Shown piece by piece: positions 1 to 64,000 of a stretch of 64,000 nucleotides of DNA (the stretch's first letter is position 1; every line of letters begins with the position of its first letter). This DNA comes from Gemmatimonadota bacterium (GTDB taxonomy: Bacteria; Latescibacterota; UBA2968; UBA8231): positions 70,134 to 134,133 of the forward strand of contig VXOR01000090.1 of assembly GCA_009840005.1 (NCBI GenBank), given 5' to 3'. A model generated the notes under the pieces. That model searched no databases. It was given only the letters and a program-made list of their open reading frames with translations, and was not told where the DNA came from. The position numbers were made by a program, and so were the translations under genes.

Positions 1-2
1 TA

Positions 3-1283
3 CTGAGTACAGTGACCGAAATCCAAGTTTTTGCCAACGGATTCCTACCAATCCTCGAGATGACTTCCGACCTCATTGATCTGGGGAGTTCCAAGACACT
101 GACGACCATCGACTGGGAAGCCGACACTCCCCTGGGCACAGCGGTAGAAGTCCGCACCCGCACGGGAAACGATCTGCGCGAAGTAAACCGCTATTTCAAA
201 AAAGACGGCACAGAAGTAGCTAATAAAGAAGAGTACGAGAAGCAGCCGTCTTTCTACAGAGGGGATATCCTTACCGAGTTTCTGCCGGGACCGGGCTGGA
301 GCAACTGGAGTCAAGTCTATGTCAAACCGGGCGAGGTCATACGTTCCCCCAATCCCCGGCGCTATATGATGATCCAGGCGAGACTGCTCAGTGAAGACGC
401 GGCCGCGGCCGCCAGCCTAGAGTCGATCCAGATCCATTTCACCGCGCCGTTGGTGGATCGCATCGCTGGGGAGATAGAGCCCAAGCGGGATGTCCCCAGT
501 GGCGAGCTCACGGATTTCGACCTCTTTATCCGTCCCATCTTCGCTGCTCAGAACCCGGGATTCGACCTCATTCGGCTCATAGCGCCTTCGCGAGCGAATA
601 TTAAATTGCGCCAAGTGAGTTTAGGAGACGAAAGCGAGTTTGCAGCAGGCAACGAGGAAACATTTGCCGAGGTGGAAAAAGGCCGTTTTGAGAATGGGGC
701 AGGGGAGGAACTGGAATGGACTAAGGTGGCAAGTGACACGCTACAACTCGGCTTGCCAAGAATACTGCGGCGAGGCAGTGCGGATATTGTACGGCTCTCT
801 TTTTCGTCGCGCGTTTTCCTGAGCGGTGCCACTTTTGCAGCCGAAGTTGGGCGCTCGACGCAAGCGGACAACTGGCAGCGGGTGGATCCAGCGGACCCGG
901 TAGGAGATGAATTAGCCGCTGGTGAGGGGTTGACAGTATTGACGACTGCCCGCCGCGGGCAGATCGGGACAATCGAGGTAGATCCCGCTATTTTTAGCCC
1001 GAATGGCGACGGCATCAACGACACGGCTGTGTTTTCGTTTGCCGTGCTCAAAGTCAATGTAGCTAGGCAAGTAGTGGTGCATTTATACGACCTAGCAGGC
1101 AGGGAAGTGAGGCGTCTTTCTGAGAGGCGCAATATGGCGAATGGGCTGTATCGCCTTGTCTGGGACGGACGCGACGAAGGGGGAACTTTAGTGTCCCCGG
1201 GCCTTTATCTCGCTCGTATCGAGGTAGATGACGACGCGGGGGATGACAATTCGGCTGCTCGCCTAGTTGGGGTGGCGTATTAA
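3..1283 (+). CDS. C-terminal part of a large secreted FlgD-Ig surface protein (5' truncated by window edge)
   Basis: The frame is open to the left edge with no signal peptide, so this is the C-terminal part of a longer protein; the GTG at 12 is probably internal. It is a paralogue of the three FlgD-Ig proteins at 37574-46735. It shares a VRTRTG strand, a WSxWS turn, an RSPxPRRYM strand and a following FDLFIRP segment. The last ~95 residues form a FlgD/CHU_C-type Ig domain: a FSPNGDGIND loop, an LYDLAGREVR strand, WDGRDEGG, PGLYLARIEV, and a terminal GVAY. Such domains sit at the extreme C-terminus of exported proteins in FCB-like bacteria and can act as sorting or anchoring modules. Ligand or enzyme activity is unknown. 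The 28-base gap to the next gene suggests cotranscription. Confidence 0.8.
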   Translation: MSTVTEIQVFANGFLPILEMTSDLIDLGSSKTLTTIDWEADTPLGTAVEVRTRTGNDLREVNRYFKKDGTEVANKEEYEKQPSFYRGDILTEFLPGPGWSNWSQVYVKPGEVIRSPNPRRYMMIQARLLSEDAAAAASLESIQIHFTAPLVDRIAGEIEPKRDVPSGELTDFDLFIRPIFAAQNPGFDLIRLIAPSRANIKLRQVSLGDESEFAAGNEETFAEVEKGRFENGAGEELEWTKVASDTLQLGLPRILRRGSADIVRLSFSSRVFLSGATFAAEVGRSTQADNWQRVDPADPVGDELAAGEGLTVLTTARRGQIGTIEVDPAIFSPNGDGINDTAVFSFAVLKVNVARQVVVHLYDLAGREVRRLSERRNMANGLYRLVWDGRDEGGTLVSPGLYLARIEVDDDAGDDNSAARLVGVAY

Positions 1284-1311
1284 TTGGAATGTGGCTACGA
1301 GCGCGGGATGA

Positions 1312-1899
1312 ATGAACGCCTTGTCTAATTACTACGAACATGGGCCGCTGGTTCTGTTGCAGCGTCCGGTGGCCCTCATCGGTTTCCTCGGCGTTGACCA
1401 ACACGGCTTGGGCCGCGACTTGGCCGCGTTGAGCGGCCTGCCCCTCAGCGAAGTGGATCGCTGGATCGAACACGAGGCCGGCCAGTCCTTGATTGCCCTC
1501 GTGCAGACGCAGGGCATAGAGGCGCTGCGCCAATTAGAGGACCGCTTTCTCGCCCAAGCACTGGCCGCTCGTCCGCCCGGAATCGTCGTCTTGGGCGATG
1601 GGGCGCTGATCAAAGAGGTCAACCTGCGGCAGGTGTTGGCCAAAGCGACGTTGGTGTACCTCAAATTGTCGCTGGCAAGCACTTATTGGAAGCTGCGGCA
1701 CCAAACTGTAGGGTCACATCCGCTGCTGCTGCAACCGCCCGAAAGTACAGAGGAACTCCGGCCGTTGTTGGCCGAGCGCCAAGGCGGCTTTGACCAAGCC
1801 CACGTGACGTTGGACATGGACGAGATGACGCCAGAGGCGGCATTGCGCCACCTGTTGGAGAAGCTGCCCCAATGGGGGACAGCGCGGCCCTTAGTTTAG
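1312..1899 (+). CDS. Shikimate kinase-like protein with degenerate P-loop (probable pseudoenzyme)
   Basis: The 195 residues align by eye along the shikimate kinase (AroK/AroL) fold, but key residues are gone. Where AroK has GFMGxGKS, residues 24-31 read GFLGVDQH, so the glycine, the catalytic lysine and the P-loop Ser/Thr are replaced by Asp29, Gln30 and His31. The shikimate-binding Asp survives in EVDRWIE (Asp49), and an Arg survives in ALRQLED (Arg73). The GGG triplet has become GDG (95-97), and the lid arginine before PLL has become His136. The reading frame is intact and full length, so this is divergence under constraint rather than obvious decay. ATP-dependent phosphorylation of shikimate is unlikely. 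A regulatory or ligand-binding role is inference only. Confidence 0.7.
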   Translation: MNALSNYYEHGPLVLLQRPVALIGFLGVDQHGLGRDLAALSGLPLSEVDRWIEHEAGQSLIALVQTQGIEALRQLEDRFLAQALAARPPGIVVLGDGALIKEVNLRQVLAKATLVYLKLSLASTYWKLRHQTVGSHPLLLQPPESTEELRPLLAERQGGFDQAHVTLDMDEMTPEAALRHLLEKLPQWGTARPLV

Positions 1900-1988
1900 T
1901 GGCTAGTGGTCAGTGGTCCGTCCCTGCCGCCCTAGGGGAGGGGCTGACTACCGACCACTGACCACTGACCACTGACCACTGACCACTG
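1898..1988. repeat. Inverted 7-bp repeat array (AGTGGTC / GACCACT), possible hairpin
   Basis: Two tandem copies of AGTGGTC lie at 1905-1918, preceded by a near-copy at 1898-1904. Five perfect tandem copies of the complement, GACCACT, lie at 1953-1987. The two arms can pair into a stem of about 20 bp with a ~34-base loop, directly after the stop codon of the shikimate kinase-like gene and before the PhyH gene. No T-run follows, so a classic intrinsic terminator is not supported. Arrays of this sequence type occur as dispersed intergenic repeats in environmental bacteria. Confidence 0.6.
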
Positions 1989-2072
1989 CTTCTTAGGTTT
2001 GCTCTACCCGGCCTCCGGCGATACTTTTTTGATCGCAATGGCCCTTGTTCCCATCATCTCAGGAGACTTGTC

Positions 2073-3554
2073 ATGTTAGACCTTCAGTTCCTCCTCGGCG
2101 ACGAGGAGATGCAGCAGTTTATAGCCGAGGGCTATCTCACGCTCAAATCCTCGCTTCCTGCCTCTCTCCACCGAGACATCTATCAGCGCACCGAAGAGGT
2201 CTTTGCCAAGGAGGGCAATCCGGGCAACAACATCCTGCCTCGCATCCCGGCGTTGCAGCAGGTCTTTGACGATCCGGTCGTACGCGGTGCCCTCGCTTCG
2301 GTGGTCGGCCCGGATTACATCATGCACGCCCACCGCCACTGCCATATCAATCGGGCTGGCAGCGAGGGCGGTGGCTGGCACAAGGACAGCTACTGGGGCT
2401 ATCACAAGGTGCGTTATCACCGCAATCGCTGGGTGATGATCTTCTACTACCCACAAGACGTCGCCTTGGAAAACGGCCCCACCGCGGTCATGCCCGGTAC
2501 GCATTACTACAACGGCCGCGCAGCCGATGAGCAGGATGAGCGGCACTTGCCGGTCCTCGGCAAGGCTGGCACCTGTACCTTGGTGCATTTTGACTTGTGG
2601 CACCGGGCTATGCCCAACAGCACGGACGCCAATCGCTACATGATGAAGTTCCAATTTACCCGCCTCAGCGAGCCGAGCCAGCCCAGTTGGAACATCCAAG
2701 CTCCGGGATGGCCAGCCAACGGCTCCACGCCCTCTACCAAGCATCGAGTCGTGTGGTCGCGGATATGGGATTGGCACGCGGGATCCCCGAGTAGCGGCGA
2801 GGCCAGCGGGCAAATTGAGCAACTGAGCGAGTCCCTTAACGGGACGTTGGAACAACGCTTGGCCGCGACCGATGCCCTCGGCGCGTTGGGGGAAGAGGCT
2901 GCGCCTGCGCTGGACGCGCTGCTCGGTGCGCTAGGTGATGAAGCCGAGCCGGTGCGCCTCAACGCGGCGTATGCGCTGGGTGCAGTGGGTGCGGCAGCAG
3001 TAGGCCCGTTGATTGCCGCCTTAGATGACGAGCGGGAACACGTGCGGGAACACGCGGCGTATGCACTGGGTGCAGTGGGTGCGGCAGCGGTGGACGCTTT
3101 GGTTGCTGCCCTCGGCGATGAGCGCGAACACGTGCGGGGTTTTGCCGCGTATGCGCTGGGTGATATGGGGGCAAACGCTGGAACCAACGCCGTGGATGCC
3201 CTGTGTAAGCTGGCTGACGATCCGGACGCATGGGTGCGGCGCAACGTGGCCGAGGCCCTCGGAACCATTGAGCTGAATCCAGACGCGTCTGTGCCCGCGT
3301 TGGCCGAGCTGTTGGCGGACGAGGACGAGCAGGTGCGCTTCAACGCGGCGTATGCGCTGGCTCACTTCGGCCCGGCTGCGGCTGCGGCCACAGACGCGTT
3401 GGCCGTGGTCCTCAGCGACGAGAATCGCTACGTCCAAGGGCACAGCACGGCGGCCCTGCAACAGATTGGTACGCCCGAGGCCCAAGGTGTATTGATGCAC
3501 CATTTGACCGCGGCGCGCTGGTGCCCCATAACGACCAAGGAGACCACGTTCTGA
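2073..3554 (+). CDS. Phytanoyl-CoA dioxygenase (PhyH) domain fused to C-terminal HEAT-like repeats
   Basis: Residues ~10-215 are a PhyH-type Fe(II)/2-oxoglutarate dioxygenase. His103 and Asp105 (in GWHKDSYWG) and His177 (in DLWHRAMPN) are the expected facial triad, Arg188 is a candidate 2-oxoglutarate ligand, and ENGPTAVMPGTH is the typical strand-turn. Residues ~250-490 are PBS-lyase/HEAT-like repeats with AAYALG cores, a helical scaffold usually used for protein contacts. The PhyH family hydroxylates varied small molecules, and the substrate here cannot be read from sequence. An AGGAG-like ribosome site at about 2060 supports the ATG at 2073. The 3' end overlaps the next gene, so the two are probably co-expressed. 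The joining of the two domains in one continuous frame is the unusual feature. Confidence 0.85.
   Translation: MLDLQFLLGDEEMQQFIAEGYLTLKSSLPASLHRDIYQRTEEVFAKEGNPGNNILPRIPALQQVFDDPVVRGALASVVGPDYIMHAHRHCHINRAGSEGGGWHKDSYWGYHKVRYHRNRWVMIFYYPQDVALENGPTAVMPGTHYYNGRAADEQDERHLPVLGKAGTCTLVHFDLWHRAMPNSTDANRYMMKFQFTRLSEPSQPSWNIQAPGWPANGSTPSTKHRVVWSRIWDWHAGSPSSGEASGQIEQLSESLNGTLEQRLAATDALGALGEEAAPALDALLGALGDEAEPVRLNAAYALGAVGAAAVGPLIAALDDEREHVREHAAYALGAVGAAAVDALVAALGDEREHVRGFAAYALGDMGANAGTNAVDALCKLADDPDAWVRRNVAEALGTIELNPDASVPALAELLADEDEQVRFNAAYALAHFGPAAAAATDALAVVLSDENRYVQGHSTAALQQIGTPEAQGVLMHHLTAARWCPITTKETTF
2950..3173 (+). repeat. Tandem 90-bp coding repeats (HEAT units)
   Basis: Near-identical DNA blocks containing GCGGCGTATGC (or one- or two-base variants) start at 2964, 3054 and 3144, exactly 90 bases apart; a related block recurs at 3345. 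Each encodes one 30-residue HEAT unit with an AAYALG core. Similarity at the nucleotide level implies recent unit duplication or recombination. Confidence 0.7.
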
Positions 3555-4828
3555 GCAAATCACGCGTGAAGGCTAGGGTTCACCAATACATCGGCGAGCA
3601 TCGAGAAGAGTTGCTCGGCAGCTTGCAGACGCTCGTGCGCGTGGATACCACCAATCCGCCGGGGCGGAACTACCGAGCGATGACCGATGCGCTCTTGGGG
3701 CGCTGTCAGGGTTTGGGCCTACAAGCCAAAGTCCACCGCGTCCCAGACCAAGAGGTGCGCCGCGTGCTCGGCTCGGACGAGTTCCCGCGCTACAACTTGA
3801 TTGCGCGGTGGGATGCCGGTCGGCCGCAGACCGTGCATTTCAATGCCCACTACGACGTGGTGCCCTGCGCCGGGCAGTGGAAATTCGGCGATCCTTTCGA
3901 GCCGGGGCTGGCCGGCGATGCGCTCTACGGCCGCGGCTCCGGGGACATGAAAGGGGCCATCGCCGCGTTGCTGATGGCCGTGGAGGCGCTCAAGGAAACG
4001 GGTGCTGAGCCGGCTTTTAACATCGAGTGTTCGTTCACGGCCGATGAGGAGACCGGCGGCCAATTGGGCGCGGGATGGATTGTAAATAAGGGGCTGGTGG
4101 ACGCCGATTTTGCGGTCGTCTGCGAGGGAGCGGCCGGGACGCAGGTCGGCTGCGGCCACAACGGCGTGCTCTGGTTAGAGGTCGAGCTGACGGGCAAGGC
4201 GGCCCACGCCTCTAGCCCAGACCAAGGAGTCAACGCCTTTGAAGCCATGTCGAGCGTAGTGCAGAAATTGCAAGCCTACAAGCGAAAACTGAATGCGCCT
4301 CAGCGCTGCTACGAGGATTTCGACGGTCGGTCGCGCAACCCCACGCTCAATATCGGCGGCACGTTCTCGGGCGGGGAGGGCGACAAGGTCAACACCGTGC
4401 CTGCCTATGCTCGCTTTTCGCTGGACCGCCGCTTAGTGCCCGGCGAGCAGATCGCAATGGTCGAGCGCGAGCTGCGGCGCGCTGTGGAGCGGGCCGCTGA
4501 GCCGCCCTGCCGAGTGGCAGCGCCTTTGCGGATTGAACCTTGCGTCGTCGATGCCGAGCACGCGCTGCCCCAAGCCTTTGCACAGGCCGTGCAAGCCGTG
4601 CGCCGCCGCACCGCTAGCTACCGGCTCAGTTCTGGCTTTACAGACTTGCACTACTTTGCGGTTGACGGCGGCTTGCCCGGCATTGGCTATGGCGTAAAGG
4701 GGGAGCGCGCGCACGGAGTGGATGAGCGCGTGCGGGTGCGCGACTTGGCGTTGACGGCGCGCACGTACGCCGAGTTTATGCTGCGCGGCTTGGCTTCGAC
4801 GGCTCGGCTAAGCTCGCCGAACGCCTGA
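3521..4828 (+). CDS. M20-family metallopeptidase (ArgE/DapE/ACY1/CPG2 type)
   Basis: This is a zinc-dependent amidohydrolase/peptidase. Metal and catalytic motifs are all present (numbered from the ATG at 3521): His110 and Asp112 in NAHYDVV, the bridging Asp142 in RGSGDMKG, and Glu176-Glu177 in DEETGG. The lid/dimerisation domain follows (~190-310), then the second half of the catalytic domain. Members cleave N-acyl or peptide bonds of small substrates; the specific substrate is unknown. The ATG at 3521 overlaps PhyH by 34 bases. A good AAGGAGA at 3537-3543 sits inside that overlap, 7 bases before an in-frame CTG at 3551 whose CTGA overlaps the PhyH stop, and a GTG lies at 3566. The true start may therefore be later than given. 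Confidence 0.88.
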   Translation: MPHNDQGDHVLSKSRVKARVHQYIGEHREELLGSLQTLVRVDTTNPPGRNYRAMTDALLGRCQGLGLQAKVHRVPDQEVRRVLGSDEFPRYNLIARWDAGRPQTVHFNAHYDVVPCAGQWKFGDPFEPGLAGDALYGRGSGDMKGAIAALLMAVEALKETGAEPAFNIECSFTADEETGGQLGAGWIVNKGLVDADFAVVCEGAAGTQVGCGHNGVLWLEVELTGKAAHASSPDQGVNAFEAMSSVVQKLQAYKRKLNAPQRCYEDFDGRSRNPTLNIGGTFSGGEGDKVNTVPAYARFSLDRRLVPGEQIAMVERELRRAVERAAEPPCRVAAPLRIEPCVVDAEHALPQAFAQAVQAVRRRTASYRLSSGFTDLHYFAVDGGLPGIGYGVKGERAHGVDERVRVRDLALTARTYAEFMLRGLASTARLSSPNA

Positions 4829-4841
4829 GCTCAGCCGAAGG
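4824..4841. repeat. 18-bp dispersed repeat CCTGAGCTCAGCCGAAGG, copy 1
   Basis: It is identical to positions 15014-15031. It contains the palindrome GAGCTC, spans the M20 stop codon, and its terminal AAGG forms part of the AAGGAGG ribosome site of the next gene. It looks like a REP-type short repeat. Only two copies were noticed in this window. Confidence 0.6.
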
Positions 4842-4848
4842 AGGCCCA

Positions 4849-5589
4849 TTGAGCGAAAACTTACGACGCTTTTTGTGGACGGCGTACGACCGCTTGGGCG
4901 GGCTGGTGGGCTACAACTTGCTGTGGAGCGCGTTGAGTCTGCCTTGGATCATAGGGGCGTACGCGCTTTTGCAAGTAGGGTTTGGGCTGGGTGGCGTGGG
5001 TCTGGTGGGAGCTGCCGTCCTAGCCGGTACCCTGCTGTTGAGCGCACCGGCCACGGCCATGCTCTTTGCCGCTGGGGCCGCTTGGGCGCGAGACAGAGAC
5101 TTTGGTCTGCGGGAGTTCTGGGCGGCTGGCCGCGCGCTTTTTTGGCGCGCCCTCGCGTTGGGGTTGCTGATGGTTGCCGCTGTCGCGTTGGTGCTGGCCA
5201 ACGTGGTTTTTTACCAGCGAATCGGCGGCTGGCTGGGAGTGTTTTTGGGCGGGCTGATGGTCTGGTTCCTGCTGCTGGTGGGGATGGTTGCGGTGTATGT
5301 TTTTCCAGTGCTGGTCACTCAGGAGGGGTCGGTGTGGTCAACAGTGCGCTACAGCTTTCTCCTGTCGGTTGATAATGTAAAGCTCTCGCTGGTTTTTTTG
5401 CTGACCGCAGGCTTGGCCCTCGGTCTTGGCGTCGCTTCTGGCTTGGGGTTGTTCTGCGGAGGCTTGGCGGCTTGGGCCTTGTGGATCAGCGTCGGCTTTC
5501 GTGCGCTCTTGCCTAAGTACACGGGCCAGCCGCTGCCCAGTGAAGCCCCGCGTCGGCTGCGCGAACTGATCCGCCCCTGGGAGGCTTGA
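4849..5589 (+). CDS. DUF624/YesL-like integral membrane protein
   Basis: A 246-residue protein with about five or six hydrophobic segments and a short basic C-terminus. The pattern resembles DUF624 (YesL-like) membrane proteins, with a conserved Asn-Leu-Leu-Trp near the first segment and a periodic ValThrGln-(x)-GlySerValTrp stretch before a late helix. The function of DUF624 is not established; members often sit beside sugar-uptake genes, which is not the case here. The start is a TTG at 4849, chosen because a strong AAGGAGG lies at 4838-4844. It is followed 3 bases later by the NAD(P)HX repair gene, so the two are likely cotranscribed with the M20 peptidase. Confidence 0.6.
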   Translation: MSENLRRFLWTAYDRLGGLVGYNLLWSALSLPWIIGAYALLQVGFGLGGVGLVGAAVLAGTLLLSAPATAMLFAAGAAWARDRDFGLREFWAAGRALFWRALALGLLMVAAVALVLANVVFYQRIGGWLGVFLGGLMVWFLLLVGMVAVYVFPVLVTQEGSVWSTVRYSFLLSVDNVKLSLVFLLTAGLALGLGVASGLGLFCGGLAAWALWISVGFRALLPKYTGQPLPSEAPRRLRELIRPWEA

Positions 5590-5592
5590 ACA

Positions 5593-7155
5593 TTGGACTT
5601 GCCCAAACTGGTAATGGGTCGAGAAATGGCTGTGGTCGATCAGCGCACGATCACAGAGGCGGGTATATCTAGCGCCGAACTCATAGAGCGGGCAGGTGCA
5701 GAGGTGATTGCGGCCATTGCGGCGCGCTGGGATGGCTTGGCTGGTTTGCAGGCCGTGGTCCTGTGTGGCAAGGGCAACAATGGTGGTGATGGATTTGCTG
5801 TAGCTCGGCTCTTGTGCGCTGGTGGTGGCTCGGCGCGCGTCTTCCTCGTGGCAGACCGCGCGGACGTGCAAGGAGCTGCGGCCGAGCACTTGCGGCGTTG
5901 TGAAGAGGAGGGCGGGGCCGTCGAAGTACTCGGCGAGGACTTGGCCCCGCTCGACGCTGCCCTCGGCGACGCCGACTTGGTAATAGACGCACTTTTGGGC
6001 ACCGGATTGCGCGGGGCTTCCCGCCCTGCCATGGCGCGCGTCATCGAGCGCATTGCCCATTGCGAAAGGCCGGTAGTGGCCGTGGATATTCCCTCGGGGG
6101 TCGAGGCCAACACCGGGCAGGTGCACGGCGCGGCCGTGCAAGCCGTGCTGACAGTGACCTTCGGCTTGGTCAAAGTAGGGCAGCTATTCTATCCTGGCCG
6201 GTCGCATTGCGGTGCGCTGCACTTGGCCAATATAGGCTTCCCCGAGTCCATCCTGCGCGATGCAGTTGCCCAAGCTCTGTTGCTTTCCGCCGAGGGGCTG
6301 GGGCCGCTCGTGCCGCGGCGTCGCGGCGACGAGCACAAGGGAAGCTGCGGGACGGTGGCCGTGGTCGCAGGTTCGGTGGGCATGACCGGGGCGGCCGCGC
6401 TGACGGCGGATGCCGCGCTCAGAAGCGGGGCTGGTCGCGTCCATCTAGGGATACCTGCGAGTCTCAACGACATTCTCGAAGTCAAGCTCTCGGAGGTGAT
6501 GACCCGGCCGTTGCCCGAAGTGCGCAAGCGGCGCTGTTTGTCGCTGCGGGCCTTGGGCGAGGTCAGCGCTATGTTGACGCGGGCCGATGTTTTGGCTTTG
6601 GGGCCGGGGTTGGGACGCTATCGAGAGACCGAGGAGTTGGTGAGGCGGCTGGTGTTGCAAACCGAACTGCCTCTCGTTTTGGATGCAGACGGGCTTAGTG
6701 CGTTCGCCGGTCAAGCCGAAGTGCTGAAAGATCGCTCGGCACCGCTGGTTCTCACGCCCCACGTAGGCGAGTTCGCCCGCTTGAGCGGGTTGGACAAGCA
6801 GCGGATTGCCGATGCGCCGATGGCTGTGGCCCGCGACTTTGCCGGCGCATTTGGCGCGACGCTTGTGTTGAAGGGCGCACCGACTGTCGTAGCGTTGCGC
6901 GATGGGCGGGTGGCGGTCAACTCCACGGGCAATCCGGGTATGGCCACGGCCGGATCGGGCGACGTGCTGACCGGGATTATCGCCGGGCTGATAGCCCAAG
7001 GGCTAGACGCGGAAACCGCGGCCTGCCTCGGGGTCTATGTCCACGGTCGGGCTGGGGATCGGGCGGTCGAGCGGCTGGGGGAATGGGGGATGCGGGCGGG
7101 CGATATAGCCGAAGAAATCGCCTTGGCCATGGTGGATGCAGCGCGGTCTGCTTGA
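5593..7155 (+). CDS. nnr: Bifunctional NAD(P)H-hydrate epimerase / ADP-dependent NAD(P)H-hydrate dehydratase
   Basis: A two-domain YjeF protein of the usual length (520 residues). The N-terminal epimerase domain (~1-215) carries the KGNNGGDG motif (60-67) and interconverts the R and S forms of damaged hydrated NAD(P)H. The C-terminal ribokinase-like dehydratase domain (~235-510) carries NPGMATAGSGDVLTG (447-461), whose GSGD loop binds the nucleotide and holds the catalytic Asp. Together they restore NADH and NADPH in the cytosol. The start is a TTG at 5593, 3 bases after the previous stop, with GGGAGG at 5579-5584. Its stop codon lies inside the -35 box of the promoter for the next gene. Confidence 0.95.
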   Translation: MDLPKLVMGREMAVVDQRTITEAGISSAELIERAGAEVIAAIAARWDGLAGLQAVVLCGKGNNGGDGFAVARLLCAGGGSARVFLVADRADVQGAAAEHLRRCEEEGGAVEVLGEDLAPLDAALGDADLVIDALLGTGLRGASRPAMARVIERIAHCERPVVAVDIPSGVEANTGQVHGAAVQAVLTVTFGLVKVGQLFYPGRSHCGALHLANIGFPESILRDAVAQALLLSAEGLGPLVPRRRGDEHKGSCGTVAVVAGSVGMTGAAALTADAALRSGAGRVHLGIPASLNDILEVKLSEVMTRPLPEVRKRRCLSLRALGEVSAMLTRADVLALGPGLGRYRETEELVRRLVLQTELPLVLDADGLSAFAGQAEVLKDRSAPLVLTPHVGEFARLSGLDKQRIADAPMAVARDFAGAFGATLVLKGAPTVVALRDGRVAVNSTGNPGMATAGSGDVLTGIIAGLIAQGLDAETAACLGVYVHGRAGDRAVERLGEWGMRAGDIAEEIALAMVDAARSA

Positions 7156-7180
7156 CATGTTTGAAGCGATGCTTTAATCT
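7152..7180 (+). promoter_or_regulatory. Sigma70-like promoter TTGACA-17-TAATCT
   Basis: A perfect -35 TTGACA (7152-7157), a 17-base spacer and a -10 TAATCT (7175-7180), overlapping the nnr stop codon. Transcription would start near 7187, about 60 bases before the tail-anchored protein gene at 7250, and might read on into the restriction-modification genes. Confidence 0.6.
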
Positions 7181-7249
7181 GGAAATGGAAGTGTTGCCGG
7201 TGTGGGTGCTGCTTGGCTTTTGCACATTTAAATTTACAGAGTTTGCGCT

Positions 7250-7744
7250 ATGGCCGACGTCAAAGACGCCATTGAAGAAATGATCGAAGAGTCCTACTTG
7301 CTAGGGCTTTCGGAAGAAGAAATTCTCGCCGATTTTAGCCGCTTTATCGATACCTGCTATACCGTTATTCAGGACAATGTGAAAAGCCGCGAAGCGCTCA
7401 GCCGCTTGGCCGAAAATTTGGCGCGGGAGAAGACCAGTACTCGCAGCGCTGACCAGTTCTCCGATCTGGGCAAGGTCGCGGCCAAGGACGCCCAGCGGGC
7501 CTGCGCTGAAAAAGCCGCGCGCCGCAAGCGCATGGTTCTAAAGGCCATTGCCGACTACGATCCCCATCTAGTCCGCCTCATCAACGAGCAGCGTTTTCAG
7601 GTGGATCTCCAGGAAGAAGTGGCGCGTCCCAAGTTCAAGGTCCGTCAGGGCCACGATTGGGAGCGCTACGGCCAGCTTTTGCTCCAAGCCGGCTACATCA
7701 CGGTAATTGCGCTCATCCTGTTCCTCATTTACCTAAAATTTTGA
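7250..7744 (+). CDS. Small alpha-helical protein with C-terminal membrane anchor
   Basis: I do not recognise the family. The 164-residue protein begins with an acidic helical stretch (MIEESYLLGLSEEEIL), has a Lys/Arg-rich middle segment (residues ~75-105, with AARRKRM), and ends in a single hydrophobic helix (~145-162) with only two residues after it. That is the layout of a tail-anchored inner-membrane protein whose bulk is cytosolic. No signal peptide is present. It stands alone behind a good promoter, downstream of nnr and upstream of a restriction-modification pair 165 bases away. Nothing in its sequence ties it to restriction. Confidence 0.6.
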   Translation: MADVKDAIEEMIEESYLLGLSEEEILADFSRFIDTCYTVIQDNVKSREALSRLAENLAREKTSTRSADQFSDLGKVAAKDAQRACAEKAARRKRMVLKAIADYDPHLVRLINEQRFQVDLQEEVARPKFKVRQGHDWERYGQLLLQAGYITVIALILFLIYLKF

Positions 7745-7909
7745 CCACTTGCATCTGCCCGACAGGGACGAATTTTAGTGGGCCTTTTGCGATATTATGT
7801 CAAGGAGAGATTAAAATTTGGACTGTGGACTGTGCAGATATGGCACTAGCGCAAATCAGTGTAAACCTGTAGCCAAAATTTGCCCTTATCGAGGTTGCTC
7901 GGATTCTTA

Positions 7910-8500
7910 ATGACTACGGATTTACTTCCTGATTTCATCCGCGAGCACTACGAAGTCCACGAGTGGAAACACGCCTGCGCGATACTGAACGAAGACTTCC
8001 CCGAAGAGTGGAACGACATCATTTCGGTCTTGCAGGAGTTTCGTCTTAGAAAAAGCTGGATAATGAAGCCCGGTGGCGGGAAATCTGCGATTTCGTCTTT
8101 TATTGACAATTACTTGTACGAAAGAGACTGGGAAGAAAAGGAATTCTCGACGAGGGTCGTAGTGGACGAAGATATCCGCGACGCACCAACGCACAAAATA
8201 GACTGTTTTCGCAATCGAGTGGCTCTCGAAATAGAATGGAATAACAAGGATCCATTCTACGACCGGGACTTGAATAACTTCAGGCTGCTTTTCGATCTTC
8301 GCGCCATCAGCGTCGGCGTCATCATAACCCGGTGCGATGAACTCCAAGACCTCTTCAATGCCCTGAACAAAGGACCGTCTTACGGGGCATCGACGACGCA
8401 CATGAGCAAGTTACTTCCGCGAATCGAAGGAGGCGGAGGTGGCGGCTGTCCCATCTTAGTGTTTGGTATCTCGAAAAAGTTGTATGTAGAGGATGAGTAA
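7910..8500 (+). CDS. BglII-like type II restriction endonuclease
   Basis: The 196 residues resemble the BglII/BstYI endonuclease family. The catalytic signature is seen as Asp98 (in HKIDCF), eight residues, then Glu107-x-Glu109 (EIEW), followed by NNKD. BglII itself has Asp-x8-Glu-x-Gln, so the third acidic residue is a variant. Cleavage within a GATC-like core is possible from the family, but specificity cannot be read. The ATG at 7910 was chosen over an upstream TTG at 7880. The gene ends exactly where the partner methyltransferase begins (TAAATG). Base composition is more A/T-rich than the flanking nnr and carB genes, consistent with horizontal acquisition. Confidence 0.75.
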   Translation: MTTDLLPDFIREHYEVHEWKHACAILNEDFPEEWNDIISVLQEFRLRKSWIMKPGGGKSAISSFIDNYLYERDWEEKEFSTRVVVDEDIRDAPTHKIDCFRNRVALEIEWNNKDPFYDRDLNNFRLLFDLRAISVGVIITRCDELQDLFNALNKGPSYGASTTHMSKLLPRIEGGGGGGCPILVFGISKKLYVEDE

Positions 8501-9148
8501 ATGACCGAAGCCAACGATTTACTCGCCGCGGTAGGCGGTAGGAAATTTTCGACCATTCTCGCCGATCCTCCTTGGCGATTTCATAATCGAACGGGGAAGA
8601 TGGCACCCGAGCACCGACGGCTCGCGAGATATTCGACGATGTCGTTTCAGGAGATCGGAGACCTACCGGTAGAATTAATTGCGACGGAAACCGCGCATTT
8701 ATACTTGTGGGTGCCAAACGCGCTGCTGCCTTACGGCCTTGAGGTCATGGATAGCTGGGGCTTTAGCTACAAAACGAATATAGTCTGGTACAAGGTGCGA
8801 AAGGACGGCGGGCCAGACCGGCGGGGCGTGGGATTCTACTTTCGCAATGTGACGGAAATGATCCTATTCGGCATCCGCGGCAAGAATGCCCGAACGCTAC
8901 AGCCCGGGCGCAGCCAAGAAAACATCATCGTCTCGCAAAAGCGAGAACACAGCCGGAAGCCAGACGAGCAGTACGATTTGATTGAGGAGTGTAGCCCGGG
9001 TCCCTTCATTGAGTTGTTTGCACGAGGGCCACGGAAAGGTTGGTTCGGATGGGGGGATCAGGCCGACGAGTACGCCCCCGACTGGGATACATACTCGAAT
9101 CACTCGCAGACCCACGCGACACCTCCCCACCAGCTTCCCCTGCTTTGA
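8501..9148 (+). CDS. MT-A70 family N6-adenine DNA methyltransferase (cognate of the BglII-like enzyme)
   Basis: The S-adenosylmethionine-dependent m6A methyltransferase signature DPPW is at residues 22-25 in ILADPPWRF. The family's other conserved blocks follow: LYLWVPNALLPYGLEVM, FRNVTEMILFGIRGK, and a C-terminal SPGPFIELFARGPRKGW. The MT-A70 fold is used by some type II systems (M.MunI is a known example). Its immediate adjacency to the endonuclease argues that it protects host sites. The BglII and BstYI partners are, as I recall, N4-cytosine methyltransferases, so pairing this nuclease fold with an MT-A70 enzyme is noteworthy. The protein is short (215 residues) with no separate target-recognition domain visible. 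Confidence 0.85.
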   Translation: MTEANDLLAAVGGRKFSTILADPPWRFHNRTGKMAPEHRRLARYSTMSFQEIGDLPVELIATETAHLYLWVPNALLPYGLEVMDSWGFSYKTNIVWYKVRKDGGPDRRGVGFYFRNVTEMILFGIRGKNARTLQPGRSQENIIVSQKREHSRKPDEQYDLIEECSPGPFIELFARGPRKGWFGWGDQADEYAPDWDTYSNHSQTHATPPHQLPLL

Positions 9149-9168
9149 CCTTGCCTCGCTAGAACTTC

Positions 9169-12100
9169 ATGCCCAAACGCACAGATATTGAAAAAATAAT
9201 GCTCATCGGCTCTGGCCCCATCGTCATTGGCCAAGCCTGCGAGTTTGATTATTCGGGAACGCAAGCCTGTAAGGCGCTGGCCGAAGAGGGCTACGAAATA
9301 GTCTTAGTAAATAGCAATCCGGCCACGATTATGACCGATCCAGAGGTGGCTCACCGGACCTACATCGAGCCGATCACGCCGGAGATTTGCGCGCGGATTA
9401 TCGCCGCGGAAAAGCCGCAGGCCCTCCTGCCGACGCTTGGCGGCCAAACCGCGCTCAATACGGCGGTGGCCTTGGCCGAAAGCGGAGCCCTCGCCGAGCA
9501 CAACGTCGAGATGATTGGTGCGCGAATCGACGCCATCAAGATGGCCGAAGACCGCGAACTCTTCAAAGCCGCCATGGACCGGGCCGGATTGGACATGCCT
9601 CGTGGGGCCTTTGTCCACAGCTTTGAAGAGGCCCAAAAGCACCAAGCCGAATTGGGCTTCCCGACGATCATCCGCCCCGCTTTTACACTCGGCGGCTCTG
9701 GCGGCGGCGTGGCGTACAACGCCGAGGAATTCGAGCGGATCGTGCGCCATGGTCTCGACCTAAGCCCGATCGACGAGGTGCTGATCGAGGAATCAGTGCT
9801 CGGGTGGAAGGAATTCGAGCTGGAGGTCATGCGCGATCACCGCGACAACGTGGTCATCATCTGCTCAATTGAAAACTTCGACCCCATGGGAATCCACACC
9901 GGCGACAGCATCACGGTCGCGCCGGCGCAGACCTTGTCCGACAAGGAATATCAGCACATGCGCGACGCGGCCATCCGCATCATGCGCGAGATCGGCGTCG
10001 ATACCGGCGGGTCCAATATCCAGTTCGCGGTCAATCCCACCGACGGCCGCATGGTCGTAATCGAGATGAACCCCCGGGTCTCGCGCTCTTCGGCGCTGGC
10101 GTCCAAGGCAACGGGTTTTCCCATTGCCAAGATCGCCGCCAAACTGGCCGTGGGCTACAGTCTGGACGAAATCCGCAACGACATCACCCGCGAGACTCCG
10201 GCGTCCTTTGAGCCGACCATCGACTATGTGGTGACCAAAATTCCGCGCTTTACCTTTGAGAAGTTTCCCAGCACGCCAGACGCACTCGACACCCAGATGC
10301 GCTCGGTGGGTGAGACCATGGCCATTGGCCGCACCTTTAAGGAGTCCCTGCAAAAGGGTTTGCGCTCGCTAGAGGTTGGCCGCGCGGGTTTTGGTGCCGA
10401 CGGCAAGGACTTCAGCACGGCCAAGGTGGGCGACGAGGAACTGCGCGAGAAATTGATGCGTCCCAACTCCCAGCGCATGTTCTACCTCAAGCTAGCCATC
10501 GCCAAAGGCTACACCCACGACGAACTCTATGGTCTGACGGGCATTGATCCGTGGTTTCTCGATCAACTCTACCAGCTTTTTGAACTCGAACAGCAACTAG
10601 CGCGCGAAGACGTGCTCGCCGATGTCGCCTTGTTGCGCCGCGCCAAGGAGTGGGGATTTAGCGACCGCCAGCTAGCACATCTCAATGGCTGCGACGAGGT
10701 TAGCGTCCGTCGGCGTCGCCTTGAGTTGGATATTCGCCCGGTGTACAAAACAGTCGATACCTGCGCCGCTGAGTTCGAGGCCCACACGCCGTACCACTAT
10801 TCAACGTACGACCGCGAGGACGAAGTACAGCGCTCGACGCGCAAGAAAATTGCCATTCTCGGCGGCGGGCCGAACCGCATCGGCCAGGGGATCGAGTTCG
10901 ATTACTGCTGCGTCCACGCGTGTTTCGCGCTGCGCGAAATCGGCTATGAGACCATTATGGTCAACTCCAATCCCGAGACGGTCAGCACGGATTACGACAC
11001 GGCCGACAAGCTCTACTTTGAGCCGCTGACAATCGAAGACGTGCTGCACATTGTCGAGCGCGAAGCCCCAGACGGCGTCATCGTGCAGTTCGGCGGGCAG
11101 ACTCCGCTGAACTTGGCGGCCGAACTAGAGCGCGAGGGCGTACCCATCATCGGCACCTCACCCAGTAGCATTGACTTGGCCGAGGATCGCCAGCGCTTTG
11201 GCCAGTTGTTGAGGGAGTTGGGCATCCGCCAGCCAGAAAATGGCATGGCCGCCAGTTGTGAAGAAGCGTGCGCGATTGCCGAACAGATTGGCTTCCCGGT
11301 CTTGGTGCGGCCTTCGTACGTACTGGGCGGGCGGGCCATGGTCGTCGCCTACGATGTCGAGGGCCTTGAAACCTACATCAACGAAGCCATTGAGGTCGCG
11401 CCCGAGCGGCCCGTGCTCATCGATCGCTACTTGCAAGGCGCGGAGGAATTCGACGTGGATGCGGTGGCCGACGGGACGGACGTGGTAGTAGGCGGGATCA
11501 TGCAGCACATCGAACACGCTGGGGTGCATTCGGGCGACAGTGCCTGCGCCTTGCCGCCCCACGACACGCCGGCCAAGCACATCGAAGCCATGCGCGAGCA
11601 CACCCACGCGCTGGCGCGCGCCCTCGGCGTGGTCGGCCTGATGAACGTGCAATACGCCGTCTATCGAGGCGAGGTCTATGCGATTGAAGTAAATCCCCGA
11701 GCTTCGCGCACCGTGCCGTTTGTCAGCAAGGCCATTGGCCGTCCGCTGGCCAAGATCGCCGCGCTGGCCATGGTGGGGGTTAGCTTGCGCGAACAGGGCT
11801 TTACCGAGGAGATCGTGCCCGCGCATATATCGGTCAAGGAGGCCGTGTTGCCCTTTATAAAATTCCCTGGGGCCGATAGCCTGCTGGGGCCGGAGATGAA
11901 GTCCACGGGCGAAGTCATGGGCATTGGCCGCGACTTTGGCACGGCCTTCCTCAAGGCGCAGATGGGGGCGGGTTCGCTGCTGCCGTCGCGCGGCCGGGTC
12001 TTTATCAGCGTGGCCGACTGCGATAAAGAGGAGGTTTTGCCGGTGGCACGTCGGCTGCGTGCGGCCGGGTTTGAGCTGGTGGCTACGCAGGGCACGCACG

Positions 12101-12387
12101 ACTTTCTCGGCAAGCACGGCATCGCCGCGGAGCGGGTGCGCAAAATTCACGAGGGCAGCCCGCACATCGAAGACGCGATTCGCAGCCGCCAGATCGATCT
12201 GATTATCAACACTCCCCTCGACGAACCTTCCTACTACGACGACTTTGCGGTGCGTCGAGCCGCAGTCGTAACCGGCGTGCCCTATACGACGACGATGGCT
12301 GGGGCTCGGGCTGCGGCTGCGGGCATTGAGGCACTGCAACGCGCCGAACTGGGCGTGCAATCCCTGCAGGATTACCATCGGGGCTAG
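9169..12387 (+). CDS. carB: Carbamoyl-phosphate synthase large subunit
   Basis: A full-length CarB (1072 residues) makes carbamoyl phosphate from bicarbonate, ATP and glutamine-derived ammonia for pyrimidines and arginine. Order: first ATP-grasp carboxyphosphate half (~1-400, starting [14 protein letters not shown]), oligomerisation domain (~400-550), second carbamate-kinase half (~555-935, starting [15 protein letters not shown]), and a C-terminal MGS-like allosteric domain (~940-1065). Paired GGSGGG/GGRAMV loops and NPR motifs are intact in both halves. carA is not in the window. The start lies 20 bases after the methyltransferase stop and has no clear Shine-Dalgarno, so its native leader may have been displaced by insertion of the restriction-modification genes. 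The operon continues into a TPR lipoprotein, pyrK and pyrD. Confidence 0.97.
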
Positions 12388-12397
12388 GAGACGGCTC

Positions 12398-15043
12398 GTG
12401 CGGACTGCGCCCTTGGTGCTGTTGCTGGCTGGTTGTCTGGCGATTTCGGCCTGCGTCTATTTCAATACGTTTTACAACGCCAAAAAATCCTTCCGCGAGG
12501 CCGAAAAAGAACGGCGCAAACACGAAGAGACCTATGCCGACTGGGCCTTTGACCGGGCTGGCCCCGAATTGCAGCAGCGGCGCTCGCCGCAGGCCGACCA
12601 ACTCTACGACAAAGCGGTGCGCAAGGCATCCAAGGTGCTCGACGAATACAAGGAGAGTGACTTGGTTGACGACGCCATGTTCCTGATCGGCCGGGCGTAT
12701 TACTGGCGCGGCGAATACCTCAATGCCCAAGAGTCGTTCCGCGACTTGGAGACCTTTTTCCCGTCCAGTCCGTACTTCGATCAAGCCCGCTACTGGCGCG
12801 CCCGCTGCCTAGAGGAGCAGCGGATTGACGACCAAGCGCAGTCGCTCTACCGAGTGTTGTTTGACGAGGCCGAGGAAAAGATCGCCGTCCAAGCGGGCCT
12901 GCATTTGGCCGAGATGGCGCACGACCGCGAGGACTACGTCGCGGCGATGCGGGAATATCGGGCGACGCTAGAGGCCTTTCCCAAGAGCGCAGTGCGCGCC
13001 CAGTTGTGGTTGCGCTTGGGCGAGGCCCTGATGGCTTTAGAGGATCCGGCCCGCTTGGATGAGGCGCTAGCGGTTTTCGACGAAGTGCTAAAGGCCGATC
13101 CCAGTGAGGATCAAAAGTACCGCGCTCGGCTCAACAGCGGTCGCGCCCTCTACGCCATGGGCGCGGAGGACGAAGCCCTAGCCACATACGTCAGCTTGCT
13201 CGACGAGGGCGGCTTTCGCCGCTTTGAGGGCCGCACCCGGCTTCTAATCGGCGAGTGGTATCAGGGCCGCCGCTTGCTCGACGAGGCACTGGTCGAGTAC
13301 GAGCGGGTGCGCAACGATTTTCCTCAGACGCCTTCGGCGGCCATGGCCTTGTATCGCATCGGCTTGCTGCGCCTACAGGAATACGGGGATACCGAACTGG
13401 GGCGCGAGTACCTTGAGGAGAGCAGCCGCGAGAGCCCAGGAGCGCAGGGCGTGCTTTTGGCGCAAGAGATGCTGGGGCACATGCGCCGGCTGGAGCAGAT
13501 CCAGCGCCAGATCCACCGCGCCGATTCGCTCTACGCCGACTCACTGGGCGCGGTGCAGGGGCCGCTGTTGTGGCAGGTAGCAGAGGCTCCGGCCGACACG
13601 GTGGTGGTGGCGCGGAGTTTGGATGTGCTGGACGACCTGTTCAGCGCGTGCGAGCTTTATCGCGACGACATCGGCCAAGCCGATTCGGCCCGTGCGTACT
13701 ACGAGGAAGTAATCCGCCGCTTCCCAGACAGCGACCAATTGCCCCGCGCCGTGTACAGCCTTGCTTGGATCGAGCTGCAAATGCGCGACGACGAAGAGAT
13801 CGCTAGGCCCCATTTGCTGCGGCTGATCGAGGAGTTTCCCACCTCGGCGCACGCCAATGAGGCCCGCCGCCTGCTGGGGCAAAAGCTCGAGGCCACAGCC
13901 GAAGAGCTAGCGGCTCGCGCGTTTGCACGGATCGAAACATTGCGCCTAGCACAGCCGGAAGCTACCGAGGCGTACCTCCCCTTGCTGGATAGTTTGAGCC
14001 ATGCCTTCGCGGGTACGCCGAGTGGCGGTCAAGCAGCGTTTTTGGCGGCCAATACCTATGAGAATGTCGTTGGCGATACGGTCGCAGCCGAGCAGCGCTA
14101 TCAATTGTTGCGCGAAGAGTTTGCCGAGACGCGGTTTGGCAAGCTGGCCCAGCAGCGGAGGGAAGCCCGCGAGGAAAAGCTCATCGACAAGTTAGAGCGC
14201 AGCCTGAAGGCAATCGGCGGCCAGCTCGGCCCAGGGGAGCGGATTGAATTGCTCGCCTTGGAGCCGGATACGCTCGACACGGTGGCGTTGGCGCGCAAAT
14301 ACGTCGGCTTTGCCGAGCGCGCACAGCGGCGCGGGGATGTTGCGCTGGCCCGAGATTTTTACGAGCGCAGTATCGATCAACAAGTCGCCAACCCGCGCGC
14401 TCTGTATCAACTTGGCAACATCAACTGGGAGGAGGGCTATTTCAACGACGCCATTGAGTTCTACCGTCAGGCCCTATCCTTCGACAAGAGGAATCTCAAC
14501 CTCTACTACCGGCTCTGGCGCGCCTTTACCGAGCAGGGGGTAGAGGACTCGGCCAACTACTACCTGCGGGAAGTTGCACGGCGCGATCGGAACAGCGCGC
14601 AAATTCGCTTCCTAGTGGAGAAGTACCCGGATTTTCAGGGAGGCCAAGACCGCGAGGACTTGGACATAGAAGCGATGATCGAACTCGACTTGTCGATTCC
14701 TCCCGATGAGCTAGGGTGGAAGGAGGGCGACTTGGCGCTGAGCGATTGGCCACTGGTGCGGCAGGTGGTGCGGCCCGTTTATCCGGCGGCTGCCGAGGAT
14801 TCGGTCGAGGTGTTGCTCGACGTGCTAATTGACCGCGAGGGACGGCCCGAGCAAGTGGAGGTCTTTCGCGGAGAACCTCCTTTTGTCGAGAGCGCAGTGG
14901 ATGCGGCGTATAGCTATAGCTTCTATCCCGCGGTGCGCCGCAACGGCGAGGAGATCAAGTCGTGGGTCGAGTTGACTGTGCCGTTTGGCTCGCCGCAAGA
15001 AGAAGGGCTTCGACCTGAGCTCAGCCGAAGGGAAGAGCCGTGA
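12398..15043 (+). CDS. TPR-repeat lipoprotein with TonB-type C-terminal domain
   Basis: The start is a GTG at 12398, with AGGAG at 12386-12390 just after the carB stop. It gives a lipoprotein signal: a hydrophobic stretch followed by ISAC with Cys19 as the lipidation site. Most of the protein is TPR/Sel-like helical hairpins (YLNAQESFRDLETFFP and similar, residues ~85-700), as in BamD/YbgF-type envelope scaffolds. Residues ~785-865 resemble the TonB C-terminal domain (PVYPAAAEDSVEVLL, REGRPEQVEV, AYSYSFYPAV), which normally contacts outer-membrane receptors. No transmembrane TonB anchor or proline-rich spacer is seen. The combination suggests an outer-envelope bridging role (inference). Its last residues are encoded by a dispersed 18-bp repeat. 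It overlaps pyrK by 4 bases. Confidence 0.8.
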   Translation: MRTAPLVLLLAGCLAISACVYFNTFYNAKKSFREAEKERRKHEETYADWAFDRAGPELQQRRSPQADQLYDKAVRKASKVLDEYKESDLVDDAMFLIGRAYYWRGEYLNAQESFRDLETFFPSSPYFDQARYWRARCLEEQRIDDQAQSLYRVLFDEAEEKIAVQAGLHLAEMAHDREDYVAAMREYRATLEAFPKSAVRAQLWLRLGEALMALEDPARLDEALAVFDEVLKADPSEDQKYRARLNSGRALYAMGAEDEALATYVSLLDEGGFRRFEGRTRLLIGEWYQGRRLLDEALVEYERVRNDFPQTPSAAMALYRIGLLRLQEYGDTELGREYLEESSRESPGAQGVLLAQEMLGHMRRLEQIQRQIHRADSLYADSLGAVQGPLLWQVAEAPADTVVVARSLDVLDDLFSACELYRDDIGQADSARAYYEEVIRRFPDSDQLPRAVYSLAWIELQMRDDEEIARPHLLRLIEEFPTSAHANEARRLLGQKLEATAEELAARAFARIETLRLAQPEATEAYLPLLDSLSHAFAGTPSGGQAAFLAANTYENVVGDTVAAEQRYQLLREEFAETRFGKLAQQRREAREEKLIDKLERSLKAIGGQLGPGERIELLALEPDTLDTVALARKYVGFAERAQRRGDVALARDFYERSIDQQVANPRALYQLGNINWEEGYFNDAIEFYRQALSFDKRNLNLYYRLWRAFTEQGVEDSANYYLREVARRDRNSAQIRFLVEKYPDFQGGQDREDLDIEAMIELDLSIPPDELGWKEGDLALSDWPLVRQVVRPVYPAAAEDSVEVLLDVLIDREGRPEQVEVFRGEPPFVESAVDAAYSYSFYPAVRRNGEEIKSWVELTVPFGSPQEEGLRPELSRREEP
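15014..15031. repeat. 18-bp dispersed repeat CCTGAGCTCAGCCGAAGG, copy 2
   Basis: Identical to 4824-4841. Here it lies inside the 3' coding end of the TPR lipoprotein, encoding part of the tail after the TonB-like domain, and supplies the AAGG of a weak ribosome site for pyrK. Both copies therefore sit at a gene junction in the same orientation. Confidence 0.6.
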
Positions 15044-15849
15044 TTGACGAGCAAGCGCGTCTGTTGAACAACCGCGAGGTCGCCGCGGACTTCTATTTGG
15101 CACGCCTTAACGCACCCTACATTGCAGCGCGGATAGAGCCAGGTCAGTTCGTCAACATTCAGGTCGCCGCGGGGATTGCTCCCTTGTTGCGCGTCCCGCT
15201 GAGCGTGAGCGGTGCTGATCGCGAGGCCGGTATTATCGAGGTATTGTACGAGGCGGTAGGGCCTAAGACTCGGGCGCTGAGCCAAGTAGGGCCGGATGCA
15301 GCCCTGCCGACTCTTGGCCCGCTGGGCAAGGGGTTCGTGCCGCCGCCCGAGGACACGTGCGTCGTACTGGTCGGAGGTGGTATTGGCGTGCCGCCGCTGC
15401 TCTACTGGGGATTGGAACTGAGGCAGCGGGAGTACCAGACTGCGCTGTTGGTCGGGGCGCGGACGGCGGATAAGCACCTGCCCAGTGAACTGCTGGCACC
15501 GGCTGCGGACGCAGTGCGTCTCGCTACCGACGACGGCAGCCTCGGGCACGTGGGCTTGGTCACCGATCTGTTGCAGGACGAGCTAGCTGAAAGAGGGCCG
15601 TGCGCGGTCTATTGCTGCGGCCCGCACGCGATGATGCAGGCCGTGGCCGCCATGTGCCTAGAGACCCAAGTTCCATGTCAGGTTTCCCTCGAAGAGTACA
15701 TGGCTTGCGGCATCGGCATCTGCGTGGGTTGCGCTGTCGAGTTGGCGACGGCAGGCGACACGGATTACGGTCGCTACGCCCGCGTCTGCGTGGATGGTCC
15801 GGCGTTCGACGTGCGGCAGATAAAATGGGACAGCACATGGCCGATCTGA
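15040..15849 (+). CDS. pyrK: Dihydroorotate dehydrogenase B electron-transfer subunit
   Basis: PyrK passes electrons from the PyrD FMN through FAD and a 2Fe-2S cluster to NAD+. An N-terminal FAD-binding barrel carries the RVPLSVSG motif (~50-57), followed by a Rossmann NAD domain with LVGGGIGVPPLLYW (~107-120). A C-terminal ferredoxin-like loop holds four cysteines: three in YMACGIGICVGCAV and one in YARVCVDGP. Length (269) is typical. The start is a GTG whose GTGA overlaps the stop of the preceding lipoprotein gene, and its own end overlaps pyrD by 13 bases. Both junctions indicate translational coupling in a pyrimidine operon. Confidence 0.93.
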   Translation: MIDEQARLLNNREVAADFYLARLNAPYIAARIEPGQFVNIQVAAGIAPLLRVPLSVSGADREAGIIEVLYEAVGPKTRALSQVGPDAALPTLGPLGKGFVPPPEDTCVVLVGGGIGVPPLLYWGLELRQREYQTALLVGARTADKHLPSELLAPAADAVRLATDDGSLGHVGLVTDLLQDELAERGPCAVYCCGPHAMMQAVAAMCLETQVPCQVSLEEYMACGIGICVGCAVELATAGDTDYGRYARVCVDGPAFDVRQIKWDSTWPI

Positions 15850-16748
15850 GTATAGACTTTGCCGGTGTGCAACTGCGCAACCCAGTGCTGCTGGCCTCGG
15901 GCACTTGTAACTACGGTCAGGAGCTTTTGCCGCTGACTGATTTTGCGCGTTTGGGTGGGCTAGTCACCAAAACCATTACCCCGCAGCCTCGGGGCGGCAA
16001 CCCTCCCCAGCGCATCGTCGAGACACCGGCCGGAATGCTCAATTCCATTGGCTTGCAAAACCCCGGGCTGGCGGCTTTTGTCGAGAAGCAATGGCCCTTG
16101 TTGGCGGGTTTGGACGCACAGGTCGTGGTAAATATTGCCGGATTTGCAGTCGAGGAATTCGGGCAGATGGCGGCGAGTCTCGAAGCGTTGGAGGGCATTG
16201 CCGCGCTCGAAGTCAATATATCTTGCCCCAATGTCGAGGCCGGCGGCGACAATTTCGCCACGCGGCCCCAGACTGCGGCCGCAGCCATTGACGCGGTTCG
16301 CAGCCGCACTCAACGGCCAGTCATTGCCAAGCTGACGCCCAATGTCACGGATATTGCCGAAATCGCCCGCGCCGTAGTGGATGTGGGTGCGGATGCGGTC
16401 TCGCTGATTAATACGCTCGTTGGCATGGCCATTGACGTGGAGCGGCGGCGGCCCGTCTTGGGCGGTACTACTGGAGGCTTGTCTGGCCCGGCGATCAAGC
16501 CCGTGGCCCTCGCCATGGTGTGGAAGGTGGCGCAAGCTGTTGCCGTGCCGGTCATGGGCATCGGCGGCATCACCACCGCGAGCGACGTCCTAGAGTTCAT
16601 GGTCGCCGGTGCTTCTGCCGTCCAAGTCGGCACGGCCAGCTTTGCCAATCCCAACGCTGGCGTCGAAATTGTCGAGGATCTCCACGCCTATTGCGACGAG
16701 CGCGGCATTGACCGCCTCGCCTCGCTGGTCGGTAGCTTGCGTTGTTAG
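15837..16748 (+). CDS. pyrD: Dihydroorotate dehydrogenase B catalytic subunit (class 1B)
   Basis: An FMN-dependent TIM-barrel enzyme that oxidises dihydroorotate to orotate and partners with PyrK. The N-terminus ADLSIDFAGVQLRNPVLLAS is class-1 typical. NISCPN carries the catalytic Cys of the 1B form, and GTTGGLSGPAIKPVAL and GIGGITTASD bind the FMN phosphate. Length is about 303 residues from the ATG at 15837; an ATG at 15825 in the same frame is an alternative. The frame stays open further upstream, but that stretch codes PyrK in another frame and shows no homology. It ends the carB-to-pyrD unit and is followed by a convergent pcm gene. Confidence 0.93.
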   Translation: MADLSIDFAGVQLRNPVLLASGTCNYGQELLPLTDFARLGGLVTKTITPQPRGGNPPQRIVETPAGMLNSIGLQNPGLAAFVEKQWPLLAGLDAQVVVNIAGFAVEEFGQMAASLEALEGIAALEVNISCPNVEAGGDNFATRPQTAAAAIDAVRSRTQRPVIAKLTPNVTDIAEIARAVVDVGADAVSLINTLVGMAIDVERRRPVLGGTTGGLSGPAIKPVALAMVWKVAQAVAVPVMGIGGITTASDVLEFMVAGASAVQVGTASFANPNAGVEIVEDLHAYCDERGIDRLASLVGSLRC

Positions 16749-16776
16749 CTGAGGGGAGGTCGGACATCCTTGTTTT

Positions 16777-16795
16777 TTTAAAGTGCCACTTTAAA
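16777..16795. terminator. Possible bidirectional A/T-rich terminator hairpin
   Basis: TTTAAAGT (16777-16784), a GCC loop and ACTTTAAA (16788-16795) form an 8-bp perfect stem, flanked by T-runs on the left and right, between convergent pyrD and pcm. The stem is weak (mostly A/T), so confidence is low. Confidence 0.35.
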
Positions 16796-16865
16796 TTTGC
16801 AAGGTAAATTCCGCGCTAGACCCATAGAATCTCCCTTTAGCTTCTCCCTTTTCTTTATTTACTCC

Positions 16866-17486
16866 TCACTGCATCGGCACGAAGCGCACGGGTAGGAGTT
16901 TGCGCTGGCTGAGGCCGGTCGCACTGCGCTCTACCAAGACCAAATGTTGGCGTCGGGTGCCTAGCGGAAGAATGAAGCGGCCGTTAGGCGCTAGTTGTTC
17001 GGTTAGAGCAGGTGGGATGGTCGCGGGTGCGGCCGAGCATACGATGGCGTCAAAAGGGGCGGCCTCGGGCCAGCCCATGCGGCCATCGCCGACGCGGAGG
17101 GCGACGTGGCCATAGCCTGTGTCGGCGAGCACGCGACGAGCCTGTGCGGCGAGTTCGGAAAAGAATTCGATGCTATAGACTTGATCGGCCAACTCGGCGA
17201 GCAGGGCAGTTTGGTACCCAGAGCCGGTGCCAATCTCCAAGACCCGTTTCTCGCCCTTTAAGCCAAGGGCCGAGAGCATGTAGGCCACTACGTACGGCTG
17301 CGAGATGGTTTGGTCCGCGCCGATGGCCAGCGGGTGATCCGCATACGCGTGGGCCCGCAGAGCCTCCGGGACGTAGCAATGCCTTGGGACGCGGTCAAAT
17401 GCCGCGAGTACGCGCGGGTCGCGAATGCCGCGCTGGCTGAGTTGCTCGCGCACCATAGCGCGGCGTTGGTCGGCGTAGGAAGTCAT
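16866..17486 (-). CDS. pcm: Protein-L-isoaspartate O-methyltransferase
   Basis: It repairs isoaspartyl damage by methylating the abnormal carboxylate with S-adenosylmethionine. The 206-residue protein has the family's DQTISQPYVVAYM substrate loop, the VLEIGTGSGYQTALLA nucleotide loop (motif I), VYSIEF, and the post-motif I GDGRMGWPE. YADHPLAIG is also characteristic. It is full length, begins at an ATG overlapping the upstream family 9 glycosyltransferase stop by 4 bases (ATGA), and so is translationally coupled to it. Confidence 0.95.
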   Translation of the reverse strand: MTSYADQRRAMVREQLSQRGIRDPRVLAAFDRVPRHCYVPEALRAHAYADHPLAIGADQTISQPYVVAYMLSALGLKGEKRVLEIGTGSGYQTALLAELADQVYSIEFFSELAAQARRVLADTGYGHVALRVGDGRMGWPEAAPFDAIVCSAAPATIPPALTEQLAPNGRFILPLGTRRQHLVLVERSATGLSQRKLLPVRFVPMQ

Positions 17487-18382
17487 CGCTCATTCTGGAG
17501 GAGGGCTAGCGCAGCATCTATTGCGGTCTCAGTGGGGATTGCGGCGATGTCGGCGGCTGGTGCTTGCAGGATTTGGCTGCGCTTGCTGCGCGGTGCCCAC
17601 AGCCCGGGATCGGTGGGGCCAAATAGCGTCAGGGTCGGGGTGCCGACGGCTGCGGCTATGTGTCCGGGGCCAGAGTCGTTGCCGATGAATAGTGCAGCCT
17701 TGGCGAGCAGGCCGGCGAGGGAGCGCAGGTCTGGGGGGTGGAGTGCCGGCAGGTTGCCGACGGCGAGTTGGCGTTCGCGTTCGACCGGGCCGCACAGGAG
17801 CGCGGTATGCCAGCCTCTTTTTTGCAGCACGCTGGCGAGAGCGTGGAAATTTGCCACGGGCCAGCACTTGGCTGGCGAGCCGCTGCCTAGGTGGATGACG
17901 ACTTCGGGCGCAGCGGCGAGCGAAGCTACATAGCCGCAGTCGTCGGGCTGTAGCTCAATGTGTGGGGTGCGGTCGCAGATGGGTAGGCCCCATTGCCGCA
18001 AGGGGCTTAGCAAGTGATCGACAATGTGCCCGCGGAAATCGGCTGGGGGTCGCGGATCCCACAGCAGCACGGGGCCGGTTACGGCTCGGCGCAGTTGCGG
18101 GCCGAAGTGTTGTTGGGAATCCACCGCGTAGGCTAGCACGCGCTGCGTCGCGGCGAAGAGTTGGCGGGTAGCCGATGGAAGCAGCCCATCGCGATGGAGG
18201 GCAATCAGGCGCGGGTCTTCGCTGTCGAGGATAGAGGCCACCGGGCCGAGTGCTAGGGTCGCCGGACGACCGATGAGGCGCAAGTCGGCGGCGGGAAAGG
18301 CCCGGCGCACAGCATCGATGGCGGGTAGGGTGAGGACAAAATCTCCGATGGCCCCGCCGCGAAATAGGGTTATTGCGCTCAA
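17483..18382 (-). CDS. Family 9 glycosyltransferase (ADP-heptose:LPS heptosyltransferase-like)
   Basis: A GT-B fold enzyme of 299 residues related to WaaC/WaaF/RfaF. The N-terminus ITLFRGGAIGDFVLTLPA is the classic start of the family (an RxGAIGDxxLTxP pattern). The C-terminal donor site has FIGNDSGPGHIAAAVGTPTL, where the SGPxH motif binds the nucleotide sugar, and LFGPTDP. Family members add heptose to lipid A inner core at the cytosolic face of the inner membrane. Heptose itself cannot be assumed here. It is upstream of, and coupled to, pcm, and divergent from rplC, with a 99-base shared leader. Confidence 0.88.
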   Translation of the reverse strand: MSAITLFRGGAIGDFVLTLPAIDAVRRAFPAADLRLIGRPATLALGPVASILDSEDPRLIALHRDGLLPSATRQLFAATQRVLAYAVDSQQHFGPQLRRAVTGPVLLWDPRPPADFRGHIVDHLLSPLRQWGLPICDRTPHIELQPDDCGYVASLAAAPEVVIHLGSGSPAKCWPVANFHALASVLQKRGWHTALLCGPVERERQLAVGNLPALHPPDLRSLAGLLAKAALFIGNDSGPGHIAAAVGTPTLTLFGPTDPGLWAPRSKRSQILQAPAADIAAIPTETAIDAALALLQNER

Positions 18383-18481
18383 TTTTGCCGCTCCACTGCG
18401 GGAGTCTCTTGCCCACTATGACATTTTTGCGTAATTTTTACGATTCTGTTTGCTAGACAACTATTTGAAGGAGTTGGCCTT

Positions 18482-19099
18482 ATGGGGGCCTTGATTGGCA
18501 AAAAATTGGGAATGACGCAGGTGTACAACGACCGCGAGGATCTCACGCCGGTGACGATCGTCGCGGCTGGGCCTTGCCCGGTGGTACAAGTGCGGACCGA
18601 AGAGGACAATGGATACTCGGCTTTGCAACTGGCATTCGACGAAGTGCCAGAGCGCAAGCTGACCAAGCCGCAAAAGGGCCATCTGGACAAGGCCGGTGTG
18701 AGCGGGCATCGCATCCTGCGCGAATTTCGCGGCGAAGAGGGCGAGTTCGAGGTCGGCCAAGTCTTGGACGTGAGCCAGTTTGAGGTTGGCAATCGGGTCA
18801 AAGTGACGGGCAAATCCAAGGGCAAGGGGTTTGCCGGAGTGGTCAAGCGGCACGGTTTCCGCGGCAAGGGTGCCAGCCACGGCACCCCCGATACCATACG
18901 CCACGGCGGTTCCATCGGCCAGGGCACGACGCCGGGTAAGGTGTGGAAGGGCAAGAAAATGTCCGGCCAGATGGGCAACAAGCGAGTCTCCACCAAGGGG
19001 TTGACTGTCGAACGGATCGACGCGGATCGCAACTTACTCTTCCTCAAGGGGGCGGTGCCGGGGGGAGTCAACGGCTACGTCCTGATACAGACCCTTTAA
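18482..19099 (+). CDS. rplC: 50S ribosomal protein L3 (isolated gene)
   Basis: A complete bacterial L3 (205 residues): the IGKKLGMTQVY start, the central KSKGKGFAGVVKRHGF block that reaches the peptidyl transferase centre, GTTPGKVWKGKKMSGQMG, and VKGAVPGG-like LKGAVPGGVNG near the end. AGGAG at about 18467 supports the ATG. The gene is normally second in the S10 operon with rpsJ and rplD, but here neither neighbour is ribosomal and it has its own strong terminator. It is either a relocated sole copy or a second copy. No damage to the protein is seen. Confidence 0.97.
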   Translation: MGALIGKKLGMTQVYNDREDLTPVTIVAAGPCPVVQVRTEEDNGYSALQLAFDEVPERKLTKPQKGHLDKAGVSGHRILREFRGEEGEFEVGQVLDVSQFEVGNRVKVTGKSKGKGFAGVVKRHGFRGKGASHGTPDTIRHGGSIGQGTTPGKVWKGKKMSGQMGNKRVSTKGLTVERIDADRNLLFLKGAVPGGVNGYVLIQTL

Positions 19100-19123
19100 G
19101 CTCCCTGCTTTAAGAGTGCTTAC

Positions 19124-19158
19124 GAGGCGGTGCCCGGTGTGGCATCGCCTCTTTTTTT
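19124..19158 (+). terminator. Rho-independent terminator of rplC
   Basis: An 11-bp stem (19124-19134 with 19141-19151, one G-U pair), a 6-base loop, then seven T residues at 19152-19158, located 24 bases after the rplC stop. The T-run touches the convergent HIT gene's stop codon. Confidence 0.9.
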
Positions 19159-19504
19159 ATCCTGGAGGCCACTGCATGGGGCGGCCACCGAGCAGATGGA
19201 CGTGGAGATGGGCGACCGTTTGCCCTCCATCGGCACCGGCGTTGATGACCAAGCGATAGCCCGCTGCGGCTAGACCCTGCTCGGCGGCGATCTGGCTGGC
19301 TTTGAGCAGCAAGTGGCCGAGCAGGGGGCCGTGCTCGGGGGCGGTGTGTTGCACGCCAGCGACGACTTCCTTGGGTATGACGAGAATGTGCGTCGGGGCT
19401 TGGGGCTGGATGTCGCGGAAAGCCAGACAGTCAGAGTCCTCATAGACGATGTCGGCGGGAATTTCGCGGCGGATGATTTTGCTAAAAATGGTCTCCTCGC
19501 TCAT
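19157..19504 (-). CDS. HIT-family nucleotide hydrolase (HinT-like)
   Basis: A 115-residue histidine-triad protein. The triad is in HLHVHLLGG near the C-terminus, and the N-terminus IFSKIIRREIPADIVYED and the FRDIQPQAPTHILVIPK strand are typical of HinT (PKCI-like) purine phosphoramidases. These hydrolyse AMP-lysine and aminoacyl-AMP type substrates in the cytosol. Its stop lies within the rplC terminator, so the two convergent genes are packed end to end. It starts at 19504, divergent from the glycosyltransferase at 19586. Confidence 0.93.
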   Translation of the reverse strand: MSEETIFSKIIRREIPADIVYEDSDCLAFRDIQPQAPTHILVIPKEVVAGVQHTAPEHGPLLGHLLLKASQIAAEQGLAAAGYRLVINAGADGGQTVAHLHVHLLGGRPMQWPPG

Positions 19505-19585
19505 CGGCCTTTCTCACATGGCTTAGGGACTTGGTTGCGGCGGATTATAGGCGCGGCGGCTGGAGACGTCAAGCGGACGCTAGCT

Positions 19586-20314
19586 ATGGATTTGAGCATC
19601 GTCATACCCGCGTACAACGAAGAGAAGCGGATTCTCATCGCCTTGGAGCAGACGCTCGCGTTGCTTAAGCAGCGGCCGTGGTCCTGTGAATTGCTGGTCG
19701 TAGATGATGGCAGCACGGACGGCACGGTCGCCTGTGTTGCGGAGTACGCTTGCGCGCATCCGCAAGTCCGTTGCGTACAAAACGACCGCAACCGGGGCAA
19801 AGGCTATTCCGTGCAGCACGGCGTGGCCGAGGCCGAGGGCCGGTACATAGGCTTTATGGACGGCGACTACAAGACCGACATTGCCGCGCTCGATCAGGTG
19901 ATGCCCCTATTGGCAGCCGGGTGGGATGGGGTGATCGGCGACCGGACGCTGAGCGCGACCGAATTCGTCGTCGCACGTCGTCGCTATCGGCAGTGGGGGA
20001 CCGAGGCGTTTGGCTGGCTCTTGCACGCGCTGATGGGCTTGGGCGAGTTCGGCGATACGCAGTGTGGGTTTAAGTTTTTTCAGGCCGCGGTGGTGCGCGA
20101 TCTCTGTGCACGGCAGCAAGTTGCCGGGTTTATGTTCGACGTGGAACTGCTGCTGCTGGTGCGCCAATCGGGCTACCGCATCGCAAAAATTCCCGTAAAA
20201 TGGCGTTTTGACCCGGACAGCCGCTTTAATCCGGTGACCGGGACGCTGGCCAATCTCAAGGATTTGGCGCGGATCCGCTGGGTGCATCGCCGACGGCAAC
20301 ATATCCGCAGATGA
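19586..20314 (+). CDS. Family 2 glycosyltransferase (dolichyl-phosphate sugar synthase-like)
   Basis: A 242-residue GT-A enzyme. LSIVIPAYNEEKRI opens the nucleotide-binding half, VVDDGSTDGT is the hallmark loop, NRGKGYSVQHG follows, and MDGDYKTD carries the metal-binding DxD equivalent. QCGFKFF and the basic C-terminal DLARIRWVHRRR resemble polyprenyl-/dolichyl-phosphate glucosyl or mannosyl transferases, which load lipid carriers at the membrane. It has no C-terminal membrane helix pair. The frame is open upstream, but homology begins at the ATG at 19586. The stop codon lies in a short tandem repeat. Confidence 0.88.
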   Translation: MDLSIVIPAYNEEKRILIALEQTLALLKQRPWSCELLVVDDGSTDGTVACVAEYACAHPQVRCVQNDRNRGKGYSVQHGVAEAEGRYIGFMDGDYKTDIAALDQVMPLLAAGWDGVIGDRTLSATEFVVARRRYRQWGTEAFGWLLHALMGLGEFGDTQCGFKFFQAAVVRDLCARQQVAGFMFDVELLLLVRQSGYRIAKIPVKWRFDPDSRFNPVTGTLANLKDLARIRWVHRRRQHIRR

Positions 20315-20335
20315 ACGCAGATGAACACAGATGAG
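20306..20335. repeat. Three 10-bp tandem repeats (CGCAGATGAA type)
   Basis: CGCAGATGAA at 20306-20315 and 20316-20325, then CACAGATGAG at 20326-20335. The first unit contains the stop codon of the glycosyltransferase gene. This type of A/G-rich 10-11-base unit recurs in intergenic DNA of many environmental genomes. Confidence 0.6.
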
Positions 20336-20377
20336 AGATGATGTCGGTCTGAGTTGCTAAGGACGGCTTCTTAGTTG

Positions 20378-22672
20378 TCAATCCCTGTCGTCAATCTCGC
20401 GGATCAAAGCGGCTAAGCGCCCTAGGCATACGGTGAGAAAAATCTCTTGGGCAACGGGCGATTCTTGCCGCACCGGGCTGTTAATGAAGCGGCCGATGGC
20501 GATGAGAATCACGTACACCGAGAGTACGTCGTAGGCTTGGTCCCTAGTGGCAGAGAGACCGTCGCGCACGGTGCGGCGGATTTGCCGCATGGCCTCGACT
20601 AGCACCTCGGCCTTTTCCTCTTCATAAGCAACGACTACCTCCCGGCACAGGGTTTTTAACTGTGTGCGGTATTCGGCGTTGATGCAGCGGGCCTTGCCCA
20701 AGGAGTCCGTTGCCCGGCGCAGCAGGCGGGTGATGGCGGCGACGCGGTCGGTATCTTCGCGCGAGAGCAAGCGATAGAACTGATCGCCAGCGCCTAGGGC
20801 ACGGCAGACTCCGTTGAGTAGCTGCAAGCGCACGGCCGGGGAGGGATAGTCGGTCAGGCGGCCTAACGCGGGCCTGACGATGCGGTGGTCCTGACGATCT
20901 CCGAGGACGTCGACCAGCGTCGGGAACGTCAGAGGGTCGAAATCGCTGCCAAATTGCCAGAATAGCAGCTCGTGGACTTCGTCCCCACGGAGGCTGGCTA
21001 GGCCGCGGATAGCGCTGATGCGCACCCGGGGATCGGCGTCGCTTAGCGCCTCGACCAGCGGATCAATGCTGGTCGAGGATCCGAGACGGCCTAGGGCCTC
21101 GGCGGCTTCGCTGCGGATGTCCGAGGCTCCGTCGAGCAACTCGCGCACCAAGGGTTCGGTGGCGCTTTCCGACCGGCTCTCGCCCAAGGCGCGGGCAGCG
21201 GCGCGGCGCACCCGAGGGCTGGCGTCGGCTAGGGCCTGGACCAATTGCTCGATGGCGAGAGGGTTGCCCGAACGGCCCAGGGCCTCGGCAGCGCGCGCTC
21301 TGGTTCCCTCGGCTGTGGCTAGGCTGAAAATGGTGGCGTTGTAAGCGTAGCTGAGGACATTGCCGCGCAGCATCCGCGAGAGCAGGCTGCGCGAGGTTGC
21401 ACTCCGCGCGTCCTTGACGGTGCGGAGGATGAACAGCGGCGCTAGCCGGACCAAGGCGCTGAGGGCAAAGATGACTTGCAAATCGCCCATGGGCACGCCG
21501 AACACAGAAAAGCGCAAGCCCTCTAGCTGGGCGACGAGCAGGCCGCCCAACAGGGGGCCGAGCGCACCCATTAGATTGACCGTCACCGACCAAGTGGCTA
21601 GGTACATCGTGCGTTTTTCGCCTTGGGGTAACAGGCCGTAGAGCAGGGGGTTGATACCCACTCCGATTCCGGAGAATAGAATTCCGCTGAGGACCAAGGC
21701 CACAGGTACTAAGTGGTAAGCCCCTGGCTGATTAAAGGTCCAAATAAGAGGCAAGAACGCGGCCGGCGTCATCAGGATTTGCAGGACGGGTCTGGCTCCG
21801 AAGCGGTCGATAAGCCCGGCCCAGAGCCGATAGCCGACGATGCTGGTCAGCATAAATAGGGCATTGAAAATCGAGACCTCAGTATAGGAGATCTGCAGGC
21901 GGTCGAGCATGAAGACGCTGTAGAGCGGCCCAGCTAGCCCAATGCCAAAGGTCCACAGGCCAAAAAAGAGCGCGGCGCGGCGGAAGTTGGCGTCGTGGAA
22001 GGGTTGCACAAGGTCGCGCAAGCGCGTGCTTTGTTCGTCTGTGGCAGCCGTCTGTTGGGGAAAGGGGGCGCGGAGGAGGTTTAAGTAGCCCAAGAATCCA
22101 AAAAGCGACCCGGCGGCAAAGACCCAGACAAAGCCGCCTCCGTCGGGGAAAAGGTCGAGGAATTGGCCAATCGCAAAACCGGCGATCATGGCCACTATGG
22201 TGCTGACGATGGTCTGGCGGCTGGCAAAGCGCGCGCGGATATTCTCCGGCACGGCGTTGGCGATCCAAGTGCTGTAAAAGGGCGAAATTGCATAGCCGCT
22301 GAACATGCTGAGGCAGACCATGGCTACCAAGGCCGGGAGCCGGTACTGCTCTGGGACGAAGAGGGGGATGATCAGTGGTAGCCCGCGGAAGGCGATTTCT
22401 ACGTAACCACCGACGACGACAAAGCGCTTCTTGTCGCGGACGCGGGCGCTCAACAAGGGCGCTAGCAATTGCGTCAAAGCGAGGAAGTACGCGGCCGAGG
22501 TGAAGAGGGCGATAAAGGCACCGTCGGCCCCTAAGTACAGCGCGAAGCCAGTAAAGGCCGCCGTCCCCAGCCCGCAGGCTTGCCCCCAAGCGCCCCACAA
22601 GCCACTGGCGACGACGAAAGACCGGAGGGCGCGATGCACTTGGCCGCGCGAGAGAGAAGGAGCATTTTGCAT
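20378..22672 (-). CDS. MFS transporter fused to C-terminal HEAT repeats
   Basis: Residues ~15-430 form about twelve hydrophobic helices in two halves, with MFS-type loops (RDKKRFVVVGGY after helix 2-3; LIDRFGARPVLQIL in the second half). Residues ~450-620 are HEAT-like repeats (ARAAEALGRSGN, VRRAAARALGESRS, IRSEAAEALGRLGS, VRISAIRGLASLRG). A further helical region runs to residue 764, with two possible late hydrophobic segments. The substrate is unknown. The cytosolic HEAT tail may dock a partner (inference). The ATG at 22672 was chosen because homology begins at MQNAPSLSRG; the frame extends 25 codons further upstream to 22747, which would overlap the divergent gene's leader. Confidence 0.8.
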   Translation of the reverse strand: MQNAPSLSRGQVHRALRSFVVASGLWGAWGQACGLGTAAFTGFALYLGADGAFIALFTSAAYFLALTQLLAPLLSARVRDKKRFVVVGGYVEIAFRGLPLIIPLFVPEQYRLPALVAMVCLSMFSGYAISPFYSTWIANAVPENIRARFASRQTIVSTIVAMIAGFAIGQFLDLFPDGGGFVWVFAAGSLFGFLGYLNLLRAPFPQQTAATDEQSTRLRDLVQPFHDANFRRAALFFGLWTFGIGLAGPLYSVFMLDRLQISYTEVSIFNALFMLTSIVGYRLWAGLIDRFGARPVLQILMTPAAFLPLIWTFNQPGAYHLVPVALVLSGILFSGIGVGINPLLYGLLPQGEKRTMYLATWSVTVNLMGALGPLLGGLLVAQLEGLRFSVFGVPMGDLQVIFALSALVRLAPLFILRTVKDARSATSRSLLSRMLRGNVLSYAYNATIFSLATAEGTRARAAEALGRSGNPLAIEQLVQALADASPRVRRAAARALGESRSESATEPLVRELLDGASDIRSEAAEALGRLGSSTSIDPLVEALSDADPRVRISAIRGLASLRGDEVHELLFWQFGSDFDPLTFPTLVDVLGDRQDHRIVRPALGRLTDYPSPAVRLQLLNGVCRALGAGDQFYRLLSREDTDRVAAITRLLRRATDSLGKARCINAEYRTQLKTLCREVVVAYEEEKAEVLVEAMRQIRRTVRDGLSATRDQAYDVLSVYVILIAIGRFINSPVRQESPVAQEIFLTVCLGRLAALIREIDDRD

Positions 22673-22758
22673 AGAGAAAAATATCGTTGCGATGTCAGTA
22701 AAGGGCAACGAACTTTGCCCGTAGGATTTTATTGAAACCACAACCAAGGAGGCGGATT

Positions 22759-23565
22759 ATGACACTCAAGATGGGATACGCGACCCTGCGCTGGCGGCAG
22801 CCGGATTTGGCAAAGGCCCTGCCCGAGCTCAAAAAGGCCGGCTGGGACGGTTGGGAGGGGCGGTTACCGCTCGACTGGCTGGGGCCGCCGCAGCGGCTGA
22901 AGCAAGTGTGCGAGGACGCGGATATGCCGCTGTGCGTATTTACGGCTAGTGGCTCGCCCGAAGACCGCGACTGGGAGCACACCGAGCGCAACAAGCGGCG
23001 GATGGATTTCGCCGCGGAGATGGGCGTGGACTGCTTCATGTTTATGAGTGGTCGCAAGCCAGAGGGACGACCGGCAGAACGCGCCGATATCGAGCGGGCG
23101 GCCGAGGGGGCCGAGCAGTGGGCCGAGTACGCGGCCCAGTACGGGCTGGAGCTAAGCTACCACATCCACACCAACTTGCTGGTGGATTCGGCCGAGGACT
23201 GGCGGCTGTACATGAGCTTGCTGGACAAAACGAAGCTGTGCATCGATGTCTCGCACGCCGAGTTGTGGGACTACGATCCAGTGCAGTCGCTGACGGACTT
23301 TTGGCATCAGCTCAACTACGTCCACCTACAGGACTATACGTCTTGCACGGTACGCGAGCCGGGGCGCTACAATCCCGAGTGGGTTTCGGTCGGCGAAGGC
23401 GAATGCCTCGACTTTGCCGGGGTGCTCAACACGCTCGCCGAGCGGGGCTTTGACCGCTGGGTGACCAGTTGTCCGGGCGAGCCGGCCTACGAAGGCGAGG
23501 ACCCAGTCAGCGAGGCGCGGCGGAGTGCGGGGATGCGCCAGTATTTGCGCGGGTTGGGGTACTAG
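22759..23565 (+). CDS. Xylose isomerase-like TIM barrel (sugar phosphate isomerase/epimerase family)
   Basis: A 268-residue AP-endonuclease-2/xylose-isomerase-type barrel. Glu/His/Asp residues expected to bind metal are seen along the strands: WEGRLPL early, LSYHIHTN mid-protein, LCIDVSHAEL, and YVHLQDY, followed by VGEGECLDFAG, the usual late strand. Members isomerise or epimerise sugars or inositols; the exact substrate is unknown. The ATG at 22759 is supported by GGAGG at 22749-22753. It is divergent from the MFS-HEAT gene, whose start is 86 bases away, so the two could form a sugar uptake and use pair (inference). A 223-base gap follows with no gene that I can see. Confidence 0.83.
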   Translation: MTLKMGYATLRWRQPDLAKALPELKKAGWDGWEGRLPLDWLGPPQRLKQVCEDADMPLCVFTASGSPEDRDWEHTERNKRRMDFAAEMGVDCFMFMSGRKPEGRPAERADIERAAEGAEQWAEYAAQYGLELSYHIHTNLLVDSAEDWRLYMSLLDKTKLCIDVSHAELWDYDPVQSLTDFWHQLNYVHLQDYTSCTVREPGRYNPEWVSVGEGECLDFAGVLNTLAERGFDRWVTSCPGEPAYEGEDPVSEARRSAGMRQYLRGLGY

Positions 23566-23788
23566 TGAGCCAATCCAGGCTGACCCAACTCGCCGTCTAG
23601 GTTCGCTGCTGGATGTGGCGGCGATGCCGAGTCGGAAGCAGGATCAGGTTTATTCGATGGGAGCGGTGGAATTGCTCTTGGTGTACGGCGCGGTGTATTA
23701 GTGTTTCTTTTCAGATAACACCTTAAGCGACCGTGCTGGTCGGGCAAATTGAAACGGCAGCGCGACTGAGAGTCCGCGAGATGGGGGT

Positions 23789-24583
23789 ATGACAGAGCCA
23801 GATCTATTAATCATAAACTACGAAGGACAGGACCGTCAGGTATCTTGGCAGGGTGTAAGTATGCAAGACGGCGATACGTTCAAATCGTTCATGTCCAACG
23901 AAGTTTCGTCACGGCTTTACGATGAAGAAGGTAAGGCCGAATTTGAAACGTATCTTCAAAACTTAGCCAACACGGGATTCGCTCGAGATAGCCTTGAGGA
24001 AATTCTGGCAGCCGAAATAAGCGAAGAACCAAGTTGGGCGATAGGAGAAGCAATAGCTGAAGCGTACCTGAGTCGCGAGTATAGAATTACATGGCCTTGG
24101 AACACGAAACGCGATAAGCGGCATCCTAATGCGAGTCTTCCAGGTGCAGATCTGGTCGGATTTATAGTTGAAGGCGAAACTACACGCCTCGTGCTTGGTG
24201 AAGTTAAATCATCTACTGAAGTGAAAACGCCGCCGAGCGTAATGAGCGGTCGGAGCGGTTTAATACACCAGATAGATAACTTAGCAAACGACCTGTCCTT
24301 GGTTTGCGAACTTCTCAAGTGGCTTTTACACCGTTGTAAAGAAACGGTCTATGAAACATCATTCAAGGCAGCGGTTAGATTATTTCTTGAGTCGGGAAAT
24401 AAGGCTCTTGCGCTCTTTGGGGTTCTGATTCGGGATACGCAGCCCAATGAGCTAGATTTACAGGCACGAGGGCAAACTATGGCGGGAAAACTGGAATACC
24501 CGACAACATGCGACTTGAGTGCAATATATTTGCCTTGCGCCATCGATGACCTTCCATCTCGCATACCTGGAGGTGAGCCATGA
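23789..24583 (+). CDS. PD-(D/E)XK nuclease-like protein, first gene of a three-gene defence-like operon (gene A)
   Basis: I do not recognise the exact family. The 264-residue soluble protein has a candidate restriction-nuclease core: an amphipathic helix with Glu (IGEAIAEAYL, ~85-94), Asp121 in PGADLVGFI, and Glu138-x-Lys140 in LVLGEVKSS on the next strand. That spacing fits PD-(D/E)XK folds. The strand order is reminiscent of HamA/DUF1837-type effectors, but I cannot confirm homology. It overlaps the helicase gene by 4 bases (ATGA), so the two are co-translated. Composition is A/T-richer than the preceding sugar isomerase gene. Inferred role: DNA- or RNA-cleaving effector of the system. Confidence 0.55.
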   Translation: MTEPDLLIINYEGQDRQVSWQGVSMQDGDTFKSFMSNEVSSRLYDEEGKAEFETYLQNLANTGFARDSLEEILAAEISEEPSWAIGEAIAEAYLSREYRITWPWNTKRDKRHPNASLPGADLVGFIVEGETTRLVLGEVKSSTEVKTPPSVMSGRSGLIHQIDNLANDLSLVCELLKWLLHRCKETVYETSFKAAVRLFLESGNKALALFGVLIRDTQPNELDLQARGQTMAGKLEYPTTCDLSAIYLPCAIDDLPSRIPGGEP

Positions 24584-27500
24584 GTCATTGGTTGCTTGAA
24601 GAACAAGAAGAGATGCGCCAACAGGCGCTGAAGCAAGTTCAGCTTGCACAGAATTCGCACAAGCAGGCAGACGAAAAATTGATCCGACGTGCTGCCGATG
24701 TGCTGGAAATGGCTGTGCTCGATCTCGTGCTTGAGGACGCAGTGCATGATGAGCAAAGACAAAGGGAATTGCAACTCGCCGCTGCTGACGCTTTTTGCTT
24801 GCTACGTGCCTTGCCTCGTCCGGCTGATCCACTCGATGCCGGGAAATTCCTATTGAGAGCGGGCAGCCTCGCCGTATTGGGAGACAAAGGGGCTGATGCA
24901 GAGCAGTGGTTGGAGAAAGAGCCTTGGGTTGAGCTTCCCATTGATTCGGAATGGCACAAGCGCACTTGGGCGACCGTCCTCGATGTTTGGCTAAGGCTGA
25001 TTCGCAAGCGCTATACCGACCTCGGCGCAGTTTTGAAACGAATCTCCCGCCTACGCGATGCCCAACCTGATCTTGAAAAGAATCATCTGGCAGCACAAGA
25101 ACCGGCCCATGCCAAGACGGTCGCCCTCGAATTGATCGGACTCTATCACCTCGCCAAGTCAGCCGAGATTTTAGTCCGCTACATGACCGATGATGGCGTG
25201 GATGGAAAACACCAGATACGCCAATCACTCGATACGCATTTTGGACAAGTGCTAGCCGTCTGCGAACATGCGCGAATGATCGATCTGGAACTGCTCAGTC
25301 GTCTGCTTGCCGCTAGTGCTATGCAGATGACCGAAGAAAAGGGGCTAACGCACACCCGCCGCTCTCTAGCCTCGCAAACAGCCGAAAAGGTGCCAACGTA
25401 TATGCCAGACCAAACGGAGTTTATACCGGGTCAAATGGTCGTCTTGAAGTCCAACCCCTCCCTGCGGGGCGCAGTGGTGAAGGTGCTCTCGGGACAGGCT
25501 GAAAATCGAGTCGAGGTGTTTATGGGTAGCAGCGTACAGACGTATTACGCCTCCCAGTTGCAGGTTGCGGACCAGCCCGATGATGAGTTGCAGCCGCTTT
25601 CGTGCGACCTGTTTCACGCCCACCTGACCGCGCTACAGATTCGGCATCCCAGCCTATCGACATTGTATTCGCTGAACGCGGCGCGCGTCAATTTCATCCC
25701 GTATCAGTTCCGGCCCGTGCTGAGGTTCATTCGGTCAGACCGTCCGCGCCTGTTGATCGCGGATGGCGTCGGGGTCGGCAAGACCATTGAGGCCGGATTG
25801 ATCTTGCGGGAGTTGCAGGCGCGGCGGGAGATCAAGTCTGTACTCATTATATGTCCCCGTCCGTTGGTGACCGAGAGCAAGTGGAAGAGTGAGATGAAGC
25901 GGTTTGGCGAAGACTTCACCCATTTGGACGGCCCAACATTGAGGTATTGCATCAAGGAGATGGATCTGGAAGGCGAATGGCCCGCTCAGCATCAGAAAGC
26001 GATTCTACCGTACTCGCTGTTCGACGAAGTACTTCTTTACGGTCCAGAGGGCAAGGACAGGGTTAGAAAAAAGCAGGGGAAAGGGCTGTTGGATTTGGAC
26101 CCGCCCCCGCGTTTCGACCTCGTGATCGTGGATGAAGCGCATCATATTCGCAATCCGAATACCCGTTCTCACGAGGCTGTCCGGTTTTTTTGTGACTATG
26201 CCGAGGCTGCGGTCTTTTTAACTGCAACCCCGATCCAGCTTGGCAGCGACGACCTGTTTGTGCTGCTGAACGTGCTGCGGCCCGACCTGATTCAGGATAT
26301 GGAGAGCTTTAAGCACATGGCCGCGCCGAATCCATTTATCAATAAAGCGGTGGATCATGCGCGGACCCAAGCGGCAGATTGGACTACTCAGGCCATGGAA
26401 GCACTCGACGAAGCGGCCGCTACGGGTTGGGGACGAGCCATTCTCAGCTACAATCCTGAATTTAAGCGGGTTAGGGGGCAACTTACTGAGGGCTACGTAG
26501 CTGCGGATGAACGCATCCAACTCATTACGGATATGGAAGCGCTGCATACCTTTGCGAGTATGATAAACCGGACGCGGCGGCGCGATATTGGGGCATTCAC
26601 CGTGAGAAAGCCGAAAACAGTACATGTTGATTTCACTCCCAGCCAAAAGCAGCTTCACGACGAATTACTCGCTGTTCAGGCGGACATATTTAGTCGGCTT
26701 CACGGGGATAGGAATGTCAAATTTATGATGACCACGATTAGACGTCAGGCCGCGAGTTGCCTGTATGGATTGATCCCTTTCCTCGAGAGCATTCTGAATC
26801 GCCGGCTTGACGAATTGGAATGGGAGGAAGCCGACGATGGGGAACCCGTCCCCCCAAGTGATGCTGTCAGCGCGATCCGATCTCAGATCGAGGGTGTACT
26901 TGAGAAAGCACGTGGGCTTGATCCCCACGATCCAAAGTTCGAGGCACTACGTACAGTCATCTGGGAGAAGCAAGACTTGGACAATAACGACAATAACAAG
27001 GTCATGCTGTTTAGCAGCTTTCGCCACACACTGTACTACCTTTACGAGAAGCTCAAGACGGACGGCGTGCGCGCCGCTATGGTCCACGGTGGGACGCCGG
27101 ATGAGGAGCGCGTTGAACTACGGCGCCTGTTTGAAAAGCCACGCGAGGACAGCAATGCTCTCGATGTCTTGCTGTTCTCGGAGATTGGTTGTGAGGGCTT
27201 GGATTATCAATTCTGCGATTGCATTGTGAACTATGACTTGCCTTGGAATCCGATGCGTGTTGAGCAGCGGATTGGTCGCATTGACCGCAACGGCCAGAAG
27301 AACGAGAGTGTCGCCATCGTCAACTTGATTACGCCGGGGACTGTTGACGCAGACATTTATGAGCGTTGCCTCAAACGCATCGGCGTATTTGAGCAGGCTC
27401 TCGGCGCTAGCGAAGAGATCCTCGGGGAGATTTCCAGAGAAATAAAGAACATTGCCGAGAACTATGCCTTGAGCGAAGCGGAGCGTCAGGCCCAACTCCA

Positions 27501-28467
27501 GCAGTTGGCAGACAATGAAATTCGCTTGATACAAGAACAGGAAGGGTTGGAACAGAAGCAGATGGAGCTTTTTGGGATTCGCCTTCCTGAAGACCAGATG
27601 AAAAGGGAGATTAGAGACGCTTCGAGTTTTTGGTTGACGCCGGGTTCGCTGCAAAGGCTCGTCGCGCTCTATTTGCAGCAGCGGTGTAAGGAAGAACGAG
27701 ATTTCATCCTCGGCGAGAAACCCCTGAAAACGCTGAGGCTTGCACAGGATGCGCGCAACCTCTTGTTGGGTGATTTCCAACAGCTTCCTAGGCAGAGCAC
27801 CTATCGGGAGTGGGAGACATGGTTGAAAGGGGACGACCAGCATCTGCAAATAACCTTTGAGCAGGATTGTGCCACCCTGCATCCAGAGGCCGCATTCATT
27901 ATGCCGCTGCACCCTTTGGTGAAACAGGCAGCCCGGTTTTTTGATAGTGATGAACGAGTCGTTGTACATCTGAAGGTACGGGACGATGATCTGCCCACTG
28001 GCCGGTATCAATTCGTCGTTTATCAGTGGCGGTTCTACGGTATCAGAGAGGATTTGAAGCTCAAGCTGGTTGCCTCATCGGATTCAGTAGAGCCGTATTT
28101 GGGCCGCCTCTTAGAGAGGGCGGAGGATGCCGAGACAGGGGAACAGGGAGAGTGGGACGAACTGGAAACGCAGCATCATCGGCTGTGGTCTGAGGCACGG
28201 ACAGAACACCAGCAACGGACCCAGGAGTTAGCAGCGTACCGCAGAGAGAGTCTGACGACGAGCCATCGGGCGCGGATGGAACTGCTCCAGGAGCAGCTTG
28301 AAAAGGCAAATAATGAGAGTATACAAAGGATGCGACGGTCGCAGATAGGCCGAGCAGAGGCTGACTACAACCGGCACGTTGAGGATTTGGATAGGGCCGA
28401 GGAGAAAGTCGATATTATCGCGGAGCCGGTGGCGTATGGGATTCTCAACATTGAGGGGATAAAATGA
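24580..28467 (+). CDS. SNF2-family DEAH helicase/translocase (gene B)
   Basis: A large (1295 residues) superfamily-2 ATPase. Residues ~1-280 are helical and of unknown type. Residues ~281-330 (FIPGQMVVLKSNPSLRGAVV) look like a small SH3/tudor-like barrel. The motor follows: ADGVGVGKT with Lys401 (Walker A), DEAH 518-521, TATP 548-551, and QRIGRIDRNGQ 896-906 (motif VI). The C-terminal ~350 residues include a long charged coiled coil (~1200-1280). This resembles the DrmD-type SNF2 helicases of DISARM and related stand-alone defence helicases. Inferred role: ATP-driven tracking or remodelling of invading DNA. It is coupled to genes A and C by 4-base overlaps on both sides. Confidence 0.85.
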   Translation: MSHWLLEEQEEMRQQALKQVQLAQNSHKQADEKLIRRAADVLEMAVLDLVLEDAVHDEQRQRELQLAAADAFCLLRALPRPADPLDAGKFLLRAGSLAVLGDKGADAEQWLEKEPWVELPIDSEWHKRTWATVLDVWLRLIRKRYTDLGAVLKRISRLRDAQPDLEKNHLAAQEPAHAKTVALELIGLYHLAKSAEILVRYMTDDGVDGKHQIRQSLDTHFGQVLAVCEHARMIDLELLSRLLAASAMQMTEEKGLTHTRRSLASQTAEKVPTYMPDQTEFIPGQMVVLKSNPSLRGAVVKVLSGQAENRVEVFMGSSVQTYYASQLQVADQPDDELQPLSCDLFHAHLTALQIRHPSLSTLYSLNAARVNFIPYQFRPVLRFIRSDRPRLLIADGVGVGKTIEAGLILRELQARREIKSVLIICPRPLVTESKWKSEMKRFGEDFTHLDGPTLRYCIKEMDLEGEWPAQHQKAILPYSLFDEVLLYGPEGKDRVRKKQGKGLLDLDPPPRFDLVIVDEAHHIRNPNTRSHEAVRFFCDYAEAAVFLTATPIQLGSDDLFVLLNVLRPDLIQDMESFKHMAAPNPFINKAVDHARTQAADWTTQAMEALDEAAATGWGRAILSYNPEFKRVRGQLTEGYVAADERIQLITDMEALHTFASMINRTRRRDIGAFTVRKPKTVHVDFTPSQKQLHDELLAVQADIFSRLHGDRNVKFMMTTIRRQAASCLYGLIPFLESILNRRLDELEWEEADDGEPVPPSDAVSAIRSQIEGVLEKARGLDPHDPKFEALRTVIWEKQDLDNNDNNKVMLFSSFRHTLYYLYEKLKTDGVRAAMVHGGTPDEERVELRRLFEKPREDSNALDVLLFSEIGCEGLDYQFCDCIVNYDLPWNPMRVEQRIGRIDRNGQKNESVAIVNLITPGTVDADIYERCLKRIGVFEQALGASEEILGEISREIKNIAENYALSEAERQAQLQQLADNEIRLIQEQEGLEQKQMELFGIRLPEDQMKREIRDASSFWLTPGSLQRLVALYLQQRCKEERDFILGEKPLKTLRLAQDARNLLLGDFQQLPRQSTYREWETWLKGDDQHLQITFEQDCATLHPEAAFIMPLHPLVKQAARFFDSDERVVVHLKVRDDDLPTGRYQFVVYQWRFYGIREDLKLKLVASSDSVEPYLGRLLERAEDAETGEQGEWDELETQHHRLWSEARTEHQQRTQELAAYRRESLTTSHRARMELLQEQLEKANNESIQRMRRSQIGRAEADYNRHVEDLDRAEEKVDIIAEPVAYGILNIEGIK

Positions 28468-31400
28468 GTTTGGAAAAATTACGACAGAAGCGTTTGAAGT
28501 GGGTAGAGGCGAACCGCGAAAACGGCTTTGATGATGGCATCAGACGTTTACTAACTGATCTCTATCCCGATAACGCGCACTTCATTTATGAGCTTCTGCA
28601 AAATGCCGAAGATGCTGGCGCAACAGAGGTGCGCTTCATTCTCAGAGAGAATAGTGTCGAATTTGAACACAACGGAGCTCGACTATTTACTCTGGAGGAT
28701 GTGGACTCTATTACAAGCATCGGCTTCAGCACAAAGAGAGAGGATCATACAAGCATCGGCAAGTTTGGCGTTGGCTTTAAGGCTGTATTTGCCTATACGG
28801 AGACGCCTGAAGTTGTATCGGGTGAATATCATTTTCGCATTCGTGATTTGGTCGTGCCCGATACGGAAGAATTGGCTTTCTGTCCTCGGGGCGAGAAACA
28901 GACCTACTTCTCTTTCCCTTTTGATAATGACGCAAAGCCACCTGAAAAAGCTCGTGATGAAATAGAAAGAAATCTGCAGAAGTTGGACGAAAGTACGCTT
29001 CTCTTCCTCAGCAATATCAAAAAAATAGAATATCGGCTGCCTGATTCGACTGAGGGTTTTATCGAGCGGAGAGAAACAGATCAGGAAAACAGAATTGAGA
29101 TTCTTGTCCAGCGTCTAGGATACTCGGAACCGGATTCAGTCTCTTTTCTCCGGTTTGAAAAAGAGGTCGAGATAAATGATGAAGATGGTGCTCCGAAGTT
29201 ATGTCGAATCGCTATAGCCTTCCTTTTAGATAGAGAACAAGAACAGGCTGCGCGAAGATCAACTAAAAGACAAGAGCGATCCCAAAGTGTTCAACGGAGA
29301 ATAAAGTCGTTAGAGCCGGGGCAAGTCTCCATTTACTTCCCTGCCGAAAAGGAAACGTCCAATCTGCGGTTTCATCTCCACTCACCTTTTGCCTCAACCG
29401 TTGCTCGCGATAGCATCCGCGATTGCCCGGAAAATGATGAGCTGCGGGATCACTTGGCGGATTTAATCGCGGAATCAATGGCCGCTATACGTGAACAAGG
29501 GCTGTTGACCGTAGAATTTTTGGCGACGCTCCCTAATGACCAAGAAAGCTTGCCTTCGTTCTACAAGCCAATCATGGAGAGGCTGGTTGAGGTGTTCAAG
29601 AAGGAAAAACTGTTCCCGATGAAACAGGGAGGTCATGCTCCTGCATCAGGAATCTACCGGGGAAGTAGGCAGTTGTCTGAACTGATCGGTGACGAAGATT
29701 TGGCGACGATTCTCAGAAAGGATTCATCTCTGCCTCTATGGGCTGCGAATGCTCCGCAACGAAACCAAGAGGCAAACAATTTTCTGTCTTCACTCGGAAT
29801 CTCCAAATGGGATGAAAAAGACCTTATAAGAGAGCTATCCGAGCAGCCTGATTTGGTAAAGACATGGCTAAAGGACAAACCGGACGAATGGCATCAGGAG
29901 TTTTATGCATTGCTCGGCGATTTCTTATCCAACCAATCAATGTATACAGATGATCTATCAAATCTCTCTATCGTCCGTATCAGCGATGGTACCACCTACA
30001 AGAAAGGTAAAGACTGTTATTTCCCAAGCGACGATGTGGAACACGATGAAAAATTTCCCCGAGTTGCCAAAGGCGTCTATTCGTCTGAAAAAAACAAGGA
30101 CCAGCAGAAAAAAGCTCGCGAATTTCTTGAAGATATTGATGTTAGCGAAGTTGAAGAAAGTGACCGAGTTGAGGCGATTTTGAAGCAGCGGTATGGAAAA
30201 GGGTCAATCTGCGGACAACATCACGAGCAGGATATAAAGAGATTTATTGCACTTATAGAGAAGCAACCAAGCCGAACACTTTTGTTCAAAAACTACTTCA
30301 TATTCAAAATTGATAAGAATTTGGATAACAAAACATGGTGGGCAAAGCCAAGTATAGTCTTTCTGGATTCTCCTTATCGCGATACCGGACTGGGAGCGTA
30401 CTATGATGCACTTGGCGAAGATTCAGACCGAAAATGGGCACTCTCTCCGGAATATGAAAAGTATGGTATAGATCCAGAAAGACTCGGGAAATTCGCCAAG
30501 GCGATGGGTGCTCAGACAAAACTGGAAGTTAAACAGCAAGAAATTCCACGTAATCATCCCGAATACTCTGATCTAAAGTCTGCCCCAGGTGAGCGATTGA
30601 GCAATGTGATCAATATAGATCATACAATTCCTGAATTTAAGGTTCTACTCGATAAACCCAATCTCGATAAGGCACGGCTGATTTGGCGAACGATGGATTC
30701 GCTAGATGACGATTACTTGGAATCAAAGTATCGGAAAAACGCAACAGGGGGATTCCATTACGGAGCCTCTAGCTTTGTACATGATTTAAGGAGGGCGGCA
30801 TGGGTTCCTCAGAAGTATAGAGGAGAGCCCCTCCGTTTTGTGCATCCTTGTGATGCATCAAGTGACTATCTTCCAGAAGGTTTTTCGTACGAGTCTTGGC
30901 GAGAGTGGATCCGTAAGATTGAATTTGGAAAGAGCTGGCAAGATCAAGAGGAACAGGAACGAAGGAGGAAGGAACGAGCTACTCAAGAATATCAGCGGAA
31001 AGAAGAGGTTGCTATCGAAATGGGATTTGATTCCGCCGAGGAAGCTGAAGAGCTCGCGATGCTAAAGAAGAAAGACCCAGAAGCGTTCAAAGAGTTTATT
31101 CAGAAGAAAAAGGCGAAAGAACAGAGGCCGACATTTCCAGAGAAAACGTCAAATAATCCAGATCGTAGGCAAGAAAAAGTTAAGGAACAACTCGCCGACA
31201 CTTCTGATAAAGAATACGAAGAGCTAAAAAGAAGCGTCCGAACTTCACGAGGAGCTGTTGTCCCTAAAATCGACCTTAGAGAGCAATATACGAATGATTC
31301 TGGTGAGATGGTGTGCCAGATCTGCCAAGAGGAAATGCCGTTCAAAAAACGAGATGGTAAGTATTACTTTGAGGCGGTAGAGGCACTTTCAAAAGACTAT

Positions 31401-31628
31401 TTTCCCAAGGAATACGAAGCTCAATCTATTGCTTTATGCCCCCTGTGCGCTGCAAGGTACAAGGAATTTGTGATACGTGACGAAGACGCCATGAAAGAGT
31501 TACATCGCGCTTTGAAAGACTCGGACGACCTTGGGGTGCCGCTGAAATTGGGAGAGTTAGAGACAAGTATCCGGTTTGTGGAGACCCACCGGCAGGATAT
31601 GCAAACAATTCTACAAAATCGGGCTTGA
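28464..31628 (+). CDS. Sacsin/Hsp90-like GHKL ATPase with C-terminal zinc module (gene C)
   Basis: The N-terminal ~200 residues are a GHKL ATPase of the sacsin/NO VEIN type: N-box ELLQNAEDAGA (Glu43, Asn47), an HNG turn (69-71) replacing the usual DxGxG, and the G2 loop SIGKFGVGFKAVF (98-109). A long middle region has no recognisable domain. Residues ~830-930 are a highly charged, Lys/Glu-rich coiled coil. The C-terminal part has Cys951-x2-Cys954 and Cys992-x2-Cys995, a treble-clef or HNH-like zinc site without an obvious HNH catalytic His. Composition is the most A/T-rich in the window. GHKL ATPases act as ATP-gated clamps; a sensing or clamp role for this system is inference. It overlaps gene B by 4 bases. 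Confidence 0.75.
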   Translation: MSLEKLRQKRLKWVEANRENGFDDGIRRLLTDLYPDNAHFIYELLQNAEDAGATEVRFILRENSVEFEHNGARLFTLEDVDSITSIGFSTKREDHTSIGKFGVGFKAVFAYTETPEVVSGEYHFRIRDLVVPDTEELAFCPRGEKQTYFSFPFDNDAKPPEKARDEIERNLQKLDESTLLFLSNIKKIEYRLPDSTEGFIERRETDQENRIEILVQRLGYSEPDSVSFLRFEKEVEINDEDGAPKLCRIAIAFLLDREQEQAARRSTKRQERSQSVQRRIKSLEPGQVSIYFPAEKETSNLRFHLHSPFASTVARDSIRDCPENDELRDHLADLIAESMAAIREQGLLTVEFLATLPNDQESLPSFYKPIMERLVEVFKKEKLFPMKQGGHAPASGIYRGSRQLSELIGDEDLATILRKDSSLPLWAANAPQRNQEANNFLSSLGISKWDEKDLIRELSEQPDLVKTWLKDKPDEWHQEFYALLGDFLSNQSMYTDDLSNLSIVRISDGTTYKKGKDCYFPSDDVEHDEKFPRVAKGVYSSEKNKDQQKKAREFLEDIDVSEVEESDRVEAILKQRYGKGSICGQHHEQDIKRFIALIEKQPSRTLLFKNYFIFKIDKNLDNKTWWAKPSIVFLDSPYRDTGLGAYYDALGEDSDRKWALSPEYEKYGIDPERLGKFAKAMGAQTKLEVKQQEIPRNHPEYSDLKSAPGERLSNVINIDHTIPEFKVLLDKPNLDKARLIWRTMDSLDDDYLESKYRKNATGGFHYGASSFVHDLRRAAWVPQKYRGEPLRFVHPCDASSDYLPEGFSYESWREWIRKIEFGKSWQDQEEQERRRKERATQEYQRKEEVAIEMGFDSAEEAEELAMLKKKDPEAFKEFIQKKKAKEQRPTFPEKTSNNPDRRQEKVKEQLADTSDKEYEELKRSVRTSRGAVVPKIDLREQYTNDSGEMVCQICQEEMPFKKRDGKYYFEAVEALSKDYFPKEYEAQSIALCPLCAARYKEFVIRDEDAMKELHRALKDSDDLGVPLKLGELETSIRFVETHRQDMQTILQNRA

Positions 31629-31649
31629 AGCGAACACCTTGGACGAAAG

Positions 31650-32639
31650 ATGAGGATTGAAAAACCACCATACACAATCGCGCCGGAGATCCTTTTTCGC
31701 CTTGAAGAAATCGGGGAGGCGATTGGTCGGGCGACAGGCATTGTACAGGATTTGCGCCTGCGGCGAATCAATCGCATCCTCACCGTTCGCGGATCGCTGG
31801 CCATTGAAGGCAATGTCCTCAGTGAGGAGCAAGTTTCCACCATTCTCGATGGCAAGCCCGTTGTCGCGCCGCTCAGGGACATTCAGGAAGCCCGCAACGC
31901 CATCAAAGCCTACGATCAATACCAGCAGTGGGACCCGGCTAGCGAAACCGACCTGCTGAGTGCTCACGAAGTCTTGATGAGCGGATTGTTGGACGCGCCC
32001 GGACACTATCGCCGCACCGGCATTGGCGTGATGGGCGGCGGCGCAGTCCATCACATCGGTCCATCCGCTAGGCGCGTACTGCAACTCATGGCCAATTTGC
32101 TGGCATGGCTGGGCAGCACCGATGAGCACCCGCTGATTGCCAGTTCGGTCTTCCACTACGAGTTCGAGTTCATTCACCCCTTTGAGGATGGCAACGGACG
32201 CATGGGACGGCTCTGGCAGACCTTGATTCTGACCCGCTGGAAACCCCTGTTCGCCCACATCCCCGTAGAAAGTCTGGTGCATGCCCGACAAGGCGACTAC
32301 TACCAAGCCATCCGGCAGAGTTCGGACGAGGGCGAGAGCACACCGTTCATTGCGTTCATGCTGAAGATCATTCTGGATGCACTTCAGACACCCACAGTAA
32401 GCGACCAAGTAAGCGACCAAGTAAGCGACCAAGTAGCGCGGCTGCTTGCGGTCTTGCGGACCGGGCCAAAAACGGCCGCCGAACTCATGGCGGCACTGGG
32501 GTTGTCGCATCGTCCCACATTCCGCAAAAACTACCTTCGCCCGGCACTGTCCGCAGGGCTAGTGGAAATGACGCGCCCTGAATCGCCCACCGCGAAAAAT
32601 CAGCAGTATCGCCTCGCCGTGCGTGGGCGAAAGATGTGA
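31650..32639 (+). CDS. Fic-domain AMP-transferase, SoFic-like, with tandem SDQV linker and winged-helix C-terminus
   Basis: The Fic catalytic motif HPFEDGNGRMGR is at residues 176-187, with His176 the catalytic base. The auto-inhibitory class II motif (S/T)xxxE(G/N) is present at 49-54 in SLAIEGN, so activity is probably held in check by Glu53. After the Fic core there is a short linker of three VSDQ units (~250-261), then a winged-helix-like domain (ARLLAVLRTGPKTAAELMAALG). The family transfers AMP to protein hydroxyls. Solitary proteins of this design (SoFic) have been reported as anti-phage genes. It starts 21 bases after gene C but is richer in G+C, so it may be a separate acquisition in the same island. 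Confidence 0.9.
   Translation: MRIEKPPYTIAPEILFRLEEIGEAIGRATGIVQDLRLRRINRILTVRGSLAIEGNVLSEEQVSTILDGKPVVAPLRDIQEARNAIKAYDQYQQWDPASETDLLSAHEVLMSGLLDAPGHYRRTGIGVMGGGAVHHIGPSARRVLQLMANLLAWLGSTDEHPLIASSVFHYEFEFIHPFEDGNGRMGRLWQTLILTRWKPLFAHIPVESLVHARQGDYYQAIRQSSDEGESTPFIAFMLKIILDALQTPTVSDQVSDQVSDQVARLLAVLRTGPKTAAELMAALGLSHRPTFRKNYLRPALSAGLVEMTRPESPTAKNQQYRLAVRGRKM
32397..32432 (+). repeat. Three perfect 12-bp tandem repeats in the Fic gene (GTAAGCGACCAA)
   Basis: Units lie at 32397-32408, 32409-32420 and 32421-32432, each encoding VSDQ in frame. Copy-number change by slippage would lengthen the linker between the Fic and winged-helix domains in four-residue steps without a frameshift. Confidence 0.85.
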
Positions 32640-32657
32640 TTTCGGAAAGGGTGTTTC

Positions 32658-34907
32658 CTAGGGTTCCTTGAACATGTGCCGCAGTTGGTCGGCTAGTTCC
32701 TTGGTTTTTTCCAGCGTCTGTTGCTGCATGAGGTGTTGCCGCTTTAGGCGCTGGTAGCGCGCGTACTCGGCATCGGCGCGTTCGCGCTGGCCCATTTTGA
32801 GCAGGAGATGAGATAGGGCCCGACGGGCCTGCAAATCCTGGGGATGGTGTTGCAAGATGCGCTCAAAGCGCTGGAGGGCTTGGCGGTACTGACCTTGGTT
32901 GGCCTCTAAGGTACCCATGCTGTGCAAGGCGTGCACATTGTCGGGGTCGAGTGTCAGCGCCGCGAGCAAATGGTCTTTGGCTGTTTCTTCATTCCCCCGC
33001 TTTAGCAGCAGATCGGCTAAATGACACAACCCGGCGAGATGATCGGGTTGCTCGGCTAGTAGCTGCTGATAGGCTTGTTCGGCGCGCTCGGGCTGGCCTT
33101 GGTTTTCGTATAGCTGACCTAGCAAGTAGTGAGCCGACTGGGAGCCTAGTTCGAGCGCACGGAGGTAGGCCGCTTCGGCTTGCGCCAGTCGGCCGGCCGC
33201 GGCTTCGGCCCGACCAAGACGGAGGTACAGATGGGCTTGATCGGGTTGCCGCGCTAGGAGCTTTTGGTACTCGACCGCTGATTCTTCGGTCTGGCCCCGC
33301 AGCCGGAGAAAGTCCGCGAACTGGAGGCGGACGTCGTCTTGGTCGGGATAGTGGTCGAGGAATTGCCGCCACGTGTGGGCGGCATCGTCGTAGCGCTGGG
33401 TCGCCCCGTACATATGGGCGAGGCCCAGCAGGGCACGGCGATGGGCCGGGGCTAGTTCGACGGCGCGGCGGTAGTGCTGTAAGGCGTTGGTCTTCATGCC
33501 TTTATTCTCATAGACGGCCGCCAGCGAGTAGTGGTGGAAGGCAGCCACATGCGGGCTGGTCGCCGCGGTCCCAGCGTTGGTGACCAACAGTAGCAAGACG
33601 AGGGCACCAGCCGACAGGTACAAGGGTTTATGGCGCAAATCAGCCAAGGTGCAAGCGCCATAGGCGGCCAGCAGCAAGAGACAGGGCACGGCTGGCAAGC
33701 GATAGCGGCCCGTGACGAAAAACAACACCACCGACAGCATATAGACCCCGGCAAAGAGCAAGACGAGATAAGCCTCCGGGGTGCGGCGTTCCGGTTTGAG
33801 CAGGACATAGGCCGCTCCGAGCAGGGCGAGGGCTGAGACCAAGCCGAAGGGGAATGCGAGACCGTATTTCCACAACAAAAGGCGCAACAGCGGCGAGTAC
33901 TCAGCGGCGAAGTACGGATCGGTATTGCGGGGGATCTCGGACCCGTGCCAAAACAGATAGCCCTTGTGCAAAAGCAGGGCCAAATAGCCGCCCGGCTCGG
34001 TGCGTATATACTCCCAAGATTTGCCCAAAAGGTAATTTGAGCCGGCTCCCGGCTGGGTGATGCCGGCCTCGCGTTGCGGCAAGTCGATCACCTCGCTCCA
34101 CCCGGCTCCGGGCCGCGCCGCTACGGTGCGATCGTAGTCCGGGTTGTTGCCGAGGTAAAAGTTGACCCCCGCGTTGAAGGAGATGAGCACCCACTCGCCA
34201 CCGACGATGCGGTTGCGCAGCGTCACCGGACCTACCAGCATCAGCAGGCCGATGGCAAAGATCGCCACGTGGAGAGCGCGGCAACGAGGTGTCGCAGCGG
34301 GCCACCAGCGGTACAACCACCAAGCCGCTACGGGTGCAAAGAGCAACACGTTCGGCACGGCCAAGGTGCCCAGCCCTAGGACGAGTCCGGCGCTCAGTGC
34401 GGCAAGTGCGCCGCCTTGGCGCTGGCCCCACAACAAGACCAACAGCAACACTGCGTCGAAAAGCACGGCCCAAGTCGTGGGCAAAAGTTCGCCCTCAAAG
34501 TAGAGGAAGGGGCCGTACAGCGCCGCGCCGAGGGCAGCTATCCAGCCTACGGTCGGCGAAAAGACTTCGCGGCCTAGCTTGAAGACGAGCAGGCAAGTGA
34601 CCGTGCCGGCTAGGGCTTGGAGCAGACGCGGGAGGTAGTAGTTTTCGCCAAAAAAAGAGAAGAGAACGGCTAGGAAATACGGGTAAAAAGGAGCCTGCCA
34701 GAACGGCAGCGGACGCCCAGTCCAAGAGTCGGTCGCCAGTTCGCGGGCGTATTCGGTATAGCTTCTGGCATCGACAATGGGCGTGTCGAAAAAAGGACTG
34801 TCGGCGGCTTGGAATAGGTAAACTAAGCGCAGGCCTAGGGCCAAGACGGCTAAGGTGGCCAGCTTGGGCCAGTTCAGCGCAAGCGCCTTATTTGCCAAGG
34901 CCAGCAT
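32658..34907 (-). CDS. GT-C-type membrane glycosyltransferase with C-terminal TPR domain
   Basis: Residues ~1-440 contain about ten to twelve hydrophobic helices in the ArnT/PMT-like (GT39) pattern, with an early acidic loop (TPIVDARSYTEYAREL) of the kind that holds the catalytic Asp and a FYPYFLAVL segment. Residues ~455-730 are TPR hairpins (YDDAAHTWRQFLDHYP, AAAGRLAQAEAAYLRALELG, QPERAEQAYQQLL). Such enzymes use polyprenyl-phosphate sugars to modify lipids or proteins at the periplasmic face. The target here may be the surface proteins encoded upstream in the same operon (inference). The start overlaps the preceding outer-membrane-type gene by 20 bases. It is convergent with the Fic gene. 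Confidence 0.8.
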   Translation of the reverse strand: MLALANKALALNWPKLATLAVLALGLRLVYLFQAADSPFFDTPIVDARSYTEYARELATDSWTGRPLPFWQAPFYPYFLAVLFSFFGENYYLPRLLQALAGTVTCLLVFKLGREVFSPTVGWIAALGAALYGPFLYFEGELLPTTWAVLFDAVLLLVLLWGQRQGGALAALSAGLVLGLGTLAVPNVLLFAPVAAWWLYRWWPAATPRCRALHVAIFAIGLLMLVGPVTLRNRIVGGEWVLISFNAGVNFYLGNNPDYDRTVAARPGAGWSEVIDLPQREAGITQPGAGSNYLLGKSWEYIRTEPGGYLALLLHKGYLFWHGSEIPRNTDPYFAAEYSPLLRLLLWKYGLAFPFGLVSALALLGAAYVLLKPERRTPEAYLVLLFAGVYMLSVVLFFVTGRYRLPAVPCLLLLAAYGACTLADLRHKPLYLSAGALVLLLLVTNAGTAATSPHVAAFHHYSLAAVYENKGMKTNALQHYRRAVELAPAHRRALLGLAHMYGATQRYDDAAHTWRQFLDHYPDQDDVRLQFADFLRLRGQTEESAVEYQKLLARQPDQAHLYLRLGRAEAAAGRLAQAEAAYLRALELGSQSAHYLLGQLYENQGQPERAEQAYQQLLAEQPDHLAGLCHLADLLLKRGNEETAKDHLLAALTLDPDNVHALHSMGTLEANQGQYRQALQRFERILQHHPQDLQARRALSHLLLKMGQRERADAEYARYQRLKRQHLMQQQTLEKTKELADQLRHMFKEP

Positions 34908-37548
34908 ATAGGGTGATAAAGCCTTGGGTCAGGATTTCCGATTCGCGTTCGATGCTTTTGAAGTCGCGCCAATCCGCTTTGAGGCCCACTTGGGCAGATA
35001 TTTCGTAGCCCAAGTAGGAACTCACATTGGATAGCTGTAAGGCTCCGGCGACTCCAGTGAAATCGTTGTTGTCGCGCTTCATATCGTTGGCGAAAGAGTA
35101 CTCGATTCCGGTTTGAATGCGGGTGTTGTTGAGGATGGGAAACCCCAAGAGAAACCCCAGTATCTCGGTCAACACCGTCTCCTCGTCGGCGGAAAACAGC
35201 CCCACGGTTTGGCGACGGTATTCGCTTTTCCAGCGCGGTTCGAGTTGGACAGTGCCCAGATCGTAGCGGTAGCTGAGTTTGTTGATGACGCCAAAAAAGG
35301 AGTCCGTCTCGCGCAGGGCCGCCTCGTCGCGCTGGTGAAAAAGCTCCAAGTTGAGATAGTTATACGCCTCCAAACCCCCTCGGTTGTAGTTGTGTCCGAT
35401 CCAAGTGGTATTAATCCAAGTGTCTTGGGCCAAAAGAGGATCTACTACTTTTTGCAATTGGCCGTCGCGCTGCGTGTTTTCGGGGAACCACTGGAGCAGG
35501 TCGTCCGGGATATTGTCTTGGGCCAGCTTGACCATCTGCATAAAGCGGAAGCGCCCTTGTTGGGGATTGTCTCGGTCTAGACTGAACAGGGCGTAGGACG
35601 TGTGGTTGCGCTTGTCGGCCGAGATCAGTTCCTCGCGCAGGTGCCCGATGGTAAGGCGAATGTCCGGGGTCAGCCGGTATCCCATATAGACGTTGAAACC
35701 GCGATGGTCTTTCTGATAGGGGTAGTCTGGGGATTCGTCGTTTTCAAAGCGGTCAACCCACAGATTGTTGTTCATGTCGATCCCGTAGAGGAAGTCGGGT
35801 CGATCCACGCGGTGTCTGAGAAAGGCCTCGTCGTAGTCGGGGATGCCATTGGAGATGGTTAAGTTGTCGTTTTGGTTGAAGTCCGAGATGAAGTCGTAGT
35901 TCTCGTCCCAGCCGGGGAAGACCCGGCGGTCGCCGGCTTGGGAGTCGGCGCGCACTAGGTCGGGTGCGCGGTCTTGGTCGTCGTTGTCCTCTACTAACTC
36001 TACCACGTGGAAGCGCTCGTTTTCGTAGTCGATATTGCCGGCCGAACCAGTGACAAAGGTGCGGGTGTTGTAGAGCGGATCCATGCTGTACGCTTCGCCA
36101 AAAAAGAACCAGGGATGGGCCACCTTGGACAGATTGACCATCCAAGCCGGCTCGACCTGCTCCCCGGCTACGCCCGCCGAAGTGGTGTGACTGGTCCGCG
36201 TCACGCTGGGGTATTTGCGGTAGGCTATACTCAGATCGTACTCGCCGTAGAAGTTGAAGCCGGCCACATCCCGCAGTTCGAGGGTTCCCCCGATAATTTG
36301 GGTCGCCGTGGGCAGGCCGTACTCGAATTTGAGGATGCGCAGGTTGGTGTTGTCCTGCACATTGCCCTCGGCCTGCGCCACCAGCAGCAGCACGGGTTCG
36401 TCGCTGCGATTGGTCTGGTTGTTGGACGTCATCCACACCTGATAGTCGTTGCCAATGGTCAGCTCGAACTCGACTTTGGCGATTTCTTCTTTGGGCCCCG
36501 AAGCTCGGTTGACGAAGGCGGGCGTGTCGAAGTCGTAGAGCAGGCGGATTTCTTCGGTCCCATCGGCCGAGATGAAGCCCTCTTGGACAAACCCCCCTTG
36601 GATGGCGGGTTCAAAGCGGATTTCTCGGCCGTGGTCAACGGTGCCGTCGTTGTAGGTAATGATGATGTCCGAACCCACTGGGAAGAAGGCGGCTCCACCA
36701 CTGCCGTCGGCGGGCGAGTCGTCGCGCAGGACCAGTTCGATAAAGGAAACGGTTTGGTTCTGGTCAACGGTCAAAGCCCCGGCAATGGGATTGCCCTTAA
36801 AGCCGTCGCGCAGGGTATTGGACTGGTGGGTGTTGACGAAGTGAATACCCATTTCGGTGAAGTCGCCGATCTGCGCGGTGGCCCGCCCGCCCATTAGCGT
36901 GGTGAGGTTGGTGGTGAGGACTTCGGTGTTGTCGGTCGAGGCCCCGCCGGGAGAACTAAGGCGCGAGTAGATGACGGTGCCTTGGTACTTGTCGGTCGCG
37001 ATGTCGAACTGGACTCCGTCCCAAAAGGGTTTGGAAAAGCTCATGGGGGTGAGCGTGGTGCGCAGGCGATTCGACACCGTTAGCGCGTAGTGGTACTGAC
37101 CCTTGCTGTCCGAGGTAATAGCCACGCCCGAAAACCAGCTATTAAAGCGAGTGGCCTTGACCAGCGAACTACCGAATTGCCGCGGCTGGGTCTGCGAGTT
37201 GTTGAAGATGAGCCAGCCGCGGGTGACGGCGTTGCCAAATAGGTCGTAGTAGTAGTCGCCCTCTAGCCGAATATCGACGTAGCGCTGGTACAGGTTGCGG
37301 GCATAGTTGCTGTACTCCCATTGGCGCCAGCGGTACTCGTTGTAAAGCTCCTGCGGCACGTACCACTTCTTAATGGCCGGGTCCAGCGCGTCGAAGAGGA
37401 CGCCCGGGCCATAAGGGGCGTAGCTGGTCTCGCCGCTTCCTCGGGGGACGCCTAGCCGCGTGCCATAGTCAGGTTGGCTATAGGCTGGGCTTAGAACACA
37501 ACTCAAAACCACCAAAACAGACGCGGTATTTAGCCTTATCGCTTCCAT
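34888..37548 (-). CDS. Large outer-membrane-type beta-rich protein
   Basis: I do not recognise the family. The 886-residue protein begins with a signal peptide (hydrophobic stretch ending SPAYSQ, cleavage near residue 25). The mature part is rich in alternating aromatic/polar strands (YHYALTVSNRLRTTL, EYDLSIAYRKYP, FNVYMGYRLTPDIRLTIG) and ends with amphipathic strands (SSYLGYEISAQVGLKADW, GFITLYAGLGK), as in outer-membrane barrels. An Asp/Asn-rich region (~545-620: DFNQNDN, DMNNNLWVDRFEND) resembles calcium-binding loops. Position between a FlgD-Ig surface protein and a membrane glycosyltransferase suggests a role as anchor or translocon for the surface proteins (inference). It lies 25 bases after the stop of the upstream gene. 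Confidence 0.6.
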   Translation of the reverse strand: MEAIRLNTASVLVVLSCVLSPAYSQPDYGTRLGVPRGSGETSYAPYGPGVLFDALDPAIKKWYVPQELYNEYRWRQWEYSNYARNLYQRYVDIRLEGDYYYDLFGNAVTRGWLIFNNSQTQPRQFGSSLVKATRFNSWFSGVAITSDSKGQYHYALTVSNRLRTTLTPMSFSKPFWDGVQFDIATDKYQGTVIYSRLSSPGGASTDNTEVLTTNLTTLMGGRATAQIGDFTEMGIHFVNTHQSNTLRDGFKGNPIAGALTVDQNQTVSFIELVLRDDSPADGSGGAAFFPVGSDIIITYNDGTVDHGREIRFEPAIQGGFVQEGFISADGTEEIRLLYDFDTPAFVNRASGPKEEIAKVEFELTIGNDYQVWMTSNNQTNRSDEPVLLLVAQAEGNVQDNTNLRILKFEYGLPTATQIIGGTLELRDVAGFNFYGEYDLSIAYRKYPSVTRTSHTTSAGVAGEQVEPAWMVNLSKVAHPWFFFGEAYSMDPLYNTRTFVTGSAGNIDYENERFHVVELVEDNDDQDRAPDLVRADSQAGDRRVFPGWDENYDFISDFNQNDNLTISNGIPDYDEAFLRHRVDRPDFLYGIDMNNNLWVDRFENDESPDYPYQKDHRGFNVYMGYRLTPDIRLTIGHLREELISADKRNHTSYALFSLDRDNPQQGRFRFMQMVKLAQDNIPDDLLQWFPENTQRDGQLQKVVDPLLAQDTWINTTWIGHNYNRGGLEAYNYLNLELFHQRDEAALRETDSFFGVINKLSYRYDLGTVQLEPRWKSEYRRQTVGLFSADEETVLTEILGFLLGFPILNNTRIQTGIEYSFANDMKRDNNDFTGVAGALQLSNVSSYLGYEISAQVGLKADWRDFKSIERESEILTQGFITLYAGLGK

Positions 37549-37573
37549 AAATCTTCCCTTTGGCTGGTGTACA

Positions 37574-40500
37574 CTAATAGACTACGGCCACGATGCGGGC
37601 CAAGGCCGTGTCAGTGGCACGGTCCGAATCGGCACCAAAATCAATCCGGCATATATAGAGTCCTGGCGGCACGGTCTGGCCAGCCGCATCGCGACCGTCC
37701 CAGCGGATTTGCTGGGGGCCTCCTGCCACTTGGGTGCTGTTTTCCCTTATCAGGCGTCCGTCCAGTGAGTAGAGGCGCAGACTTGCTTGGCGCGCTTGGG
37801 TCACTTGAAAGATGGAAAACGCGATGGTCAGTTCGTCGTTGATCCCGTCGCCGTTGGGCGTAAATGGGTTGGGGGTTAAGCTCAGGTCGCCGAGGACCTG
37901 CCCGCCTACGGGGACGCTCAGCGTTAGTTGGCGGCTATCCGTTAGCGCAGTGGCGTCGCCTGGTTCTACTTGCTGCCACAAGTTGCCGTCGGTGCCAGCG
38001 GCGGAGTGACGGACAAAAGGCTTAAAGGTGGTTCCGTTGCGAAAGATGGCGGCGGCAAAGCGCAAGTGGATTAAGGGGCCTTGACCCAAGATGGCCCCGC
38101 GTTCGGCTCTTGGTAACGCGCGGTAGGTGGCGCGCGTCAGGGAATCGCCCAAGGCGTCAAAGGGCGACTGGGCCCCGCCGCCGCGCAGTTTGCGGAAGTA
38201 GCGAATTGGCCCTTGTTCGGCTGGGGGCAAGTCATCGTACTCAGCGCGGCCAGAGACCGCTGCCAAGCCGCTGGCGGTCTGCCGCAAGAAGAGGATAGCT
38301 CCGCGCTCGGCCTCGTTGAGCAGGCTGTAAGCCGCCTCGGTGATCAGGTCGCCGTCCTCGCCGACCATGACTTCGGCCCCTTGGGGGGTGATGCGGTGGT
38401 AGGTCTGAATTGCCTGCTCTGCCGGTAGGGTTTGGTGTAGTTGGGGCAGCAGGACCCAGATGGAGTCGGCGTGGTTGCGCCGCACTTGGGCGATGGCCCC
38501 GGAGGCGTCGGTCAGGTGGCCGTCGGCCGCTAGGGTAAACGTCTGCGAGGGACTTCCTCGACTTAGGTCTTCTTCGGTCCCCGTGCTTAGGCTCAACAGG
38601 TGCAGCGCGAGGCCGGGCGGAGCCTGCAACAGGATTTCGTCAAAGCCTGGGGTACGGTTGGCCGCTGGTTCGTCGATGAATACCGGACGCAGATACAGGT
38701 CGAATGTATCCAACCGGCCGACCGCGGCCTGCGTGGGCCATACTTCGGCGGTGAGGGCGCGGGCTACGGGCGGGGCCAGTTCTACTTCGATCGAGCTAAT
38801 GGAGGCGGCTTGCAGGCGGTCTTGGCTGGTAAAGCGCACCTGTAACTGCAGGTAATTGCGCAGCCCGGGGGAACGAACCCGATCGCCCGGCTGTAGGTAC
38901 TGCTGGCTCCAAGGACTCCAACCGCTGCCGAGAGCAAAAGTGGTGTCGATAGGCCCTTTCCAACTACTGATTAGCTTGTCCCATTCTTCTTTGGTTTTCT
39001 CGTTGCCATTGACGTCGAAATGGCGAATTTGCTGCACCAGCAGATCGCCAGTGCGCGTGCGCACTTCCGCGGTCGTGCCGGGCGGGTGGGTGCCGGGCGG
39101 CGGATCCCAGCGGATGGCACCGAAGTTGCGCGGTCCCGGCAGGCGGATGATATCGGATACCAGCGAGGCTTGGCTGACAAACCCCTCGGTGTAGAGCAGG
39201 ACTTCGGTCAGGTCGTAGAAAAAGCCCGAAGTCCGCGCGATGCCCGGCAGGCGCAGGTTGAGGAAGCGGATATCTAGGGGCGGGTCAAAGAGGTCGGCGG
39301 CCCGCTTGAATCCCCCTTCCATGCGGTCGGGTAGGCTGACCTGTCGCCACCGGAGCCGACCGTTGGGATCGCGGCTGCCGTCGGCTACCTCGGTGATGTA
39401 GCCGGGAATAGAGGGAACGGCCAAGCGCATGGCGTCGAGCCAGACGCGGGCACCAATATCGACGGTGAGAATGCCGGCGGTGGGATTGTTGCTAAACCAC
39501 GCCGGCATGCGGAAGGTCGTGTTCCAGTCGCCGTCAAAGCCCCCAGCCGGGACTTCCGGTCCGGTAAAGCTAACGCTGCCACCCCCGTCAATTAACTTAG
39601 GCGAGAGGTTGTCGCCCCAGCCCCAGACTTCGACTTCGGCTAGGCGAGGCCGCTCGCGGATATAGTACTCTTTGCGGCCCTGTTGTTCTTGGGGGAGGCT
39701 CTCGTAAATAGCCTGTTCCACCGGCTCCTCAAAGCCGACGTCGTCGCGGATGTAGTAGAGTATATCACCTCGTTCATCGACCGTCAGGGCATCCCACGCT
39801 GCTTTGTCGATTTGGTGTGCCCGCCCTAGCTTGCTGTCGCCGATGAGAATGCGCACGGTCTGGGCCATGCGACCGGTCCACTCGGTGCGGCCGCCGTCGT
39901 CTTCGGAAAAGCCGGGCGTGTCCGCGGAAGAAAACGCCATCGTCCGCTGGTCCGTATTGGGAGCCCGGGTTTGGCCGACCACCTTGAACTGGAGCACGCG
40001 GCTTTGGGCTTGAATGAGCTTCTGCTGGGGGGCTAGCATGACGCGGAACTGGCGGAAGGGGTCGCCCAAGGTCGCATCGACAAAGTGCAACACTACCTTC
40101 TCAACCACGATCGCGCGGGCCAAGTCGATCTCGATCCACCACTTGTCTGGCGTGGCCGCTAAGTCTGGTTCCCAAAAAGTGTCGCGGTCGCCGTCGACAA
40201 TATGGGGGGCAAGGGCCTCGTTGGAACCTACTCGGCTGACGCCGACGCGCTGGACGTAGTCGTACACCGGGAAGGCGATTTTGTCCTTAGCACCAAATTC
40301 GCGCGTTGATGCTACCCCCGTGCGTTCGTCGCGCAGGCTCAGGCTCACGGTCTTGCCGTCGCCGCTGAGGGTGGTATCGACAATGGTTAGGAGTCGGCCG
40401 TTGAGGGGGATCTGGCTGTGGTTGCCAGGGAAGCGTTTGAAATCCCGATCGAGGAACTTGATCAGTTGCTCGGCCTTGCTGAGGGTGAGGCTGCCGTCTG

Positions 40501-40834
40501 CTTCCAGCGTCGGGGTGCGTTGGAGGTTCATAATTGCCCGGTCTGCCTTGCGAATGCCCGGTTGGTCCACGGGTTTGGCAAATACCGCGCGATCTTCGGC
40601 GATGATGTTGTACACGTGGCGAAAGAAATGGGGCTTGACCGTCCCGTCTGGATGCACATCGACCACGTGGGAAGGCCCGGTCCAATGTCGCCAGTAGGAG
40701 GCCTTATCGACGATGATGCGGTCACCCTGCAGACGGTGGCCTAAGGGCGCTTGGGCACTGGCTTGCTGGAGGGCCAAGCAGCCAAAAGCTAAGACCCAAA
40801 CTTGGCTCCAACGGCTGTAGTGTTTGCGGTTCAT
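37574..40834 (-). CDS. Large secreted FlgD-Ig surface protein with discoidin-like domains and a six-copy short motif
   Basis: Signal peptide ~1-28 (ending QQASAQ). Residues ~195-285 look like an F5/8-type C (discoidin) domain (APHIVDGDRDTFWEP, WWIEIDLARAIVVEKVVLHF), and ~405-540 a second, more diverged one. ~565-740 is the module shared with the paralogues (EVRTRTG, GSGWSPWSQ, RSPGLRNYLQLQV). A short motif, roughly xxxAxYxxLPxxERGxIxYxR, occurs six times (~341, 372, 614, 830, 861, 899). Residues ~985-1086 are a FlgD-type Ig domain (FTPNGDGIND, WDGRDAAG, VPPGLYICRI) ending VAVVY. An exported, possibly carbohydrate-binding surface protein is inferred. It follows the PPIase gene by 16 bases. Confidence 0.75.
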   Translation of the reverse strand: MNRKHYSRWSQVWVLAFGCLALQQASAQAPLGHRLQGDRIIVDKASYWRHWTGPSHVVDVHPDGTVKPHFFRHVYNIIAEDRAVFAKPVDQPGIRKADRAIMNLQRTPTLEADGSLTLSKAEQLIKFLDRDFKRFPGNHSQIPLNGRLLTIVDTTLSGDGKTVSLSLRDERTGVASTREFGAKDKIAFPVYDYVQRVGVSRVGSNEALAPHIVDGDRDTFWEPDLAATPDKWWIEIDLARAIVVEKVVLHFVDATLGDPFRQFRVMLAPQQKLIQAQSRVLQFKVVGQTRAPNTDQRTMAFSSADTPGFSEDDGGRTEWTGRMAQTVRILIGDSKLGRAHQIDKAAWDALTVDERGDILYYIRDDVGFEEPVEQAIYESLPQEQQGRKEYYIRERPRLAEVEVWGWGDNLSPKLIDGGGSVSFTGPEVPAGGFDGDWNTTFRMPAWFSNNPTAGILTVDIGARVWLDAMRLAVPSIPGYITEVADGSRDPNGRLRWRQVSLPDRMEGGFKRAADLFDPPLDIRFLNLRLPGIARTSGFFYDLTEVLLYTEGFVSQASLVSDIIRLPGPRNFGAIRWDPPPGTHPPGTTAEVRTRTGDLLVQQIRHFDVNGNEKTKEEWDKLISSWKGPIDTTFALGSGWSPWSQQYLQPGDRVRSPGLRNYLQLQVRFTSQDRLQAASISSIEVELAPPVARALTAEVWPTQAAVGRLDTFDLYLRPVFIDEPAANRTPGFDEILLQAPPGLALHLLSLSTGTEEDLSRGSPSQTFTLAADGHLTDASGAIAQVRRNHADSIWVLLPQLHQTLPAEQAIQTYHRITPQGAEVMVGEDGDLITEAAYSLLNEAERGAILFLRQTASGLAAVSGRAEYDDLPPAEQGPIRYFRKLRGGGAQSPFDALGDSLTRATYRALPRAERGAILGQGPLIHLRFAAAIFRNGTTFKPFVRHSAAGTDGNLWQQVEPGDATALTDSRQLTLSVPVGGQVLGDLSLTPNPFTPNGDGINDELTIAFSIFQVTQARQASLRLYSLDGRLIRENSTQVAGGPQQIRWDGRDAAGQTVPPGLYICRIDFGADSDRATDTALARIVAVVY

Positions 40835-40850
40835 AGAGTCTCTCCAACGT

Positions 40851-42506
40851 TCAGAACGCAGTGAGAAAATCGTCGGGTAGGGCCGCGGCCAATTGCTTTT
40901 GGTCCACTTGGATCCGATCGGCGTATTGCTGGCGCAGGGTTTCTATATAAGCTTGAAACCGCTCTCGCTCCCCGGCCCGGCGCAGTATATCGCCAATTTG
41001 CCGGCGGACTTGGGCAAAAGGGATGCGCTCCCCCGGCAGGCGGCGGATGATCTCGAAGACGGAGAAGCCGTCGTGGACTTGGACCGGCCCGACTAACTCG
41101 CCCGGCTGCGCGGCTAGAATATGGGGTACCAAGTCCGAAGTTTTCTCCATGGGAAAGACGCCGCCCCGCGCCTGTGCCCCTCGGCGTTTGCTGCGCTTTT
41201 GGGCTAGGGCGGCGATGTCGGCTCCTGCTTCGATTTGCCGCCGCAGGGCTAGGGCCTCTTCCTCGGTCTCCACCAGCACTTCGGCCACGTCGATCTGGTC
41301 CCGGCGATGGAAGCGCTGGGTCTGCTCGTCGTAGTAGCGGCGCATGGCTTCTGGGGCGATGGTGATGGATGCCACTACTTTCCGCTGGCGCAGTTGGCTG
41401 AGGACGACCTCTTCGCGCAGTTGCTGCCGCACTGCTTCGAGGGCCTCGCGGTCAATCAGCTCCTCGTGGCGGGCCGCTGCCGCAAAGATGTAGGGTTGGA
41501 GCAAAAAGCGCTCGGCAAGTTGGACCAAGGTGGAGCTATCGGCTGCGGCGTTGATGTTGCGGTTTTTGAATTGGTCGAGCAGCTCACCTAGGGGCACTTG
41601 GCCGCCCGTAAATTTGAACAAAGGCGTCCGTTCTTCCTCCGGCGTTAGTTTCAAGGTCGCCAACGGCTGGCCTTTTTCTAGCAAGAGGCGCAGTCCCGGC
41701 TCGTGGAGATCCCAATCGTATTTGTCGGCCAGTTGCTCGGCCCGGGCCACCCGCGCTTCGCCGAGCCTTTCCTCTTGGAGCTCTTGGAGGATTTCGTCCC
41801 GGAAGTCGAAGTAAGATACCGGTCGTTCCTCGGTAAAGCGCACGACGCAAAAGCCAGCGGAGTGGGGGAGCACGGGCGATAAGGCCCCCAAGGGCAAATC
41901 GCGGAAAAGCGAATCGGGGAGGCCCATACGGCGGATAGATTCCACCCGGAGCCAGCCTAGTTCGCCCCCGTTGACTGCGTCGGGTGTGATGGAGTAGCGG
42001 GCTGCTACTTCGCCAAACGGAGTGCCGGCGGCCAACTCGGCCACGGCTTGTTCTAGTTCCGGCCGCGCCTTGGCCATAATGCCCCACGTCATTCGCTCTA
42101 ACGTGCGGTGGAGTCCTTGACGCTCGAAGCGCTGTTTGATCTCGGCCTCCTCAACTAGGGGCGGTTGCACGGGTTCGCGATTGAGATAGAGGGCGACTAA
42201 GTGCCGACGGATTCTGCGCTCTAGTTGGCGCTGAACTGCGGCTGTGGTATCCAAACCGAGGGCTTGGGCTTCCAGCCACATGAGGTGGTAGTCGATGAGA
42301 GGCTGGAGGTACTCGCGCCGCGCTGCCGGGCCTTCTTGGCGGCTTCGCTGGCTTTCGTTCAGCCCTAGGACGTAGGATCGGAGATCCTCGGCGGTAATGG
42401 ACCGCGTACCGATCTGAACCACGGTGGAGGATTCCTGCTCACCACAGCCCCACAAGAAGGCCCCGATCAGGGCGCAAGTTATTGTCGCGATGCGTACTCT
42501 GTTCAT
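40851..42506 (-). CDS. SurA/PpiC-like peptidyl-prolyl isomerase lipoprotein with two parvulin domains
   Basis: The signal ends in LWGC with Cys21 as the lipidation site, so it is a periplasmic lipoprotein. A SurA-N-like helical region (~30-125, VVQIGTRSITAEDLRSYV) is followed by one diverged parvulin domain (~130-235, AAGTPFGEVAARYSIT, GGELGWLRVESI). After a helical insert comes a second (~390-500, AEVLVETEEEALALRRQI, ARGGVFPMEKTSDLV, GPVQVHDGFSVFEI). SurA-type proteins escort outer-membrane proteins across the periplasm. Lying inside an operon of large exported proteins (1-base spacing upstream, 16 downstream), it is probably their dedicated chaperone (inference). Length 551 is longer than classical SurA. 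Confidence 0.88.
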   Translation of the reverse strand: MNRVRIATITCALIGAFLWGCGEQESSTVVQIGTRSITAEDLRSYVLGLNESQRSRQEGPAARREYLQPLIDYHLMWLEAQALGLDTTAAVQRQLERRIRRHLVALYLNREPVQPPLVEEAEIKQRFERQGLHRTLERMTWGIMAKARPELEQAVAELAAGTPFGEVAARYSITPDAVNGGELGWLRVESIRRMGLPDSLFRDLPLGALSPVLPHSAGFCVVRFTEERPVSYFDFRDEILQELQEERLGEARVARAEQLADKYDWDLHEPGLRLLLEKGQPLATLKLTPEEERTPLFKFTGGQVPLGELLDQFKNRNINAAADSSTLVQLAERFLLQPYIFAAAARHEELIDREALEAVRQQLREEVVLSQLRQRKVVASITIAPEAMRRYYDEQTQRFHRRDQIDVAEVLVETEEEALALRRQIEAGADIAALAQKRSKRRGAQARGGVFPMEKTSDLVPHILAAQPGELVGPVQVHDGFSVFEIIRRLPGERIPFAQVRRQIGDILRRAGERERFQAYIETLRQQYADRIQVDQKQLAAALPDDFLTAF

Positions 42507-42507
42507 G

Positions 42508-44562
42508 TCAGTAGGCTACAGATAAAGGGTATGCCCGCAGGTCGTCGCCCTGGTCCCCAGCCACGGTTATGCCCAACAAGTACACGCCTGGAGGGACGAG
42601 CTGACCACCCGCGGCTCGCCCGTCCCAACTAAGGGCGTAGCGACCGTTGCTGAGCGCCGTCTGCTGTAGGGTGTGTACCAGCCGACCCGACAGGTCATAC
42701 AGGCGTACCGCAACGGCACCGGCTTTGGTCAGCGCCAAGATGTTATAGGCGATGGAGACTTGGTCGTTGATCCCATCGCCGTTGGGCGTAAAGGGATTGG
42801 GTGTCAGTTCGAGGGCATCGATCAGCCGTTCGCTGCGGATTATTGAGGGACTGAGCACCGTGGTGCCGGAGCGGGTGGACTGGTCCTCAACTCCCAAGTC
42901 GGCGCTATTGCCCGAAGTGGCGTTTTGAAACGAACCGGGTTCGCTCGATAGTGAAGCCTGCCCGCGAAATTCGGTGCTGAAGGCTAGCACGGACGCGCGA
43001 AACCGGATTTTTAGCAGATTATCATTGGCTTGGATAGGCGGAAAGCGCACGCTGAAGTGGTCCTCTGCAATGGCGTTGATGGCAAGCCCCGAACCGCCAG
43101 CCGTATCGCCTTGCGCAAAGGCGTGGGAGGCGACTAGCTCGCCTTGGGCATTGAGAATTTCCACCTGTTCCACCTGTTCCACTCGAATGGGGGTAGTTAT
43201 CGCAAAAGTATCGAATCCCAGTAGGTCTGGCGAATCCATGCGCATTCGCACGGCATAGGTAAAGGACGTAGAGGTTGAAGCCTCTACTTGGCGGGGAAAA
43301 ATCTCGGCGACGAATTCGTCGGCTAGTGGTGGAGTCAGATACGAAAGGGAAATATGTTCGAGGCGGCGCGCCGATTGGATATCATTGCTCTGAGCGCTGA
43401 CGCGGAACTGGAGGAAGTGCCGCGGCGAAGGAGAGATGATCGGGGTGCCTTGGGGAGACATGCCCTCGTCGAGCGGATAAGGAGGACTCCAAGGGCTCCA
43501 ATTTTCCAGATCGTCCTTGATCGAGCCTTTGGACCACGTGACGCCGTTGTCATCTATTATGGGGAGTCGTTCGTACTCGTCTAGGCGCATGGGTTCGGTG
43601 GGATCGGCAATGGAGAAGGGAATCTCGGGGTCCGTGCGCTTGTCCGTGCGCTGGCGGTGAAAAACAAAAGGCGTGTCGTCATTGCCGCTGCGCGTGGCAA
43701 TCAGCAGGCTGGACTGGGCCGAGTCGCCCACGGCTTTTTCCACCCAGCGAATGCGACCCCAAGCCGCAAGGCCGGTGGCGAAAATATCCGAGAAGTACGT
43801 AGCTGTCGGCAAAAAGCCGGTGCCGTAGATTTCGATCTCGTCTATTTCAAAGGGGATGGGCGTGGCCGAGCGCAGGCGGAAGGAGCGGATATAGCGGGGC
43901 GGATCGAATTCGATATCAACGACGGGTTTGGTGTTTTGGGCTTCTTCCGCTATGGGCGAGCCCCACACGGGAAAACCATCGGCCGTGAGGTTGAGTCCGT
44001 CGTTGACGAACAGCTCAAACGCGCGCAGAAAGTCGTTTTGGAAGGCGGCCGTGGGCGCGGGATGGACCGTATTGCGCGGGTAGAAGCGAAAGCGATTGAC
44101 GCCGAAGCGGGCCCCTAAGTCGCCGATGATGAGGGTGCCACGCACGTCGCCACTTTTGCGCTCAAAGGCTTGAGTCTCACCGCCTGCTAGGTCGCTGAGG
44201 ATTTCGGCGAGGGCCTCGATGAGATCCTCGCGGGTGAAGTCGGTGGTAAAGCGCAGTACCGTAGGGGCGGCTATGGTGCCGCCGCGTTCGAGGGTGCCCG
44301 AAGCGATGTTTTCGCCCTCTTGCAGTTCTCGGGGCGCTAAGACTCGCTGGGAAAAGTCGATGAGCTCGCCTGGGGAGTTGCCTATTAGCACTGCGTTGGG
44401 ATTGACCAAGCTGCGGTACTCTGGGTCCAGTGTGCCGATGGCAGCACCGGTGCCATCCCAGTCAATAGGGGCGTCCAAACCCACACTGAGCGTATCCAAG
44501 GCCCCGACCGGAGCCGTGAGAACGAGGGCTGCTAGACTGTGAGCAAGTAGGCTTTTTAACAT
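42508..44562 (-). CDS. Secreted FlgD-Ig surface protein (paralogue)
   Basis: Signal peptide ~1-22 (LLAHSLAALVLTAPVGALD). The N-terminal half has discoidin-like strands (NRFRFYPRN, YIRSFRLRSATPIPFEIDEIEIYG). The shared module follows: LLIATRSGND, DEYERLPIID, NWSPWSPPY, ISPSPRHFLQFRV, and a beta-rich FTYAVRM stretch. Residues ~585-684 form the C-terminal FlgD-Ig domain (LTPNPFTPNGDGINDQ, LYDLSGRLVHTL, WDGRAAGG, VPPGVYLLGI) ending LSVAY. No enzyme motif is visible. The ATG follows the upstream paralogue's stop by 10 bases and its stop is 1 base before the PPIase start, so the genes form one operon. Confidence 0.75.
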   Translation of the reverse strand: MLKSLLAHSLAALVLTAPVGALDTLSVGLDAPIDWDGTGAAIGTLDPEYRSLVNPNAVLIGNSPGELIDFSQRVLAPRELQEGENIASGTLERGGTIAAPTVLRFTTDFTREDLIEALAEILSDLAGGETQAFERKSGDVRGTLIIGDLGARFGVNRFRFYPRNTVHPAPTAAFQNDFLRAFELFVNDGLNLTADGFPVWGSPIAEEAQNTKPVVDIEFDPPRYIRSFRLRSATPIPFEIDEIEIYGTGFLPTATYFSDIFATGLAAWGRIRWVEKAVGDSAQSSLLIATRSGNDDTPFVFHRQRTDKRTDPEIPFSIADPTEPMRLDEYERLPIIDDNGVTWSKGSIKDDLENWSPWSPPYPLDEGMSPQGTPIISPSPRHFLQFRVSAQSNDIQSARRLEHISLSYLTPPLADEFVAEIFPRQVEASTSTSFTYAVRMRMDSPDLLGFDTFAITTPIRVEQVEQVEILNAQGELVASHAFAQGDTAGGSGLAINAIAEDHFSVRFPPIQANDNLLKIRFRASVLAFSTEFRGQASLSSEPGSFQNATSGNSADLGVEDQSTRSGTTVLSPSIIRSERLIDALELTPNPFTPNGDGINDQVSIAYNILALTKAGAVAVRLYDLSGRLVHTLQQTALSNGRYALSWDGRAAGGQLVPPGVYLLGITVAGDQGDDLRAYPLSVAY

Positions 44563-44572
44563 GCTCAGGCTC

Positions 44573-46735
44573 CTAGTAGGCGACCGAAATGGTGCCGACT
44601 TGTTCTTCTGCGCCTTCGTCGGTATCTAGCCGAATGCGGTAGATATAGACGCCTGGGGATACCAGACTGCCGTCGGACCGGCGGCCATCCCAAGAATACT
44701 CTACTATCCCAGTTTTGGTCTGCGTGGTAGCTAAGGTTTGCACCTCGTGGCCCGAGAGGTCGTACAGGGCCACTTGCAGGGGCCGACGCGCGACCACTTC
44801 GCGCACGTCAAAAGACAGTTGCGCGATGTCGTTGACCCGGTCGTTGTTGGGGGTAAAAGGGTTGGGGTGCACTCGCACATCCGTCAACAGCCGGCCACCT
44901 ACTTGAGTGCGCACGGCCAGCACGTCGCCAGCGTAGCGGAAGGTGGCGTTGCCCGGCTGTACTCGCTGCTTGATGCGGTCGGGGTCGTCGCTGTTGTACA
45001 CCCAGCCGGCAAATTCAGTGCCGAAGCGCAGGACCGGCACTTGGAAGGCGACCTCCACCTGTTTGAAGCGGTCGGTCTCCGGGTCTGACAGCTTGCGGTC
45101 TAGCGACACGATGAGGCGGTCGGTCAGCACTTGGGGCGGGAAGGCCGCCAGATCGACCTCCACGCCGCCAATTTTGACGTGATAGACGGTGTCAACTTGG
45201 GTGTGGGTGCCGATTTCGAGCCGGTCAAAGCCCGTGTCGCCGGTTTGGAAATCCGGACTCACCACGTAGGTGAAGCGCTGGGAGCGGGCGTCGTCGACTT
45301 CGACCGGCCAGATTTCGCCCAGTAGGGCAGAAGCCGACAGGGAGTGGGCTAGCTGAAACTGGAGCTCGTCGAGGCGCGGAGCCTCGGTTTCAGTGGCAAA
45401 CAAGGTAACCTGCAACTGCATATAGCGCCGTGGAGAGGGCGACTGCAGGACCGTGCCGTCGGCCCAAGCGGCCGCCGCCTGAGCGTGGTCGCGCAAGCCG
45501 TCCTCAAAGTCGTAGGGAGGAGACCAAAAGCTCCAGTGGTCGCGGTCGTATAGCGGGGGCTCGCGCTCGCGGACGGGCAGGCCGAAGTGCTCGTCAAAGC
45601 TGATTTCCTCGGCCTCGCCGGTAATGGCGTTGGGTTCCCAGTAGATGTGGGGGTTGTGGTCGGTGCCCGTGCGGGTGCGGATTTCGACTTGGGTGCCGGG
45701 GGGGCGCTGGCCACTCCAGCGGATTTTGCCCCAGTTGATGGGTTGGCCAAAGTCGAGGATGTCGGTTAGATAGCGGGCTTTGCGCACAAAACCTTGTCCG
45801 TAGATTTCTACCTCGGCGATTTCCCAGTCGCGCACTGGGTCCAAGGCGCGGATGGCGACCCAGCGGATGTGCCGCAGGGGAAAGCGAAAGTCGACCACTA
45901 CATCGAGGTTTTCGCGCACGCTACGCAGAATGCTATAGGCCGAATCGTTGCTCACCCGATAGCCGCCGAGGCCGGCCGAGGAGATGACTTTGTGCCAGCG
46001 CAATCCTTTGGGGACCGTGAAGGCATCGTCGGCTATAGGGGCGCTATTGTCGGCGACGCCAATTTCGTACCACTCGAGAAAGTTGGCGGCAAAGCTCTCT
46101 TCACCAAATGTGTCGGGATCGGGCTTGGGCTCGGCCATGGCGGCGATGATATGGGCGTCTTCGGTCTTGCTGAGCCGAGGATAGAAGCGGATGCGGTTGA
46201 TGGGCATTTCAGCGCCGAAATTGGTAATGGTATTGTTGCGGAAGCCGCGCCCCACCCCTGGAGGTGCCCCTATGCGCTGGACGAAGATGCGGAACATGGC
46301 CGAGGTGCGGTCGCCGTCGTAGGCCCGCAGAGTACTGGGCAGGGTCATGCCCATGAAAGCCGAATTCTCGCCTTGGGTGACGCGGATATTGCCGCCCAGA
46401 TCGTGAAAGGGTACTTGGCTCTGGCCGTTTTGGTCCCAACTGACGATGTGGGTCAGGTTCAAGTTGGGGTCAACCCAAGACGGAGTCATGGCCCCATCGG
46501 CGTAGTTGATCAGGGTATCGGCACCAATCCACTGGGGGGATGTGCCCACGGACTCGGTTCGCAAGACTTGGCCGTCGGTGCCGTACACAGTGTAGAAGCC
46601 GCCTTCTTCGCCTTCCAGAGCAAGGGGGATGGTCCAGGGGTTGCCGTCCTCTCCGCCCAACGCGAATTCGGCCCGATCGCCTAGCGTTGGACTCGCCAGC
46701 GCAACGACCAGCCATAACACCCCGAGTTTTCTCAT
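44573..46735 (-). CDS. Secreted FlgD-Ig surface protein (paralogue, first gene of the surface operon)
   Basis: Signal peptide ~1-19 (MRKLGVLWLVVALASPTLG). Discoidin-like strands occur in the first half (INRIRFYPRLS, VVDFRFPLRHIRWVAIRALD, WEIAEVEIYGQGFV). The shared module is clear: IRWSGQRPPGTQVEIRTRTG, WSFWSPPY, QSPSPRRYMQLQV. The C-terminal FlgD-Ig domain (~615-720) has VHPNPFTPNNDRVNDI, LYDLSGHEVQ, WDGRRSDG and VSPGVYIYRI, and ends ISVAY. It is the first of six tightly spaced genes running down to 32658, separated from the upstream gene by a terminator, so a promoter should lie in 46736-46770. Ligand unknown. Confidence 0.75.
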   Translation of the reverse strand: MRKLGVLWLVVALASPTLGDRAEFALGGEDGNPWTIPLALEGEEGGFYTVYGTDGQVLRTESVGTSPQWIGADTLINYADGAMTPSWVDPNLNLTHIVSWDQNGQSQVPFHDLGGNIRVTQGENSAFMGMTLPSTLRAYDGDRTSAMFRIFVQRIGAPPGVGRGFRNNTITNFGAEMPINRIRFYPRLSKTEDAHIIAAMAEPKPDPDTFGEESFAANFLEWYEIGVADNSAPIADDAFTVPKGLRWHKVISSAGLGGYRVSNDSAYSILRSVRENLDVVVDFRFPLRHIRWVAIRALDPVRDWEIAEVEIYGQGFVRKARYLTDILDFGQPINWGKIRWSGQRPPGTQVEIRTRTGTDHNPHIYWEPNAITGEAEEISFDEHFGLPVREREPPLYDRDHWSFWSPPYDFEDGLRDHAQAAAAWADGTVLQSPSPRRYMQLQVTLFATETEAPRLDELQFQLAHSLSASALLGEIWPVEVDDARSQRFTYVVSPDFQTGDTGFDRLEIGTHTQVDTVYHVKIGGVEVDLAAFPPQVLTDRLIVSLDRKLSDPETDRFKQVEVAFQVPVLRFGTEFAGWVYNSDDPDRIKQRVQPGNATFRYAGDVLAVRTQVGGRLLTDVRVHPNPFTPNNDRVNDIAQLSFDVREVVARRPLQVALYDLSGHEVQTLATTQTKTGIVEYSWDGRRSDGSLVSPGVYIYRIRLDTDEGAEEQVGTISVAY

Positions 46736-46772
46736 GCGGTCCCCTTTGGATGTGCGCCTTTGATTAAGAACG

Positions 46773-46808
46773 AAAAAAAGCCCGTGTTCCAGCGTGGAAC
46801 ACGGGCTT
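46773..46808 (-). terminator. Rho-independent terminator (minus strand) after the CBM9-like gene
   Basis: A perfect 13-bp stem (46778-46790 with 46796-46808) and 5-base loop. On the minus strand the stem is followed by seven T residues (read from A residues 46773-46779). It lies 50 bases after the stop codon of the gene ending at 46858. Confidence 0.9.
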
Positions 46809-46857
46809 CCAAGCGTAGCCCCTAGCTGGATTGAGGTGATTCCAGCGGAGACGCGAC

Positions 46858-47784
46858 CTACTTAAAGTTGGCTTTGATGCGGCCCCAGCTATCTTCCTCG
46901 ACGGAGGTAGAAGCGACAAAGGCCGGATCCGGTTCGGCTAGGAACCAATCGTTGACGGACGAGCAGCAATTATCAAGCGTGCTCCAGTAGCCGCAGCAAC
47001 CGGGGGTGCGATAGTTGTTGAAATCGCCGTCGTTGTCGATCTGGACGATGGAAATGTGGATGATCTGACCTTCTTCTAGATCCCATACTTCCACATCGTC
47101 GGGCTGGTAGCCGCCCTCTTGGCCCTTGGGGTACGAGCCTATGGGCGTGAGACCCATTTCGTAGTAATAGGTGCTCTCACCGAATTCGTCGCCATCCCAA
47201 GTGTAGTTGAATTCGAGCCAATCAGTGCCGGGCCATATCCACTCGGTGCCGGTCAACTCGCCCGGCCGCAACCAGAACCAATCGCCGAGAGTCGGATGGA
47301 CGGGCACCGCGAAGTTGTAGCGGGTATTGATGCCGATGTTTTCGTCGTTGATGTCGACGTAGCCGCCGTCATCGGCATAGGCGTCGTGGTTATAGGTAAA
47401 CGACACCTCCCACGAATCGTCCTCGCTCCAGTGGCTGGTGCGGTCCATGTTGTGCTCGTCGTCGAAGGTCTGAGTGGCCATATAGATCCTATTGTCCGTC
47501 TCGTTCCAGCCGACCCGGTGCAACATGCTAAAATCGGTGACGTCCCAGTCGGCGTTGCTCCAGCCTTCGGGCACTAGGCCGCGGGCGTCGTTGAAGACCG
47601 AGTTGTCAATGCCATAGGAGGCTGGCACTCCGTCCCAGTCGCCGTGATTGCCGTCAATGGTGGGGGTAGCCCCGTCGGGAAACTGGACGACAAACCAAAC
47701 CGTGCCAGCGTCCCAGTGCGCTTGGCCCGTATTGGGCAGGGCCGCCAAGGCGAGAACTGCAAAGAGAATAGCAATGCGCTTCAT
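46858..47784 (-). CDS. Secreted CBM9-like (DOMON-related) domain protein
   Basis: The ATG at 47784 is chosen over one nine codons upstream because AAAGGAGG precedes it, and it starts a clear signal peptide (MKRIAILFAVLALAALPNTGQA). The mature protein begins like family 9 carbohydrate-binding or cytochrome-like binding domains: TPTIDGNHGDWDGVPASYG, then DFSMLHRVGWNETDNRIYMA and an aromatic-rich beta sandwich (WLEFNYTWDGDEF). A cysteine cluster near residues 270-285 (GCCGYW, NCCSS) is unusual and may form disulfides. Probable exported sugar- or haem-binding protein. It has its own ribosome site and terminator, so it is a separate unit between two operons. Confidence 0.65.
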   Translation of the reverse strand: MKRIAILFAVLALAALPNTGQAHWDAGTVWFVVQFPDGATPTIDGNHGDWDGVPASYGIDNSVFNDARGLVPEGWSNADWDVTDFSMLHRVGWNETDNRIYMATQTFDDEHNMDRTSHWSEDDSWEVSFTYNHDAYADDGGYVDINDENIGINTRYNFAVPVHPTLGDWFWLRPGELTGTEWIWPGTDWLEFNYTWDGDEFGESTYYYEMGLTPIGSYPKGQEGGYQPDDVEVWDLEEGQIIHISIVQIDNDGDFNNYRTPGCCGYWSTLDNCCSSVNDWFLAEPDPAFVASTSVEEDSWGRIKANFK

Positions 47785-47904
47785 GAACCAACCTCCTTTG
47801 GATGAGTTCAATGAAATAAATAGAAAAAGTGTCTCGTTCCTGCGAATTTTTAATAATACAGTGAATACGCCGCAAGCTCAAGCAAAAAGTTGAATAGGAT
47901 TCCG

Positions 47905-49845
47905 TTAGTAGTAGAGGGGGATGCGGTTGCCCACCATGCCGGTAAATCCGTCGATGACCAGCCAGATGCCGCCGATGACGATGTGGCCCAAGGCAAGGCC
48001 CAAGAAAAACGGCAGGGTCTGGCGGTACAAACTCACCCCCCCGTATTTGAGCACCAAGCTCTTAAAGAGCCAAGCCAGAAAAAGAGTGAACCAAATCCCG
48101 TCCATTACTCGGCCGTGGCTCACCAAGAACCCAAGGGGATGGAACGGCCACCACAAAAACTGATGCCGGGCCACAAGCAGCAGTCCCATAATCAGCCCTC
48201 CCCCGCCCATCCACAAGTAGCCGCTCAGGCTAGGACCGGTGGGATTGGTGATCTTTTCGAGGGCAAAGCGAGAGGGCTCTTCGGAGTAGTGTTGGGAAAT
48301 GAGCAGGTTCATCGAGCCGTAGCGGTAGGCGAGGTAAATGGTAAACCACGCCGACAGGACTAAGGCGATGACCATGGCCAAGCCCACAGCCCACGTCAGG
48401 CGGCGCTGACCGCTTTGCAACTCGCTGCCGAGGCGCAGGCCGTGGGCCAAGGGGGCCATCATAAAGACCAACAGGTCGCCGCACCACACCATGGTGTAGC
48501 CGGTGGCGATCATGCCCTTTACGCCCAAAGCTGGCACACCTACGCTGGACACGGCAAAGCCCGCCGGGATCATATTGGCCTTAAAGATCGGCAGCCCGGT
48601 CTCGGAAATGACCCGGGCTAGGCCGATGAAGATGACCAAGCCAGCAAAGAGGAAAACCGGGACGATCCAAGCGGGAATGCCGGTTTGCCATAGCCAGAGC
48701 CACATGCCGGCAATGCCACAGGCTGCGCCACAGACGGCGGCCCGATAGGACATGATCTCGTCGCCGTCTTCTATCGGGGCGTCCCGGCACCAAGCCTTTT
48801 GCAGGACCCGTTTGAAATGGGGGCGGCCCACCCACAGCCCCGAGAGGACCAAGACGATGAGGGCCCCCATCATCTGGTGTCCCATGCCCGGTTCGGTCCA
48901 CCAGCCTAGTTCGGCTTGGGTATCTTGCAAACCGTAGTAAAACAGCAGCCCCTCTTGTATCTGGTGCAGTAGATAAAAAAACCACAAGCTGAAGCCGATC
49001 TGAGTATTGATAAAATAACCAAAGCCCAGTATGAGAAAATTGAGCCCAAAGGTCAGGAAAATACTCTGGCGAAACACGTCAACGGAGGATCTGAGGACGA
49101 CTTGGGGGAACCAAGGAAAGTAGTTGTGCAGAGCAAAAAAACTCATGAAGACCACTGGGATGGCAAAGCCGATCCACATGGCCCAACTGCGAAAAAAAGG
49201 CTTTAACAGCCGGCCTTGCGGATCGTCGGCCATCATGGCCAGCGGCACCTGCATGAGCGGGTAGATCAGGCGCTCGTGCTCAACCCACTGGCGGCGCAAG
49301 ATGACGCTGAGGCAGGTCACAGCTAGATACAGGGAGCAGTAGAGCAGCAGCCAAGCGCCCAAAGGAGGCAGCCAATGCGCCCAAGGGATACCACTACCGC
49401 GACTGGCTCCCTCGTAAAATTCTTTAACTGCTTCGGGGTTAGCTACCAAGATCCAGCTAGGTAGCCACGGATGGATTTGGGCGACCCAATCGTTTTCTGG
49501 GGTAGCGTAGTAGAAGGTGCCCGTAATCATGGGCATGAGCAGGCCGTTGACGCCTTTGGTGGGAATGGCCGCAGCCACCATCATCATGGTGAAGATGGTA
49601 ATCAGCTCGCCCCGCTGGAGGGCCCAGCCGCGCCGGCACCAGCCCAAGACCAGATGCAGGGTCAGTAGCAGCACAAAAAACAGGAAAAACGCAATCGGGG
49701 TGGCCGAAGTCAGGGCCAGCGAAGTGCCTTGGATTAGCTGACGCCCGTAGGGTGCGCCAATGGCAATGACGGCGCACAGGACGCAGCCGATGAAGATGCC
49801 GCGCCCGGTCACATGGGCAGCAAGGGGCGGTTGCGAACGCGACAT
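47905..49845 (-). CDS. Polytopic membrane protein, DUF6785/DUF6784-like (paralogue 1)
   Basis: The 646 residues contain about fourteen hydrophobic segments and no signal peptide. It shares with three paralogues in this window the signatures YYATPENDW (extracytoplasmic-looking, ~125), RRQWVEHERLIYPLMQVPL (~208), a central cytosolic EIMSYRAAVCG block, LARVISETGLPIFKANMIPAG, and FLGLALGHIVIGG-WLVIDG near the C-terminus. By pattern this matches proteins annotated DUF6785/DUF6784; no function is established to my knowledge. A conserved GTSLALTS segment and paired Glu/Arg residues within helices suggest a transporter (inference). It is the last gene of the minus-strand run beginning at 58515, 88 bases after the glycosyltransferase. 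Confidence 0.65.
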   Translation of the reverse strand: MSRSQPPLAAHVTGRGIFIGCVLCAVIAIGAPYGRQLIQGTSLALTSATPIAFFLFFVLLLTLHLVLGWCRRGWALQRGELITIFTMMMVAAAIPTKGVNGLLMPMITGTFYYATPENDWVAQIHPWLPSWILVANPEAVKEFYEGASRGSGIPWAHWLPPLGAWLLLYCSLYLAVTCLSVILRRQWVEHERLIYPLMQVPLAMMADDPQGRLLKPFFRSWAMWIGFAIPVVFMSFFALHNYFPWFPQVVLRSSVDVFRQSIFLTFGLNFLILGFGYFINTQIGFSLWFFYLLHQIQEGLLFYYGLQDTQAELGWWTEPGMGHQMMGALIVLVLSGLWVGRPHFKRVLQKAWCRDAPIEDGDEIMSYRAAVCGAACGIAGMWLWLWQTGIPAWIVPVFLFAGLVIFIGLARVISETGLPIFKANMIPAGFAVSSVGVPALGVKGMIATGYTMVWCGDLLVFMMAPLAHGLRLGSELQSGQRRLTWAVGLAMVIALVLSAWFTIYLAYRYGSMNLLISQHYSEEPSRFALEKITNPTGPSLSGYLWMGGGGLIMGLLLVARHQFLWWPFHPLGFLVSHGRVMDGIWFTLFLAWLFKSLVLKYGGVSLYRQTLPFFLGLALGHIVIGGIWLVIDGFTGMVGNRIPLYY

Positions 49846-49933
49846 GGGCTAGTTGGGATGGTGTGGAGGATGTTGGGCAATTCGCTCGGATAGGCTACGG
49901 AGTTCTTTGCTAGATGCCAAATGCCGGGCGTGG

Positions 49934-51472
49934 TTACGGCTGGCGGAACTCTGGTTTTAACTCGTAAAAGTTGAGGTACTGCCCAGGGGCGAATTGGACC
50001 GAGCGGGGCTGGTAGCGTTCGGAAATCAACTCGGTGGCAAACAAGTCCTGCTCCCGCGCCCAGATGTGGGGATTGTCGTAGGGAATAAAGGGCCGCTTGC
50101 GGGGATCGCGGGGCTGCTCGGTCACATCGGCATTGCCCAGCAGGAGGTACGTGGGCCGACGTTGGAGGACGTACTGGCCGTCGTGCTTTTCGTGGCCGGC
50201 CCAACCCCGGCCTAGGCCCGACAGGTCGCGTCGGGCAATGTGTCGGTCCGTCAGGCCGAGCATATCGCGCACCTCGAGCTTGGAGTAATATGCCACCGCG
50301 CCGATGGGCACGACGGCAATGCTAGCCCCGGCCGGCGCACTGGCGGCAAACCACTGGCCCACCTGGGTCCAGCGGGGAATTTCCACCTGTTGTTGAAATT
50401 GATACGCGCCGTAGTGCGACTTGAGGCGCGGCGGCGACCAGTGCGTATAGGCCCAAACGCAGCCCAGCACTACCGCTAGGGCTACCCCGCTTTTGCGAGC
50501 TGCTAAAAAGGGCTGCGCCAAGTCGGAGACACAAGCTGCGGCCAGGGCTGCAAACAGGGGCAGTGGGGCCAGCGCAAAGCGATACATGGGGAGGCCGTCC
50601 CCGCCCAACCACGCGACAGCCAGCCAAAAGAGCAACCAGCCAACGGCCACCAAGCGCATCCCAGCCGTGCGGCGCAAAAGGGCGAAAAGCGCCAGCCCGA
50701 CCAGTAGCAGCAGGCCCTCGTGATCGGCGGCGTAGTCGCGCAGATAGTCCAGCCCGCGCTGTATTTGGGCCCAGCCTCCCCCGGTTTTGGCATAGTATGT
50801 ATTGGGCAGCCAGTCCCCATAGTACCAGCGGCGGAACCCCAACAAAAGGGCGTACGGGCCGCCGCTAACGAGGAGCCACGGCAGCCACGAGCGGCCCTCG
50901 CCCCGCTTGGATCGCAAGAGTTGGTGGCAGCCTAAAACAAGTAAGACCAGCAGACCCTCTGGTCGGGCTAGGGTGGCGGCGGCAGTCAAACTAGCCGAGG
51001 CCCAGTAGCTCCCGGCCAAGGCGGTGGCAAAAGCAGCGGCAATCAGGCCAGCAAAAAGCGCCGTCTCCATGCCCGAGGCGGCCCAACAGGCAAAAGAGCC
51101 GTTAAAGGCCAGCAAGGCCGGAGCGATCAGGGCGGTCGGCGAGGTAGCCCCGCACTGGCGGGCCAGCCAATAGGTGATGGGGAGCGTCAGAATCGAACAG
51201 AGCAAGCCGAGGGCACGGGCGGCTTCTAATAGGTCAAAACCGCAGGCACCAAACCCGGCCAAAAGCAGGACCCACAGCGGGCTGGTAAAGCCCTCGACGC
51301 GTTCTCCCGGGTTGAAAACCAGTCCGTGTCCGGCGAGCAGATTGGCCGCGTAGCGCAAGCTGATAAAGGCGTCGTCGGAGACGAAGTTATAGCGCAGAAC
51401 GTGGAGGACATGTAGTGCGATCAGCGCGACCAAAGCCCCAGCAATGAGGCGGTTGACAGGGGGCTGGGTCAC
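49934..51472 (-). CDS. GT-C-type integral membrane glycosyltransferase
   Basis: The 512-residue protein has about ten hydrophobic helices followed by a periplasmic C-terminal domain (~370-512). The first extracytoplasmic loop carries FVSDDAFISLRYAANLLAG, with the acidic pair typical of polyprenyl-phosphate-dependent GT-C enzymes, and FNPGERVEGFTSPLWVLLL, which resembles AftB-like arabinofuranosyltransferases. The C-terminal part has IAVVPIGAVAYYSKLEV and DMLGLTDRHIA, also seen in that group. Sugar and acceptor cannot be stated. It starts 3 bases after the small GMC-associated gene and is probably in the same operon. Confidence 0.75.
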   Translation of the reverse strand: MTQPPVNRLIAGALVALIALHVLHVLRYNFVSDDAFISLRYAANLLAGHGLVFNPGERVEGFTSPLWVLLLAGFGACGFDLLEAARALGLLCSILTLPITYWLARQCGATSPTALIAPALLAFNGSFACWAASGMETALFAGLIAAAFATALAGSYWASASLTAAATLARPEGLLVLLVLGCHQLLRSKRGEGRSWLPWLLVSGGPYALLLGFRRWYYGDWLPNTYYAKTGGGWAQIQRGLDYLRDYAADHEGLLLLVGLALFALLRRTAGMRLVAVGWLLFWLAVAWLGGDGLPMYRFALAPLPLFAALAAACVSDLAQPFLAARKSGVALAVVLGCVWAYTHWSPPRLKSHYGAYQFQQQVEIPRWTQVGQWFAASAPAGASIAVVPIGAVAYYSKLEVRDMLGLTDRHIARRDLSGLGRGWAGHEKHDGQYVLQRRPTYLLLGNADVTEQPRDPRKRPFIPYDNPHIWAREQDLFATELISERYQPRSVQFAPGQYLNFYELKPEFRQP

Positions 51473-51475
51473 GGC

Positions 51476-51871
51476 TTACTCCCAATGGGCAAACGGGTTG
51501 GCGCAGGGGAGTTCGTAGGGGTCGTAATAGGTGCGATAGCCGACGGTTTTCGCCTCGTCGGCTCCATGCCAAAAGAAATCGCTCGACAGCAAAAACTGCT
51601 GGCCGAGCCACGTCTCAGCTTGGGCATCGCCGGCACTGGCCCGACGCAAAAGCGCGTGCTGATCGCGCGCCAGCAGGTCTTGGGCAAAGCGGGCCAAGCC
51701 GTCCTCGTCTATTTGCAGATAAGGCAAAAGGCGGCGCACGGTTGTCGCGGTTTGCTTGGCCCAAGGATCGTCGAGCTGGCGCGGGCGGTAAAACCACCGA
51801 CCTAGGCCGATGCCCAGCGACAGGGCAGCTACGGCTCCCAAGAAGGCGCGGCGCTTGTTCCAGACCGCCAT
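51476..51871 (-). CDS. Tat-exported small subunit-like protein (gluconate 2-dehydrogenase subunit 3-like)
   Basis: About 131 residues from the ATG at 51871. The N-terminus NKRRAFLGAVAALSLGIGLG has a twin-arginine-like RRxFL followed by a hydrophobic stretch, so export in folded form is likely. The mature part (LPYLQIDEDGLARFAQDLL ... TWLGQQFLLSSDFF ... YYDPYELPCANPF) matches the helical small subunits that accompany GMC-type dehydrogenases. It lies 5 bases after the GMC oxidoreductase stop, as expected for a subunit pair. Possible roles are chaperone or co-export partner for the flavoprotein, which itself has no signal peptide. Confidence 0.72.
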   Translation of the reverse strand: MAVWNKRRAFLGAVAALSLGIGLGRWFYRPRQLDDPWAKQTATTVRRLLPYLQIDEDGLARFAQDLLARDQHALLRRASAGDAQAETWLGQQFLLSSDFFWHGADEAKTVGYRTYYDPYELPCANPFAHWE

Positions 51872-51876
51872 AGTCC

Positions 51877-53301
51877 CTACGACAGCAGGTGATGGGCTGC
51901 CCACAGGGACAGGGCCGACAGGGTGAGGGTTGGGTTGACCGGCGAACTGGTTGGGAAGGCTCCGCCGCCCAAGACTAGTAAGTTGCGGACTTGGTGGTGG
52001 ATCAGACCGCGGTCAACAATACTGTGGCGCGGGTCGGTGCCCATCGGCGTGGTGCCCAAGATGTGGTTCTCGGTGGGGGAGGGCCGGGGGTCGAAGTCGA
52101 TTTTTTCAACTGGCAGGGGACGCAAAAGCTCGGGTAGAGCCTCCGCGAGCGCGTCAATGCCGCGCTGGGCGTACTCCGAGTGGCCCCGGTACACGGTTTC
52201 GGGTTGGGCGGGATCGCCAGCAGCAATGCGGACGTGGTTGTGTGGCGCGGGTAAGTCCTCAAAGAGGAATTTGAGTACTAGCCGCTGCCGCCACTTGCCC
52301 TGTTCCAAGCGCAGAGTGGGCACGTTCCACGATTCAATCAGACAGCCGGCTCGCTGTGCTCGATGGGGGCCGTCGTACAACATGTACCCGTGCCCGGTGA
52401 TGCTGGTGCTGCCTTGGAAGTTGTCGACTCCGTCGAGGTCGATGGTGGCGGTGACGGCGACTTGCTCGTGGAGGAATTTGCCCAAGAGCAGGTGAGATAA
52501 GCCCGAGCGCAGCAGAATGTGTGGATTGAACAAGGCATTGGCCCCCAAGACCACCAACTGGCCCTGCGCTTGGGTCTCGGTACCGGCCTTTATGTAGCGG
52601 ACGCCTCGGGCCGTGCGGCCGGTGGTTTCCACGCTCTGGACCGCGGCCCCTAGCACCAACGTAACGCGGGGGTCGGCGTAGAGATGGCCCATTTCATTGA
52701 GGACTGTAAACTTGGCGTCTATGGGGCATAAGTGGCACACCCCGCTGGCGCAGCAGGCGGGCCGTTGGGCTGTGGCCAAGCGAGCCCGGGCCGTGGGCTG
52801 GTGAAAAAAGAGCTCTGGATAGGCTTTTTTAAGCAGCTGATCGGGTCGGGAAAAGCGGTGAGGTGGCTGGGGATAGGGTCGGCTGCGGGGTTGGGGCGTC
52901 CCATCGGCCGGCCCTGAGACGGCCATAAGTGCTTCGGCTTGGCAGTAGAATTCCTCCAACTCGTCGTAGCTAAGGGGCCAGTCTGTGCCCACTCCATAGG
53001 TGGATTGCAAGGCAAAGTCGCTGGGCATCATGCGCGGCGTCACCGCCCACCAGCAGTTAGAGCCTCCGCCTAGAGCTGGCGTGTAGAACCACTGTTTGCG
53101 GCGGTGGCGATTGACAAAGGTGGCTTGGGGAGATGTGCTGGCTGGCCGGCGGTGGCGCAGTTGCCAAGCATGGGTGTCGCGACGGCCTCGCTCCAAGACC
53201 AAGATTCGGGCGTCGGCCCGGCACCGGGCCAGATAGGCCGAGAGAAAGAACGAAGAGGCAAAGCCGGTGCCCACGACAATGAGATCGTAGTCTTGGTCCA
53301 T
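51877..53301 (-). CDS. GMC-type FAD-dependent oxidoreductase (large subunit)
   Basis: 474 residues from the ATG at 53301, chosen because the dinucleotide loop begins there (DLIVVGTGFASSFFLSAYLA, GxGxxS at 11-16) and AGGA precedes it. LVLERGRRD ends the first FAD-binding unit. GGGSNCWWAVTPRMMPSDF is the GMC signature loop, and NHILGTTPMGTDP plus NLLVLGGGAFPTSSPVNPTLT are the C-terminal FAD and active-site blocks. GMC enzymes oxidise alcohols or sugars; with a gluconate-dehydrogenase-type small subunit downstream this is probably a membrane-linked sugar or polyol dehydrogenase. No signal peptide is present, so piggy-back Tat export by the small subunit is plausible. It follows the HTTM-like gene by 8 bases. 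Confidence 0.88.
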   Translation of the reverse strand: MDQDYDLIVVGTGFASSFFLSAYLARCRADARILVLERGRRDTHAWQLRHRRPASTSPQATFVNRHRRKQWFYTPALGGGSNCWWAVTPRMMPSDFALQSTYGVGTDWPLSYDELEEFYCQAEALMAVSGPADGTPQPRSRPYPQPPHRFSRPDQLLKKAYPELFFHQPTARARLATAQRPACCASGVCHLCPIDAKFTVLNEMGHLYADPRVTLVLGAAVQSVETTGRTARGVRYIKAGTETQAQGQLVVLGANALFNPHILLRSGLSHLLLGKFLHEQVAVTATIDLDGVDNFQGSTSITGHGYMLYDGPHRAQRAGCLIESWNVPTLRLEQGKWRQRLVLKFLFEDLPAPHNHVRIAAGDPAQPETVYRGHSEYAQRGIDALAEALPELLRPLPVEKIDFDPRPSPTENHILGTTPMGTDPRHSIVDRGLIHHQVRNLLVLGGGAFPTSSPVNPTLTLSALSLWAAHHLLS

Positions 53302-53309
53302 TGCTGGTC

Positions 53310-54662
53310 CTAGTGGAAACAGGGCTGCTGGCCGCTGGAGGCCACTGGGCGGAAGTAGAGCAATTTGCGCAGCGGCCACGGGATTGGTTGCCGCAGTTGC
53401 GCGTCCGGGGAGGCGCTGGAGCCAGCGTGTTGCTCATAGGTAAGCGAAGTGTTGGGATTCTGCTGGAGCAAGGCGCGCACCTCAAAGAAGGGCAACATTA
53501 GTTTGCGCCGCGCCAGATTGGCCAAGAAGCCGGACGAAGAGTCCTTTATTTCTATTAGATCTCGCTGGAAATCAAATAGTTGTACTCCAGCCGGCACCAG
53601 CAAGTGATTGCTCTGCCCCCCTTCGGTGCGCAGGTTGGAATACATGGCAAACGCCGTCTCGGTTTTGAGCCCCAAGTAGGGACTACATCCATTGAGGCCG
53701 GTCAGCAGAGGCACCAGCAGCACCGGCCAAGGCCGGAACGAGAATGCGGGCCGCGCTGGAGACGCTTTGGGCAGGAGGACGAAAAGGAGGATTAGGGCGG
53801 CGCTGTACAATCCCCACAAGGGAAGCACCAACTCGGTCGGTGCGGCAACCAAATTGTTCAGCGCGACCAAAATCCCCAATCCCACAACTACCGCGCCGAC
53901 AGCGAGGAAACTCTTACCGGAAAAGGGCATGCCCTCCCACCGCGCCGACTCAAAAAGACGCCGGGTTGGCCAGCCCGCGTCGAGGCGCGGGGAAGCAAAC
54001 AAAAACAGCAAGGCAAAAATCATGGAGGAGAAATTGTAAAATTCGCTTATGGGATTAAAGCCGACCGCCGCGTGAAAGAGGAGCCCGAGCAAGATACCGG
54101 CATTGCGGCTAGGGGCCCAGCACAGCAGGAGCGGAATGGCCGCTTCGACGGCTAGGGTGAGGTAGATGGGGACCGCTCCTGCCAAGGCGAAGGGGAGCGA
54201 CTGGAGTTGGGCCGCATAGAAGTGTACCGCGCAGCTTGTTTGGGGATCGAGGAAGTCGGCGTTGAGTTTGTGAAAGACGGCGAAGAAGTAGAGAATGATC
54301 AGTTCGAGCCGGACGATGGGGGCAAAAGTTCGGTACAAGGCTCCCGGCTCCACGGCGAACGCGCGTCCGGCCCACGCCAATCGGGCGTAGGCTTGGAGGA
54401 GCGTGAGGTTCACTAGTCCGGTGAAGAGCCAGTGGTTGGAGATAAAAGGCGCCGTCGTCCAGCTTTCGCACATCTGCAGGACTGCCAGTAGTACGAGGCG
54501 GTGTGGTTCGGACGGTCGATGGAGTAGAAAGAGTGCGGCGGCAGCGAGGAAGGTACTGAGCAACGGAGCCGGCCACGGGTCTTTGGCAACAAGGTGAAAA
54601 AGCGTTGCCAAACCCCAGAGGACGCAGAAGGTCGAGTACGTCTTTTGCTCGCTGGTCGGCAT
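53310..54662 (-). CDS. HTTM-like integral membrane protein
   Basis: The 450 residues have about ten hydrophobic segments in the first ~330. The LIILYFFAVFHKLNADFLDP block (~121-140) matches the helix of HTTM/vitamin K-dependent carboxylase-like membrane proteins, and AMYSNLRTEGGQSNHLL after the last helix is the family's usual exit sequence. The C-terminal ~110 residues are soluble. Bacterial HTTM proteins are poorly understood and often neighbour electron-transfer genes. Its 8-base spacing to the GMC oxidoreductase suggests it works with it, perhaps as membrane partner (inference). Confidence 0.7.
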   Translation of the reverse strand: MPTSEQKTYSTFCVLWGLATLFHLVAKDPWPAPLLSTFLAAAALFLLHRPSEPHRLVLLAVLQMCESWTTAPFISNHWLFTGLVNLTLLQAYARLAWAGRAFAVEPGALYRTFAPIVRLELIILYFFAVFHKLNADFLDPQTSCAVHFYAAQLQSLPFALAGAVPIYLTLAVEAAIPLLLCWAPSRNAGILLGLLFHAAVGFNPISEFYNFSSMIFALLFLFASPRLDAGWPTRRLFESARWEGMPFSGKSFLAVGAVVVGLGILVALNNLVAAPTELVLPLWGLYSAALILLFVLLPKASPARPAFSFRPWPVLLVPLLTGLNGCSPYLGLKTETAFAMYSNLRTEGGQSNHLLVPAGVQLFDFQRDLIEIKDSSSGFLANLARRKLMLPFFEVRALLQQNPNTSLTYEQHAGSSASPDAQLRQPIPWPLRKLLYFRPVASSGQQPCFH

Positions 54663-54693
54663 AGCGGTTTAAGATAGAGAATCCGGCCGGCGC

Positions 54694-56670
54694 TCAATAG
54701 AGGGGAATGCGATTGCCCACGGTACCGGTCACGCTGTCGATGAGTAGCCAGACGCCGCCGCTGCTTATGTGGCCTAGGGCCATGCCGAGAAAAAAAGGCT
54801 GCATTCTGTGGTACGCGGCGGCCCCACCAAAACGCAGCAGGCACTTTTTGCTCAGCCAAGCTAAGAATACCGCAAACCAGATCCGTTCCATCACGTAGCC
54901 GAAGCCGACGACAAAGCCGAGGGGGTGCAGAGGCCACCACAGCAGGTAGCGCCGGGCCGCCAGCAAGCCCGCCATAATCGCGCCTCCGCCGCTAGTCCAC
55001 AGCCAGCCCGCTCGGCTCGGCTCGGTAGGGTCGAGCAGGTGCCGCGCCGCCAAGCGCGAAGGCTCGGTGGCGTAGTGCGTCGAAAGGTACAGATTGATGG
55101 CACCGTGGCGGTAGGCCAGATCCAGGGTGTACCACATGGACAGTACCCAAGTGAGGAGCATGGCGGCGGCCAAAGCCCAAAAGAGGCGGCGCTGGCCGCT
55201 TTTCAACTCGCTGACCAAGCGCAGGCTATTGGCCAAGGGAGCCAGCATAAAGACCAGCAAGTCGCCACACCACACCATGGTATAGCCCAAAGCGACCGTC
55301 CCGTGGGGCCCCAGCGCCGAAGAACCCACGCCAGACAGGGTAAAACCTGCCGGGATCATGGCCGGTTTGACAATCGGCAGGCCGGTTTCGGCGATGATGC
55401 GGGCTAAGACGACAAAAATGGTCAGACCGACCGCTAAGACGAGCAAGGCGATCCAAGCGGGGAGGCCGGTTTGCCACAGCCAGAACCACAAGCTCGCCAC
55501 GCCGACTACAGTGCCGACTACCGCGGCCCGGAAGGACATGATCTCGCCTTGGTCATCCACCGCGTCAGTTCCATCCCAAGCGCGCTGTAGGACGGCTTTG
55601 AGATGGTGCCGAGCGTTCCACAATATCGCACCTAACAAGACCGCGATGGCTCCGATCATAAGGTGCCCCCTGATCGGAACGCTCCAGTGGCCCAAATCGG
55701 CTTGGCTGTGAATGCCCATAACGCCGAAGGCCGCATCCTGGAAATAGGCAATTAGGTAGAACAACCACAGGCTGAGGCCGATGCTGAGATTGATGAAATA
55801 AGCTAGGCCTAGCATGAGAAAATTGATGTTTAACTGGAGGCGGCGGCCGCCCTCGATAGGCTGCACCGCCGTAGAGAGTCCTGGAACTGCCACTTCGGGA
55901 AAGTAGTGATGCAAAGCCCCTAGACTGCTGAGCAAGAAGGGGATAGCAAAACCTGCCCACATGACCCAGTTCCTGAAAAATGGTTTGAGCAAGCGGTCTT
56001 CGGCCCCCTCGTCAATCATGGCCAGCGGCGCTTGGGCGAGGGGATAGGCCAAGCGCTCGTAATCGACCCACTGGCGGCGCAAAATCGCGCTGATGCAGAG
56101 GAGCGTCAGGTACAAAGCCATGTAGAAGGCGAACCACGCTGCCAGCGGCGGCAGCCAGTGTGCCCACGGGATGGTTGCACCGCCTTCGTAGAAGTCGGTG
56201 ATGGCTTGGGCATCGTCGACCAAGATCCATCGAGGCAGCAAAGGGTGGACTTGCGCGGCCCATTGGTTTTCGGGCGAGGCGTAGTACAAGAAGCCCGTGA
56301 TGATGGGCAGCAGCATACTGACCACGCCTTTGGTGGGTATGGCTGCGGCCACGGTCATCATCGCGAAAATGGTGATCAGTTCGCCGCGGGTAAAAGCCCA
56401 CTCGCGGCGACAACGACCCAAGAGCAGATGCAGGGTCAACAGCAAGACGAAGAGCAGGAAAAAGGCCACTGGAGTAGCGGATGTCAGGGCGAGGGCAGTC
56501 CCTTTGATGATCTGTCGGGCGTAGGGAGCGCCCACGGCGATGAGCGCACACAGCAAGGACCCTACCAAGACGCCTCTCCAAGTGATGGCTGCCCGGAGAT
56601 TATGGTGGACCGTGGGGGCACTGCGCCGCGCTAGATAATCCTGATAGTCCGGTGGTATCTTTGGTTGCAA
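54694..56670 (-). CDS. Polytopic membrane protein, DUF6785/DUF6784-like (paralogue 2)
   Basis: 658 residues, the closest relative in the window of the protein at 47905: identical layout, and near-identical stretches such as ALTSATPVAFFLLFVLLLTL, AAAIPTKGVVSMLLPIITG, ASPENQWAAQVHP, RRQWVDYERLAYPLAQAPL and GYTMVWCGDLLVFMLAPLA. It has an extra ~20-residue N-terminus (PKIPPDYQDYLARR) also seen in the paralogue at 60254. About fourteen membrane helices are predicted by eye. It lies 31 bases from the HTTM gene and 30 bases from the TPR glycosyltransferase, so it is inside the operon. Function unknown; transporter-like. Confidence 0.65.
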   Translation of the reverse strand: MQPKIPPDYQDYLARRSAPTVHHNLRAAITWRGVLVGSLLCALIAVGAPYARQIIKGTALALTSATPVAFFLLFVLLLTLHLLLGRCRREWAFTRGELITIFAMMTVAAAIPTKGVVSMLLPIITGFLYYASPENQWAAQVHPLLPRWILVDDAQAITDFYEGGATIPWAHWLPPLAAWFAFYMALYLTLLCISAILRRQWVDYERLAYPLAQAPLAMIDEGAEDRLLKPFFRNWVMWAGFAIPFLLSSLGALHHYFPEVAVPGLSTAVQPIEGGRRLQLNINFLMLGLAYFINLSIGLSLWLFYLIAYFQDAAFGVMGIHSQADLGHWSVPIRGHLMIGAIAVLLGAILWNARHHLKAVLQRAWDGTDAVDDQGEIMSFRAAVVGTVVGVASLWFWLWQTGLPAWIALLVLAVGLTIFVVLARIIAETGLPIVKPAMIPAGFTLSGVGSSALGPHGTVALGYTMVWCGDLLVFMLAPLANSLRLVSELKSGQRRLFWALAAAMLLTWVLSMWYTLDLAYRHGAINLYLSTHYATEPSRLAARHLLDPTEPSRAGWLWTSGGGAIMAGLLAARRYLLWWPLHPLGFVVGFGYVMERIWFAVFLAWLSKKCLLRFGGAAAYHRMQPFFLGMALGHISSGGVWLLIDSVTGTVGNRIPLY

Positions 56671-56700
56671 GCGGTTAGCTCCAGCCCGACGGCTCGATTC

Positions 56701-58515
56701 TCAAGGCTTCGACCTAGAGTCGGCCCCCACTGCTTGCAGGGCTTCGGCGAGATTGGTGCGGGCTTGGCGGTAGTTGGGTTTGATTTGGAGGGCGCGGCGA
56801 TAGTGGTCGATGGCTTCGGCGAACTGACCCCGGAGGGCTAAGAGCCGCCCCAAATTGTTGTGCGCCTCGGCAAAGTCGGGTTTGAGTTGGAGGGCACGGC
56901 GGTAGTGGCCGATGGCCTCGGCGTCTTGTCGTTGGATCGCCAAGGCCGCGCCCAGATTGCTGTGGGCTAGGGCGAGGTCGGGGGCCAGTCGGAGTGCTTG
57001 CCGGTAGTGTTCGATGGCTTCTGCGACCGCGTTTTGGCCGAGGAGGGCGTTGCCCAGCTTGAGGTGGGTTTCGACGCGATTCGGTTCGGCTTTTAAGGCG
57101 CGGCGGTAGTGGCGCAGTGCGGCGGCCGACTCGCCCCTAGCTCGGTGCGCGTCGGCGAGGTTGAGGTGAATTTGGGCGCTGCTTGGCTCTAGCAACAGGG
57201 CTTGCCGGTAATGGCCGATGGCTTGGTCGAGCTGACCGCGCTCTTTGAGGATATTGGCCAAATTGTTGTGGGCGATCCAAGCACCGGCATTTTTTTGCAA
57301 AGTATCGCGCCACAAGGTCTCCAGATCGGCATAGACCTGCCCTTGCCGCCAAGTGAGCAGACCGCAGACGGCCAAGACCAACGCCAAGGAGACTGGTCCG
57401 GCCGCTGGTCGGCCCAGCCGCGTCCACGTGCGGTGCCCACCAGCGGCGGCCAGCGCCAAAAGCCCCAGACTGGCCAAGTATTGGAAGTGGTCGGCGACAA
57501 AGGAGTAGAGCATGGGGTAGAAGTTGAAAAAGCCCAATGCCGGCGTTAGGGTGCCGACAAAAAACAACACCCCGGTCAGCGGCCCCCTCCCCAAGCGCTC
57601 CCGCAAGGCCCACAGCAACGCCCCGACGCCCAAGGCTCCGGCCGGATATAAGTATTGCCAGACTGCGGTCGCATCGATTGCCCAGCGGGGATAGATAAAA
57701 GCAAGGTTGAGCGGCACGAGGAGTTTCGCCGCGTAAAACCACAGCGCCCGCCCGGCGATCAGGCCGCGTTCCACCAGCGACAAGTCCCACTCTGGCCCCC
57801 AAGCGCCGACGCTGTGCTTCTCCATCCACACCGTCATCCCGCTCATGGCCGCCCCTAAAGCAAAAAAAGGCACGAGGGCTACTGCCGTGCGCCGCATTGG
57901 CGTTTGGCTTTTCCACCACAGCACCAGCAATAGGGCGGCCGGCAGGGTGCAGGTGACGGTCTTGCTGAGCAGGGCTGCGGCAAAAAGGAACAAAGCGGTC
58001 CAGTACAAGCGAGGGCTGTGCGCTTCTTCGTAGCGCAGATAAGCCCCTGCTGCACTCAGATAGAATGCGCCGGACAGTGCGTTCTTGCGTTCGGTAATCC
58101 ACGCTACCGACTCGACGTGTACTGGATGTAGGGCAAATAGGGCGGCAGCAGCCCACGCGCCGGGTACTTTTAGTCGGATTAAGAGCCGCCAGACCAAAAC
58201 GGCACTTAGGGCGTGCAGGATTACATTGACCACGTGATAGCCGGTCGGGTTCAAGCCCCACAGACGGTATTCGAGCCAATAGGTCGTATGGACCAGCGGG
58301 TAGTATTGGCGCGTGGCTCCCGGCTGTAACCAGATCTGCCCAAGCCCTTCTAGGGAGCGCAGGGTGAGATTGTCCTGCACGTAGTCGTCGTCGTCCCAGA
58401 TAAAACCGCCGTTCATCGCCGGTATATAGGCCCCGGCGGTCAGCCCTATCAGCAGGAGGGCCGGCACGAGCCAAGTGCGGCGTTCTAATTGGGAGAAAAC
58501 TGCGGATGGGCACAT
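56701..58515 (-). CDS. TMTC-like membrane protein with C-terminal TPR repeats (probable GT-C glycosyltransferase)
   Basis: The 604-residue protein begins with a helix, then MNGGFIWDDDDYVQDN, the acidic first loop typical of TMTC/PMT-like GT-C proteins, and has about ten hydrophobic helices to residue ~395. VHTTYWLEYRLWGLNP and ALFALHPVHVESVAWITERKN are family-typical (HPVHVE-AWI). Residues ~410-600 carry at least five TPR units (AIGHYRQALLLEP, ALRHYRRALKAEP, AIDHYRRALQIKP). Related proteins are thought to mannosylate or otherwise glycosylate exported proteins. It is the first gene of the minus-strand run and diverges from the FGE-like gene with only 59 bases between starts. No Shine-Dalgarno is evident. 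Confidence 0.82.
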   Translation of the reverse strand: MCPSAVFSQLERRTWLVPALLLIGLTAGAYIPAMNGGFIWDDDDYVQDNLTLRSLEGLGQIWLQPGATRQYYPLVHTTYWLEYRLWGLNPTGYHVVNVILHALSAVLVWRLLIRLKVPGAWAAAALFALHPVHVESVAWITERKNALSGAFYLSAAGAYLRYEEAHSPRLYWTALFLFAAALLSKTVTCTLPAALLLVLWWKSQTPMRRTAVALVPFFALGAAMSGMTVWMEKHSVGAWGPEWDLSLVERGLIAGRALWFYAAKLLVPLNLAFIYPRWAIDATAVWQYLYPAGALGVGALLWALRERLGRGPLTGVLFFVGTLTPALGFFNFYPMLYSFVADHFQYLASLGLLALAAAGGHRTWTRLGRPAAGPVSLALVLAVCGLLTWRQGQVYADLETLWRDTLQKNAGAWIAHNNLANILKERGQLDQAIGHYRQALLLEPSSAQIHLNLADAHRARGESAAALRHYRRALKAEPNRVETHLKLGNALLGQNAVAEAIEHYRQALRLAPDLALAHSNLGAALAIQRQDAEAIGHYRRALQLKPDFAEAHNNLGRLLALRGQFAEAIDHYRRALQIKPNYRQARTNLAEALQAVGADSRSKP

Positions 58516-58538
58516 GGGAGAATTGGGCGTTGGGCGTG

Positions 58539-58568
58539 TTGCGGCAGGCAGACTTTGTGCATTACAAT
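58539..58568 (+). promoter_or_regulatory. Promoter for a probable leaderless mRNA
   Basis: -35 TTGCGG (58539-58544), 18-base spacer, -10 TACAAT (58563-58568). The expected transcription start 6-7 bases later coincides with the ATG at 58575, and no Shine-Dalgarno is present. Confidence 0.5.
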
Positions 58569-58574
58569 ATAACC

Positions 58575-59726
58575 ATGCGCACCTGCTTGAAAATAGGTTC
58601 CGGCCTGCTGCTGGCCATCCTCTCAGGGCTGCTGGCTTGTGGAGACCGCCGCACGGCTCCCACAGGAACTGAAGAGGCCGGCGCAGTCGTACTGCTGACC
58701 GCTAAGGTGGATGCTGAAGTGGCCGCTCGGCTCGCCCAAGTCGAAGTAGTGGTCACCGGGGCCGATATGCCAACCATGCGCCAGCTATTGGCCGTAGATG
58801 GCGATCGCATCGTCGGGACCGTCTCCGAGATCCCGGCGGGTGCCGCCAGACTATTTGCGGTGGCCGGTTACGATGCGACCGGAGCCTTGGTGGCCAGTGG
58901 CACGGCCAAGCTGGATCTGGCCCCGGGGCAGTCCGTTCCCCTCGGCCTTACCCTTGCTACCGAGCCGTCGCCTTCCCGCTCGCAGCTCTCGATTACCGTA
59001 GAGCTAGCCCCGGGCGTACCGTTGGATATGGTGTGGATCGAGCCGGGCGTCTTCACTATGGGTTCGCCGCTGGATGAGCCGGGCCGCAACGACGACGAAG
59101 GTCCTCCGCTTGAGGTCCGCCTGACTCAGGGTTTTTACCTAAGTCAGTGCGAAATCACCCAGCGCCAGTGGACGGCTGTGACCGGAGAGCAGCCGTGGAG
59201 TCACTACGCTGATGAGGTGGAAGACGAACCCGACCGCCCGGCGGTGTACATCTCTTGGGAAGATGTGCAAGAATTCATAGCCGCCCTCAACGCCGCAGCC
59301 GGTGTCCAAGTGTACCGGCTGCCTACCGAAGCCGAGTGGGAGTACGCTGGGCGGGCGGGCACGAAGACGCCGTGGTCTTTTGGAGATGTCGAAAAGGACT
59401 TGGACCTCCACGTTTGGTGGACGGACAATATTGCCCTCACTGGGCGGATGGCCGCGCAGCCAGTGGGGTTAAAAACGCCCAACCCTTGGGGGCTGTACGA
59501 TATGCACGGCAATGTATGGGAGTGGGTAGGCGACTGGCTGGGTGCGTACCCAGAGGGGCCACAGACCGATCCTCAAGGGCCAACCGAGGGCACGGCGCGG
59601 GTATTTCGCGGCGGCAGCTTTAAAGACGCGGCTTCGCTTTCCCGCTCGGCTCAGCGCTGCTGGAACGCGCCTGATTTGCGCTTTAGCCACGTCGGGGTTC
59701 GGCTAGTGCGGGACTCGGACTTATGA
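58575..59726 (+). CDS. Lipoprotein with formylglycine-generating enzyme (SUMF1) domain
   Basis: The signal peptide ends LLAC with Cys22 as the lipidation site. Residues ~30-165 are a beta-rich linker of unknown type. Residues ~170-383 are the FGE-sulfatase fold: MVWIEPGVFTMGSP, the QCEITQRQWTAVTG strand, YRLPTEAEWEYAGRAG, MHGNVWEWVGDW, VFRGGSF and a final VGVRLVRD. True FGEs use two cysteines near the C-terminus; only one (in SAQRCWN) is visible, so sulfatase activation is doubtful. A binding or other oxidase role is as likely, as for many bacterial members. The ATG at 58575 gives the best lipoprotein signal. It overlaps the MazG-like gene by 4 bases. Confidence 0.83.
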   Translation: MRTCLKIGSGLLLAILSGLLACGDRRTAPTGTEEAGAVVLLTAKVDAEVAARLAQVEVVVTGADMPTMRQLLAVDGDRIVGTVSEIPAGAARLFAVAGYDATGALVASGTAKLDLAPGQSVPLGLTLATEPSPSRSQLSITVELAPGVPLDMVWIEPGVFTMGSPLDEPGRNDDEGPPLEVRLTQGFYLSQCEITQRQWTAVTGEQPWSHYADEVEDEPDRPAVYISWEDVQEFIAALNAAAGVQVYRLPTEAEWEYAGRAGTKTPWSFGDVEKDLDLHVWWTDNIALTGRMAAQPVGLKTPNPWGLYDMHGNVWEWVGDWLGAYPEGPQTDPQGPTEGTARVFRGGSFKDAASLSRSAQRCWNAPDLRFSHVGVRLVRDSDL

Positions 59727-60112
59727 GCGAAGCCACGCTGGCCCAGCTTACCGCCGAAATTCGCCGCTTCGTGGAAGAGCGCGACTGGGCGCAATTCCAC
59801 ACCCCCAAGGACTTGGCCATTGGTCTTTCTACCGAAGCGGCCGAAGTCTTGGAGCACTTCCGCTTCCGCTCCGACCAAGAGATCGCCACCCGCTTAGAGG
59901 ACGAATCCTTCCGCCGGGCGGTCGGCCACGAATTGGCTGATGCGCTGTACTTTGTCCTGCTTATGTGCGATCGCTTCGGCTTGGACGCCGCGCAAATGCT
60001 GGAGGAGAAATTGGCCATTTCAGCCCAGCGCTATCCAGTGGAAAAGGCCCGGGGCAAGAACCTCAAATACACTGCCTACCAAGTTCCCCCGGCAAGCGAT
60101 CATACCTCATAA
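59723..60112 (+). CDS. MazG-like nucleotide pyrophosphohydrolase
   Basis: The 129-residue all-alpha protein has the MazG/dCTPase metal-binding helices: TEAAEVLEHF, with ExxE spacing, and HELADALYFVLL, with ExxD. RYPVEKARGKNLKYTAY is the typical C-terminal tail of this small subgroup (the KAxGKxxKY pattern). These enzymes hydrolyse (d)NTPs to monophosphates and house-clean the nucleotide pool in the cytosol. The start overlaps the stop of the FGE-like gene (ATGA), so it is co-translated with a gene for an exported protein, a pairing with no evident functional link. Confidence 0.9.
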   Translation: MSEATLAQLTAEIRRFVEERDWAQFHTPKDLAIGLSTEAAEVLEHFRFRSDQEIATRLEDESFRRAVGHELADALYFVLLMCDRFGLDAAQMLEEKLAISAQRYPVEKARGKNLKYTAYQVPPASDHTS

Positions 60113-60182
60113 AGAAGCCTACGAATAAGAACGAGCTAAGTACACGACAGTAAGAGAAGCCGTGACGCATCGCCGATTTAGG

Positions 60183-60212
60183 TTATTTGTAATCACCCAA
60201 GATCGCAAATAA
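60183..60212. promoter_or_regulatory. Inverted repeat in the leader of the third DUF6785-like gene
   Basis: TTATTTG (60183-60189) and CAAATAA (60206-60212), 16 bases apart, flanked by GG and GCC that extend the pairing with a bulge. It lies about 45 bases before the ATG. It could be an operator or a weak hairpin; nothing else is seen in this 141-base gap. Confidence 0.25.
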
Positions 60213-60253
60213 GCCTTGTCACTTTCTCCTTGGAGCCGGATCGCAACTTGAAT

Positions 60254-62278
60254 ATGAAAAAAGGGATCCCTCCAATCTTCCAGGATCACTTAGAGGCCCG
60301 GCGTGACGCGGCGCGGCCCGATGAGAAGACGCCGGGTATCACCTTACGGGCCGTGTCAATTGGTGCCTTTTTGTCGCTGTTCATCGGCGCGGCCGTACCT
60401 TATACCAATATGATCATCAAGGGCACGGTCATGGCTCACAATTTCAGCACACCGGCCGCCCTTTTTGTATTCTTCGTATTCGTTTTCCTAATAAATACAT
60501 CCCTGGCCCTGCTAGGCCCTAGATTTGCCCTGAGCCGTTCCGAGTTGGCGGTGGTTTACATCATGGCGATGCTAGCCACCTCCGTGCCCACAATCGGTTT
60601 CACCGAAAATCTGCTGCCTATCATCGCAGGACTCTACTACTACGCCACCCCCGAAAATAAGTGGCAAGAGTTGATTCACCCGCATGTGCCTAAGTGGATC
60701 GTCCCGCAAGATGCAGAGGCCATCACTTATTTCTACGAGGGCTTGCCACCAGGCATGGCCCTGCCTTGGGACGCTTGGGTCGAGCCGCTCTTTTACTGGT
60801 GCCTGTTCATCTTGTCATTCTACTGGGTATCTATATGCATGATGACCATTCTGCGCAAACAGTGGGTCGAGTACGAAAAGCTGCCCTATCCTCTAGTCCA
60901 AGTCCCGCTAGAGATGATCCAGGATGAAGATCGAGAAGCGCGTGGCCCTAACGAGAAGCGCTCGCTCGTTAAACCTTACTTTAGAAACCGGGTCATGTGG
61001 GGCGGGTTCGCCGTGCCTTTTCTCATAGGTACGGCGAATGCGCTCAGCGGCTATTTCCCTTTTCTGCCACACATCGAGACCCACTCCGAGATGCGTCTGT
61101 TCAGAGGCAGCACCTCCTTGCGTCTCGACTTGAATCTAGGGCTGATTGGTTTCGCTTATCTGCTCAGCCGCGATGTGGCGCTGGGATTCTGGTTCTTCTT
61201 CCTGCTATCGACGGTGCAGCGGGGAGTCTTCAATGTCTTGGGAATACAAAGTACGGAGACCTTGAGCCGGTTTGCCAATTCGGTTGGTCCCTATCTGGCT
61301 CATCAAGCCATGGGTGCCATGATCGTGCTGGTTCTGTCCAGCGCGTGGATGGCGCGTCGGCATCTGCAAGCCGTCTATCGCAAGGTATTCCATCACGATC
61401 CGTCCATCGACGATAGCGACGAAATTATCTCCTATCGCACTGCGGTCTGGGGTCTGCTCGTGGGTCTGGGGGTGATGGGGACTTGGTTGTGGCAGTCCGG
61501 GTTGCCTTTGTGGGTTGTCCCGGTCTTTCTGTTTGGCATGACAGCGATCTTTATCGCCATCACCAGAGCGGTAGCGGAAGGCGGAATTTCCGTGATTCGC
61601 ACGCCCTTGACCCCGGCCGATTTTGTGATTTCTGGAGTGGGCACTAGTGCGCTGGGTGTCTCCGGTCTAACAGGGCTGGCCTTCACCTATGTGTGGAGTG
61701 CCAATATACGCATCTTCTTTATGCCCTGTTTTGCCAATGCGCTGAAACTAGCCGAGGAGATTCGCGGCAGCAAAAGGGGTCTGCTATGGGCGGTTTTCCT
61801 AGCCCTAGTCGTCACTCTGATCAGCTCGGTGTGGTCTGTGATGACCCTGTCCTATAAATACGGCGGGATCAACCTCCACCAGTTCTGGTTCGTGGGAGTG
61901 CCGCGCAATGCATTCAATTTTATCGCTCCTAAATTCGTCGATCCGGTCCCGGCTAGCATATCTGGTTGGGGCTTCACGGGTTTGGGTGCAGCACTCATGG
62001 GTTTGTTGACTTATATCCGCTACCGCTTTGTGTGGTGGCCGATCCATCCGTTGGGCTTTGCCACGGGTACGTTCAACATTATGAACTGGGTGTGGTTCAG
62101 CATCTTCACCGCCTGGGTGTTGAAGAGTATCATACTCAAGTTCGGCGGCTCCGCAGGGTATTTGAAGACGCGGCCGTTTTTTCTCGGTTTAATTTTGGGC
62201 CAAGTTTCAGTAGCCGGTTTGTGGCTGATCATCGACGGTTGCACTGGAAAGACCGGGAATGTGTTAGGGTATTTTTGA
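60254..62278 (+). CDS. Polytopic membrane protein, DUF6785/DUF6784-like (paralogue 3)
   Basis: About 674 residues from the ATG at 60254, chosen because KKGIPPIFQDHLEARR aligns with the N-terminus of the paralogue at 54694; a TTG at 60230 is an alternative. Shared signatures: YYYATPENKWQELIHPHVPK, LRKQWVEYEKLPYPLVQVPL, EIISYRTAVWG, AVAEGGISVIRTPLTPADFV, WWPIHPLGFATG and the closing FLGLILGQVSVAG-WLIIDG. About fourteen membrane helices. It has diverged more from the minus-strand pair than they have from each other. A fourth copy follows, overlapping by 4 bases. Confidence 0.65.
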   Translation: MKKGIPPIFQDHLEARRDAARPDEKTPGITLRAVSIGAFLSLFIGAAVPYTNMIIKGTVMAHNFSTPAALFVFFVFVFLINTSLALLGPRFALSRSELAVVYIMAMLATSVPTIGFTENLLPIIAGLYYYATPENKWQELIHPHVPKWIVPQDAEAITYFYEGLPPGMALPWDAWVEPLFYWCLFILSFYWVSICMMTILRKQWVEYEKLPYPLVQVPLEMIQDEDREARGPNEKRSLVKPYFRNRVMWGGFAVPFLIGTANALSGYFPFLPHIETHSEMRLFRGSTSLRLDLNLGLIGFAYLLSRDVALGFWFFFLLSTVQRGVFNVLGIQSTETLSRFANSVGPYLAHQAMGAMIVLVLSSAWMARRHLQAVYRKVFHHDPSIDDSDEIISYRTAVWGLLVGLGVMGTWLWQSGLPLWVVPVFLFGMTAIFIAITRAVAEGGISVIRTPLTPADFVISGVGTSALGVSGLTGLAFTYVWSANIRIFFMPCFANALKLAEEIRGSKRGLLWAVFLALVVTLISSVWSVMTLSYKYGGINLHQFWFVGVPRNAFNFIAPKFVDPVPASISGWGFTGLGAALMGLLTYIRYRFVWWPIHPLGFATGTFNIMNWVWFSIFTAWVLKSIILKFGGSAGYLKTRPFFLGLILGQVSVAGLWLIIDGCTGKTGNVLGYF

Positions 62279-64000
62279 CAGGATGCTCTGCACGCGAGGG
62301 AAGGCACGAGACTAGCAGAAAAAGGGAAGGTGCGCAAATCAGCTCATTAGGTAGCTCCAAGCCTCCTCGGATCACCTTGCGTGCCCTGATTCTGGGGGGG
62401 CTGACCATTGTCGCTGTATTCTACTACCTCATCCTCGAGGTCGGACAAGCATCGGGGTCGGGTAGCTATGTCCGCTCGCAGTTTCCCATGGTGGCCTTTA
62501 TGCCCTTCGTGCTGTGGCTTTTTCTCAACGCTGCCTGTGGACACTTGTGGCCTCGGCTGGCTCTAAACCGAGGGGAACTGCTGACCATTTTCACCATGCT
62601 CTGGGTGGTGGGTGCCCTGCCGCAGTGGGGCTGGAGCGACTACTGGATCGCCATTATCGGAGCGCCCTTCTACATGGCCACACCTGAAAATCAGTGGTCG
62701 GACCTGCTCTTTCCCTATTTGCCCTGGCGTGTTTTCCCCGACTCCTCTCCTCAGGTTCTGGATACCTTCTGGATGGGGCTGCCGCAGGGGGCGGCGGTAC
62801 CGTGGGATGGTTGGATTGGGGCGATTATCCAGTGGCTGGGGGCCTCGCTGGGCATGGTGGTATTCGGCTTTTGCTTGGTGGTGCTATTCCAGCGCCAGTG
62901 GATGGAAGCCGAAAAACTCTCTTTCCCGCTGGCGCAGATGCCCCTTGATCTGACTCAAGGCTTCGACGGGCCACGCCGGGTGCCCGACCTGTTCCGCTCG
63001 GGTCTGTTCTGGATCGGCTGCGGGGTTGTCCTGCTGCCCCTGCTTTACAATATCGGCGCATACTTCACGCCGGGCTTGCCGCTGTTTGAACTTTATACCA
63101 AGCGCTTCCATCTCGAATTGCCCCGCCCTTTCCCGGGCCTGACCATTCGAGTACTGCCCTTGGTTATGGCTTTGACCTATCTATGTCCACTGGACATCCT
63201 GGGCAGCCTAGTTGTCTTCGCCCTGCTGGCTACTATCAAAATAGGACTGATGGATCGGGTGGGACTGGTCGTAGGTGGGGAGGGGCAGCCTTTGACGCCG
63301 CAGGCGATCCTCTCGCTGGAAAGCTTGGGGGCCATCATTTTTGTGGCCTGCTGGTCCGTGTATTTGGCCCGCCGACACTTGCGAGAAGTGTGGCGACAGG
63401 TGCGCACCGGAGAGGGGGATCGGCGTCAAGTCGGGATCTACCGCTTGGCCTTGGTCGGTCTGATTTTGTCGGCTTTCTACGTCATCGCTTGGGCCTGTAG
63501 TCTAGGGATGAGTTTGCCTCTGGCCATTGGTGCCTTTGTCCTGATGGCGGCGACCTTTTTCGTCACCATCAAGCTCATTGCGGCTACGGGCTTTCCCTAC
63601 CTCATGCCCAGTTGGCCCAATGCCAAGGGGAGTTCCTTCATCGTCGATTTGGTGGGCTCGGCCCGCCTGTCGCCGCAGGATCTGGTCGCCTTCAAGATGT
63701 TCACCGGTCATGCCTTTTTCGGCAATATTCGCCTGCCGGCTTGGCCAGCCCTCCCACACCATTTGCACATTTTCTCGCTGCGGGATCAGCCCTTGCTGGT
63801 GACCGCTACAGTGCTGGTCGCCTTTGCAACGGGTTTTCTAACCGCAGTATGGGCTAGCCTCGAGATGGCCTACGACAAAGGGGGGGCCGTTTTTCTGATG
63901 GGGGCGACTGGCCTCTTAGACGAAACAGTGCATCTGCTGCAAAATCCCAGAGTCGGAGATCCGGGGAAGTGGGGCGTCTGGGGCTGGGGCTTGTTCCAAG
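62275..64000 (+). CDS. Polytopic membrane protein, DUF6785/DUF6784-like (paralogue 4, 3' truncated by window edge)
   Basis: The frame runs open from a TTG at 62275 (TTGA overlaps the previous stop by 4 bases) to the window end, about 575 residues, so its C-terminus is missing. Homology starts at ITLRALILGGLTIVA (~62371), matching ITLRAVSIGAF of the upstream paralogue. Shared signatures: FYMATPENQWSDLLFPYLPW and FQRQWMEAEKLSFPLAQMPL, then a middle region of weaker similarity (AATGFPYLMPSWPNAKGSSF). It is the most diverged of the four. No ATG or GTG exists in frame before the conserved part, so the TTG start is the best available. Function unknown; transporter-like. Confidence 0.62.
   Translation, partial: MTGCSAREGRHETSRKREGAQISSLGSSKPPRITLRALILGGLTIVAVFYYLILEVGQASGSGSYVRSQFPMVAFMPFVLWLFLNAACGHLWPRLALNRGELLTIFTMLWVVGALPQWGWSDYWIAIIGAPFYMATPENQWSDLLFPYLPWRVFPDSSPQVLDTFWMGLPQGAAVPWDGWIGAIIQWLGASLGMVVFGFCLVVLFQRQWMEAEKLSFPLAQMPLDLTQGFDGPRRVPDLFRSGLFWIGCGVVLLPLLYNIGAYFTPGLPLFELYTKRFHLELPRPFPGLTIRVLPLVMALTYLCPLDILGSLVVFALLATIKIGLMDRVGLVVGGEGQPLTPQAILSLESLGAIIFVACWSVYLARRHLREVWRQVRTGEGDRRQVGIYRLALVGLILSAFYVIAWACSLGMSLPLAIGAFVLMAATFFVTIKLIAATGFPYLMPSWPNAKGSSFIVDLVGSARLSPQDLVAFKMFTGHAFFGNIRLPAWPALPHHLHIFSLRDQPLLVTATVLVAFATGFLTAVWASLEMAYDKGGAVFLMGATGLLDETVHLLQNPRVGDPGKWGVWGWGLFQ

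Follow-up and report, generated by a model that had tools for sequence, protein, structure and literature searches.

A candidate domain-swapped relative of Hachiman: a HamA-like nuclease and its docking domain on a SNF2 motor beside a sacsin-type GHKL protein

The insert and its outer genes

The window analyzed here is a 64,000-nucleotide stretch of contig VXOR01000090.1 from a Gemmatimonadota bacterium. Between two convergent host genes it holds an insert of about 9.1 kb (23566..32657, no strand assigned), delimited by same-genus comparison with blastn. Matches to the flanks stop at 23565–23571 and restart at 32658, and in two genomes of the genus (G003 and G005) the two host genes nearly abut and the insert is absent. 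The insert carries three large genes, all on the forward strand: A (23789–24583, 264 aa), B (24580–28467, 1295 aa), and C (28464–31628, 1054 aa). The two ATGA overlaps described in the original prediction agree with the 4-nt A/B and B/C overlaps found here, the first ATGA being read in the DNA and the second taken from the ORF coordinates. The A/T-richer composition that it reported also holds, with GC of 0.45–0.54 over genes A-B-C (2-kb windows) versus about 0.61 on both sides. The SoFic-like gene that it placed next door is a Fic gene (31650..32639, forward strand; PADLOC SoFic, 5.8e-42), which we do not count as a component of the system because it is separable, being found without A-B-C in G001.

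Gene A encodes a HamA-like PD-(D/E)xK nuclease. The proposed Asp121 and Glu138-x-Lys140 are present and, with Q161, are invariant in an alignment of 86 sequences that includes the window. The PADLOC profile PDC-M23A matches gene A at 2.1e-101 (residues 9–261 to positions 8–260 of 263), and structure prediction, which had been suggested as a check on the nuclease assignment, gives the HamA nuclease fold with a D-ExK site. In the model, two helical stretches (29–43/46–59 and 161–183/189–201) and one that is mostly loop (99–121, partly of low confidence) are like-numbered to the three stretches of HamA that contact HamB, a positional match rather than a residue-by-residue superposition. Searched against PDB sequences, the gene A sequence found solved HamA at E values of 0.96 and 1.5 only, and its profile gave chance matches without HamA; Pfam and NCBIfam assign no family. 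Plasmid records and phage records held no match to gene A.

Gene C opens with a conserved sacsin-type GHKL ATPase head, residues 1–400 (28464..29663, forward strand; Pfam SACS, 6.3e-22; NCBIfam sacsin domain, 92.8 bits against a cut-off of 50). The sacsin models are the Pfam and NCBIfam matches above their curated cut-offs, and HATPase_c_3 falls below its own. The GHKL head and CxxC...CxxC tail read earlier in this 1054-residue protein are confirmed by its N-box, G2 box, and cysteines. The tail, residues 951–1040 (31314..31583, forward strand), is 78–91% identical in seven of eight relatives and is missing in the eighth, which is truncated. Between them, residues 401–900 (29664..31163, forward strand) form a variable, mosaic middle that is 50–56% identical to six relatives whose heads are 81–94% identical; we propose that this part recognizes the trigger.

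The two modules of gene B

On profile and alignment evidence, gene B is two fused modules with a boundary at about residues 253–275. Its front, residues 1–253 (24580..25338, forward strand), is a HamB-type NAH domain, the dock for HamA. A linker follows, residues 254–274 (25339..25401, forward strand), of which about 20 residues are missing from short-form chimeras in the junction alignment, and then an internal ATG (Met275; 25402..25404, forward strand), the fusion point, whose position is that of the start codon in ungrafted SNF2 proteins. The rest, residues 275–1295 (25402..28467, forward strand), is a DrmD/RapA-like SNF2 motor (PADLOC DrmD, 1e-120; Pfam SNF2-rel_dom and Helicase_C). As the earlier description of a 1295-residue SNF2 protein with complete motifs had it, GVGKT, DEAH, and QRIGRIDR are all present. 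RapA is the best match of the motor among solved chains, and ungrafted SNF2 relatives within the same class are 70–75% identical to it. Among the PADLOC matches listed (25 of 44), DrmD is the best and there is no HamB model.

The PADLOC profile PDC-M23B aligns with gene B only over residues 8–267 (positions 18–277 of 1060), and it matches the three canonical B proteins scanned nearly end to end. By this profile and by predicted fold in VIA-align, the NAH domain matches the N-terminal bundle of HamB. Foldseek alone placed HamB at rank 2 with a non-significant E of 0.15, and the NAH profile searched against PDB sequences returned designed armadillo repeats only, without HamB, which leaves VIA-align and PDC-M23B as the basis of the match. 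Of the 29 positions within residues 1–253 that are conserved in at least 90% of canonical proteins, 23 also reach at least 90% among 27 chimeras; beyond the junction, all seven such positions are lost. In the chimeras, conservation drops under 90% at six conserved NAH positions, with G144 and W145 affected in all 27, so docking could have altered. A reading that took the linker beyond residue 253 for a degenerate form of the canonical NSIW...TR stretch was dropped, as canonical homology ends there in the junction alignment.

The fusion is not confined to the window. Twenty-six clusters span the junction with 78–91% identity over residues 1–560, 24 of them 1265–1296 aa long, and none of the 26 has lost Walker A, DEAH, or motif VI. 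The chimeras form one clade in the NAH tree (100/100), in the gene A tree (100), and, together with truncated relatives, in the motor tree (100). The gene A clade is weak evidence by itself because its chimera-type rows (P0001–P0017) were assigned by identity and not by seen linkage; in the motor tree, 13 P rows owe their HEPN label to precomputed Pfam annotation and three loci owe theirs to individual examination. In each genome the phylum-wide searches scored no more than the top two candidates of a first look, so their counts are lower bounds. At 82 of 82 gene A loci, the NAH protein has a HamB-type motor, SNF2 being the better match at none; gene C was in the stretch at none of the 82, at least 3.5 kb after B being available in 55. 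Viral contigs yielded two canonical gene A loci and no chimeras.

On the motor side, gene C lies on the same strand in 16 of 18 SNF2 stretches, overlapping or at most 2 nt away in 12 and at 324–662 nt in 4. One of the other two ends at the contig end, and the other, distant, is without gene C. The suggested co-occurrence is seen for the B-type SNF2 protein and gene C; A, B, and C together in one stretch were read in the window and in G008 only, and genes A and B of the G008 copy are broken. Elsewhere a HEPN domain precedes SNF2, and three such loci also carry gene C. Small genes beside SNF2 (two of three rhizobial cases, G034, and Methanomethylovorans) have no Pfam match above cut-off, and two of them have no PADLOC match at 0.001.

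Relation to known systems

The locus resembles Hachiman in the predicted HamA fold and D-ExK site of gene A and, by profile and predicted fold, in an NAH-type docking domain on the partner motor. Its motor, however, is SNF2, whereas HamB of Hachiman is a Ski2-like SF2 helicase, and its three overlapping genes include one for a sacsin-type GHKL protein, whereas Hachiman is a two-gene locus. The trigger is presumably another one as well; it should differ from the free ssDNA ends of Hachiman, a system marked by clearance of all DNA upon DNA damage, because the HamB motor is gone. PDC-M23, a two-gene PADLOC candidate of HamA and a DEAD-helicase, fits gene A over the full length of PDC-M23A, but the last 783 positions of PDC-M23B, with the HamB-like DEAD motor, are replaced here by SNF2, and gene C is extra. 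The original prediction could not map the set onto the named systems that it listed. A-B-C is not wholly unknown, since PDC-M23/Hachiman accounts for gene A and for the front part of gene B; this origin and the two-module build of gene B had gone unseen, and the overall interpretation then offered stands in part.

DISARM membership was rejected on the DrmD score. The motor is of the DrmD/RapA type, but it reaches 313.3 bits against an NCBIfam cut-off of 610. PADLOC, Pfam, and NCBIfam scans showed no DrmA, DrmB, or methyltransferase among the four large insert genes (A, B, C, and Fic); outside the insert, the gene scanned with Pfam and NCBIfam was the upstream sugar-isomerase-like one. Gene C shares its sacsin-type GHKL head with TmtA of Tiamat (PADLOC, 6.4e-61), but the match takes in no more than the first half of that model, which has 1302 positions (residues 3–694 to positions 7–685), and gene C sits third in an operon. 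HEPN-SNF2 fusions likewise place an effector domain ahead of a SNF2 motor, although the HEPN there is RNase-type and in the same chain, as opposed to a docked DNase here (Anantharaman et al. 2013, PMC3710099, as excerpted); the excerpted text on these fusions gives no sacsin pairing.

Proposed activation and alternatives

We read the locus as a domain-swapped relative of Hachiman with an activation route of its own, an explanation that, taken whole, we put at roughly 0.6. That a Hachiman-type nuclease and dock sit on a SNF2 motor is close to certain, and an anti-phage role for A-B-C is probable; the route by which the nuclease would be activated is tentative, at slightly under even odds. The HamA-like DNase and its NAH dock appear to have moved from a PDC-M23-type system onto the N terminus of a SNF2 motor of the DrmD/RapA-like kind, which in other places adjoins a sacsin-type GHKL protein. 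In solved HamAB, HamA is bound by NAH, whose motion has been proposed as the activating step for HamA (PMC12278908). By analogy, gene A may be bound by NAH in the chimera and kept inactive. Gene C could recognize an infection cue through its variable middle and gate the ATP-driven SNF2 motor, whose motion would shift NAH and free or activate gene A. Gene A might then destroy DNA and stop the phage, probably at a cost to the cell.

If this domain-swap reading is right, the locus is a natural experiment on the control of a Hachiman nuclease. HamA and NAH would together be enough for on/off control, and the driving motor would be replaceable by one with other mechanics and another cue. The SNF2-sacsin pair would count as a defense sensor whose effectors can be exchanged, and natural alleles would offer a direct test of what the GHKL protein does. 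A broader proposal, which we regard as evenly balanced, is that SNF2 and the sacsin-type GHKL protein form an undescribed sensor chassis, with the SNF2 N terminus as effector port (fused HEPN, HamA docked through NAH, other, or none), the GHKL middle setting the cue, and HamA-NAH as a portable, self-contained cartridge for an unrelated motor. The apparent joining of a Hachiman cutter and dock to another motor-sensor pair points to the exchange of whole functional blocks as a way in which bacteria make new immune systems.

That gene A and NAH are Hachiman parts could also mean that the locus is Hachiman in function, with SNF2 as the sensor of damaged or free DNA ends in place of HamB, and gene C as a mere accessory or chaperone; in Hachiman, NAH is moved by helicase ratcheting (PMC12278908). 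We consider this unlikely: the motor is not HamB-type, its variable middle sets gene C apart from a plain chaperone, and the SNF2 family adjoins gene C in those 16 of 18 stretches with other N-terminal modules or none, so gene C looks like core. Slightly less likely still is a restriction-like system, near the original view, in which a SNF2 translocase and a GHKL clamp or looper find invading DNA, gene A cuts it, and the host is spared. Operons that join prokaryotic MORC-type GHKL proteins to SWI2/SNF2 helicases and nucleases do exist, and DNA looping in restriction-modification has been proposed for the MORC-type proteins (PMC2292703), but the four large insert genes include no methyltransferase, the above-cut-off matches of gene C are sacsin models, and HamA is described as degrading DNA indiscriminately once its partner activates it (PMC12278908). 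That the locus is a recombination product in decay, without a function today, as the broken G008 copy and truncated relatives might suggest, is very improbable given the 26 conserved junction-spanning clusters, 24 near full length and all with invariant catalytic motifs. The graft does appear to be lost at times, because NAH is truncated or absent in some relatives (P0147–P0151) and genes A and B are broken in G008.

The operon and the fusion point in gene B

The predicted three-gene operon is in place, with gene A (a HamA-like PD-(D/E)xK nuclease) at 23789–24583, gene B at 24580–28467, and gene C (a sacsin-type GHKL protein) at 28464–31628, all on the plus strand. Each neighboring pair shares 4 nt, the first overlap reading ATGA in the DNA, and the A/T-richness claimed for the operon is borne out by a GC content of 0.45–0.54, compared with about 0.61 in its surroundings. 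Two more GC dips occur in the window, at 7001–9000 (0.528) and 60001–62000 (0.539).

Gene B joins a HamB-type NAH domain (residues 1–253), through a linker, to a DrmD/RapA-like SNF2 motor that starts at Met275. We call such proteins chimeras, NAH proteins with a HamB-like motor (PADLOC candidate PDC-M23) canonical, and SNF2 proteins without a NAH domain ungrafted. In the junction alignment, short-form chimeras follow the canonical sequence to ...SQMAEK and then pass directly into YMPDQT..., the Met of which aligns with the point where ungrafted SNF2 proteins begin (MLNQTEF, MADRTEF). Gene B of the window carries about 20 additional residues between these two ends. An internal ATG is found at the fusion point (25402–25404), and a NAH-less product through internal initiation there is possible. 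The segment 25380–25404 also holds an AAGG about 11 nt upstream of this retained old SNF2 start codon. With residues 1–560 of gene B as the query, 26 of the best 120 listed relatives (of 6272) cover the whole stretch at 78–91% identity. In 3 the match begins near residue 160, and in the other 91 it begins at residue 213 or beyond and takes in 50–66% of the stretch.

Positions were taken as conserved if found in at least 90% of 81 canonical NAH domains and as kept if 90% or more of the 27 chimeras share them. Within residues 1–253, the chimeras keep 23 of 29 such positions; the other six fall below the threshold (K143 in 22 of 27, R76 in 14, G205 in 3, R109 in 1, and G144 and W145 in none). Past the junction, all seven conserved canonical positions are lost in all 27 chimeras, and the canonical LPPQR stretch is missing from gene B of the window. 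All 17 gene A relatives retain an intact D and ExK, and each of 26 chimeras retains intact Walker A, DEAH, and motif VI. All eight gene C relatives have the N-box, seven have the same G2 as the window, and seven have both CxxC motifs, the eighth being a truncated protein. Sequence and predicted structure together establish the module identities, the junction, and the intactness of these sites.

The usual context of gene A and the history of the chimera

The gene A alignment gave 82 loci, the best 80 of 129 relatives in named genomes, which span archaea and many bacterial groups, and two from viral contigs. A NAH protein with a canonical-type motor accompanies gene A in all 82, and the two genes are adjacent by a coordinate rule in 81, the exception (locus L061) having over-long ORF calls. 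In none of the 82 loci does the motor beside gene A match SNF2 better than the canonical type. Gene C is likewise found in none of these stretches, an absence well tested only in the 55 that extend 3.5 kb or more 3′ of gene B; four B genes end at a contig edge. In a PADLOC scan, three canonical B proteins matched PDC-M23B over nearly their full length and then many HamB models. Because these loci couple gene A with a NAH/HamB-type protein, its usual context is, as judged from sequence, a divergent Hachiman-like pair.

The chimeric NAH domains form one clade within the canonical ones (27 rows, support 100/100), and this clade groups with loci L009, L011, and L012 (83/98). Chimera-type gene A rows, assigned by identity, also form one clade (18 rows, support 100), as do the chimeric motors (33 rows, support 100), the latter including four truncated forms, one NAH-less protein, and a broken motor piece from genome G008. 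A single graft followed by losses fits best as the history of the chimera.

By analogy with Hachiman, the effector end should work in the same way: the gene A product would dock, be held in restraint, be triggered, and destroy DNA. The system in the window is not a member of Hachiman, because it does not have the HamB motor. We found no literature mention of PDC-M23 or of DUF1837 together with SNF2, in searches that covered only a minority of subscription papers; within the same bounds, no title or abstract opening among the matches listed has the arrangement of the window. SNF2 does not occur in two Hachiman papers (PMC12278908 and PMC12799240), in the second of which Hachiman is described as taking up nuclease-protease pairs, and nothing of the NAH-SNF2/sacsin kind appears in passages of PMC12839542 and PMC12458937.

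The insertion site, linkage, and frequency

The operon shares its insert with a SoFic-like gene (Fic) between two convergent host genes, which almost abut in two genomes of the same genus (G003 and G005). A third genome, G001, has Fic alone at the site, and its homology begins at window position 31613, within the 3′ end of gene C, a sequence boundary that suggests loss of A-B-C from G001. An ungrafted SNF2-sacsin pair lies elsewhere on the same G001 contig. In the Fic protein, a short in-frame repeat (SDQVSDQVSDQV, at 32350–32450) precedes the C-terminal domain and is also present in the G001 copy.

As for the recurrence of A-B-C elsewhere, a check named in the original prediction, G008, with remains of the three genes, is the one stretch read besides the window in which they stand together. 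In G008, regions corresponding to window 23566–23869 and 23924–24269 are missing, including parts of gene A, and gene B is split over several frames. Two small overlapping ORFs replace Fic there (L107:15009–15846); by eye they resemble a nucleotidyltransferase-HEPN pair, and they gave no Pfam hit above cut-off and no PADLOC match. The longest contigs of A clusters match those of B clusters in size at 25792, 6581315, 25821, 7927, and 16692, and those of B clusters match those of C clusters at 141196, 138016, 8435, and 1343990, which suggests A-B and B-C linkage in other chimeras; no size common to all three was seen. Of 47 genomes in the host class, 8 have close SNF2 relatives (E ≤ 1e-150); in the phyla of G065, G061, and G062, such relatives occur in at least 1 genome of 297, 3 of 398, and 1 of 244, respectively. 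The chimera itself is found in 1 of 11 same-genus genomes.

Gene C and the SNF2-sacsin pair

The head of gene C is of the sacsin type (SACS, 6.3e-22; 92.8 bits versus a cut-off of 50). Six of eight relatives have heads (residues 1–400) 81–94% identical to that of the window and middles (401–900) 50–56% identical; P0241 is 90% identical in both parts, and P0242 is 67% identical in the head and 74% in the middle. B proteins on contigs equal in size to those of four compared C proteins are 82–91% identical to gene B of the window. Across 116 sequences (the window and the 115 of 120 relatives that exceed 1000 residues), conservation in the middle is lower than in residues 951–1000 and in most of the head; residues 251–300, in the head, and 1001–1050 are also variable. 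From these alignments, we read the middle as a probable recognition part swapped by allelic replacement. One gene C relative (62% identity) is from Candidatus Poribacteria.

GHKL-SNF2 operons were noted in 2008 (PMC2292703) and HEPN-SNF2 fusions in 2013 (PMC3710099). We compared 18 stretches around SNF2 motor relatives, 13 genomic and 5 from plasmid records. Gene C adjoins the motor on the same strand in 16, overlapping it or lying within 2 nt in 12; in the other 4 the distance is 324–662 nt, with a small gene in the gap in two. The remaining two stretches are G003, which is cut short by the contig end, and a distant Shinella match (31.5%), which has no gene C. Neither NAH nor gene A was found in these 18 stretches, except in G008. 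A Swt1-like HEPN domain occupies the N terminus of the motor in three (G513, G432, and G436), and precomputed labels place it in 13 of the 120 listed gene B relatives.

A small gene (202–205 residues) separates SNF2 from gene C at L101:3954–4562 and L102:6868–7485, in two genomes of the same class (G034 and G035), and its L101 copy gave nothing above the Pfam cut-off. On rhizobial plasmids, a gene of 176–184 residues lies directly 5′ of SNF2 (L108:8292–8846, L109:8285–8815, and L110:8282–8812); a further partner at the proposed N-terminal port of SNF2 is a possible role for it, and two copies gave nothing above the Pfam cut-off. On the plasmid of Rhizobium sp. BT03 (L109:4485–8142), an LmuB-like gene (4.8e-31) adjoins the SNF2-sacsin pair, together with a second gene whose front scores highest against long HamA models (2.8e-58), with a weaker match to LmuA. 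A Methanomethylovorans plasmid (L111:9001–15485) carries a distant SNF2 and HSP90-type pair, with csa3 in the same stretch.
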